Positions 1-39,210 of a stretch of DNA of 39,210 nucleotides are shown in pieces. The position numbers were made by a program, and so were the translations under genes. How positions within the stretch are numbered: the first letter of the stretch is position 1; every line of letters begins with the position of its first letter. The notes beneath the pieces are model-generated. The model was not told where the DNA came from, did not search any database, and worked only from the letters and a program-made list of their open reading frames with translations. The stretch is from Hydrogenophilales bacterium 12-61-10 (GTDB lineage Bacteria; Pseudomonadota; Gammaproteobacteria; Burkholderiales; Thiobacillaceae), in NCBI GenBank assembly GCA_002279795.1, contig NCCT01000008.1, positions 1 to 39,210 of the forward strand, given 5' to 3'.

Positions 1-503
1 TGATGTCGAGGTGCAGCATCTCGCCGGGCGCGTCGTGTTCGTAGCGCTGAACCGGCGGCGCAGGCTCCAGGCTGGCGAGCCGGTTCAAACCTTGACGAAG
101 CAGCACGCGTCCGACGCTGCTGTGGCCGACGCTCAAGGTCTGGCTGATCTGGCGATACGTCTGGCGTTCGATACGCGCCGCGACGATTCTGGCTTGGGTG
201 GCTTCGGGTAAGGCGTGCGGGCAGTGATGCGGACGCGAGCTGCGATCGACGAGCCCGTGCTCGCCTTCTTCGTGGAAACGGCGCAGCCATTTATAGGCGG
301 TGTGAACACTGACGCCCGCAGACTGCGCGGCCTCTTCCGGGCGCAAGCCGTGCTGCAGGATGCGTTCGACCAAAAGGACTCGACCGCGCGGCGTTAATCG
401 GGCATTTTTATGACTGTTCATTCGGGGCTCCGGGATTTGGTTTGGTTTCGCAGCCCCAATTCTCCGGGTATGTCCCGAGTGAACAACCTATTGAGAGATC
501 ACA
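1..503 (-). mobile_element. IS481-like insertion sequence, one end inside window
   Basis: The element carries the transposase starting at 421. Read inward on the minus strand, its outer end begins TGTGATCTCTCAATAGG at 503, which has the look of an IS481 terminal inverted repeat. Immediately outside it, 504-509 reads GCTAGC. IS481 of Bordetella is known to prefer NCTAGN and to duplicate it. The other end is outside the window, so the duplication cannot be verified. The element end sits in the 5' part of a yceI-like gene. Confidence 0.7.
2..421 (-). CDS. IS481-family transposase, N-terminal part, cut by window edge
   Basis: Reading the minus strand from the ATG at 421 gives 140 residues open to the window edge. 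The N-terminal half is a helix-turn-helix region (residues about 10-60, including AAQSAGVSVHTAYKWLRRF) followed by a linker with DRSSRPH. The fragment ends at HLDI, where the first catalytic Asp of the DDE domain is expected, so the catalytic domain lies outside the window. The family cuts and pastes or copies IS481-type elements. The start is supported by the short leader between it and the element end near 503. No frameshift is visible, so the copy may be intact beyond the edge. The family call is from remembered motifs, not a search. Confidence 0.85.
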   Translation of the reverse strand, partial: MNSHKNARLTPRGRVLLVERILQHGLRPEEAAQSAGVSVHTAYKWLRRFHEEGEHGLVDRSSRPHHCPHALPEATQARIVAARIERQTYRQISQTLSVGHSSVGRVLLRQGLNRLASLEPAPPVQRYEHDAPGEMLHLDI

Positions 504-1034
504 GCTAGCGGTGTCCCGGCCTGGTCCGCGAGCTATCGGCTCGACCCGGGCCGCACCACCCCGCAGTTTGAAATCGCCCATCTCTGGCTGTTTGCCGAGC
601 GCGGCCAGTTCGACCGCGCCCACGGCATGCTTGAGTTCGACGTCGAGCAACAAACCGGAAGCCTCGAAGTCATCATCGATGCAAGCTCGCTCGATACCGG
701 AAATGCTGAGCGCGACGCCGTGCTCAAGGGGACTGGCTGGTTCGATGTCCGCCGCTACCCCAGCATCACCTTCCGAAGCCAGCGCTTCCTGTTCGAGCAG
801 GATCGCCTGATGGCGATCGAGGGCAAGTTGACGATGCTTGGCGCTACGCAGCCGATGCGGCTGGAGATCGCCTGGATCAAGTGTGGATCGAATCCGGTTT
901 CCCGAAAGTGGCGTTGCGGCGCCGATGCAAGCGGTATGCTCAAGCGTTCCCGCTTTGGGATGCGCAGCGCCCTGCCCTTTATTGCCGATGACGTCAGGCT
1001 GCGCATTCGGGTCGAGGCGGATCGTGAAAACTGA
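504..1034 (+). pseudogene. YceI-like periplasmic protein gene, 5' end removed by IS insertion
   Basis: From 504 an open frame encodes a YceI-like lipocalin-fold protein: a mature-like start (SYRLDPGRTTPQFEIAHLWL), a central stretch with LEFDVEQQTGSLEVIIDASS and GTGWFDVRRYPSITFRS, and a C-terminal strand ending RLRIRVEADREN. YceI proteins are about 190 residues with a signal peptide and bind isoprenoid-type lipids. Here reading upstream enters the IS end and meets an in-frame TGA at 492-494, with no start or signal peptide. The first internal ATG (627) would give a 135-residue protein without the first strands or secretion signal. I therefore call it disrupted. The domain call is from recognised motifs. 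Confidence 0.75.
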
Positions 1035-1105
1035 GTGTCAAAGGCAAGTTGCCGGCGCGTGCTGGCACGGCACATTCAGCCCCCTGTGTTGTACTCAAAT
1101 GACGG

Positions 1106-2572
1106 ATGCCATGTATGGTGAATCTCACTGATCCGACCCTGTTCAGGCAGCAGGCGTTGATTGGCGGCGAATGGCGGGATGCCGCCGACGGCGCATGCTT
1201 CGCTGTTCATAACCCGGCCAGCATGGACATCGTCGGCCACGCGCCGAGTTGCACCCTGCGCGATATCGGGGACGCCGTCGAAGCCGCGCACGCGGCCTTT
1301 CCTGCCTGGCGAGATGCCACGGCCAAAGCCCGCGCGCAACTGTTGCGCCGCTGGTTCGACCTGATCCTCGCTCATCGCGACGATCTCGCCGCGATCATGG
1401 TCAGCGAGCAGGGCAAGCCCCTGACGGAGGCGCGCGGCGAGATCGATTACGCGGCAAGCTTCATCGAGTGGTTTGCCGAAGAGGCGCGGCGCGTCTATGG
1501 CGACGTGGTGCCCTCGCCATGGGCCGACCGGCGCATGTTCACCTTGCGCCGGCCCGTCGGCGTGGCGGCGCTGATCACGCCGTGGAATTTCCCTGCGGCG
1601 ATGCTGGCGCGCAAGGCCGGCGCGGCGCTCGCAGCCGGCTGCACGGTGGTGGCGAAGCCGGCATCGCAAACGCCCTTCACTGCGCTGGCGCTGGCCGAAC
1701 TGGCACAGCGTGCGGGCCTGCCGCCGGGGGTGCTCAATATAGTGACCGGCGATGCGGCCGCCATCGGCAAGGTGCTGACTTCGCATCCGTTGGTGCGCAA
1801 GGTGTCGTTCACTGGCTCGACCGTGGTCGGCAAGCAGCTTCTCGCGCAGAGTGCTGGCACGCTCAAGCATGTCTCGCTTGAACTGGGCGGCAACGCGCCC
1901 TTCATCGTGTTTGCCGATGCCGACCTAGACGCGGCGGTGGCAGGCGCGCTCGCCAGCAAATACCGCAATAGCGGGCAAACCTGCGTGTGCGCTAACCGGG
2001 TGTTCGTGCAGGACACGATTTACGACGCGTTTGCCGGGCAGTTCGCCGCCGCCGTGGCGCAGCTCGCCGTGGGCGACGGCTTTACGCCCGGCGTCGAAAC
2101 CGGGCCTCTGATCAATCCTGCGGCGCTGGAAAAAGTCGAGCGCCACATCGCCGACGCGCTGGCGCACGGCGCGACGCTGCTGGCCGGCGGCGCGCGCCAT
2201 GCCTTGGGCGGGCACTTTTTCCAGCCGACGGTATTGCGCGGCTGCACCCCGCAGATGCAGATTTGCCGCGACGAAACCTTCGGCCCGGTGGCGCCGTTGA
2301 TCCGTTTTGGCGACGAAGTCGACGTCATCCGCATGGCCAACGACACCGAGTTCGGACTCGCCGCTTACGCGTACACCCGCGACCTGGGCCGCGCCTGGCG
2401 CTTGGCGGAGCAGCTCGACTACGGCATGATCGGCATCAACGCCGGGCTGATTTCCACCGCCGAAGCGGCGTTCGGCGGCGTCAAGCAATCGGGACTCGGG
2501 CGCGAAGGCGGGCGTAGCGGCATCGACGACTATCTGGAAACCAAGTACGTGAATCTAGGCGGGCTGGGATAA
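1106..2572 (+). CDS. gabD: Succinate-semialdehyde dehydrogenase (NAD(P)+)
   Basis: This 488-residue aldehyde dehydrogenase is close to the usual GabD length and would oxidise succinate semialdehyde to succinate in the cytoplasm. Visible are the cofactor-loop segment (ITPWNFPAAMLARK), the catalytic Glu in LELGGN (E259) and the nucleophile in GQTCVCAN (first Cys, C293). That Cys-Val-Cys context is typical of GabD rather than of other aldehyde dehydrogenases. No good ribosome site precedes ATG 1106, and ATG 1115 is an alternative start three codons in. The arginase-fold gene follows 25 bases downstream on the same strand, so the two may be cotranscribed. Confidence 0.85.
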   Translation: MPCMVNLTDPTLFRQQALIGGEWRDAADGACFAVHNPASMDIVGHAPSCTLRDIGDAVEAAHAAFPAWRDATAKARAQLLRRWFDLILAHRDDLAAIMVSEQGKPLTEARGEIDYAASFIEWFAEEARRVYGDVVPSPWADRRMFTLRRPVGVAALITPWNFPAAMLARKAGAALAAGCTVVAKPASQTPFTALALAELAQRAGLPPGVLNIVTGDAAAIGKVLTSHPLVRKVSFTGSTVVGKQLLAQSAGTLKHVSLELGGNAPFIVFADADLDAAVAGALASKYRNSGQTCVCANRVFVQDTIYDAFAGQFAAAVAQLAVGDGFTPGVETGPLINPAALEKVERHIADALAHGATLLAGGARHALGGHFFQPTVLRGCTPQMQICRDETFGPVAPLIRFGDEVDVIRMANDTEFGLAAYAYTRDLGRAWRLAEQLDYGMIGINAGLISTAEAAFGGVKQSGLGREGGRSGIDDYLETKYVNLGGLG

Positions 2573-2597
2573 GCCTTGCCCTGACCACCCCAACAGC

Positions 2598-3509
2598 ATG
2601 CATTCGACGGCCGCCTTGCCCACTCGCAGTATTTTCATCATCGGCGCCGCCAGCGGCGCTGGTGCGCCCGACCCGGCCACCGCCGAGGGGCCGGACGCGC
2701 TGCGTCGTTACCGGGTGTTTCACGACACGCCGCTGCAGCATGTGGAATGGGGTGCGATCCTGCACGTGCCGCGCGCCGCGCGCGATACCCCGCTGCACGC
2801 CGTGGCGGCGCTCGGCGCCCGGCTCGCCGCCGAAGTGGAAACGGTACTGCGAGCGGGAAACTTTCCGCTGGTGGTCGGCGGCGACCATTCCTGCGCCATC
2901 GGAACCTGGAGCGGCGTGTATCGGGCGCTCGCTGAGCGCGGACCGCTCGGCCTGATCTGGATCGATGCCCACATGGACAGCCATACCTTCGCCACCACGC
3001 CCAGCGGGCAAATCCACGGCATGCCGCTGGCCTGCCTGCTCGGCCAGGGTGAAGCGACGCTCACCGCAATCGGCGGCGCAGAAGCCAAGCTGCGCCCCGA
3101 GCATGTGTGCCTGATCGGCGTTCGCAGCTACGAGGCGGGCGAAGCGGCGCTGCTGCAACGCCTGGGGGTTCGAGTGTTCGACATGGCTGAAGTCCGCCGG
3201 CGCGGTTTGGCCACAGTGTTCGACGAGGCGCTCGCCCTGGTGCGGCACGGTACGGCAGGTTTCGGCGTGAGCGTGGTTCTGGATGCGCTCGAGCCCGACG
3301 AAGAGCCGGGCATGGGTACGCCGGTGCCCGGCGGCCTGTATCGCACCGAGCTCGTCGCGGCGTTGTCGCATTTGCGCGGCGACCCCACATTTGTGGCGAT
3401 GGAAATCGTCGAGTACAACCCGCGGCGTGATCGCAGGCACGCCACCGCCGCAGCCGCCGGTGCCCTGGTTGACGCAATTACCCCAGGCCCGCCTACGCCA
3501 CGTTATTGA
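2598..3509 (+). CDS. Arginase/ureohydrolase-fold protein with altered metal site
   Basis: A 303-residue member of the arginase/agmatinase family, which hydrolyses guanidino compounds with a dinuclear Mn centre. The first ligand motifs are intact: GGDHS (D96, H97), DAHMDSH (D123, H125, D127) and the later MEIVEYNP segment. The third motif, normally SxDxDxxDP, reads SVVLDALEP: the first metal-bridging Asp is Val227 and the last Asp of the motif is Glu, while D229 is kept. The rest of that block, including GTPVPGGL, is arginase-like. Activity is uncertain. It may be a weak or substrate-shifted enzyme, or a non-catalytic member. It follows gabD by 25 bases, consistent with arginine or polyamine-derived nitrogen use, but this is inference. 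Confidence 0.8.
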   Translation: MHSTAALPTRSIFIIGAASGAGAPDPATAEGPDALRRYRVFHDTPLQHVEWGAILHVPRAARDTPLHAVAALGARLAAEVETVLRAGNFPLVVGGDHSCAIGTWSGVYRALAERGPLGLIWIDAHMDSHTFATTPSGQIHGMPLACLLGQGEATLTAIGGAEAKLRPEHVCLIGVRSYEAGEAALLQRLGVRVFDMAEVRRRGLATVFDEALALVRHGTAGFGVSVVLDALEPDEEPGMGTPVPGGLYRTELVAALSHLRGDPTFVAMEIVEYNPRRDRRHATAAAAGALVDAITPGPPTPRY

Positions 3510-3833
3510 TAGGGCCTGACGACGTTTGAAGTGGCAAGAAAATCCAATTGGGCACGGCGGTTCGACAACCTGAACAGACCATATCCATAAGCCATTAAAA
3601 ACAGCGGTCTATTGAGACGGCACAGCGAACTGTCCCTGCACCGGATAGATTCGTGAACAGCCGCGGTTTCAAACGTCTTCGAGCCGTCTCAATAGCGCAG
3701 ATTCCAGACCGGCTAATCCATCTGCGTTCGACATTGCGGCCTGCCAACACGCACCAGAATCGTATTGCTGACAGTGCGCCGTCGTCGTCATGCTCAATGG
3801 CTTGAGTTGTCTGCTGCAGCCGGCGTGAGGCTG
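3510..3833. other. Gene-free stretch with crossed inverted repeats
   Basis: No convincing gene lies between the arginase-like stop and the rho terminator. Two perfect inverted repeats are visible: ctattgagacggc (3609-3621) with its complement at 3683-3695 (13 bp), and gacgtttgaa (3521-3530) with its complement at 3668-3677 (10 bp). Their arms are interleaved (A, B, A', B'), so both could form together only as a pseudoknot-like fold. A structured RNA or the remnant of a small mobile element are both possible. Confidence 0.4.
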
Positions 3834-3875
3834 AAAAAAACCCCGGTACCGCAAGGCCCGGGGTTTTAGTTTTTC
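3834..3875 (-). terminator. Rho-independent terminator, downstream of rho
   Basis: A 9-bp stem (aaaccccgg with ccggggttt) around an 11-base loop lies directly after the rho stop. On the minus strand it is followed by seven T residues. On the plus strand it is also followed by a T-rich tract, so it may stop transcription in both directions. Confidence 0.75.
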
Positions 3876-3889
3876 AGCGTGCAGCCTGA

Positions 3890-5149
<1,260 letters not shown>

Positions 5150-5283
5150 GGACGGGGCCTGGAGGGGCTCGCTTGAAAGAGCCGGATGGGAGAGTTCAGG
5201 GAAGGTCATCAATATCGGGCGGCGTGGTTGGGGCTGCAGGAATTGATGGCGCGCTGGGCGCTCCGCCCAGTAGAAGCGCTTTC

Positions 5284-5610
5284 TTAGATGTTGCTGTCAA
5301 CGAAAGCGGTGAGCTGTGACTTGGACAGCGCTCCGACCTTGGTAGCTTCGACATTGCCGTTCTTGAACAGCATCAGGGTGGGGATGCCACGAATGCCGAA
5401 CTTGGGCGGGGTAGCCTGGTTTTCATCGATATTGAGCTTGCACACCTTGAGCTTGCCGGCGTATTCCTTGGCGACTTCGTCGAGGATCGGCGAAATCATT
5501 TTGCAGGGGCCGCACCAGTCGGCCCAGTAATCGACCAGCACGGGCACGCCGGCTTGCAGGACTTCCTGTTCGAAAGAATCGTCGGATATGTAATGAACAT
5601 GTTCGCTCAT
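5284..5610 (-). CDS. trxA: Thioredoxin 1
   Basis: A 108-residue cytoplasmic thioredoxin that reduces disulfides in target proteins using electrons from thioredoxin reductase. The active site WCGPC is at residues 32-36, the buried Asp at 27 and the cis-Pro loop in [14 protein letters not shown], all canonical. A clear ribosome site (AGGAG) lies about eight bases before the ATG. rho follows about 130 bases downstream. fdxA is divergent about 170 bases upstream, so this spacer should hold both promoters, though I could not assign boxes with confidence. Confidence 0.97.
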
Positions 5611-5781
5611 TGGTGAAGCTCCTAAAATTGAAGAGTGGGGATGGCCGGACTCGGCCTGAAGATGCAGAAGGTAATGCTGGAAAATTCGGAATTGTGCCGA
5701 TATGCTACATCAAAATGGCCGCCTGCAAGCATCCGGGCGTTTCCCCAGATAGTGTTCACAACCCATACCCGGTAAATACGA

Positions 5782-6105
5782 ATGACCTATGTTGTAACTG
5801 AAGCCTGTGTGAAGTGCAAATACACCGATTGCGTCGATGTGTGTCCGGTTGACTGCTTTCACGAAGGCCCCAATTTTCTTGTCATCGATCCCGAAGAATG
5901 CATTGATTGCACGCTGTGCGTGGCGGAGTGCCCGGTGGAGGCGATTTATGCCGAAGACGATGTGCCGGACGACCAGCGTGCCTATACCGCGCTCAATGCC
6001 GAACTCGCCAAGCAATGGAAAGTCATCATCGAACGCAAGGATCCGCTGCCTGACGCCGACGACTGGGCCGGGGTGAAAGACAAACTGCAATATCTGGAAC
6101 GTTGA
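5782..6105 (+). CDS. fdxA: 7Fe ferredoxin (3Fe-4S and 4Fe-4S)
   Basis: A 107-residue FdxA-type ferredoxin, a soluble low-potential electron carrier. The N-terminal half carries the Cys pattern of the 3Fe-4S site ([14 protein letters not shown]) and the second motif [12 protein letters not shown] binds the 4Fe-4S cluster. The C-terminal ~50-residue extension (ending DKLQYLER) matches the Azotobacter FdI/FdxA class rather than short clostridial ferredoxins. It is divergent from trxA and ends five bases before the next gene's ATG, so it is probably the first gene of a two-gene transcript. Confidence 0.93.
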
Positions 6106-6110
6106 ATACG

Positions 6111-8849
6111 ATGGGAATCGTCACGATTCCCTGCAGTCCCTCCGGGGGCACCGACCCACGCTGTGCCGACGCCCGTGTCGGGTCGCATGCCTTGCACGGT
6201 ACCTCGCTTCCTGCGGCCGTTGCCCGCTATCTGCTCGATCAACATGCTGACCTGCTGCCCGATTTGTCCGGGCTGACGGTGCTGGTTCCCAACCGCCGTG
6301 CGGGGCTGGATTTTGCCCGGGCGCTGGCGCAGGCAGCGGGTTTGCCGGCGCTGATTCCGCCGCATATCGTTCCGCTCAAGACCTGGGCCGAGCCGCTGTC
6401 GGACGGCCACGGCGAACCACAGGTGCGGCGGCTGGCTCGCCTGCATGCCGTGCTGCGGCGGGTCGACTGGCTGGGAAAAATCGACAAGTGGACGCTGGCG
6501 AACGAGCTGCTCGTGCTGGTCGACGCGCTGTCTGCAGCGCGGCTCGGCGGCGACATCGGCGCGCAGATTCGCGCCGTGCATGCCCACGCACTCGATCGCG
6601 AAACGGCGCTGATCGAAGCGGTGTGGCAGGCGCTCAATACCAGCGGCCAGGATCCGCAAGCGCGTTATGCGGCGGCGCTCGACGGTCTGCTGGCGCAACT
6701 CGCCGCTGCCCCACACCCGGTGTATGGCTATGCGCTGGGACCGCTGACCGCAGTCGAACAGCAGTTTCTCGCGCGCTGCGCCGGGCACGCCCCGGTCGCG
6801 CTGTTTGAACCGGCCTTCACGCCCGCCGATCCCGTCAACGCCGTACCGCATAGCCTGCATCAAGCCTGGCAACGGACCGAGCCGCCGCTGTTGGCGCGGG
6901 CCCGGGCTTTGGCAAGCGTTTATCCCGACAGTCCGCTCGTGGCGCGCGTAAGCCTCAATCCTGCGCCGCATCTCGAAGCCGAAGCGCGCGCAATCGTGGC
7001 CTGGGTGGCAGCGCAGTTGCAGGCAGGAAAGCGCGACCTGGCGCTGATCGCGCTGGATCGCGAGACCGCGCGCCGCGTGCGCGCGCTGCTCGAACGCATG
7101 GAGGTGCTGGTAGCCGACGAAACCGGCTGGACGCTGTCGACCACGGCGGCTGCGGCCGTCGTCGATCGCTGGCTCGAATGCGTCGCGAGCGATTTTCCGC
7201 ACATTGAATTGCTCGACCTTTTGAAGTCGCCCTTCGTGCTGGGCGATCTTGCGATACGGCAGGATCAGGTGTTGCAGCTCGAACTGGCGCTGCGGCGGCA
7301 GGGGGTGGCGCAAGGCATGGCTGATATCCTGCGTCTGGCAAACAGCGAGTTCGGTGTCCTGCCGCACTGGCTCGCGGCCTTGTTCGGCGCCCGCCAAGGC
7401 TTCGCGCAGACGCGTGCGCCGCTGGCCATCTGGCTCGCCCGGCTGCAGGAAAGCTTGGTCCGCCTCGATGCCTGCCTGCACGCCGATGCGGCGGGCGCCA
7501 AGGTCATGGACGTGCTGGAAACCCTGCGCCACGACCTCGGCGACGACAACGAAAAATACAGCTTCGGCGAATGGCGGCGCTGGCTCAATCTGGCGCTCGA
7601 ATCCGATAGCTTCAGCGATACCAGCGTGAGCAGCCCGGTCGTGCTGACCTCGCTGCCCGCCGCGCGCGGACGCGTGTTCGAGGCCGTCGCGGTCATCGGT
7701 GCCGATGCGCGCCATCTCCCGGTGTACCCGGCGCCGGGTGTGTTCAGCCAGTCCACCCGCGCGCAGCTGGGGCTGCCCACCGCAGCCGACGATGCCGACG
7801 CCGCGACCACCGACCTGATCGAGTTGTTGAGTCAGGGCGATGCGCTATTGAGCTGGCAGGCCTGGCATGGCGATGAGCCCAATCCGGCTTCGCCGCTGGT
7901 GCTGCGCCTGCAGGCCATGCACCTCGCTGCATGGGGTCAACCGCTGTCTGAACAGGCCTGCGCCGAGCCGCCCGCACGTGCCAGCCCGTTGCCCACTGCC
8001 TGTGTCCAGGCTGCGCCGCGCGTTCTGGCCACGCAACTGCCGCTGCGTTATTCGCCGACCGCGTATCAAACCCTGCTCGACTGCCCCTACCGGTTTTTTG
8101 TCCAGAGCGTGCTGGGCATCCGTGAACTCGACGAAGCCGACGATGCGCTCGACAAAAGCGATTACGGCAACGCCCTGCATCGCATCCTCAAGCGCTTTCA
8201 TGACAGCCAGCCACCCGCCGAACGGGTTGCCGCCCTGGCGCGTCTGGGTGAACTTTCTGCAGCGGAATTTGCGGCGCTGCCGGCGTACACCGCAACAGTC
8301 TGGGCGCAGTGCTGGGACAAAATACAGCCCGCCTACCTCGACGCCTGGCTGGCGAGCGTGGCGCAGGGCTGGCGCTATCAGTCGGGTGAAACGGCATTCG
8401 ACATGCCCTGCGTGGTGCCAGGTCTTGGCGAAATCTCCTTGCATGGCCGCATCGATCGCGTCGACACGCGCATTGATGCAAACGGGGGTGAAGCGTTGAC
8501 GGTTATCGATTACAAAACCGGCGCTGCACAAGGCCTGAAAACCCGGCTGAAGAATCCTGCCGAAGCGGTGCAGCTGCCTTTTTATGCCTGGCTTGCCGAG
8601 GCCGCAGCGGCCTATTTGCCGATTAACGAAACGCCCGTTGTTCCGCTCGAGCTCGATGGTGAAACCGATATAGATGCGATCTGTCGTCGCTTGCCGGCGC
8701 TGCTCGAAGCGATTGCCGCGGGCGCGGCGCTGCCCGCAGGCGGCGTCGACAGCGTGTGCAAGCACTGCGAGGCGCGCGGGCTATGCCGCAAGGGGGTGTG
8801 GGACGAGGCTGCGCCAGATGGCGGCGCAGCCGGGATGCTGTCTTACTGA
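6111..8849 (+). CDS. AddB/RecB-like PD-(D/E)XK nuclease with Fe-S cluster ligands
   Basis: A protein of about 912 residues from ATG 6111; an upstream in-frame TTG at 6102 is less likely. The C-terminal domain is a RecB/AddB-type nuclease: LHGRIDRVD, then VIDYKTG near residue 800 as the D...DYK core. One Cys in DCPYRFF (C658) and the trio in CKHCEARGLC (C883, C886, C892) have the C...CX2CX5C spacing of the AddB 4Fe-4S staple. The N-terminal two thirds resemble an inactivated helicase (GLTVLVPNRRAGLDFA) and I see no Walker A motif. It is likely a DNA repair/recombination exonuclease. No AddA/UvrD-like helicase partner is adjacent here. Its stop overlaps the convergent livK-like gene by seven bases. 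Confidence 0.82.
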   Translation: MGIVTIPCSPSGGTDPRCADARVGSHALHGTSLPAAVARYLLDQHADLLPDLSGLTVLVPNRRAGLDFARALAQAAGLPALIPPHIVPLKTWAEPLSDGHGEPQVRRLARLHAVLRRVDWLGKIDKWTLANELLVLVDALSAARLGGDIGAQIRAVHAHALDRETALIEAVWQALNTSGQDPQARYAAALDGLLAQLAAAPHPVYGYALGPLTAVEQQFLARCAGHAPVALFEPAFTPADPVNAVPHSLHQAWQRTEPPLLARARALASVYPDSPLVARVSLNPAPHLEAEARAIVAWVAAQLQAGKRDLALIALDRETARRVRALLERMEVLVADETGWTLSTTAAAAVVDRWLECVASDFPHIELLDLLKSPFVLGDLAIRQDQVLQLELALRRQGVAQGMADILRLANSEFGVLPHWLAALFGARQGFAQTRAPLAIWLARLQESLVRLDACLHADAAGAKVMDVLETLRHDLGDDNEKYSFGEWRRWLNLALESDSFSDTSVSSPVVLTSLPAARGRVFEAVAVIGADARHLPVYPAPGVFSQSTRAQLGLPTAADDADAATTDLIELLSQGDALLSWQAWHGDEPNPASPLVLRLQAMHLAAWGQPLSEQACAEPPARASPLPTACVQAAPRVLATQLPLRYSPTAYQTLLDCPYRFFVQSVLGIRELDEADDALDKSDYGNALHRILKRFHDSQPPAERVAALARLGELSAAEFAALPAYTATVWAQCWDKIQPAYLDAWLASVAQGWRYQSGETAFDMPCVVPGLGEISLHGRIDRVDTRIDANGGEALTVIDYKTGAAQGLKTRLKNPAEAVQLPFYAWLAEAAAAYLPINETPVVPLELDGETDIDAICRRLPALLEAIAAGAALPAGGVDSVCKHCEARGLCRKGVWDEAAPDGGAAGMLSY

Positions 8850-9994
8850 GCGCTGGAAACCGTTTCCAGCGTCACCCACTTGCCGTCCTTCACCTGATAC
8901 AGCGTCACCGCGCCGCCGGTGATGTCGCCCTTGGCATCAAAGCGCACGCGCCCGGTCACGCCCTGATAGTCGGTCTTCGGCAGTTCGGCCAGATACTTGG
9001 CCGGGTCGCTGGAGTCGGCGCGTTTCATCGCGCCCGTCAGCACATACATGGCGTCGTAGGCGTAGGGCGCGTAGTTCTGGATCTTGCCGTACTTGGCCTC
9101 GAACTTGGTCTTGAACGCCGCGCCGCCGGGCATCACGTCGAGCGGCAGGCCGGGGTTGGAGGCGATGGCGCCCTCGGCATCGGCACCGGCCAGCTCGATG
9201 AACTTGGGCGTTTGCGCGCCGTCGCCACCAAGAAACCGGGCCGTCATGCCGAGTTGCTTCATCTGCTTGGCCATCGGCGCCGCCTGAGGATCCATGCCGC
9301 CGAAGAAAATCAGATCCGGGGACTTGCCCTTGATCGAGGTGAGGATCGCCATGAAGTCGGTCGCGCGGTCAGAAGTGTATTCGCGCGCCACCACGTCGGC
9401 GCCGGCGGCCTTGGCCGCCTTTTCAACCTCGTCGGCCAGGCCCTGGCCGTAGGCCGTGCGGTCGTCGATGATGGCGATTTTCTTTGCACCGAGCTGGGTC
9501 ACTGCAAAGTTGCCCAGCACGCTGCCTTGCTGTGCGTCGTTGGTCATCACGCGGTAGGCGGTTTTGTAGCCCGATGCGGTGTAGGCGATGGCGGTGGCCG
9601 AAGGCGAAATCTGCGGGATGCCGGCGTCGGCATAAATCCGCGAGGCCGGGATGGTGGCGCCCGAGTTGAGGTGGCCGATCATGCCCGCCACGCCTTCATC
9701 CACCAGTTTTTGCGCCACGGTGGTGGCGGTTTTGGGGTCGGCGGCGTCGTCCTCGCTTTTCATTTCGAGGACGACTTTTTTGCCGCCCAGGGTGAAGCCT
9801 GCGGCATTGATTTCGTCCAGCGCCAGCTGCGCACCGTTTTCATTGTCTTTGCCCAGATGCGCCTGCGGACCCGTGAGCGGAGACGCCTGACCGATCAGCA
9901 CCACGGGATCGCCACTTTGCTGGGGCTTGTCGCCGCATCCGGCAATCAGGGCGGCAACGGCCAATGCCGTTAAACGTAAAGTGTGACGTGTCAT
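8843..9994 (-). CDS. Branched-chain amino acid-type ABC transporter substrate-binding lipoprotein
   Basis: A 383-residue periplasmic binding protein of the LivJ/LivK type. Residues 1-20 form a lipoprotein signal with a lipobox ending AGC, so it should be anchored to the inner membrane. The mature part shows the family's type I fold pattern: LIGQASPLTGPQAHLGKDNENGAQLALDEIN, then GVAGMIGHLNSGATIPASRIY, GIPQISPSATAIAYTASGY, AIIDDRTAYGQGLAD and YAPYAYDAMYVL. Substrates in this family range from branched-chain amino acids to amides and urea, so the ligand is unknown. No permease or ATPase genes are next to it, so it would work with a transporter encoded elsewhere. Confidence 0.88.
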   Translation of the reverse strand: MTRHTLRLTALAVAALIAGCGDKPQQSGDPVVLIGQASPLTGPQAHLGKDNENGAQLALDEINAAGFTLGGKKVVLEMKSEDDAADPKTATTVAQKLVDEGVAGMIGHLNSGATIPASRIYADAGIPQISPSATAIAYTASGYKTAYRVMTNDAQQGSVLGNFAVTQLGAKKIAIIDDRTAYGQGLADEVEKAAKAAGADVVAREYTSDRATDFMAILTSIKGKSPDLIFFGGMDPQAAPMAKQMKQLGMTARFLGGDGAQTPKFIELAGADAEGAIASNPGLPLDVMPGGAAFKTKFEAKYGKIQNYAPYAYDAMYVLTGAMKRADSSDPAKYLAELPKTDYQGVTGRVRFDAKGDITGGAVTLYQVKDGKWVTLETVSSAQ

Positions 9995-10074
9995 CGTGGT
10001 TTTTCCGCAATCGAATGTGAACGCAGAATTTATACCACAGCCTGTCGTGCCTGCCTTGGTGATCCCCGCCGCGC

Positions 10075-10110
10075 AAAAACAACAAGGCCGACGCGAGGTC
10101 GGCCTTGTGC
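10075..10110 (-). terminator. Rho-independent terminator after cytochrome c gene
   Basis: A perfect 11-bp stem (10082-10092 with 10098-10108) with a five-base loop lies 20 bases beyond the stop of the minus-strand cytochrome gene. It is followed on the minus strand by a T-rich run (TGTTGTTTTTG). Confidence 0.8.
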
Positions 10111-10129
10111 AAAACAGGTCGGGTGCGGA

Positions 10130-10450
10130 TTACTTCAGCGATAACACCCAGGCAACGATCGTGCTCGTGTCAGCCGGGCTGACCTGCGGGTTCGGCGGCA
10201 TCGGAATTTCGCCCCACACGCCTTTGCCGCCCGCTTTTACTTTGGCGGCCAGTTTGGCTTGCGCGCCCTTGTCGCCTGCATATTTCTTGGCGACATCCTT
10301 GAACGCCGGGCCGACGATCTTCTTGTCGACACCGTGGCAGGACATGCAGGCGTTTTTTTGTGCCAGCGACATGCCGTCCGTAGCCGAGGCCATGCCAGAC
10401 ATCATTAGCAGGGCCGCCGTTGCTGCGGTTGTTGCGAGTGTTTTCATCAT
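10130..10450 (-). CDS. Small class I cytochrome c (c551/c8-like)
   Basis: A 106-residue precursor with a Sec signal peptide (about residues 1-23, ending ASA) and one haem site, CMSCH at 35-39. The sixth ligand is probably M84 in IPMPPNP, and the sequence ends with the usual helix (TSTIVAWVLSLK). Mature size is about 83 residues, typical of c551/c8 cytochromes that carry electrons in the periplasm to terminal oxidases or nitrite reductase. The ribosome site GGAGA precedes the ATG-ATG start. It is monocistronic, with its own terminator. Confidence 0.92.
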   Translation of the reverse strand: MMKTLATTAATAALLMMSGMASATDGMSLAQKNACMSCHGVDKKIVGPAFKDVAKKYAGDKGAQAKLAAKVKAGGKGVWGEIPMPPNPQVSPADTSTIVAWVLSLK

Positions 10451-10571
10451 GTGCAGTCTCCGTGGAAATCAGGTTGACGCGGGTTGGGCGTCGTTCCAAC
10501 ACTATTCAGTAAAACCCCATCCGGTGCAAGCCGGGCAGGGGGTATTTAAGGCCTACCTGCAAATAACCGGT

Positions 10572-11360
10572 TTATGTCGCTTCGATCAGGTCACGGTAGG
10601 CGTGCCAGCTGGCATGCCCCAGCCAGGGAAAGATCACGACCATGGCGATGAAATAGCTTGCCATGCCGACCGCGATCAAGCCTGCGATCAGCACGCCCCA
10701 CAGCAGCATCGGCAGGAAATTGAGCCGGGTTGCCATGAAGCTGGTGACCAGTGCGGTCGCGAAGTCGACCTTGCGGTGCATCAGCATCGGCAGCGACACC
10801 ACCGACAGGCTGAACATCAGCAGCGCCAGGACGGCACCGAATGCCAGGTAGGCCAGCACAAAATCAGCGTGTTGCTGCAGGGTCTGCAGGGTCAGCAGAT
10901 CGGCCAGATTGCCGATGCCCGAGCTGTTGAGGAACAGTCCGACCAGAATGGCCGAAAGGCGTTCCCACGCCGACAGCGTGAACACCAGCATCAGGGCAAA
11001 CAGGCCGAGCGAAACGGGGTTGGCGCGCCACGACAACAGTGGCACCCACAGCGCGGGCAACTTGTGGCGATGTTCCAGGCGGTGGCTCAGGAAATAAAAA
11101 ACGGTCGCCAGCAGCGGTGCGACGAACAGAAAGCCGGACGTGAGCGCCAGCGCCAGATGCGGCCGGTCTGCTGCGCCGAGCACCAGGGCATAGCCCAGCA
11201 AGGCAAACACGACGCCATAGAACAGGCTGAGCGGCCAGGCTTTGAGCATGTCCTGCATGCCGGCGCGCAGCCATTGCAGGGGGTGTTGAAAGCTCACCTG
11301 GCGAATGCCCGGCAGTACCATGTTCGCGGCTTGCGGGTGGTGGACGGCATGCGTAGTCAT
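10572..11360 (-). CDS. DUF2189-like integral membrane protein
   Basis: I chose ATG 11360 (262 residues) because AAGGAG lies six bases upstream; the frame is open to 11420 without a better site. After a soluble start (MTTHAVHHPQAANMVLPGIR) come about six hydrophobic segments, including LSLFYGVVFALLGYALVLG, SGFLFVAPLLATVFYF, PVSLGLFALMLVF and MLLWGVLIAGLIAVGMASYFI, with a short ending HASWHAYRDLIEAT. The layout and the VSLPMLMHRKVDFATA segment fit DUF2189, a bacterial inner-membrane family of unknown function. It stands alone between the cytochrome c and the DUF255 gene. Confidence 0.75.
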   Translation of the reverse strand: MTTHAVHHPQAANMVLPGIRQVSFQHPLQWLRAGMQDMLKAWPLSLFYGVVFALLGYALVLGAADRPHLALALTSGFLFVAPLLATVFYFLSHRLEHRHKLPALWVPLLSWRANPVSLGLFALMLVFTLSAWERLSAILVGLFLNSSGIGNLADLLTLQTLQQHADFVLAYLAFGAVLALLMFSLSVVSLPMLMHRKVDFATALVTSFMATRLNFLPMLLWGVLIAGLIAVGMASYFIAMVVIFPWLGHASWHAYRDLIEAT

Positions 11361-11453
11361 GATCGGCTCCTTGGTTGAACGAACTGCCTGTTTGATAGCA
11401 GGCGCGGAGCCAAGTTCCAATCAGCGAATCCTGATACAGCGCCATCGCCCGCC

Positions 11454-13472
11454 TCAGGCCAGCACGGCGGATAGCGCGGTAATCGGTGGCTGGCAGGCCG
11501 TGCCGCTGCATAGCCAGGCGGCGGGTTGCGCGGATTCGGGTTTGGCCAGCGCAGCAGGCAATTCCAGGCCGTTGGGCAGCGTCAGCATCACGTCGCGCGG
11601 GCCGAGTCGCGGCGTCAGCGTGGCCGTCCATTCGCGCAGTGCCGGCGCCGGGCCACGCAGCAGGAGGATGCGCGGCGGCGCCAGCGCTTCGTCGAGCACG
11701 GCGAGCAGGGTCGGATAGGCGATCGGTTGCTGGGTGAGCGGCGACTGGAACAGGCGCAGGCAGCGCGTGCTGGCATCCAGATAGCGGGTCTCGCCGAGCA
11801 AATGCCCCAGCCGTTGCAGCGCGAACGCGGCGACGCCGTTGCCGGAGGGCGTGGCGTGGTCGTAGGCCGGCTTGGTGCGGATGATGAGTGCCTCGTGGTC
11901 GTGGCTGGTAAAGAAAAAACCGCCAGATTCCGCATCTTCAAAGTGGATCAACAGCGCGTCGGCCAGCGCGCATGCCCAGGCCATATCGGCCTCACGGTAG
12001 CCCGCCTGCAGGCTTTCCAGCAGCGCATCGAGCAGGAAGGCGTAGTCGTCGAGATAGCCGTTGAGGCGCGCTTCGCCGCGCTGGAAGCTGGCCAGCAGGC
12101 GGCCATCACGCCACAGCTTTTGATGCAGAAAATCGAGGGCGGCCTGCGCGGCGTCGACCCAGTCGGCGCGTCCCATCACCCGTCCGGCGTGGGCGAGGCC
12201 GCCGATCATCAGCGCGTTCCAGCTGGTGAGCTGCTTGTCGTCTAGCCCTGGGCGCACCCGGGTTTCGCGCGCGGCGAATAGCTTGGCGCGCGCGCTGTGG
12301 AGGCGCTCCGTGGCCACATCGGTGTTCAGCCACAGTTGGGTGGCGAGGCTGTCCAGGGGCCGGGCAAGAATCGGATTCCAGCTGGTGTTTTCAAAATTCG
12401 GCGGCGCATCGAACCCATACAGCGGCGCGGCCACGGCGTATTCTTCGTCGCTCAGCACGGCGCGCACTTCGTCGGGCGTCCAGACGTAGAACTTGCCTTC
12501 ATGGCCTTCGCTGTCGGCGTCGAGCGCGGAATAAAAGCCACCTTCTGGCGCGCGCATTTCGCGCAGCAGCCAGGCGACGAGGTCCTCGGCCGTTTCCTTG
12601 AACAGCGGGTCGCCAGTCAGCGCCCAGGCATCGGCATACAGGTGCAGCAGCGGGCCGTTGTCATAGAGCATTTTTTCGAAGTGCGGAATCGCCCACTGTT
12701 CATCGACCGAGTAACGGCAAAAGCCGCCGCCGATCTGGTCGCGCACGCCGCCCGATGCCATCTTGTCGAGACTGAACAGCGCCATGTCGCGCACCACGTC
12801 CTCGCCGTTGCGGGCGTATTCGCGCAGCAGGAAATGCAGTTCGCCGGGACGGGGAAATTTGGGCGCCTTGGAAAATCCGCCCCATTTGGGGTCGAAGTTG
12901 GCGGACAGGTCGCGCACCGCACCGGCAAACGGCGCCTGGTTCAGCGCCTGTTGCGCACCGGGTGCAGGCTGCTGGCGTGCCAGTGCATCACGCACGGCAG
13001 CGGTTTGCGCCAGCACGTCGCCGCGCCGCTCGTGCCAGGCGCGGGCGATGTTTTCCATCAGCTCCATGAAGCCGGGCAACTGATAGCGCGGTGTTTTGGG
13101 GAAATAGGTGCCGGCGTAAAACGGCGACTGGTCGGGGGTGAGAAACATCGTCAGCGGCCAGCCGCCGCCGCGCTGGGTCAGCAGTTGATGCGCGGTCTGA
13201 TAGATTTGATCGAGGTCGGGGCGCTCTTCGCGGTCGACTTTTACGTTGACGAACAGCCGGTTCATCACCGCTGCCACTTCGGCGTCCTCGAAGCAGTCAT
13301 GCGCCATGACGTGGCACCAGTGGCAGGCCGAATAACCGATGGACAACAAAATCGGCTTGTTCTCGCGGCGCGCTTTTTCCAGTGCTTCGGGGCCCCACGG
13401 ATACCAGTCGACCGGGTTGTCGGCGTGCTGCAGCAGATAAGCGCTGGGTTCGGTGGCAAGGCGGTTTTTCAT
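11454..13472 (-). CDS. DUF255/YyaL thioredoxin-domain protein
   Basis: A 672-residue protein of the YyaL/SPATA20 family: a thioredoxin-like domain (about 1-165) fused to an alpha/alpha-toroid domain like that of N-acylglucosamine epimerases. The start is diagnostic ([24 protein letters not shown]) and the redox site is CHWC at 50-53. Later conserved stretches include [32 protein letters not shown] and [21 protein letters not shown]. The biochemical role of the family is not settled. It is divergent from an ankyrin-repeat gene with a palindrome between them. Confidence 0.9.
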
Positions 13473-13492
13473 GGGGGGGTGACTGCGGCGCG

Positions 13493-13527
13493 CAATAGTT
13501 GATTGATTTAGTCAACTATTGTACGCT
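13493..13527 (+). promoter_or_regulatory. Divergent promoter region with palindrome
   Basis: A perfect 10-bp inverted repeat, caatagttga (13493-13502) and tcaactattg (13512-13521), sits between the two divergent starts. Overlapping it, TTGATT (13499-13504), 17 bases and TACGCT (13522-13527) make a plausible plus-strand -35/-10 pair about 33 bases before the ankyrin gene's ATG. The palindrome covers the -35 box and spacer, where a repressor would act. Confidence 0.45.
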
Positions 13528-13559
13528 CCCGTCCATTCGCAATCGTGCAGGAGCCATCC

Positions 13560-14138
13560 ATGTCCCATGAATTATTTGCCGCCGCTCAATCGGGCGATAC
13601 CGCTCAACTCAAAACCTTGCTGGATGCGGGCGCCGATCATGCTGCCGCGAACGAGGCAGGCGAAACCGCGCTGATGCAAGCCGCGCACGCGGGGCATGTG
13701 GCGGCGGTGCAGCTGCTGATCGCAGCCGGTGCGGACGTCCACGCCAAGTCGCCGCAAGGCTGGACCGCGCTGGCGAAAGCGGCCTACAACGGCGACACCG
13801 AGCGTGGCTATGTCGAGGTGATCGAGGTGCTGCATGGCGCTGGCGCATCGCTCGACGAGCGTATTTTCTTCGGCATTACGCCCTTGATGCTGGCTGCCGG
13901 CGGCGGCGACGCGGCGGTGGTGGAATGGCTGATCAACAACGGCGCCGATGCGCTGGCCGCCAACGAAGGCGGCCGTACCGCGCGCATGATGGCGGACGAC
14001 AAGTTCTATGTGGACGTGATCAACCTGCTGCACGAAGCCGAACAGCAGCTCGGCGTGTCGGTCGACGGTTCGTGCTCGTCGACCAAGGGCGTGACCAAGC
14101 CGCAGGTGGTCAACCTGATGAAGCCTTCCACGCACTGA
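13560..14138 (+). CDS. Ankyrin-repeat protein
   Basis: A 192-residue cytoplasmic-looking protein without a signal peptide. The start at ATG 13560 is preceded by GGAG at six bases; an upstream in-frame GTG at 13545 overlaps that site. It holds about four to five ankyrin repeats: LFAAAQSGDTAQLKTLLDAGAD, ETALMQAAHAGHVAAVQLLI, WTALAKAAYNGD..YVEVIEVLHGAGA, and TPLMLAAGGGDAAVVEWLINNGAD. The C-terminal tail contains a CSSTKG segment. Ankyrin repeats mediate protein binding and the partner is unknown. It is divergent from the DUF255 gene and convergent with the outer-membrane protein gene downstream. Confidence 0.9.
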   Translation: MSHELFAAAQSGDTAQLKTLLDAGADHAAANEAGETALMQAAHAGHVAAVQLLIAAGADVHAKSPQGWTALAKAAYNGDTERGYVEVIEVLHGAGASLDERIFFGITPLMLAAGGGDAAVVEWLINNGADALAANEGGRTARMMADDKFYVDVINLLHEAEQQLGVSVDGSCSSTKGVTKPQVVNLMKPSTH

Positions 14139-14177
14139 ATCGGGCTGCAGGCTGAAGCGGCGCAACGCCGCTTCAGC

Positions 14178-15422
14178 TCAGAAATACCAGGATAGCCACA
14201 GCTTCAAGTAGTCATCGTTGCGCGTCGCGTACAGCACATCATTGGCCGGGATGCTGCCCGCGTAGCCGCGCCACTCAAGATTCACTTTCCAGGTATCGCC
14301 CAAGCGTCGTTCAGCTTCGATGCTGTACGTCAGACCCCGTCCGTCGAGGTCGGGGATGACGCCGATGAGTATCTGCGAGCTCTGCACATCATTAAAACCG
14401 AGTCGCATGCCGATCAGCAGGTCGTTCTGGAGATGCGAGGGCGGGGCCGTGAATTCGGACGGCGCAATATCGGTTCGGGTCGCCACCTGTCCCCGGCTGT
14501 CATATAGATACTCGGACAACAGGCCGATGTCGGCGACGCTGTCGAAGACGCCGGACACGGTGTACTCAAAGCCCGCGCTGGAAGCGTAATAGCGTGTGCC
14601 GAGTTCCTCGCGAGCGACCGCTTCCAGCTTCCACAGCACCGGGCCATCGACATAGGTGGCGTCGACGCCGAACTGGTGGAGCAGGTCATAACGCGGCGCC
14701 AGCACCATTTCGCCGGGCGCAATCAGACGCGGCAGCAAACGCGGAGTGCGCCCGGTGCCATAAAAATAGGACAGGCCGACATCGAACCCGTTTGCGCTCA
14801 TGCTCCAGCGCACGGCCGCATCGACATGCCGGTTTTTTTTGTCGGCTTCGTAGCTGACTCGATCTTCGTCGACGACAAAGCGGGTGCGTGGCCGGCCGTC
14901 GGTGCCGGGGAAGGTGCGCTCGCGGAAAGACGGCATCAAAAAAAGATCCAGCGTGCCGCTGTCATGGATCAAGGCCAGATTCAGCATCGGCTGGCCGAGC
15001 TTGGTCTCGCCGTCCGGATTTTCAACCAGGTCCGACTGGTTGATGACATCCACCAGGTGCTGCGCCTCGGTGACGCCCCAGAACACTTTGCGGATCCCCG
15101 CGCGCAGCTCGTAACGGTCACCGATCAACAGGTATTCGAGCTCGCGGATATCGGCGTGCTGGCGATTCTCGTCGCGCGGGTCCAGGCGGGCAAAGCCGCT
15201 GAAATTGAACTGCTGTTTGCCGTTGTCCCACTCTGCGTTGTATTTGGGCTCGATGAAAGCCGAGCCGTAGTCGGAATATTGCCCGGCATATTCCGGGTCG
15301 TTCCAGAAATGCTGGTGCTCAAGTCCGATTCGGCCGGACCAGCCTGCAGCGTGGACAGCGGTCGCGTTGCCGAGCAGGGCTGCGGCGACAAGGAAGGGGA
15401 GTCGCATGGCGAGTGAGCTCAT
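14178..15422 (-). CDS. Outer-membrane beta-barrel protein (DUF1302-like?)
   Basis: A 414-residue precursor with a Sec signal peptide ending in HAA. A start at ATG 15407 (MRLPFLVAAALLG) is equally possible and gives a more typical signal. The mature part alternates amphipathic strands rich in aromatic residues at strand ends (FNFSGFARLDPRD, YELRAGIRKVFWGV, FDVGLSYFYGTG, WKVNLEWRGYAG) and closes with YLKLWLSWYF, the terminal aromatic signal of barrels recognised by BamA. It looks like a porin or channel, possibly related to DUF1302. It is the last gene of the twelve-gene minus-strand run, 35 bases after the lipoprotein-sorting-like gene, and would supply the outer-membrane element of an export route with the RND protein. 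Confidence 0.75.
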   Translation of the reverse strand: MSSLAMRLPFLVAAALLGNATAVHAAGWSGRIGLEHQHFWNDPEYAGQYSDYGSAFIEPKYNAEWDNGKQQFNFSGFARLDPRDENRQHADIRELEYLLIGDRYELRAGIRKVFWGVTEAQHLVDVINQSDLVENPDGETKLGQPMLNLALIHDSGTLDLFLMPSFRERTFPGTDGRPRTRFVVDEDRVSYEADKKNRHVDAAVRWSMSANGFDVGLSYFYGTGRTPRLLPRLIAPGEMVLAPRYDLLHQFGVDATYVDGPVLWKLEAVAREELGTRYYASSAGFEYTVSGVFDSVADIGLLSEYLYDSRGQVATRTDIAPSEFTAPPSHLQNDLLIGMRLGFNDVQSSQILIGVIPDLDGRGLTYSIEAERRLGDTWKVNLEWRGYAGSIPANDVLYATRNDDYLKLWLSWYF

Positions 15423-15457
15423 TCAATTCCCGGCAGGTTGCCGGGATGCAGGAAACC

Positions 15458-16240
15458 TCAACGCGCGCGGGCGAGCGCGTTCTGGTCAAAGTCGCGCGCC
15501 GACAGGCCGGCGCCAAATGTGTAGGCCTTCCACACCAGCTGGGTGCTTTTGCCGGTCTGGTGGTTGGTCATCGCCATGTCGGACGCGCGCCAGAACTTGC
15601 CGTAGGCCTTGTAGTCCTTGAACGTCAGGGTTTTCAGCAGCGCCTGCTTGCGGTCGTAATAGTCGATTTTCTGGATGCGGTAGGCGGACTTGTCCATCCA
15701 CACCACCTGGCGGGTGTAGCCGGAGCTGGCATCGACCGGAAACCGCTCGAACACGAATACGTCCTGGCCGCCCAGCTTTTCGTCGCGCAGCCATTTGTAG
15801 GTGTATTTCTCGACTTCCTGCGAGGTGATGTCCTCGTAGGCGAACTCGCTGCCCATGAAAGGGCCGGCCTTGTTGTCCGAGGCGATGCGCTTGACCCGCT
15901 TCAGCGCGGGCAGATAGAGCCACTGTTCGTCGTCTGCCGTCTTGTGCGAGAACGACAGCAGCGCCGTGCCTTTGACGTCGGCCGGCGTATCGAAAATCAT
16001 CAGGCTCTTGTCGCCGTCGGTCGGCATCTCCAGGGTTTTGGCGCGCATGTCGCGGCGGCTTTGCTCGCCCTGCTTGTTCTTCAGCAGCATGGCGAGATCG
16101 GCACTGCTATCGCGCCATCCGCTGTCACGGCTACTGGCTTCTTTGGCGATGGCCAGGCCTTTGTCCTCGGCCGGGCCGGCATAAGCCGGATGACACACCA
16201 GCAGGGCGGCAAGTGCGAGCAGGGAGTGGAATTTATGCAT
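15458..16240 (-). CDS. Outer membrane lipoprotein-sorting-like periplasmic protein
   Basis: Start ATG 16240 gives 260 residues with a Sec signal peptide (MHKFHSLLALAALLVCHPAYA). It overlaps the upstream RND gene by eight bases, implying translational coupling. The mature part resembles the LolA-like outer membrane lipoprotein-sorting family: DMRAKTLEMPTDGDKSLMIF, TALLSFSHK, EQWLYLPALKRVKRIAS, GPFMGSEFAYEDITS, and VWMDKSAYRIQKIDYYDR. These proteins often accompany MMPL/RND exporters and outer-membrane proteins, presumably as a periplasmic shuttle for a hydrophobic cargo. The cargo is unknown. Confidence 0.8.
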   Translation of the reverse strand: MHKFHSLLALAALLVCHPAYAGPAEDKGLAIAKEASSRDSGWRDSSADLAMLLKNKQGEQSRRDMRAKTLEMPTDGDKSLMIFDTPADVKGTALLSFSHKTADDEQWLYLPALKRVKRIASDNKAGPFMGSEFAYEDITSQEVEKYTYKWLRDEKLGGQDVFVFERFPVDASSGYTRQVVWMDKSAYRIQKIDYYDRKQALLKTLTFKDYKAYGKFWRASDMAMTNHQTGKSTQLVWKAYTFGAGLSARDFDQNALARAR

Positions 16241-18521
16241 GATGTTTTTTCTCAAGTTTAAGCAGCAGGGGGCCAAGAAACAGAAAGTCGGCGGCGAGCG
16301 CCAGGGTGAAGGTGATGGCGGTCAGCAAGCCAAGGTCGGCGTTGACGCGGAAGGTCGAAAACGACAGCACCAGAAAGCCCGCCACCAGCACGGCCGAGAG
16401 CACCCACATCGAGGTGCCTGCGGTGGCAAACACATAGCGCACCGCTTCTTCCGGCGGCTTGCCGTCGCGTCGCGCCTGGATGAATTTGCTCATGAAATGG
16501 ATGGTGTCATCGACCACGATGCCGAGCGTGAGACTGCCCACCACCGTCAGCCCCAGCCCGACCTGGCCGCTCACCAGTCCCCACACGCCGAATGCCAGAA
16601 TGATCGGCACCAGGTTGGGAATCATGCTGATGAGGCCATAGCGGATCGAGCGGAAGGCGATGATGATGGTGAGCGCGACCAGAATCAGCGAGGCCGCGTT
16701 GCCGAACATCATCGACTTCAGGTTGCGGTGACCGAGATAGGCAAACATCAGCGCCGGACTCGCGGTCGTGGCCGTCACCTGTGGGGCGTTCTGTTTGACC
16801 CAGCCCTGTGCGCGTTGCTCGAATGCGATCATTTCATTGCTGCTGAGATTGCGCACGGTCGCACTGAGCTTGGTCGACGAGCGCGCCACGTTGAGCTGGT
16901 TGTTGAGATCGAGTCCGAACGGCAGCGACATTTCGTACAGCAGCAGATACTGCGCGGCCAGCTCGCGCGAATCCGGCAGGCGGTATTCGTCGGGCCGGTC
17001 TTCGTGCAGGTTCTTGTTCAGGCGCTTCATGATGTCGGTAAAGCTCGACACGTGTACTACTTCGGGCTGCGCGCGCAACCATTGCGCAAAGGCTTCGGCA
17101 CGGCCCAGGAATAGCGGATCGGACACGCCTTCGTCGCGCCCGGCATCGAGCGAAAAATCGATCGAATAAATGCCGGTCAGATGCTGCGTCATGAAATCGG
17201 TGTCGGCACGAAACTCGGTCGAGGGGTCGAAATACTCGACGAACTGGTCGTTGATTTCATTTTTGGTGATGAGGCCGGCGAAGGCGACCAACACGGCAAT
17301 GTTGACCCAGAACAGCGGGCGGCGGTTGCGCAGCACGAACTCGGCGAAGCGATCCATCGCCATTTCGGTCTCGCCTGCCGCCGCGGGACGGATGCGGGTC
17401 GGCAGCGCCAGCATGAACGCAGGCAGGAAGGTCATCGAGAAAATCCACGCCAGCGTCACCCCGACCGCGACCAGGTTGCCGAGCTGGTTGAAGGGCGGCG
17501 AGTCGCTGAAATTCAGGCCGAGCAGACCGATCGAGGTGGCGATCGCGGTGATGGCAATCGGGCGCGCGTTGGCGCGCAGCGAGGCGGTCATGGCCGACAC
17601 CTTGTCCTGCCCCTTGCGCATGAAGTAGTAGTAGCTCGCCAGGATGTGCACCGAGTCGGCGATCGCCAGCGTCAGGATGATGATCGGCGCGGACGAGGCG
17701 GGCGGCGTCAGCTCAATGCCGATCCAGCCCATCAGCCCCATCGTCGCCATGATCGACATGACGATGATCAGAAAGGTGCCCGCTACCCCGGTCAGGTCAC
17801 GCAGCAGGAAGCCCAGCGCCAGCAAGATCACGCCGAGCACAACCGGAATCAGCGTCTTGATGTCGTTTTTCGATGCCTCGGGAAAGGCGTTGTTCATCAT
17901 CACGTTGCCGGTGAGATGGAAGTCCAGCGCCGGGTACTGCACCCGCGCCTGATCGATCATGTCGCGCACGGCCTTCACGGCATCCTGGGTGCCATGCTTG
18001 AGTTCGGCATCGGGCACATGAATGGTGACGTTGATCGCCGTGACGTCGCCCGAAGGCGAAATCAAGCGCTTGACCAGCAGGGGTTCGGTGACTGCAATCG
18101 CGCGCGCCGCCGCGAGCGCGTCCGGCGTTTTGCGCAGCGCATCCTCCACCAGATCCTGCACGATGAGATCGTCGCCCTCGGCGTGCGTGTGCTGGAAGTT
18201 GGTGAGCGAATCGACCCGGATCGAGTGCGGGATTTTCCAGGCGCGCCGGGTCAGGTCCTCTACCGCCGCGAGCGTGGGTGCGGTGAACACTTGCTTGTCT
18301 TTGGGCGCGATGACGATCAGCACGTTATCGTTTTTGGTGTAGGTGTTCTGCATCTTGTCGAACGCCGCCAGCTGCGGATTTGCGCCGCTGAAAAACACGC
18401 GGAAATCAGTCGTCATCGACAGCCGCTTGACGCCTGCAGCGCCCAGAACGGCGATCAGGAGCAGGCCGATAATCACCAGCCAGCGGTAGCGCATCAGTGC
18501 GTGGGTATAGCGTTCGATCAT
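16233..18521 (-). CDS. RND/MMPL-family exporter
   Basis: A 762-residue inner-membrane protein with the two-fold RND layout: a first TM helix (WLVIIGLLLIAVLGAAGV), a large periplasmic loop (about 35-220), five TM helices, a second periplasmic loop (about 420-600) and a second set of TM helices ending LALAADFLFLGPLLLKL. It is shorter than the ~1,040-residue AcrB/HAE drug pumps and fits the MMPL/HpnN-like group that moves lipids or other hydrophobic molecules. No membrane-fusion protein is adjacent; the LolA-like protein and barrel downstream may replace it. It starts 18 bases after the SoxB-like gene. Confidence 0.88.
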   Translation of the reverse strand: MIERYTHALMRYRWLVIIGLLLIAVLGAAGVKRLSMTTDFRVFFSGANPQLAAFDKMQNTYTKNDNVLIVIAPKDKQVFTAPTLAAVEDLTRRAWKIPHSIRVDSLTNFQHTHAEGDDLIVQDLVEDALRKTPDALAAARAIAVTEPLLVKRLISPSGDVTAINVTIHVPDAELKHGTQDAVKAVRDMIDQARVQYPALDFHLTGNVMMNNAFPEASKNDIKTLIPVVLGVILLALGFLLRDLTGVAGTFLIIVMSIMATMGLMGWIGIELTPPASSAPIIILTLAIADSVHILASYYYFMRKGQDKVSAMTASLRANARPIAITAIATSIGLLGLNFSDSPPFNQLGNLVAVGVTLAWIFSMTFLPAFMLALPTRIRPAAAGETEMAMDRFAEFVLRNRRPLFWVNIAVLVAFAGLITKNEINDQFVEYFDPSTEFRADTDFMTQHLTGIYSIDFSLDAGRDEGVSDPLFLGRAEAFAQWLRAQPEVVHVSSFTDIMKRLNKNLHEDRPDEYRLPDSRELAAQYLLLYEMSLPFGLDLNNQLNVARSSTKLSATVRNLSSNEMIAFEQRAQGWVKQNAPQVTATTASPALMFAYLGHRNLKSMMFGNAASLILVALTIIIAFRSIRYGLISMIPNLVPIILAFGVWGLVSGQVGLGLTVVGSLTLGIVVDDTIHFMSKFIQARRDGKPPEEAVRYVFATAGTSMWVLSAVLVAGFLVLSFSTFRVNADLGLLTAITFTLALAADFLFLGPLLLKLEKKHHA

Positions 18522-18539
18522 GGTGCGGGGCTCATGGAG

Positions 18540-20285
18540 TTAGCGGGGCGCCCCGGCAAGGGGCTGGATTTCGGGGTTCGGGCCACTGCGTTTTGGCAGC
18601 CGCTGCAACAACTTCACCCGGTCGGGCAGTGGGGTGAAACGGCGTCCCGGCAAGGTTGAAAAAAACTGCGTGACAACATCGGTCGCGTCAAGAATGCCGC
18701 CGTTGGGCGCGCGCAGGACGCGGATTTTTTCTGCCGCCATGCGGTTGATCCAGTTGGCATTGTCGACATACCAGTAACCGCCGATGCGGTATTCGCGCGC
18801 CGGATCGAGCGGTTCGCCGTTGACGCGGATGTTGCTCGCCATGAAGCCGTATTCCTGAAACGGGTCGAGGTCGAAGCTGACGCCCGACCAGCCAAACAGC
18901 CAGCCGCCGGTCCAGTCGTCGATGTAGTGCGTCAGCGCGCCGCGCGCGGAGTTTTCGATCTGCCAGCGGATGTCCTCGCCGCGCACCACGCCGCACGCTA
19001 CCTGCGGGCCCACCGGCATGAAGTGGTAGAGGTCTTCGAGTTTGACGGGCCCCGGCGCAACATGGGTGCCGTAGCGGAAACCGCGAATGACGCCGACGTC
19101 CGAACGGCACACGCTTTTAAAGGCATCGGCCAGAAAGTTGTGCGAGCTGCCCTCGATGACGGCCGGCTGCAGCTTGCTGTCGGCATAGTTGGAGCGGTGC
19201 AGCGCGACCGCGGTGTGGCCGACGACGCTGTCGATCGGTGTGCGCAACACCGCGCCGTTGATCGGGTTGCTGTGAGGATGGAAGCCGGGGCCTGTGACGA
19301 AGCGGTGGCGCAAGCGGGCAATTCGGGCCTGCATGTCGGCGTCGGCCTGCAGGCGGCGGGTCGTGATGCGGTGCGCGGTATGGCGGTGGCCCGTCACGCG
19401 CCCGTTGGTCACGTGCAGCGTGATTTCACCGACCAGGGTGCCATCCTGGCCTTCCTCGACCAGCAGCGTGCCGGAACGCGTGCGCACGATACGATGTGTT
19501 TCCTCGTGCATGTCGGACGACAGCACGAGGTCGATGCCGGGGACGCTTTCGGCCATTTCACGGTTGGCTGCCAATCCGCGCTCCGAGGCCAGCACCAGCA
19601 CATCCACCTGTTTGCGCAGGCGCGGCACCAGGTACGCCAGTTCTTCGCTGCCCGGCGTCAGGGTAAAGCCGTCGATCACGTGCGTACTCACGGCCTGCGG
19701 TGCGCGGTCGGCGGTGAGTCCGATCATGCCAACCTTGAGTGCGCCCGCCTGAAAAATGCGGTACGGCGGCAGGACACGATGGCCGGCCTGGCGCGCGTAG
19801 GGCGTGGCGGGAAAGTCATACTGCGTTGCGTAGTACAGGTTGGCGGCGAGCGCGCCCCAGGGGGCTTGAGGCCGCTTGCCTGCGAACAGCTCGATAAAGC
19901 GCCGGGTGCCGTAAACAAAGTCCCAGTTGCCCGCGACGAAGGCATCGATTTTCAGCGGCGTCAGCAGTTCAACCATCGCCTGGCCTTCGCTATACAGCGC
20001 TTCTGCCGAGCCCTGGATGGTGTCGCCGGTATTGACCAGTAGCGCGCCCGGGTGGCGACGGCGGATTTCCTTGATCTGGCTCGCCACATAGGCCAGCCCG
20101 CCGACCTGTTCACCGTGGGTCGGCGAACCGGCGCGCATGTCGGGACGCGGAATCAGGTGGCCGTGCAGGTCGCCCAGATGTATGAACGTGACGCTGCCCG
20201 ACGCCGCTTTCCTGGCCTCGGCGGGCGCGGCCTGGGCCAGCGGGGCGGCCAGCGTGAGCAGGAAAAGGAGTGGACGAACCAACAT
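18540..20285 (-). CDS. SoxB-like periplasmic metallophosphatase-family hydrolase
   Basis: A 581-residue precursor with a Sec signal (MLVRPLLFLLTLAAPLAQA) and the two domains of 5'-nucleotidases/SoxB: a metallophosphatase domain (about 30-310) and a C-terminal 5'-nucleotidase domain. Metal-site residues seen are D39 and H41 in GDLHGHL, D88 in NTGDTIQGSAEALY, and N120 in GNWDFVYG. The usual GNHE(F) is changed: the catalytic His position is W121, as in SoxB (HWEFTYG type). The GHTH motif also reads SSDMHEETH. The QGSA.AL..GQ.MV segment is SoxB-like. SoxB releases sulfate from a SoxY-bound thiosulfate adduct, but no SoxYZ/AX genes are nearby, so the substrate is open. It begins 12 bases after the DsrE-like stop. 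Confidence 0.75.
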   Translation of the reverse strand: MLVRPLLFLLTLAAPLAQAAPAEARKAASGSVTFIHLGDLHGHLIPRPDMRAGSPTHGEQVGGLAYVASQIKEIRRRHPGALLVNTGDTIQGSAEALYSEGQAMVELLTPLKIDAFVAGNWDFVYGTRRFIELFAGKRPQAPWGALAANLYYATQYDFPATPYARQAGHRVLPPYRIFQAGALKVGMIGLTADRAPQAVSTHVIDGFTLTPGSEELAYLVPRLRKQVDVLVLASERGLAANREMAESVPGIDLVLSSDMHEETHRIVRTRSGTLLVEEGQDGTLVGEITLHVTNGRVTGHRHTAHRITTRRLQADADMQARIARLRHRFVTGPGFHPHSNPINGAVLRTPIDSVVGHTAVALHRSNYADSKLQPAVIEGSSHNFLADAFKSVCRSDVGVIRGFRYGTHVAPGPVKLEDLYHFMPVGPQVACGVVRGEDIRWQIENSARGALTHYIDDWTGGWLFGWSGVSFDLDPFQEYGFMASNIRVNGEPLDPAREYRIGGYWYVDNANWINRMAAEKIRVLRAPNGGILDATDVVTQFFSTLPGRRFTPLPDRVKLLQRLPKRSGPNPEIQPLAGAPR

Positions 20286-20297
20286 GTCAGGGCGATG

Positions 20298-20729
20298 TCA
20301 GGGCGCGGCGTAGACCCAGCCTTCAGCCTGGCGCACCGTGATTTCGGCCAGTCCGGACGGCACGCTGGCGAGGTTGAAGGTGCTGATCAGGTCGGTGCGC
20401 CTGAGCTTGGCGGCATAGAGGCTTTTTTCGCAGATGACGAAGCGCACGCCACGGTGATTCATCTCCTTCAGCTCGTCTGCCAGCGGGGTGTAATAGCGCA
20501 AGGTTCTGACTCCCGGGCCCCAGGCGACGATCTGGATGGCGACGTTGTCGCGCCCGAGGGTGTCCTGCACGTTTCGCGCATGGTTCAGCGCCAGCTTCAA
20601 CTTGTCGGTCGAGTCTTCGGTGATCTGCAGCATCAGCTTGTAGCGTGGCGTGGCGGCATGGGAGGCCACGGCGCCCCATCCAGCCAGCAGCGCACACAGC
20701 ATCGCGAAAACTTTAATGAGTCGGGTCAT
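20298..20729 (-). CDS. Periplasmic DsrE-like protein
   Basis: Start ATG 20729 gives 143 residues and overlaps the SulP stop by 17 bases; the frame extends to 20816 without support. A Sec signal (MTRLIKVFAMLCALLAGWGA...ASHA) precedes a DsrE fold: YKLMLQITEDSTDKLKLALNHARNV, VAIQIVAWGPGV and GVRFVICEKSLYAAKL. C100 sits where this family keeps its sulfur-binding Cys (FxxCxxT/S-L). Cytoplasmic DsrE/TusD proteins carry persulfide sulfur; a secreted version would act in the periplasm with the neighbouring cytochromes and SoxB-like enzyme. The catalytic role is inferred from the Cys and the context. Confidence 0.78.
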   Translation of the reverse strand: MTRLIKVFAMLCALLAGWGAVASHAATPRYKLMLQITEDSTDKLKLALNHARNVQDTLGRDNVAIQIVAWGPGVRTLRYYTPLADELKEMNHRGVRFVICEKSLYAAKLRRTDLISTFNLASVPSGLAEITVRQAEGWVYAAP

Positions 20730-22422
20730 ACGTCGGGTCCTTGAGCAAGATGTCGCGCGGCACGGCTTCGCCGGTGGCCAGGCGGTAGTAGATGCATTGC
20801 GCGCCGATGAGGTCAATCAGGCCGGATTTGGTCAGCAGATCGTCGAAACCGTGGTCGCGCAAGCCGAGATAAAGCTGGCCGCCCGCCTGATGGCGTCGCG
20901 TCGCTTCCTTGGCCAGGGTCTGCGCGCCGGCGGTATCGAGGTGGCCCACGTGCTGCAGCGAGAGGAACAGGCTGCGCGCGCGGCCTTCGCTGTTCGCCAG
21001 CGCACGAAACTGGGCGTCGATCGATTGCACCGAACCGAAAAACAGGTTGCCGGTGACGCGCAATGCGGTGACCTCGTCGCCCAGTTCGGGCGGCAGGCAA
21101 GTGCGCGCGGTGTGCTCGTCCAGGCGCCGCAGCACCGGGCGCGAAACATTGGCGAGATAGACGCCGATCGACAGGATGACGCCTACCACCACGCCGTAAT
21201 CCAGACCCAGAATGACGGCGGCGGCGAAGCACGCGATAAAGATCATGAATTCAGCGCGCACGTTGATCAGCAAGCGGATTTCCTTGCGATCGACCAGTCC
21301 CCAGCCAACCAGCATCAACAAGCCGGCCATCACCGCAATCGGCATCAGCGCGATCAGACCGGACGCGAACACGACCAGCACCGCCAGCGCGACGGCCGAC
21401 ACCAGGCTGGACAGCGGCGTTCTGGCGCCGGCATCGAAGTTGGCTGCGCTGCGATTGAACGAGCCGCAACTGACAAAACACGACATATAGCTGCCGACGA
21501 CATTGGACAGGCCCTGGCCGACAATTTCCCGGTTCATGTCGAGCACCTGCCCCGTTTTGGCCTGCATCGAGCGCGCAATCACCGCCGACTGCATCAGGCC
21601 GAGAAAGCCGATCAGCACGGCGGACAACAGCAGGTCGTAGTAAATAAGCCGGCTGTCCGCGCTGAAGTCGACGGGTACAAAGGGCAGCGCCGACAGGGTC
21701 AGCGCGCCCAGCTTGTCGATGCGCAGGCTTGCCGGACCGAACAGGGTGTCGAGCACCCAGGCGAACAGGGTGCCGGCGACGATGGCGATGATGAGGTGCG
21801 GCAGTTTGCGGTTGATGCTGCGCGTGATCACCCCGGACAGAATCGTCACCAGGCCGCACGACGCCGCGGCCCAGTTGGCGTGGTCGAGGTTGTACCAGGC
21901 CTGCAGCACGGTTTCATGGATTTCCTCGCGCTGGTTCATCAGGATGCCGAAGAAGTTGCCGAGCTGCTGGATGATGATGACCACCCCCACCCCGGCCGCC
22001 AGCCCGACGATCACCGAATGCGAAATGTAGTTGAACACCACGCCCAGCCGCGCCAGGCCGAAGGCGAGCTGGAACACTCCCGCCATGAAGGTGAGCCCCA
22101 TCGCGTACATGATGTATTGCTCGGTGCCGCGGCTGGCGAATGCCGACAGGTCGATGAAGATCAACACCGCGAGCGCGGTGTTGGGTCCCGACATGACGTG
22201 GAAGCTCGAGCCGAACAGGGCGGCGATGATGACCGGGAAAATCGACGTGTAAATGCCGTATTCCGGCGGCAGCCCGGCGAGCGCGGCGAGCGCCACCGCT
22301 TGCGGCAGGATCAGCACCCCGGCGGTGATCCCGGCGGCCAGATCGGCACGCAGCGTCGGGCGGTCGAGCACGCGCCACCAGATCAGGAACGGGAATAATG
22401 TGGCAAGGCGTGACTCAGCCAT
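20713..22422 (-). CDS. SulP-family anion permease with STAS domain
   Basis: I chose ATG 22422 (569 residues), which overlaps the preceding cytochrome stop by eight bases. The N-terminal ~410 residues hold the SulP core of about 12-14 TM helices, with LAAGITAGVLILPQAVALAALAGLPPEYGIY and SGPNTALAVLIF as the signature segments. The C-terminal ~130 residues form a cytoplasmic STAS domain (TALRVTGNLFFGSVQSID, SLFLSLQHVGHLDTAGAQTL). SulP proteins move sulfate, bicarbonate or other anions. In this operon, sulfate or sulfite movement linked to sulfur oxidation is the natural guess. Confidence 0.9.
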   Translation of the reverse strand: MAESRLATLFPFLIWWRVLDRPTLRADLAAGITAGVLILPQAVALAALAGLPPEYGIYTSIFPVIIAALFGSSFHVMSGPNTALAVLIFIDLSAFASRGTEQYIMYAMGLTFMAGVFQLAFGLARLGVVFNYISHSVIVGLAAGVGVVIIIQQLGNFFGILMNQREEIHETVLQAWYNLDHANWAAASCGLVTILSGVITRSINRKLPHLIIAIVAGTLFAWVLDTLFGPASLRIDKLGALTLSALPFVPVDFSADSRLIYYDLLLSAVLIGFLGLMQSAVIARSMQAKTGQVLDMNREIVGQGLSNVVGSYMSCFVSCGSFNRSAANFDAGARTPLSSLVSAVALAVLVVFASGLIALMPIAVMAGLLMLVGWGLVDRKEIRLLINVRAEFMIFIACFAAAVILGLDYGVVVGVILSIGVYLANVSRPVLRRLDEHTARTCLPPELGDEVTALRVTGNLFFGSVQSIDAQFRALANSEGRARSLFLSLQHVGHLDTAGAQTLAKEATRRHQAGGQLYLGLRDHGFDDLLTKSGLIDLIGAQCIYYRLATGEAVPRDILLKDPTYDPTH

Positions 22423-23359
22423 CGGGAATCTCATCGACGAAAATACTGAACCAGCCCATGCGGGGATCCCATGGCCGGCTTTGAATCTTGAGATAGAACG
22501 CCACGTCCAGCGCTTCCTGGTCGCTGAGGCTGCCGCGCTTGCCCAATGGCATGTTGCCCTTGATGAACCCGGCTGCCGCGCCCAGCTTGTTCATGCCCGC
22601 GCCCGATGCGTAGGCATCCCAGCCCCACAGCGGCGGGAACTGGTAGCCATGGCCATCGGCGCGCGCGATGCCCGCGCCGTTCTTGCCGTGGCATACCGCG
22701 CACTGGCTTTGATAGACGACCTTGCCGCGCCCGTGCGAGGCCTCGCGCGGCGCACTGACGCCGATGAAGCCGCGCCCCGCCATGATTGCGCGCGCCGGGA
22801 CGTTGGTCGAAAGCCACTGCGCGTACGCGAGCAATGCCTGCATTTCGGGTGAGTCGAGGGTCGGCGCCGTGCCATCCATGCTGTAGCGAAAGCATTCGCC
22901 GATGCGCTCGGGAAAGGTGTTGGCGCGCAGGTTCTTGCCGCGGTACAGCGGATACAACGGATAGCCGGCCCACAGTGGCGCAGCGCCCGCCATCCGCCCT
23001 TCTGACAAATGGCAATTGCTGCAGTTGAGACCATTGCTGACATAACGGCGCGCGTAGCGCTGGGTGTCGACAAAAATATTGCGTCCGGCGCGCACCTGAT
23101 CGCCCCAGGCGTTGTCCGGCAGCTCGGCCAGGCGCGGCGGCACGAACTGGCGATCGGCCGGATCGGCCACCAGCATTTCGGTCTGTTCGGTCGGCAGGCC
23201 GATCCGGGGCGGCTCGATCAGCCGGCGGGCGAGCGGGGTATCGCTGGCTTCATCCCAGACCGGGACATCGATGGCGCGACCCACCGCATCCGGCGCGGCG
23301 CTGCCATTGAGGCCGGGGGCCAGCAACAGGAGGACGAGCAGGGAGGTTCGGTTCGACAT
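22415..23359 (-). CDS. TsdA-like diheme cytochrome c, paralogue A
   Basis: A 314-residue precursor with a Sec signal (MSNRTSLLVLLLLAPGLNGSAA). Haem sites are CSNCH (113-117) and CAVCH (220-224). The surrounding blocks GRNIFVDT, YVSNGLNCSNCHLSEGR, PLYRGKN, RIGECFRYSMDG, DSPEMQALLAYAQWLS, FPPLWG and NMPLG match thiosulfate dehydrogenase TsdA. C156 lies 39 residues after the first haem His, where TsdA has its unusual Cys haem ligand. It keeps the Arg residues of YR, RI and FRYS and the Met of GAGM. TsdA joins two thiosulfates to tetrathionate or the reverse. It is two bases after paralogue B and coupled to the SulP gene. I placed the start at the signal peptide, not at the upstream open frame. 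Confidence 0.85.
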   Translation of the reverse strand: MSNRTSLLVLLLLAPGLNGSAAPDAVGRAIDVPVWDEASDTPLARRLIEPPRIGLPTEQTEMLVADPADRQFVPPRLAELPDNAWGDQVRAGRNIFVDTQRYARRYVSNGLNCSNCHLSEGRMAGAAPLWAGYPLYPLYRGKNLRANTFPERIGECFRYSMDGTAPTLDSPEMQALLAYAQWLSTNVPARAIMAGRGFIGVSAPREASHGRGKVVYQSQCAVCHGKNGAGIARADGHGYQFPPLWGWDAYASGAGMNKLGAAAGFIKGNMPLGKRGSLSDQEALDVAFYLKIQSRPWDPRMGWFSIFVDEIPDG

Positions 23360-23361
23360 CG

Positions 23362-24246
23362 TCAAAGACCGGTGAAACCGCGGGAAAAATCCGAAATCCA
23401 GGACTTGCGGGGGTCGATGGGGCGCTTCTTCAGACGGATGTACAGCGCCACATCGTAGGCTTCCTGGTCCGCCAGACTCATGCCGCGGCCCAGCGGCATG
23501 TTGCCCTTGATATAGGCGGCGGCCGTGCGCACGGTGTAGATGCCCGCCCCCCGGTTGAAGCTCTGCGGACCCCACACCGGGGGAAACTGGTAGCGCACCT
23601 GGTCTGCCGCCTTGACGCCCTGGCCGTCGGCGCCGTGGCAAACCGCGCATTTCATGTCGTACACCACGCGGCCACGGTCGGGCGACGGCTCGATGTCGCG
23701 CTTGATCTGCACAAAACCGCGCCCCGGCAAGCGCGTGCCGGACGGAACGCCGCGCGCCAGCCATTGCGAATAGGCAGAAATGGCCTGGATCTCGCGCGAT
23801 TGCAACGCCGGCATCAGGCCATTCAGCGAGAAGCGAAAGCAGTCCTGTATCCGCATCTGGAACGTGTTGACGTCGTCGTTCTTGCCGCGATACGTTGGAT
23901 ACATCGGCCACGCGCCCCACATCGGCGCGGCATCCGGCTTGCGGCCTTCACCCAGATGACAGCTTGCGCAATTGAGGCCATTGCCCGCATAACGCGGCGC
24001 ACGCAGCTTGGTGTCGACGAAAATTTGGCGTCCTTCGCGCACCAGCTCGCCCCATGCGTTGCCCGGCAATTCGTCGAGTTCGGGTGGCACAAAGCGTGTG
24101 CCCGGGCGGCGCAAGGTCTCGGCTTCCAGCGTGCCGGGCGCGTCGGTCAGCGCCATGGCCGCACTCGGGCGCTGGTTGTACGGCCAGTCGCGCGCGATCG
24201 CGGGGGACGCAATCATCATTGCTGCCAGCAGCGCCAGAGACTTCAT
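23362..24246 (-). CDS. TsdA-like diheme cytochrome c, paralogue B
   Basis: A 294-residue precursor with a Sec signal (MKSLALLAAMMIASPAIA) and haem sites CASCH (93-97) and CAVCH (200-204). It shares with paralogue A the blocks GRQIFVDT, NGLNCASCHLGEGRKPDAAPMW, YPTYRGKN and RIQDCFRFSLNG (candidate Cys ligand C136), plus FPPVWG and NMPLG. The Arg residues of YR, RI and FRFS are kept, but GAGM of paralogue A is GAGI here, so the second haem environment may differ. The start overlaps the previous gene's stop as ATGA. This is a likely second active or electron-transfer copy in the same complex. Confidence 0.85.
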   Translation of the reverse strand: MKSLALLAAMMIASPAIARDWPYNQRPSAAMALTDAPGTLEAETLRRPGTRFVPPELDELPGNAWGELVREGRQIFVDTKLRAPRYAGNGLNCASCHLGEGRKPDAAPMWGAWPMYPTYRGKNDDVNTFQMRIQDCFRFSLNGLMPALQSREIQAISAYSQWLARGVPSGTRLPGRGFVQIKRDIEPSPDRGRVVYDMKCAVCHGADGQGVKAADQVRYQFPPVWGPQSFNRGAGIYTVRTAAAYIKGNMPLGRGMSLADQEAYDVALYIRLKKRPIDPRKSWISDFSRGFTGL

Positions 24247-25112
24247 CGCGTGTCTCGCATGCGTTGCAGCAGACCGATACGCGGATCGGCCGGACGCGGT
24301 TGCGCCAGCACGTAAGCGGCAATATCGGCGGCGTGTTGCGCGGACAGGCTGCCGCCGCGCCCGAGCGGCATGTTGGCTTGCAGATACGCCGCCAGCACCG
24401 CGGGGCGCGCGAGTTTGGAACCTGCACTGTAAGAATTCGCCCCCCACAGCGGCGGGAACTGATAGCCGGCTGTCTGCCTGGCGATGCCCTGCCCGTTGGC
24501 GCCGTGGCAGGTCAGACACTGCGCGCGGTACAGCGCGTGTCCACGCTTTGCCGATCCGCTGGCTGCGGCCACGCCCCGGGGCGCACCGGCCAGCGCACCG
24601 CCTGCGCCAAAACCTTGTCCGGGAAGCTCGGCGCGGGTGGGGGCGTTGGTCGCCAGCCACTGCGAATACGCCACCAGCGCCTGCATTTCGGGTGAATCGA
24701 GCGGCGGGCTCTGGCCGTTCAGGTTGAAGTGGAAACAGTCCTGTATCTGCGCCTCGAAGGTTTGCACGGTGCCCGGCGTGTCGCCTGGGCGCGGGTAGCG
24801 GCCCCACGCCGCCCACATCGGCGCGGCGTTCGGCTTGCGGCCTTCAGACAAATGGCAGTGGGTGCAGGACAACTGATTACCGCCGTATCGGCGTGCAAGA
24901 TTCGCGGTGTCGATGAAGATCCGGCGTCCCAGCTTGACCAGATCACCATGCTTGTCTTCCGGGATGTCCAGGATCGCGGGCGGGATGAACACCTCGCCCG
25001 GTGCGGCAACCGGCACCTCGACCAGATTGCCCGGCAATGGCACGGAAAGCGGCGTGAGCGCAGCGCTTGGGCTCGCCAGCACCACCAGCATGAGCGCATG
25101 CCATCCCTTCAT
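24243..25112 (-). CDS. TsdA-like diheme cytochrome c, divergent paralogue C
   Basis: A 289-residue precursor from ATG 25112, which overlaps the upstream cytochrome stop as ATGA. It has a Sec signal (MKGWHALMLVVLASPSAA) and haem sites CTHCH (83-87) and CLTCH (199-203). The fold-wide blocks match paralogues A and B (RRIFIDTANLARRYGGNQLSC, DSPEMQALVAYSQWLA, FPPLWG, NMPLG) and the candidate Cys ligand is kept at C126 in QIQDCFHFNLNG. However, YRGKN is replaced by a longer YPRPGDTPG loop, RI by QI, FRxS by FHFN, and GAGM by GSKL. The charged pocket that should bind thiosulfate thus looks lost, suggesting an electron-transfer or regulatory subunit or another substrate. Confidence 0.83.
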   Translation of the reverse strand: MKGWHALMLVVLASPSAALTPLSVPLPGNLVEVPVAAPGEVFIPPAILDIPEDKHGDLVKLGRRIFIDTANLARRYGGNQLSCTHCHLSEGRKPNAAPMWAAWGRYPRPGDTPGTVQTFEAQIQDCFHFNLNGQSPPLDSPEMQALVAYSQWLATNAPTRAELPGQGFGAGGALAGAPRGVAAASGSAKRGHALYRAQCLTCHGANGQGIARQTAGYQFPPLWGANSYSAGSKLARPAVLAAYLQANMPLGRGGSLSAQHAADIAAYVLAQPRPADPRIGLLQRMRDTR

Positions 25113-25885
25113 TGCGCGTCTGACCGATAGGACTGATTGGCCAGATAGGCTGCGATCGCGTGTTTGTCGCCTTCGGTCATCCATTCCGCAACCGAGCGCA
25201 TCAAGCCATTTTCATCATTGTCGCGACTGCCTGCCTGCCAGCGGTTCAGCTGCTCGATGACGTATTGCGGCGGCTGCCCCGTGAGCGCCGGAAACACCGC
25301 TCCGACCCCGACCCCGTTTTGGCCGTGGCAGGCAAAACACCCCGGCACGCCGTATTCCGGCTTGCCGCGCAGCGCCAAGTCCTCGCCGCGCTCCAGCGTT
25401 TCCGGATCGCCCGCCAGCGGGACGGCGACAAACGCCTGCGCGGCGTAATACTGTGCCAGCGCATCGACTTCATCGGCTTTCAATGCCTTGGCGATCGGGC
25501 TCATGATGGCGTCGTGACGCAGCCCCGGGGTGAGCGTGGAGTAAGGCAGATTGATCCGCGGAGTTTTGGAATAGTCGCGCGCAATTTTGTCGAAATGCGC
25601 ACCGGTGAGCGGGGCCTCGCGCCCGTAGTCACGCAATTGCCGCGCGAGATAACCCGCGTCCAGGCCCGCCAGGCGGGGAAATCCGGCAGCCGCATTGCCC
25701 TCGCCCTGTGTGCCGTGGCAACTGATGCATGCCGGCACGCCTTCGCGGCCTTTTTGAGCCAGTTCTGCGCCGAGCGCGCGTGCGGCGACGATTTCAGGCG
25801 GGACGCGGCCCTGCCAATACATGGCAAGCGCACTGCCCAGTCCAAGCGTGGCGGCCCCGGCCAGTAACCAGCGAGAAATTTTCAT
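25109..25885 (-). CDS. Diheme cytochrome c, c4-like
   Basis: A 258-residue protein from ATG 25885, with an N-terminal hydrophobic segment (WLLAGAATLGLGSALAMYW) that may be a signal anchor because no clear cleavage site follows. Two class I domains carry CISCH (53-57) and CFACH (183-187). The spacing and the segments FPRLAGLDAGYLARQLRDY, AIMSPIAKAL (M128 as a likely distal ligand), FPALTGQPPQYVIEQL and NGLMRSVAEWM resemble cytochrome c4. Such proteins pass electrons to terminal oxidases and would be the acceptor for the three TsdA-like cytochromes encoded downstream. The 124 bases upstream, after the YeeE gene, hold no gene. Confidence 0.85.
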   Translation of the reverse strand: MKISRWLLAGAATLGLGSALAMYWQGRVPPEIVAARALGAELAQKGREGVPACISCHGTQGEGNAAAGFPRLAGLDAGYLARQLRDYGREAPLTGAHFDKIARDYSKTPRINLPYSTLTPGLRHDAIMSPIAKALKADEVDALAQYYAAQAFVAVPLAGDPETLERGEDLALRGKPEYGVPGCFACHGQNGVGVGAVFPALTGQPPQYVIEQLNRWQAGSRDNDENGLMRSVAEWMTEGDKHAIAAYLANQSYRSDAQ

Positions 25886-26009
25886 GAGCGAAGGTTTTCC
25901 GTTGCAACAGGCAGGGCGTGTGCGGCGCGCAGCGGGCGTTGACCCGGCGCTGAAGACAAACCTGGGCGGCACGGGCTGGCGGGACGGCCCGATGCGATCC
26001 GTGAGGCGG

Positions 26010-26426
26010 TCAATGTGGCAGCCATTTTCTGACGCAGCCATAGAGCCAGGTGCCGTGCAATGCGCCCGCCAGCGCAGCCAGCGCACCGATCGACCCCATG
26101 CCGACAAGGGAAAAGATGGGCCCGGGGCACAAGCCGATGACGCCCCAGCCGAGGCCAAAAATGAAACCGCCCACCAGATAATTGGTGCGGCCCGCTGCTT
26201 TTTGGGGAATGACGATCGCTTCGCCGTCGAGCGTGAGCAGACGGCTGTAACGTTTGAGCAGCAATACCCCGATGGAGGCGGTGGCAATGGCGCTCGCCAG
26301 AATGCCGAACATGTGGGCCGACTGGAAATGGAACATTTCCATGATGCGATACCAGGACGCCGCCTCGGATTTGATCATCACGAACCCAAAGGCCAGCCCT
26401 GTCAGGAAGTAAGGCAGCAAGCGCAT
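26010..26426 (-). CDS. YeeE/YedE-family membrane protein, C-terminal-half component
   Basis: A 138-residue integral membrane protein with about four TM segments and the conserved motif GLGWGVIGLCPGP, whose Cys is the sulfur-handling residue known from thiosulfate transporter TsuA (YeeE). Single-chain YeeE proteins are about 350 residues; here the two halves are separate genes, with this one following its partner by six bases. The pair probably imports a sulfur compound, or exports sulfur, across the inner membrane. It starts with MRLLPYFLTGLAFGFVMIKSEAASWYRI, a typical start for this half. Confidence 0.87.
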   Translation of the reverse strand: MRLLPYFLTGLAFGFVMIKSEAASWYRIMEMFHFQSAHMFGILASAIATASIGVLLLKRYSRLLTLDGEAIVIPQKAAGRTNYLVGGFIFGLGWGVIGLCPGPIFSLVGMGSIGALAALAGALHGTWLYGCVRKWLPH

Positions 26427-26432
26427 GGCGAT

Positions 26433-27005
26433 TCAGTCGAGCAGGGTGAACAGGTGCGGCGTGACGAAATGCGCTGAAAGCAGGCCGCCGGTAAAAATCC
26501 CGACCACTGCAAGCACGGACTGGCGCTGCAGCGTCGAGAGCCCGGTGATGGCGTGACCGGACGTGCATCCGCTCGCGTAGCGGGTGCCGAATCCCACCAG
26601 CACACCGCCGCTGAACATGACGAAAACGCTTATCCAGTTGAAGTCGAACAGAATAGGCGGCAGAAATCCGCCGTCGATGGGCACGTTCCAATGGGAAAAC
26701 ATGGTGAGTGCGGCCACCGAAAGCGCGACCGGCTGCGGATTGGCAAACACGATTCCGGCCAAAAACCCGCCCAGCACAACGCCAGCGGAAAACACCAGAC
26801 CCCAGCGGTGCTCACGCCAGTTGTAGCGAAAGAAATCCACGCGGATCGACTCGGGCTGCGCGATGGCGCACAGGTGGCGCAGGTTGGAGGAAATGCCGAA
26901 CGAGCGATTGCCGATCCACAACGTCAACGGCACCAACGATCCGATCAGCGGCCCCGCGACATACCAGGGCCAGGGCGCATGCAGCCAGGCGAGCAAAATA
27001 TCCAT
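26433..27005 (-). CDS. YeeE/YedE-family membrane protein, N-terminal-half component
   Basis: Start ATG 27005 ([15 protein letters not shown]) gives 190 residues; the open frame to 27068 would add a hydrophilic stretch without a family counterpart. About five TM segments are visible, with the conserved block [20 protein letters not shown] carrying the family's Cys-containing sulfur motif. It is the first gene of the twelve-gene run, preceded by the sigma-54-type promoter at 27123-27138. Together with the next gene it forms a split YeeE/YedE transporter of the PmpA/PmpB type. Confidence 0.87.
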
Positions 27006-27093
27006 TCGTTCTTTCAGGGGGGCCTGTAAACGATCCGGCTGTGAATGTCGGTTGATGTCCTGGCTCAATGCCGACGCCGGGTATGGACTGCCC

Positions 27094-27113
27094 GGTAGAT
27101 GCGCGGATCTACC
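27094..27113 (-). promoter_or_regulatory. Leader hairpin at predicted transcript start
   Basis: A 7-bp perfect inverted repeat (ggtagat / atctacc) with a six-base loop begins at the position where a transcript from the sigma-54-type promoter should start (about 27112). It could protect the mRNA 5' end or serve as an operator. Confidence 0.35.
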
Positions 27114-27122
27114 TGAAATGGG

Positions 27123-27138
27123 TGCAAATACCGTGCCA
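27123..27138 (-). promoter_or_regulatory. Sigma-54 (RpoN) -24/-12 promoter
   Basis: The minus strand reads TGGCACGGTATTTGCA, matching the RpoN consensus TGGCACG-N4-TTGCW at every fixed position. It points toward the YeeE-cytochrome-SulP-SoxB-like run, with a predicted start near 27112 and a leader of about 107 bases to the first ATG. Transcription would need an AAA+ activator binding upstream; none is encoded in the window. Confidence 0.8.
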
Positions 27139-27202
27139 TGTTATGGGATGGCGTTCTGTTGCCCTGGAACCCTGTTCCGGGAAGGGTTGATAAAGCCTGA
27201 CC

Positions 27203-27300
27203 CTGTCAGCCTGTCAGGATAGGTGCGTCCGGCGCTGCCAGTTTGTCATGACAGCCAGACAATTTGACGTGCTTGATCCGGGCCTGTGACGGACTGTCAG
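27203..27300. promoter_or_regulatory. Candidate activator-binding sites (TGTCA repeats)
   Basis: Upstream of the sigma-54 promoter, CTGTCAG occurs at 27203-27209, 27211-27217 and 27294-27300, and the palindrome TGTCATGACA at 27244-27253. These lie about 65-165 bases before the -24 element, the usual zone for enhancer-binding proteins. The last copy overlaps the ParA stop codon. No matching regulator is in the window. Confidence 0.45.
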
Positions 27301-27902
27301 CGGTCGAGCCAGTCGGTCAGTCCCTGCCATTGCTCGAGCTCGCGCTCGACCAGATGGTGCGGCAGGTCGAACAGGCTCTTGCCCTCGAACGCCGCGTTGA
27401 CGTAATGCTGCGTGTTGCGCAGACAGGTCAGCACCGGCAGTTCCTGCTGCTCCATGAAACCTTCCAGCGTGACCCCGGCGCGGGTGCGCGGGTCGACCCG
27501 CATGCCGATCACGCCGACAAAGGCGTGTCCCTTGCGCACGGCTTTTTCTTCATGCAGCGCAGCCAGAAATTCCTGGCTGGCGCGGATGTCGAACAGCGAC
27601 GGCGCGATCGGCACCACCACCTTGTGCGCCAGCTTCAGCGCCCGCACCAGATTCTTGCCGTGCAGCCCGGCGGGCGAGTCGATCACCAGCCAGTCGCTGT
27701 CTGCCGATTGCCCTTCGCGCATCAGCTCGATATCCGGCAGCGCCATGTCGCGCATCGCCAGCCAGTGGGTCGCGGATTTCTGGCGGTCGAGATCGAGGAT
27801 GGCGACCCGCTTGCCGGTGGAGGCCAGATAGCCGGCCAGATTGGTCGACAGCGTGGTCTTGCCGCTGCCGCCTTTGGGGTTGGCTACCAGAATCACGCGC
27901 AT
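27297..27902 (-). CDS. ParA/MinD-like ATPase
   Basis: A 201-residue cytoplasmic P-loop ATPase, starting at ATG 27902 with AGGGAG just upstream; the long open frame to 28028 is not supported. The deviant Walker A KGGSGKTT spans residues 10-17, followed by NLAGYLASTGKRVAILDLDRQKSATHW and DWLVIDSPAG. The fold is that of ParA-type partition or positioning ATPases, such as those that place chemoreceptor or carboxysome clusters. No ParB or centromere-like repeats are next to it, so it is probably an orphan positioning ATPase. It begins 14 bases after the IlvD-mutarotase stop, likely in the same transcript. Confidence 0.85.
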   Translation of the reverse strand: MRVILVANPKGGSGKTTLSTNLAGYLASTGKRVAILDLDRQKSATHWLAMRDMALPDIELMREGQSADSDWLVIDSPAGLHGKNLVRALKLAHKVVVPIAPSLFDIRASQEFLAALHEEKAVRKGHAFVGVIGMRVDPRTRAGVTLEGFMEQQELPVLTCLRNTQHYVNAAFEGKSLFDLPHHLVERELEQWQGLTDWLDR

Positions 27903-27916
27903 CTCGGCTCCCTGGA

Positions 27917-30694
27917 TTACAGCGGTTCGACGCTGTAGGTCACCGCCAGCGTGTGGGTCTCGCCCGGCGCCACGGTGACGACGTTGTCCATCGCGTTGGC
28001 CGACTCGACGCAGACCATCTCGCGCCATCCGGCGCCGGTTTTGCCGGCGCCCATATCACCCATTTTGTCGGCTTTTTCCGTCCACGGCGTCCACACGATG
28101 GTGGACAGCGAGCCGGTTTTGGCGATGCGGATGCGGCGTTTTAATCCTGCATCTTCGATCACGCAGTCGGCCGGCGTGTTCACATAGACGCGGTCGACTT
28201 CGCCATCAAAGCCGATGGTGCCGCTTTGCTTTTTGGTGGCGAAGTGGTCGACCTTGTCGTGGAAGGTCGCGCCTTCGAGGCCGCTGACTTTCACCGCGCC
28301 GATGTCGCTGATGTGCAGGTAGGTGTGCAGCGCTTCGCCGATCTGGATGGGGGCATTGCCAGTGTTGGTCGTCGCCAGTTGCATTTCCAGCTTGTCGCCC
28401 ACCACCACGGTCAGCGTCAGCCGGGTGGGATGCGGCCATTGCGCGCGGGTTTGTTCGTTGTCCACCAGTTGCAGCGTGATTTCGGTTTTGGCGTCGTTGC
28501 GCTTGCGCGTTGCGGTCACCTCCCACGGCACGGTGCGGGCGAAGCCGTGCGCGGGGAACGTGGCGTCGTCGGCGTGCGCGCCGAACCACGGCCAGCACAC
28601 CGGCGCGCCGCCGCGTATGGACTTGCCCGGCGCGAACTTGGCGGCGTCGGACACCCACACCACAGGCTCGTGTTGCGATTTCGGGCGGAAGTTCACCACG
28701 TGCGCGCCCTGCAGACAGATCGTCGCGCGGCCGCCGTGGTTGTCGATGTCGGCATAGGTCAAGCCGCCGGCACCGGTGCGGAAAGCCAGCTGGCCGGCAA
28801 TGGCGAAACGCGCCAGCGGGTCGGCGTGGCTTTGCGCCTCAGTCGGGTGCTCCACCAGCGACACGTCGCGCACCGCGCCAAAGGCGGCCGAGGTCACCAT
28901 CGAGGCGTAGGCGCGCAGCGCGGGCGATACCGCACGAACCCGGTTGACCGGCTTCCAGGCCAGCGCGCCTTTGGCGTCCATCGCAGCGCGGCGGCGTTCC
29001 AGTTCGGCTTCAGATACGCGGACGTTGATCGTGCGCGCCGGGATGTCGATATCGATCATGTCGCCTTCTTCGACCAGGCCGATGGTGCCGCCTTCGGCCG
29101 CTTCCGGGCTGGCGTGGCCGATGGAAAGGCCCGAGGTGCCGCCGGAGAAGCGGCCGTCGGTGACCAGCGCGCAGACCTTGCCGAGGCCTTTCGATTTCAG
29201 GTAGCTGGTGGGGTAGAGCATTTCCTGCATGCCGGGGCCGCCGCGCGGGCCTTCGTAGCGGATCACCACCACATCGCCAGCGACGATCCTGTCGGCGAGG
29301 ATGGCTTCCACCGTGGCGTCCTGAGATTCGAACACGCGGGCGGGACCGGAAAATTTGAGGATGTGTTCATCGACGCCGGCTGTTTTGACGATGCAGCCGT
29401 CGAGCGCCAGATTGCCGTACAGCACCGCCAGACCGCCGTCTTTCGAATAGGCGTGTTCGAGGTCGTGGATACAGCCGTTGACGCGGTCGTCGTCGAGCTT
29501 GGCAAAGCGCTTGTTCTGCGAAAACGCCGTCTGCGTCGGCACGCCGCCGGGGGCAGCGCGGTAGTATTCCCTGACGTCCGGATTGGTCGTGCGGCGGATG
29601 TCGTAGGTGTCGATCTGCTCGCCCAGCGATTTCATCAGCACCGTCGGCAGGTCGCGATGCACCAGTCCGCCGCGCTCGAGTTCGCCGAGAATGCGCATCA
29701 CGCCGCCAGCGCGATGCACGTCTTCCATGTGATAGGTCTGGATCGATGGCGCGACTTTCGACAGATGCGGCACGCGACGGCTCATGCGGTCGATGTCCTT
29801 CATGGTGAAGTCGACGCCCGCCTCGTGTGCGGCGGCCAGCAGATGCAGCACGGTGTTGGTCGAACCGCCCATCGCGATGTCGAGCGCGATCGCGTTCTCG
29901 AAGGCGTCGAAACTGGCAATCGCGCGCGGCAGCACGGAGTGGTCATTCTCTTCGTAATAGCGGCGCGCGTTTCTGACGATCAGGCGGCCGGCGGCGAGAA
30001 ACAGGTTTCTGCGGTCGGCGTGGGTGGCGAGCATCGAGCCGTTGCCGGGCAAACTCAATCCCAATGCCTCGGTCAGGCAGTTCATCGAGTTGGCGGTGAA
30101 CATGCCCGAGCACGAACCGCAGGTGGGGCAGGCCGAGCGCTCCAGCTGGTCGACCTTCTCGTCGCTGAATTTGTCATCCGCCGCCGACACCATGGCGTCG
30201 ACCAGGTCGAGCTTGATGACCTTGGATTCCCACACCACCTTGCCCGCCTCCATCGGTCCGCCGGAGACGAACACGGTCGGAATGTTGAGGCGCAGCGCGG
30301 CGTTCAGCATCCCCGGCGTGATCTTGTCGCAGTTGGAGATGCACACCAGCGCATCGGCGCAATGCGCGTTGACCATGTATTCGACGCTGTCGGCGATCAG
30401 GTCGCGCGACGGCAGCGAATAGAGCATGCCGCCGTGACCCATTGCGATGCCGTCGTCGACCGCGATGGTGTTGAACTCTTTGGCCACGCCGCCAGCCGCC
30501 TCGATCTCGCGCGCCACCAGTTGCCCCATGTCCTTCAGGTGCACGTGCCCGGGCACGAACTGGGTGAACGAGTTGGCAATCGCGATGATCGGCTTGTTGA
30601 AATCGCCGTCCTTCATGCCGGTGGCGCGCCACAGCGCACGGGCTCCAGCCATGTTGCGGCCGCGGGTAGTCGTCCAGGAACGGTAGTCAGGCAT
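27917..30694 (-). CDS. ilvD: Dihydroxy-acid dehydratase fused to hexose-6-phosphate mutarotase-like domain
   Basis: One uninterrupted 925-residue frame. Residues 1 to about 615 are IlvD, which dehydrates 2,3-dihydroxy acids in valine/isoleucine synthesis: Fe-S Cys in NCDKITPGM (C122) and CGSCSGMF (C195), and the usual end [20 protein letters not shown]. Where other IlvD proteins stop, the frame continues through a short linker ([18 protein letters not shown]) into residues about 632-925, a full YeaD-type aldose-1-epimerase: [45 protein letters not shown] and MVCVESANA. No separate ATG exists near the junction, though an internal GTG could be used. It is either a true fusion or a lost stop. 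ParA follows. Confidence 0.85.
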
Positions 30695-30761
30695 GATGGT
30701 CTCTCAGGCAATCTATAATCAGCCGCACATTTTACCCGTGCAGCCCTCACCCGGACACCTC

Positions 30762-31553
30762 ATGCTCGTTCATCCCCAATTCGACCCCGTCGCCCTGCAG
30801 CTCGGCCCTGTCGCGATCCACTGGTACGGCCTGATGTACTTGCTGGCGTTTGCCCAGGTCATCCTGCTCGGGCGCTGGTGCATCAAACATCGTCCGTGGC
30901 TGGGATGGGACACGAAAATGCTCGACGACGTGCTGTTCTATGGCGTGCTTGGCGTCATTCTCGGCGGGCGGTTGGGCTATGTGCTGTTCTACAAGCCGCT
31001 GGAGTATCTGGAACATCCGCTCAACATCCTCAAGGTGTGGGAAGGCGGCATGAGCTTTCACGGCGGATTTTTGGGTGTGATCATCGCCATGGCGCTGTTC
31101 GCCCAGCGCCACAAACTGCGCTGGCTCGCCGTCGCCGATTTCATCGCGCCGCTGGTGCCGCTGGGTTTGGCAGCCGGGCGACTCGGCAACTTCATCAACG
31201 GCGAACTGTGGGGGCGCGCCACCGACCTGCCGTGGGGCATGGTGTTTCCGCAGGCGGCCGACGGCATCGCGCGCCATCCTTCGCAGCTATATCAATTTGC
31301 CGGTGAAGGCCTGTTGCTGTTTGCCATCCTGTGGCTGTATTCCAGCAAGCCGCGCCCGGTCGGCGCCGTCTCCGGCGTGTTTCTCATCGGCTACGGGGCG
31401 TTTCGCTTCCTCGCCGAATTCGCCCGTGAACCCGACAGCTTTCTCGGCCTGCTGGGACTCGGTTTGAGCATGGGCCAATGGCTGTCGCTGCCGATGATCG
31501 TCGCCGGCATCTTCATGCTGCGCTGGGCGCAGCGCGCCGGCCGGCCGGCATGA
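30762..31553 (+). CDS. lgt: Phosphatidylglycerol-prolipoprotein diacylglyceryl transferase
   Basis: A 263-residue inner-membrane enzyme that transfers diacylglyceryl to the lipobox Cys of prolipoproteins. ATG 30762 ([23 protein letters not shown]) matches the usual Lgt start; the frame is open further upstream to 30693 but that overlaps the ilvD start. Seven TM segments are apparent. The signature [14 protein letters not shown] and the HGGFLG motif are both present, and the C-terminal block [11 protein letters not shown] contains the conserved charged residues. It is divergent from ilvD with a 67-base spacer and overlaps the next gene as ATGA. Confidence 0.95.
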
Positions 31554-31918
31554 TCATTCATCGCTTGTGGTGGGCGTGCGCCTGGCTCGGGGTGTTCATC
31601 ACCCTGCTTGTCTCGCTGATGCCGCCGCCATTCAGCGAAGGCGCCGCCCACACCGACAAGATCGTTCATTTAACCGGCTATGCGGTGTTGATGTACTGGT
31701 GGGCGCAACTCATCGTGCAACGGCGCTGGCGGCTCGCCCTTGCGGTGGTGCTATTCGGCATCGTCATCGAAGGCTTGCAGGGCCTCACCCCCAACCGCCA
31801 GACCGATGCGCTCGACGCGCTGGCCAACAGCAGCGGCATGCTGATCGGCTGGCTGGCCGCCCGCCTGAGCCCCAATCTGCTGCAGCGCCTCGGCGCGCTT
31901 TTCGTGTCACGCGGCTGA
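31550..31918 (+). CDS. VanZ-like membrane protein
   Basis: A 122-residue protein whose ATG overlaps the lgt stop (ATGA), so the two are translationally coupled. Three to four hydrophobic segments are visible. The pattern [16 protein letters not shown] and [31 protein letters not shown] is typical of VanZ-like proteins, whose function outside teicoplanin resistance is unknown. Its last bases contain the -10 box of the following tRNA gene. Confidence 0.8.
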
Positions 31919-31937
31919 GGCTATACTTTCCGGCGTT

Positions 31938-32013
<76 letters not shown>

Positions 32014-32032
32014 GAAATCCAATTATGACAAT

Positions 32033-32070
32033 GCTTTACACCTTGCGGTGTGAAGCGTTATTTTGCTTTT
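32033..32070 (+). terminator. Terminator after tRNA-Ala copy 1
   Basis: A 10-bp stem with one G-U pair (gctttacacc / ggtgtgaagc) around a four-base loop is followed by a T-rich stretch (GTTATTTTGCTTTT). It lies 20 bases past the tRNA 3' end. Confidence 0.6.
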
Positions 32071-32341
32071 GAGTGCAGATTTTTGCAATGTGCATGTGGC
32101 AAGTTTGTGGCAATGCGCTCGCTTTGTTCTGCTGCTATGCGTTGGACATTGCCACGATTTGCCAGTATCGTGCGAACCAGCACGTGGAAAAAAGCGTGCC
32201 TAATAAGAAGGCATCTGACACTCCGGCTACCGACCTTGGCAGCTTGGGCATGCGATGCTTAAGCAGTAAGTCAACGTACGAACGATATCTACAGATCGAC
32301 TCGACTCCGTCCCGTTAAACCGGTTTGGAGAGGTGTCGCCC
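32071..32341. other. AT-richer gene-free entry of the replicon element
   Basis: No gene is convincing here. The composition is more AT-rich than the flanking chromosome. It contains a 9-bp inverted repeat (gtggcaatg 32107-32115, cattgccac 32147-32155) and scattered TGGCAA copies, which could be protein-binding sites near an element end. Short open frames lack ribosome sites. Confidence 0.35.
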
Positions 32342-32659
32342 ATGAGGCCGTTGCTCACTGTCGATGAACTAGCATCGTACATTCACAAATCTGTCGCCAG
32401 CATTCGCAGCGACGCTACTCGCAATCCCGCTTCCCTACCGCCGATTTGTAGGCTTCCCGGAACCAAGCGGCTCCTTTGGCGCATCGAAGACGTTGAGCGC
32501 TGGATTGCGCAGCACATCCATGGCGATCCGGCCCATCACATCGGTCCTTCGCCCAATCACGACGCCAAATCGAAGCGTGGACGGCCTACAAAAGCCGAGC
32601 AAGTTGCGCGACAGCGACAACATGCAAGCGCAAACGTCCCTGCATCAACTGGGGCGTGA
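32342..32659 (+). CDS. AlpA/excisionase-like HTH protein
   Basis: A 105-residue protein starting at ATG 32342, eight bases after GAGAGG; an in-frame GTG at 32333 is too close to that site. Residues 1-60 form a MerR/AlpA-type winged helix (LLTVDELASYIHKSVASIRSDATRNP...LLWRIEDVERWIAQH), followed by a basic, probably flexible tail (SKRGRPTKAEQVARQRQ) with an AT-hook-like GRP. Such proteins regulate excision or replication in integrative elements and plasmids. It ends three bases before the initiator gene, so it probably controls it or is coexpressed. Confidence 0.75.
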   Translation: MRPLLTVDELASYIHKSVASIRSDATRNPASLPPICRLPGTKRLLWRIEDVERWIAQHIHGDPAHHIGPSPNHDAKSKRGRPTKAEQVARQRQHASANVPASTGA

Positions 32660-32662
32660 GCA

Positions 32663-33607
32663 ATGGATGCCGCAGCAACGAGCGCGGCTTGGCCGCGCCA
32701 AGCTTTTGCGTCCACAGACCTGATCGAGGGTGTTCGTCAGCGAAGCATCGAGCGCGCCTTGGCCGATCCGCAGTTGCCGCTTTGGCCGGAACCAGTACGG
32801 GGCGTGCCCAATGGCGTGCTTCGTTCGGCACTGTTCGGCGCGATCAAGCGCGGCAAACGCCGCTTCATAGAGCGCGAACCCATCGCCTGTCTCAAAGGCG
32901 TTTCCATCATCTACACCGGCCCACGGCTCGACCAATCCGACCTCGATGTATGGGAGGGCGCGTTGCATCAGGCGCGTACGGTCAAACTGGGCAACCGGAT
33001 CGAGTTCACTGAGAAAGGGTTTCTCCGCCTGATTGGCCGAGGTGGTCCGCGCGGCAACAACATTGGAAAGAGCGACCGTGAATGGCTGCGGAAGGTACTC
33101 GCCAGGCTGACGGCCACCGCCGTTGAAGTCACACAAGGCCCCTACACCTACGGCGGTTCGCTGATCGACGAGTATTTCCGCGACAACACGAGTAGCCGCT
33201 ACGTGGTGATCCTGAACCCGCGTATGAAGGCGCTCTTCAATCGTGACAGCTACACACGAGTCAATTGGGGTATCCGGCATGCCCTCATCGGTCACCCGCT
33301 GGCGCAATGGCTTCACGGCTTCTACTCGACACACGCCGCGCCCATCCCCTACAAAGTCGAAACGCTGCATCGTCTCTGCGGCAGCGAATCTGGAGAGCGC
33401 GCGAAGACCGACGCGGAGCGGCACAAGGCCATGCTTGGATGGCGAGATGATAGCCTCATTCCGGCCCTATGCGCGCTGAAGAACGTCAGTAGTCAGGCCG
33501 GACAACACTTCGCTTGGGAGATCGGCGGTGACGGTCTGGTGTGCGTAAATCGCGACCCTACGGCATCCCAGCAAAAACACCTGCGAGGAAAAACAGCAAG
33601 GTGGTAG
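32663..33607 (+). CDS. TrfA-like plasmid replication initiator
   Basis: A 314-residue protein resembling RK2 TrfA and related Rep proteins: LPLWPEPVRGVPNGVLRSALFGA at residues about 38-60, SIIYTGPRLDQSDLDVWEGAL, then two winged-helix regions (EFTEKGFLRLIGRGG; WLRKVLARLTATAVEV) and HPLAQWLHGFYSTHAAPIPYKVETLHRLCGS. These proteins bind iterons and open the origin. An iteron array begins four bases after the stop, as expected for a cis-acting origin. The frame is intact, so the protein may be functional although the replicon sits between two chromosomal tRNA genes. Confidence 0.85.
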   Translation: MDAAATSAAWPRQAFASTDLIEGVRQRSIERALADPQLPLWPEPVRGVPNGVLRSALFGAIKRGKRRFIEREPIACLKGVSIIYTGPRLDQSDLDVWEGALHQARTVKLGNRIEFTEKGFLRLIGRGGPRGNNIGKSDREWLRKVLARLTATAVEVTQGPYTYGGSLIDEYFRDNTSSRYVVILNPRMKALFNRDSYTRVNWGIRHALIGHPLAQWLHGFYSTHAAPIPYKVETLHRLCGSESGERAKTDAERHKAMLGWRDDSLIPALCALKNVSSQAGQHFAWEIGGDGLVCVNRDPTASQQKHLRGKTARW

Positions 33608-33609
33608 CG

Positions 33610-33812
33610 CGGGGGGATTGAATCCGAACAGACGGGGGGATAGAACACGAAGCCGGGGGGATAGAGCCGGAAGGCGAAGGGGGATAACACCCGAGGAAAG
33701 GGGGGATAGCGTCGGAACGATCCACAAGCAAAAATGGCGCAACTCCTTGTCGCAACTGAGTTTTCCTATATGCGTTCATCCCCTCTAATCTGTCTTTAAT
33801 CTCTTTCTAATC
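33610..33812 (+). other. Plasmid-type replication origin: iterons, DnaA-like box, AT-rich 11-mers
   Basis: Five copies of a GGGGGGATA-type iteron start at 33611, 33634, 33655, 33678 and 33700, spaced 21-23 bases (two helical turns); the fourth has five G instead of six. A DnaA-box-like CGATCCACA (seven of nine matches to TTATCCACA) lies at 33718-33726. Then comes an AT-rich stretch with YTAATC-type repeats (TCTAATC 33784, TTTAATC 33795, TCTAATC 33806) exactly 11 bases apart, like a duplex-unwinding element. Rep gene, iterons, DnaA box and AT-rich repeats in that order define a typical theta-type origin. Confidence 0.75.
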
Positions 33813-33927
33813 GGGGCATGCGCCGCTCCGCTTGCACGATGCGACCGACATGGACAACCAGGTGCATGCGCAGAGCGTTGCAGTGTTTCGCTGACAGAAG
33901 CGTGTACGGTAAACTGTGCCTGCGATG

Positions 33928-34003
33928 GGGGGCATAGCTCAGCTGGGAGAGCGTCTGGTTCGCAATCAGAAGGTCGGGAGTTCGATCCTCCCTGTCTCCA
34001 CCA
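33928..34003 (+). tRNA. tRNA-Ala(CGC), copy 2
   Basis: A second 76-base alanine tRNA with anticodon CGC (loop TTCGCAA), encoded CCA and G3-U70 (acceptor GGGGGCA with TGTCTCC). It differs from copy 1 in the acceptor and anticodon stems (TCTGG/TCAGA), so it is not a simple duplication. A TAAACT -10-like box lies at 33910-33915. Its 3' half shares 21 consecutive bases with copy 1. Confidence 0.92.
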
Positions 34004-34598
34004 TCACTACCACTGGTATTGTTGTGGGATGTACGCCTTCAGCATCCTCTCCACGGCAACCGGATATCGCGGATGAGCCATTCCGGAGAACGCGGATGCT
34101 ATATCGTCTGGACGCCAGTATCGACGCGAGTTCCAGAAACGCCAACAACGCGCGCATGGCAACCAAAACCCGCCTACCCTCCGGGCTTCGCCCTCCGCCC
34201 CGGCGCAAGCGCCGGCCTATCGCGGGCAAAGCCCGCTCAATAATGAAGCCCTGGCGGGCTCGCACAGGCCGCGTTCCAATTGCCAACAATCTCAGCGCAT
34301 CACCACGGCGCGGGGACGTGCCGTCCCCCCATCCTCCCTACGCTTCGCTTCGGTCGCGCCGTCGCCCCCCTTGGGGGAGGGCAAGCCCTCCCCCCGCTTT
34401 CGCGGCTCCCCCCACCCGCGCCTTCGGCGCAGCTTGCAGAAAGGGGGGTAGGGTGGCCGTTAAATTGGCGGCCAGGCGCTGCGTAGGGCTGTTCTACGGC
34501 GTTTTAATAGGCTTACTGGTTTATCTCCTTGGAGAGGGGAAATTAAACGCCCAGGTTGATCCGATTGCCGTACAACACGACAACCGGCTTATCGTGAC
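34004..34598. other. Hairpin-rich non-coding stretch
   Basis: Long frames here have no codon bias or ribosome sites and run through the tRNA. The region is packed with short GC-rich hairpins: ggcgcaagcgcc, gcgggcaaagcccgc, ccccccttgggggag and gcgccttcggcgc, between about 34190 and 34440. Such clusters resemble intergenic REP-like sequence or decayed mobile DNA. I see no gene. Confidence 0.5.
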
Positions 34599-34703
34599 TT
34601 ATTTTTCGTTTTTCTGAGACGCACCTTGAGTGGCGAAGGAAGGCTTCAACATGACCAGCAAACCGGCGTTTTGGGTTTTGGTGGCCTCCAGCTCTTTGGT
34701 CAG
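34599..34703 (-). pseudogene. Possible 3' remnant of an unidentified gene
   Basis: On the minus strand a frame ending at the TAA at 34599 reads LTKELEATKTQNAGLLVML followed by KPSFATQGASQKNEK, which looks like a coiled-coil tail with protein-like composition. Upstream the frame enters the TAA/TAT-rich palindrome and meets stops, with no start or ribosome site. I do not recognise the family. It may be the end of a plasmid or element gene cut by rearrangement, or chance. Confidence 0.25.
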
Positions 34704-34704
34704 G

Positions 34705-34730
34705 TAATAGTAATAATAATATTACTATTA
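34705..34730. repeat. AT-only inverted repeat
   Basis: TAATAGTAAT (34705-34714) and its complement ATTACTATTA (34721-34730) flank six A/T bases, within a longer run built of TAA/TAT triplets. Such a patch is unusual in this GC-rich sequence and may mark a junction or a protein-binding site. Confidence 0.6.
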
Positions 34731-34775
34731 CTACTATTCGCCACATAAAAATGCGCAGGCGGCGACCCGATAATT

Positions 34776-34795
34776 TAGCGTGAACATTCACGCTA
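34776..34795. repeat. 20-bp near-perfect palindrome
   Basis: tagcgtgaa and ttcacgcta surround two bases. Weaker complementarity continues outward (GGCGGCGACC with GGTCACCGC). This looks like an operator or the core of a larger stem. Further hairpins follow at 34853-34872 (cccggt/accggg), 34905-34920 (taagcc/ggctta) and 34940-34952 (gacgc/gcgtc). Confidence 0.55.
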
Positions 34796-34965
34796 GGTCA
34801 CCGCTTGCCTACGCTCAATCAGGGGCGTGAGTCGAAGCGCAGCCGGAACGCTCCCGGTAAGAGGCCACCGGGAACAACCACGTCAGCGCCACGCCACACC
34901 CCCCTAAGCCGCTGGGCTTAACCCCACACCTGCACGCTCGACGCTACGCGTCCAGCTTTAAGTGT

Positions 34966-34993
34966 TTGACATTCCCCGGCACGTAATTATTAT
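34966..34993 (+). promoter_or_regulatory. Strong sigma-70-type promoter
   Basis: A perfect TTGACA (34966-34971), 16 bases and TATTAT (34988-34993, five of six) form one of the best housekeeping-type promoters in the window. It reads plus-strand into the 16-codon frame at 35029, with a start expected near 35000. It faces the minus-strand membrane-protein gene. Confidence 0.55.
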
Positions 34994-35028
34994 TACGGTA
35001 TCGGTTACGTAAACGGAGGAACATCTGG

Positions 35029-35079
35029 ATGAGGGGTCGCTTCAGAAAACGGAAAATAAAGCACGCTAAGAGAGCCTAA
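35029..35079 (+). CDS. Possible 16-residue very basic microprotein
   Basis: ATG 35029 opens a 16-codon frame, MRGRFRKRKIKHAKRA, preceded by GGAGG at nine bases and by the strong promoter at 34966-34993. Nine of 16 residues are Arg or Lys. It overlaps the end of the convergent membrane-protein gene by 14 bases. It may be a leader peptide, a nucleic-acid-binding microprotein or chance; the promoter could instead drive an RNA antisense to the minus-strand operon. Confidence 0.3.
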   Translation: MRGRFRKRKIKHAKRA

Positions 35080-35416
35080 CCCGCTTCCCTAGTGCGACGC
35101 CCGCCGCTACAGCTGACAGCTTCAGATAGGTATACAGACCTTCCCCCACTTCCTGCCCGCTGAGTTCATCCCGGCTAGGGAAAGCGCCAGTGACCAGCGC
35201 GGTGAGCGTGGCCAATCCGGCAAACAGGAAACCGGCCGTCATGCCATGTTTCCAGGTCACCAACCAGACTGCGAAGGCATACGGAAAGATACTTCGAATC
35301 GGGGCGTTCGCCAGCCAACTGACAACGATCACCAACAACAGCACGGCACTACCCGCCAGTAGATGCCGACTGATCCAGAGTGGCCCGTGTGTTGTGTCCT
35401 CGGGTGAGGATTTCAT
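35066..35416 (-). CDS. Small membrane protein of unknown function
   Basis: A 116-residue protein overlapping the upstream HTH gene as ATGA. It has three hydrophobic segments: LLAGSAVLLLVIVVSWLANA, IFPYAFAVWLVTW with GMTAGFLFAGLATLTALVTGAF, and YLKLSAVAAGVALG. A hydrophilic loop (PSRDELSGQEVGEG) precedes the last one. I do not recognise a named family; the layout resembles the membrane part of some sensor proteins. It is the third gene of the UspA-HTH operon. Confidence 0.6.
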   Translation of the reverse strand: MKSSPEDTTHGPLWISRHLLAGSAVLLLVIVVSWLANAPIRSIFPYAFAVWLVTWKHGMTAGFLFAGLATLTALVTGAFPSRDELSGQEVGEGLYTYLKLSAVAAGVALGKRVRLS

Positions 35417-35613
35417 GGGTCCCCGATCCGTTGTTTGCCGATGTTCTCAGTGATCCACTGATTGAGTTCATCGCGCCGAAACCGCCAAGTACCGCCGAGC
35501 TTGAACGCTGGCAACGTCCCTTCCTGGGCAAGCCGGTATAACGTGCGTTTCGTTACCCGCAGGTAGCTGGCGACCTCGGCCAGCGTCAGGATGTCCAGCC
35601 CGGCTTCGATCAT
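35413..35613 (-). CDS. Excisionase-family HTH DNA-binding protein
   Basis: A 66-residue protein with the excisionase/HTH_17 pattern: DILTLAEVASYLRVTKRTLYRL then GTLPAFKLGGTWRFRRDELNQWI. Start ATG 35613 lies two bases after the UspA stop, and its stop overlaps the next ATG, so it is translated as part of the operon. Similar small proteins regulate stress or metal operons as well as excision. Here it may regulate the UspA/P-type ATPase module. Confidence 0.8.
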   Translation of the reverse strand: MIEAGLDILTLAEVASYLRVTKRTLYRLAQEGTLPAFKLGGTWRFRRDELNQWITENIGKQRIGDP

Positions 35614-35615
35614 GG

Positions 35616-36500
35616 TCACACCGAAATCAATATGTCGCACTGAGATTCGGCCAAGACGTGCTTGGTCACGCTGCCGATCAGCAGCTCTTCCAGCAGGTTT
35701 TCCCCATGCTTGCCCATGACGATCAAATCGCAGTCCCACTCCTGTTCTTGCTCGATGATGCGCATGGTCGGATCGCCGTGCAGCACAACCAGGCTGGAGC
35801 CATAGCGGTCGAGTCCTGCTTCGTCGCGCAGCGCATGGAGTTTTTGAGTTGCCTCCTGTTTGGCCACAATCCGATAGTGATGGATGGTGTCCTCGTCCAC
35901 GCTGGCATAGCGCAACTGCCCCTCGAAGGGCACATCGAAGGCGTGTAGCAACACAATGTCGGCGCGGGGTGCAATGCGGCGTGCGTGGCGGATAGCACGC
36001 AGCGACGAGGGCGAAAAATCCACCGGCACCAATAGCCGGTGGTAGGGTTCGCGGGGGGACTGCTTGACCACCAGGACAGGGCAAATCGTCGTACTCAATA
36101 TTCGCAGCGCCGTCGTCCCCAGCACGAAGTGCCGCACGAGACTTTCCCCCTTGGCCCCACAGACCAACAGGCCGGCCGCCAAGCCATCGGCTTGCTTGGC
36201 CAACTCGGCCAGCAACGAACCGGCGACGACGCGCGTGCCGACAACGACGCCAAAGCGTTGCTGAAGCGTTGCCGCGAGGTCGAGAAGCTTTTGCCTTGCG
36301 GTGTCCAGAACTTGCCGCTCCATGTCGGCCGGTGTTGCCCCCATGAGCTGCCGCAGCCGCTCCAGCGGTGCGAGATTGGCAACGTGCAACAGATCGAGCG
36401 GCACCGCTGTGTCTTTGCTGACCTGAGCCGCGCGTTCAACAGCATGGCGGGCCGGCGCGGACAGATCGGTTGCCGCCAGGATGCGATTCAGTGGATTCAT
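35616..36500 (-). CDS. Tandem universal stress protein (two UspA domains)
   Basis: Start ATG 36500 follows GGAGGG by four bases and gives 294 residues. The first UspA domain (about 1-145: NRILAATDLSAPARHAVERAA ... GTTALRILSTTICPVLVVKQ) and the second (about 150-294: YHRLLVPVDFSPSSLRAIRHA ... LIVMGKHG, then LLIGSVTKHVLAESQCDILI) are complete. The second has the ATP-binding-type GX2G..G(S/V) loop in MGKHGENLLEELLIGSVT. Such proteins respond to energy and envelope stress. It heads a three-gene operon divergent from a P-type ATPase, with about 170 bases between. Confidence 0.9.
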   Translation of the reverse strand: MNPLNRILAATDLSAPARHAVERAAQVSKDTAVPLDLLHVANLAPLERLRQLMGATPADMERQVLDTARQKLLDLAATLQQRFGVVVGTRVVAGSLLAELAKQADGLAAGLLVCGAKGESLVRHFVLGTTALRILSTTICPVLVVKQSPREPYHRLLVPVDFSPSSLRAIRHARRIAPRADIVLLHAFDVPFEGQLRYASVDEDTIHHYRIVAKQEATQKLHALRDEAGLDRYGSSLVVLHGDPTMRIIEQEQEWDCDLIVMGKHGENLLEELLIGSVTKHVLAESQCDILISV

Positions 36501-36670
36501 GGTGCCCTCCTCAGCAGTTTCGCCCATTGGGTTCCAGTCACGGAGCATGAAGGGCTGTAATCCTGGCCAATTGGACGGTAGCGTCGTCGCTAGGTAAAAT
36601 TTTCATGTAATTTCGCTTAATCTGCAATGAAACACTTTCCCGCTGCTCCGCACAAGATGAGGCTGAATTA

Positions 36671-39210
36671 ATGACGAATCGCTCGATCGCCGCAGGTCTG
36701 GAAAAACCACCGCCCGTTGATTGGCATACCTTGCCCCAGGCGCAGGTCGAGCAAATGCTACAAACCGGCGCAAGCGGCCTGACAGAGGCCGAAGCCGCTC
36801 GCCGGCTGGCCGAATACGGGCCGAACCGGTTGGCTCCGCCGAAGCGCCGCGGGCCGCTGTTGCGCCTCTTGATGCAGTTCCACAACATTCTTCTCTACGT
36901 GATGATGGGCGCCGCCGTCATCACGGCCTTCCTCGGACACTGGATCGATACAGGTGTTCTGATGATGGCCGTGGTGATCAACGCCATCATCGGTTTTATC
37001 CAGGAAGGCAAGGCCGAATCAGCGCTCGATGCGATCCGCGCCATGTTGTCGCCCCATGCCACGGTGATCCGCGACGGACAGTGCCGCGAGATCGACGCCG
37101 CCGACCTGGTGCCCGGCGACCGGGTGTCGCTTGCCTCGGGCGACCGGGTGCCGGCCGACTTGCGCCTGGTCGATGTTCGGGAGCTGCGCATCGAAGAGGC
37201 CGCCCTCACGGGTGAGTCCCTACCCGTTGAAAAATCCGCTGAGGCCGTGTCCACCGATGCCCCGCTGGGCGACCGCTACGGCATGGCCTACTCGGGCACG
37301 CTGGTGGTCTATGGGCAGTCCAGCGGTATTGTCGTAACCACCGGTACTGCAACCGAGTTGGGCAAGATCAATCAGATGTTGTCGGGCATCCGCAGCCTGA
37401 CCACGCCCCTGCTGCGTCAGGTGGATCGTTTCGGCCGGGTCCTGGCCCTGGCCATTCTGGGCGTGTCGGCGGCAACGTTTGTGCTCGGAACCTTGTGGCG
37501 CGACCACAGCCCGGCGGAAATGTTCATGCTGGTGGTGGCTCTGGCCGCTTCGGCGATCCCCGAAGGATTGCCGGCAATCATGACCGTCACCCTGGCGCTG
37601 GGCGTGCAACGCATGGCCCGACGCCACGCGATCATCCGGCGTCTGCCGGCGGTGGAAACGCTGGGGTCGGTGACGGTGATCTGTTCGGACAAGACCGGCA
37701 CGCTGACCCGCAACGAAATGACCGTGCAGCGCGTGGCCAGCGCCGGGCATGTGTTCGATGTTGGCGGTGTCGGCTATGCCCCGATGGGCGACGTGAGCAT
37801 TGATGGGCGCATCATCGACTCGGAGCACTACCCGGCCTTGGCGATGGCAATCCGGGCTGGCGTGCTGTGCAACGATGCGACATTGCGTGAAGACGATGGC
37901 CAGTGGCGGGTCGAGGGCGACCCCACCGAAGGTGCCTTGCTCGTGCTCGGGGGCAAGACCGGCTTCACCCAGCACCTGGGCGACGAGGCCTGGCCCCGGC
38001 TCGACAGCATCCCTTTCGAGTCCCAGCACCGGTTCATGGCCACCTATCACCGTGACAGCGACGACGAACCGTGGCTTTTCGTCAAAGGGGCCCCGGAACG
38101 CATCCTCGACATGTGCGGCACGCAGTTGGGCCACGATGGCGAACGACCGCTCGATGTCGATTACTGGCGGCGCATGGCCACCGACACGGCCGCCCAAGGA
38201 CTGCGCCTGCTAACCCTGGCCTGTAAACGGGCGGCACCACAGGGTGAACGCCTGAGCTTCAGCGACGCGGAGTCCGGCTATGTCTTGCTCGCCCTGGTCG
38301 GCATCATCGACCCGCCGCGCGAAGAGGCGGTGCGCGCTGTCAGCGAGTGCCACCATGCCGGCATCCGGGTCAAGATGATCACCGGCGACCACGCCGAGAC
38401 AGCGCGTGCCATCGGGGCGCAACTGGCTATCGGTGTCGGCAAGCCCGCCATCACAGGCGCGGAAGTGGCCATGATGGACGATGCCGCCTTGCGCCGGGTG
38501 GCGATGGAGGTGGACGTTTTTGCCCGTGCCGCGCCGGAGCACAAGCTGCGCCTGGTGCAGGCGCTCCAGGACGACGGCCAGGTGGTGGCGATGACCGGCG
38601 ACGGGGTAAACGACGCCCCGGCCTTGAAGCGCGCCGACGTCGGTGTGGCCATGGGCATGAAAGGCACCGAGGCGGCCAAAGAGGCGAGCGACATGGTGCT
38701 GGCCGATGACAATTTCGCCACCATCGCCATCGCTGTGCGCGAAGGGCGCGAGGTCTACGACAACCTAAAGAAGTTCATCCTGTTCATGCTGCCCACCAAT
38801 AGTGCTGTGGATCAACATGGTCACCTCCAGTACGTTGGGCCTGGCATTGGCCTTCGAGCCGGCCGAGCCCGGCATCATGAACCGCCGTCCCCGGCCGCCC
38901 GGCGAGGCGCTGCTGTCGGGGTTCTTCGTCTGGCGGGTGCTGATGGTGTCGGTGCTCATGATGACCGGTGCACTGGGCCTGTTCCTCTGGGAGCTGGATG
39001 CCGGCACCAGTATCGAAACGGCGCGGACGATGGCGGTCAATGCCGTGGTTACTGCGGAAATGTTCTACCTGATCAACAGCCGCTTCATCCTGTCATCCGT
39101 CCTCAGTCGGGAGGGACTGACCGGCAATCGTTATGTGCTGTTGGCCATTGCCGCCTGTATCCCGCTGCAAATCGCCTATACCCACACGCCGTTCATGCAG
39201 GCTGTCTTCG
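36671..39210 (+). pseudogene. P-type cation-transporting ATPase, frame broken, cut by window edge
   Basis: From ATG 36671 the frame encodes a type II P-type ATPase: N-terminal cation-ATPase domain, LTGESLPVEK actuator motif, IPEGLPA in the fourth TM helix, phosphorylation site DKTGTLT (D340), KGAPER, TGDHAETA and TGDGVNDAP. At 38792-38801, after FMLPTN, the expected TM5-TM6 region (about 24 residues) is missing and the sequence resumes as VLWINMVTSSTLGLALAFEPAEPGIMNRRP in another frame (from 38802). That frame continues with normal TM segments to the window end. The gene is therefore interrupted by a deletion plus frameshift, or the assembly is wrong. The substrate (Ca, Mn, Na/K or H) cannot be told. 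Confidence 0.8.

Follow-up and report, generated by a model that had tools for sequence, protein, structure and literature searches.

The formation of zero-valent sulfur from thiosulfate in Erythrobacter flavus 21-3 requires TsdA and a SoxB-type protein of the 5′-nucleotidase family, as deletions have demonstrated, and the proposed route does without SoxYZ (PMC7608252). As passages of that report describe it, tsdB-tsdA and the SoxB-domain 5′-nucleotidase-family proteins are encoded in one thiosulfate-induced cluster, which has three SoxB-domain genes and a sulfur dioxygenase (SdoA). Two further SoxB-like genes of the cluster can be deleted and the sulfur globules are unaffected. The words "RND" and "permease" do not occur in the main text of the report.

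TsdA belongs to the SoxA family, and Arg119 and Ser127 of Av TsdA bind thiosulfate; its active site is much smaller than the one in SoxAX, where a peptide co-substrate has to fit (passages of PMC4423706). Some TsdA enzymes are bifunctional and reduce tetrathionate (PMC7608252). Of the YeeE/YedE-type transporters, PmpAB has been defined as two short YeeE halves, PmpA being the C-terminal one, and, according to passages of the same paper, had no relation to the oxidation of sulfur in Hyphomicrobium (PMC11582611). The apolar monoterpene exporter AmeABCD of Castellaniella defragrans combines an HAE3-type RND transporter with a LolA/DUF1329-type protein and an outer-membrane protein (PMC6394551).

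Elements of all these systems are found together in Hydrogenophilales bacterium 12-61-10. The window, i.e., the whole stretch of 39,210 nucleotides that was analysed, contains twelve compact genes, all on the minus strand, from 14178 to about 27005 by open reading frame calls. From the first gene to the last, these are:

26433..27068, minus strand: PmpA, C-terminal half of a YeeE/YedE-type transporter (PF04143 profile positions 154-309)
26010..26426, minus strand: PmpB, N-terminal half of a YeeE/YedE-type transporter (PF04143 positions 10-111; DUF6691, PF20398)
25109..25885, minus strand: TsdB-like c4-type diheme cytochrome (two CxxCH; TsdB part of 5LO9, E 2e-24)
24243..25112, minus strand: TsdA1, TsdA paralogue with the heme-ligand Cys kept and the thiosulfate-binding side chains lost
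23362..24246, minus strand: TsdA2, canonical TsdA-type thiosulfate dehydrogenase/tetrathionate reductase by similarity (E 1.6e-61 to TsdBA 5LO9, 6e-53 to Av TsdA)
22415..23359, minus strand: TsdA3, canonical TsdA-type cytochrome (E 5e-53 to Av TsdA)
20713..22434, minus strand: SulP anion transporter with STAS domain (PF00916, 2.9e-81; PF01740)
20298..20729, minus strand: DsrE-family protein (PF02635; MTH1491 match; hydrophobic signal-like N-terminus; Cys at the family position)
18540..20285, minus strand: SoxB-like periplasmic metallohydrolase with altered metal site (E235, D258; Metallophos and 5_nucleotid_C; TIGR04486 177.8 bits)
16233..18521, minus strand: RND transporter of MMPL/HAE3 type (PF03176, 8e-32; TIGR00921 HAE3, 3e-44, under the model cut-off)
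15458..16240, minus strand: LolA-like periplasmic protein, DUF1329-related (PF17131, 7.6e-66)
14178..15422, minus strand: predicted outer-membrane beta-barrel (AF2 model, 20 strands; C-terminal Phe)

The compact arrangement on one strand, noted in a preliminary description, is borne out by the open reading frame calls, and the family assignments made there agree with Pfam and NCBIfam profiles for every gene except the last, which is a barrel by predicted structure. The operon had been drawn as far as 27140, but the first frame stops short of this point; its longest start is TTG at 27068, and ATG at 27005 is likelier. ATGA overlaps join TsdB to TsdA1 (25112/25109) and TsdA1 to TsdA2 (24246/24243), the RND and LolA-like frames overlap by 8 bases, and the largest intergenic gap is the 124 bases described earlier (between 26010 and 25885). 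The 17-base overlap of SulP and DsrE is likewise present, but as a maximum it depends on the choice of start, TsdA3 and SulP overlapping by 20 bases when SulP begins at its first ATG (22434). Scans for promoter-like sites (2; shuffles 2.7) and terminator-like sites (18; shuffles 12.2, sd 4.0) were not used as evidence.

Five of the genes form a conserved core. The order and strand of TsdB(c4)–TsdA–SulP–DsrE–SoxB-like are kept in 13 of 50 named loci, those retrieved with the SoxB-like protein as query, and also in the complete genome G080 and in G205 and G197, which duplicate the genomes of named loci L058 and L066. The carriers include drafts titled Thiohalobacter, Thiosymbion and Thiotrichales, and conservation of the gene order in other families of the class is beyond chance. 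The core order is in none of the Lysobacter-, Tessaracoccus- and Nitrospiraceae-titled loci that carry the wider SoxB-like family in the named genome scan, and a phylum-wide draw of 398 genomes, reaching outside the class, gave the SoxB-like family at E ≤ 1e-60 in the window's own genome only. Conserved synteny had been proposed beforehand as a check; because it is found, a linked sulfur function of the core (TsdB, TsdA, SulP, DsrE and SoxB-like) is well supported.

Around this core the operon is layered, PmpA/PmpB and RND–LolA-like–barrel each being present in some operons only. Of the 13 named loci with the full core, 10 lack PmpAB; the RND set would be visible at 14 named loci, and at 8 of these it is not nearby. 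The initial proposal, a single pathway that imports, oxidises, relays and exports, is not well supported in view of these absences, and also of the frequency of the LolA-like protein in the class, the loss of the DsrE Cys at some loci and the findings on PmpAB in Hyphomicrobium (PMC11582611). For the full gene set, a literature search judged by title, start of abstract or passages found no description, as had been supposed; a related TsdA and SoxB route is nevertheless published (PMC7608252).

That the RND, LolA-like and barrel genes represent an unrelated envelope-maintenance module lying downstream, only the core being a sulfur system, comes just short of an even call. The LolA-like protein occurs in 126 of 369 class genomes (E ≤ 1e-30), so the three genes are a common module, and RND and barrel genes adjoin it, within ~1.5 kb, at 12 of 17 other loci examined. 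G080 and G205 have a second RND–LolA pair at an unlinked, shared site. Given the 126 genomes and the eight loci without the set, the export genes were rejected as an integral part of the core system. Where the LolA-like tree is well supported, its branching can be explained by a single attachment, in line with an unrelated neighbour. The best tree, however, requires three changes, and one change is enough for none of the 200 bootstrap trees, the linked LolA-like proteins of L054 and L055 being far from those of the window and Thiohalobacter. Also against an unrelated module, the RND pair at L054 and L055 is divergent with the barrel after the SoxB-like gene, and broken pieces of another MMPL gene lie upstream in L085.

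The gene composition is that of an HAE3 export system (RND, LolA/DUF1329-type protein and barrel) such as AmeABCD, from which the operon differs in having no AmeC-like gene and a barrel that is not DUF1302 by Pfam (PMC6394551). The barrel model (pLDDT 82.8) has weak porin- and AlgE-like Foldseek matches (TM 0.38-0.55), and its sequence matches no Pfam family and nothing in PHROGs. No settled route is known to us for the passage of zero-valent sulfur out of or into the periplasm; the RND gene, through its attachment to the core, is a candidate, sulfur export by the set being only a hypothesis.

For the core, the reading preferred here, tentatively and with slightly less than even confidence, is a SoxYZ-independent periplasmic thiosulfate/polythionate module that operates alongside Sox and reverse Dsr. 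In it, TsdA2 and TsdA3 would convert two thiosulfates to tetrathionate, with electrons passing to the c4 cytochrome TsdB. From tetrathionate, or from some other soluble S-sulfonate, the SoxB-like protein would cleave off one sulfonate group as sulfate, with no need of SoxYZ, and leave zero-valent sulfur. Transport of an oxyanion, either sulfate or thiosulfate, over the inner membrane would fall to SulP, and DsrE might assist in sulfur handling or structurally. Certain lineages, among them the present one, would have acquired accessories, namely PmpAB for sulfur import and RND/LolA-like/barrel for exporting a hydrophobic product. These reactions, directions and substrates are predictions, to be set beside the observed gene content, synteny, clade, residue patterns and sox and dsrA genes. 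If they are correct, bacteria equipped with Sox and reverse Dsr would have an additional pathway for thiosulfate, marked by a specific and conserved set of genes, and a family of hydrolases whose metal site is altered could account for tetrathionate splitting in them.

The core synteny, the features of TsdA, TsdB and SoxB-like described below and the resemblance to the E. flavus route, which is one of description and not of sequence (PMC7608252), are all consistent with this module. Also in its favour, all five operon holders of the class sample have SoxZ, and all five have dsrA over cut-off, as against 195 (SoxZ, over cut-off) and 112 (dsrA) of the 369 class genomes. Weighing against it are the lack of a clear role for SulP and DsrE in a polythionate route, the altered SoxB metal site, the fact that of 15 named operon genomes only 10 have dsrA above the cut-off, the shared genus of two of the five class-sample holders, and the two dispensable SoxB-like genes of E. 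flavus (PMC7608252). The window's own genome has dsrA. The absence of Sox carrier genes noted previously is true of the operon, profile searches having found no SoxY, SoxZ or SoxX among the twelve genes, but does not extend to the genome, where SoxZ is on another contig and two SoxB genes exceed the family cut-off.

The SoxB-like hydrolase was ruled out as a true SoxB. Its TIGR04486 score is far below the cut-off of 550 bits, which the two true SoxBs of the same genome exceed (764 and 697 bits), and E235 and D258 replace the His residues of the LSHNG and GHTHD motifs, positions that we take to be metal ligands of SoxB. Glu/Asp is found in all 17 distinct operon members compared and His/His in all five true SoxBs compared; because these two metal-site positions are changed, the chemistry may differ from that of SoxB. 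The 14 operon proteins treed form one clade (support 100/100); tree row L108_1618, a 106-residue fragment, was left uninterpreted. The 5_nucleotid_C and Metallophos domains would also fit a nucleotidase or other phosphoesterase with no link to sulfur oxyanions, as would plasmid relatives (24-29% identity), which among the 30 listed of 45 records are mostly annotated 5′-nucleotidase or metallophosphatase and sometimes SoxB. This is unlikely, in that the nearest fold to the predicted model is SoxB 2WDC (TM 0.75/0.80), Trp121 agrees with the HWE of SoxB where 5′-nucleotidases have the His of GNHE, and the gene is linked to TsdBA in 13 of 13 full-core loci.

A bolder extension, and a very improbable one, is that the Glu/Asp protein is a dedicated periplasmic polythionate hydrolase that forms with TsdBA a SoxYZ-free machine, with zero-valent sulfur exported outside the cell by HAE3 RND/LolA/barrel. 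TsdBA and SoxB-like would then complete the conversion of thiosulfate to sulfate and sulfur.

By Pfam, all three TsdA copies are SoxA/TsdA diheme cytochromes, and each retains both CxxCH motifs and the axial Cys ligand. TsdA2 and TsdA3 keep the equivalents of Cys, Arg119 and Ser127, with Lys at 109 (Arg109 in Av TsdA), and TsdA1 has T, Q and N in place of Arg109, Arg119 and Ser127. The Arg119/Ser127 equivalents are changed also in L053_5134 (Q, E) and L063_5717 (Q, A). As in TsdBA systems, tsdB is immediately before tsdA; the cytochrome originally called c4-like is a diheme cytochrome c which among solved structures best matches the TsdB half of the TsdBA fusion 5LO9, and it is probably the electron acceptor of TsdA. 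The operon differs in its up to three tsdA genes, the first without thiosulfate-binding side chains, and in the linkage to SulP, DsrE and SoxB-like.

TsdA2 and TsdA3 are predicted to interconvert thiosulfate and tetrathionate, in a direction not readable from sequence. This, and the bifunctional TsdA enzymes that reduce tetrathionate (PMC7608252), would suit tetrathionate respiration or detoxification, with SoxB-like and SulP handling by-products of a TsdBA reductase. Such a role is improbable in genomes that have Sox and reverse Dsr, and a hydrolase of sulfonate groups better suits oxidation.

With the Sox system the operon shares SoxA-family cytochromes and a SoxB-fold hydrolase; it differs in its lack of SoxYZ and SoxX and in the low score and altered site of the hydrolase, and the true Sox genes sit elsewhere in the genome. 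DsrE as a substitute for SoxYZ was demoted to an alternative, in which TsdA would conjugate thiosulfate to the Cys of secreted DsrE, SoxB-like would remove sulfate and the persulfide would pass through PmpAB to reverse Dsr, parallel to SoxAX/SoxB/SoxYZ. The SoxA-family membership of TsdA (Pfam; PMC4423706), the position of DsrE just before SoxB-like, its signal-like N-terminus and Cys, and the missing SoxYZ genes agree with this, but it is quite unlikely in view of the small TsdA site (PMC4423706), the full-core loci without PmpAB, the genome's own SoxZ and the DsrE alignment. In the window the Cys is there, and 17 of 19 loci have one or more DsrE copies with it; the sole copies of L062 and L085 have Ser instead, which weakens the case for a persulfide relay through DsrE and is why its substitution for SoxYZ was kept as an alternative only. 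L063 has two copies, one of them without the Cys.

The PmpAB pair resembles PmpAB, SoxT and TsuA in that its two half-length proteins match both halves of the YeeE/YedE family profile, and differs in being optional in this operon, with a putative sulfur role. Its Cys residues in GLCPGP and SGCTSG are candidate equivalents of Cys91 and Cys293 of TsuA.

Twelve minus-strand genes form the operon of the window, from about position 27005 down to 14178. They encode PmpA and PmpB (the two halves of a YeeE/YedE transporter), TsdB, three TsdA copies (TsdA1, TsdA2 and TsdA3), SulP, DsrE, a SoxB-like hydrolase, an RND protein, a LolA-like protein and a barrel protein. The window makes up one contig of the source genome, a 3.02 Mb draft in 160 contigs, with a completeness of 99.6% and a contamination of 5%. 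Upstream of the operon, on its strand, is a gene for a ParA-like ATPase; downstream are a 197-amino-acid frame with no Pfam match and a gene for a DUF255 protein. In a by-eye comparison, the operon of the closest relative, locus L053, is flanked by frames equal in length to the ParA-like protein and the dehydratase-epimerase and by a third of nearly the same length as the DUF255 protein; the Pmp pair was not found at L053. The dehydratase-epimerase of the window is a single 925-amino-acid frame (27917-30694) with dihydroxy-acid/phosphogluconate dehydratase and aldose 1-epimerase domains. Two tRNA-Ala (CGC) genes are found 2 kb apart, at 31938-32013 and 33928-34003.

The preliminary description proposed conserved synteny in other genomes as a check, and this was carried out with the SoxB-like protein as bait for genomes (G numbers) and loci (L numbers). 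The operon is real and conserved, with a five-gene core: TsdB, TsdA, SulP, DsrE and SoxB-like are found in identical order and strand at 13 of 50 loci from a scan of named genomes (L053-L058, L061-L066 and L085; L062 has an extra frame between DsrE and SoxB-like) and in the complete genome G080. Four further named loci cut by contig ends have DsrE before SoxB-like (L059, L060, L077 and L084, the last two from one genome); SulP was not found upstream in the 2.0 kb available at L059 or the 2.9 kb at L084. The core was not seen at the remaining 33 named loci, five of which have TsdA nearby in a different arrangement (L067, L072, L075, L091 and L092). At two of these, L075 and L091 from Lysobacter, SoxB-like adjoins TsdB/TsdA, with SulP and a PmpAB pair nearby in a different order.

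In an even draw of the class, relatives of the SoxB-like protein at E≤1e-40 occur in 18 of 369 genomes, the source genome included. Among 20 stretches examined, one from the source genome, the operon is present in L033 (G205), L034 (G080), L036 (G197, core only) and, interrupted by the contig end, L035 (G088). The two sets overlap (L058 is G205, L060 is G088 and L066 is G197), and some loci are not independent: L061 and L064-L066 are closely related, as are L054 and L055. In a 35-row tree, a branch with 100/100 support separates the 14 operon SoxB-like proteins included from all other rows, and among the 14 the window and L053 are sister to the other members. L085 is titled Arcobacter but nests within this clade, so a binning error may account for the title. 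Among the papers listed by searches of the open-access literature, none seems to describe this gene set or its five-gene core. With the established TsdBA system at its centre, the operon is a new arrangement that includes a hydrolase family set apart from SoxB by its metal site.

The hydrolase of the window scores 178 bits against a SoxB model cut-off of 550; two other proteins of the same genome score 764 and 697. Its predicted structure (pLDDT 88) is nearest to Thermus SoxB. Its GNWD motif corresponds to GNHE of 5'-nucleotidases and HWE of SoxB, and further downstream it has SERGL and SDMHE versus LSHNGM and GHTHD in the five true SoxBs compared. A Glu/Asp pair occupies the two His positions, which we take to be metal ligands in the UshA/SoxB family, in all 17 distinct operon members compared. 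The pair is also present in many non-operon relatives; an Arg following the Glu was seen in no row outside the operon group in the motif table compared. The metal site thus appears changed, so the activity of the hydrolase should not be assumed. A second paralogue with the Glu/Asp pattern, 40% identical, lies outside the operon on contig C93 (L047, 2792-4447) of the source genome. The G080 operon is followed (L034, 15106-19973) by a LuxR-type regulator, by another SoxB-like protein, which has Glu at the first position but keeps His at the second, and by a sigma-54 activator. Glu/Asp-class proteins in two Actinobacteria-titled loci, L076 (Actinomycetales) and L100 (Tessaracoccus), group with Lysobacter.

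The best match of the c4-like protein is the TsdB portion of 5LO9, a TsdBA fusion, and tsdB directly precedes tsdA in nine Halomonas genomes (PMC9237845). TsdA2 and TsdA3 match Allochromatium vinosum TsdA at E about 1e-53. In that enzyme Cys123 is a heme ligand, thiosulfate is bound by Arg109, Arg119 and Ser127, and R119A strongly raises Km (PMC4423706). By alignment, TsdA2 and TsdA3 have K/R/S at the three binding positions and TsdA1 has T/Q/N; the ligand Cys is kept in these and in all 31 aligned rows. With its thiosulfate-binding equivalents replaced, TsdA1 is unlikely to be a typical thiosulfate dehydrogenase. Three of the 31 rows lack the equivalents of both Arg119 and Ser127 (TsdA1, its closest L053 match and the first of two L063 copies), each the first TsdA after TsdB in a multi-copy operon. 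Both copies in L054 and L055 are canonical despite a multi-copy operon. The first heme motif of the L085 TsdA is CTSFH. Two more TsdA-like genes are found in the source genome, on contigs C107 (9683-10486; near a true SoxB, with one in-frame TGA) and C136 (9174-9941).

The DsrE protein of the window begins with a signal-like stretch and carries Cys at the family position. This residue is Ser in the sole DsrE copy of L062 and L085, and one of two L063 copies lacks it. As it is missing entirely at two of 19 loci, a universal, essential persulfide relay via this Cys is unlikely.

PmpAB was seen at tblastn E≤1e-5 in the window, in G080 and, among the 13 named loci with a full core, at the three loci L056, L058 and L085; it was not seen at this threshold in L053-L055, L057 and L061-L066. 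RND, LolA-like and barrel genes come after SoxB-like in the window, G080, L053, L058 and L060, and the same holds for L056 as far as the contig end. L054 and L055 have RND and LolA-like genes divergent and upstream, with the barrel after SoxB-like; the L085 contig ends past SoxB-like, with broken MMPL pieces upstream. The set is absent from the stretch examined at L057, L059 and L061-L066, which are eight of the 14 named loci whose sequence would reveal it. The LolA-like protein occurs at E≤1e-30 in 126 of 369 class genomes, and at 12 of 17 other loci examined it has both RND and barrel as neighbours within about 1.5 kb. It has a match in 16 of 17 operon-holding genomes searched (best copies 51-100% identical) and none in that of L057; G080 and G205 share a second copy at a common unlinked site. 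In a 25-protein tree the L054/L055 copies form a long, fully supported branch distant from the window copy. The best tree requires three changes of operon linkage, and none of 200 bootstraps gives a single-change tree; support is low, however, for 9 of 22 inner branches, and a single attachment is compatible with the well-supported ones taken by themselves. The set is therefore a common module that was apparently, though not certainly, attached to the core more than once.

In Erythrobacter flavus, a thiosulfate-induced cluster carries tsdB, tsdA and three SoxB-domain genes of the 5'-nucleotidase family; sulfur globules almost entirely fail to form when tsdA or one of the SoxB genes is deleted, loss of the other two has no effect, and SoxB is proposed to split tetrathionate into sulfate and zero-valent sulfur (PMC7608252). 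By analogy, the operon most plausibly functions like this TsdA and SoxB route, whereby TsdBA and SoxB-type cleavage of tetrathionate would yield sulfate and zero-valent sulfur. A single periplasmic pathway of import, oxidation, sulfur relay and export had been suggested. This is only partly supported: the conserved core fits a linked sulfur function, but PmpAB and the RND set are optional and the DsrE Cys is not universal. PmpA and PmpB have been identified as the two YeeE halves in a study that found no connection between PmpAB and sulfur oxidation in Hyphomicrobium (PMC11582611). A described HAE3 RND system acts on apolar monoterpenes together with outer-membrane and LolA/DUF1329-type proteins (PMC6394551); this precedent makes it conceivable, but no more than that, that the RND set exports a hydrophobic compound, for example S8.

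SoxZ is found in all five operon holders of the class sample versus 195 of 369 class genomes over cut-off, and dsrA exceeds its cut-off in all five versus 112 of 369. Among named draft operon genomes, of unstated completeness, dsrA exceeds the cut-off in 10 of 15; this group and the five have three genomes in common. This is an association and not a test, as the five include two members of one genus. Given the SoxZ and dsrA of these genomes, the module adds to Sox and reverse Dsr and does not replace them. Contig C102 of the source genome (29807-31418) carries a SoxB near a SoxZ; it is matched as two pieces, one of which contains an in-frame TGA. A second SoxB, on C107, is unbroken. With 5% contamination, one of the two may be foreign.
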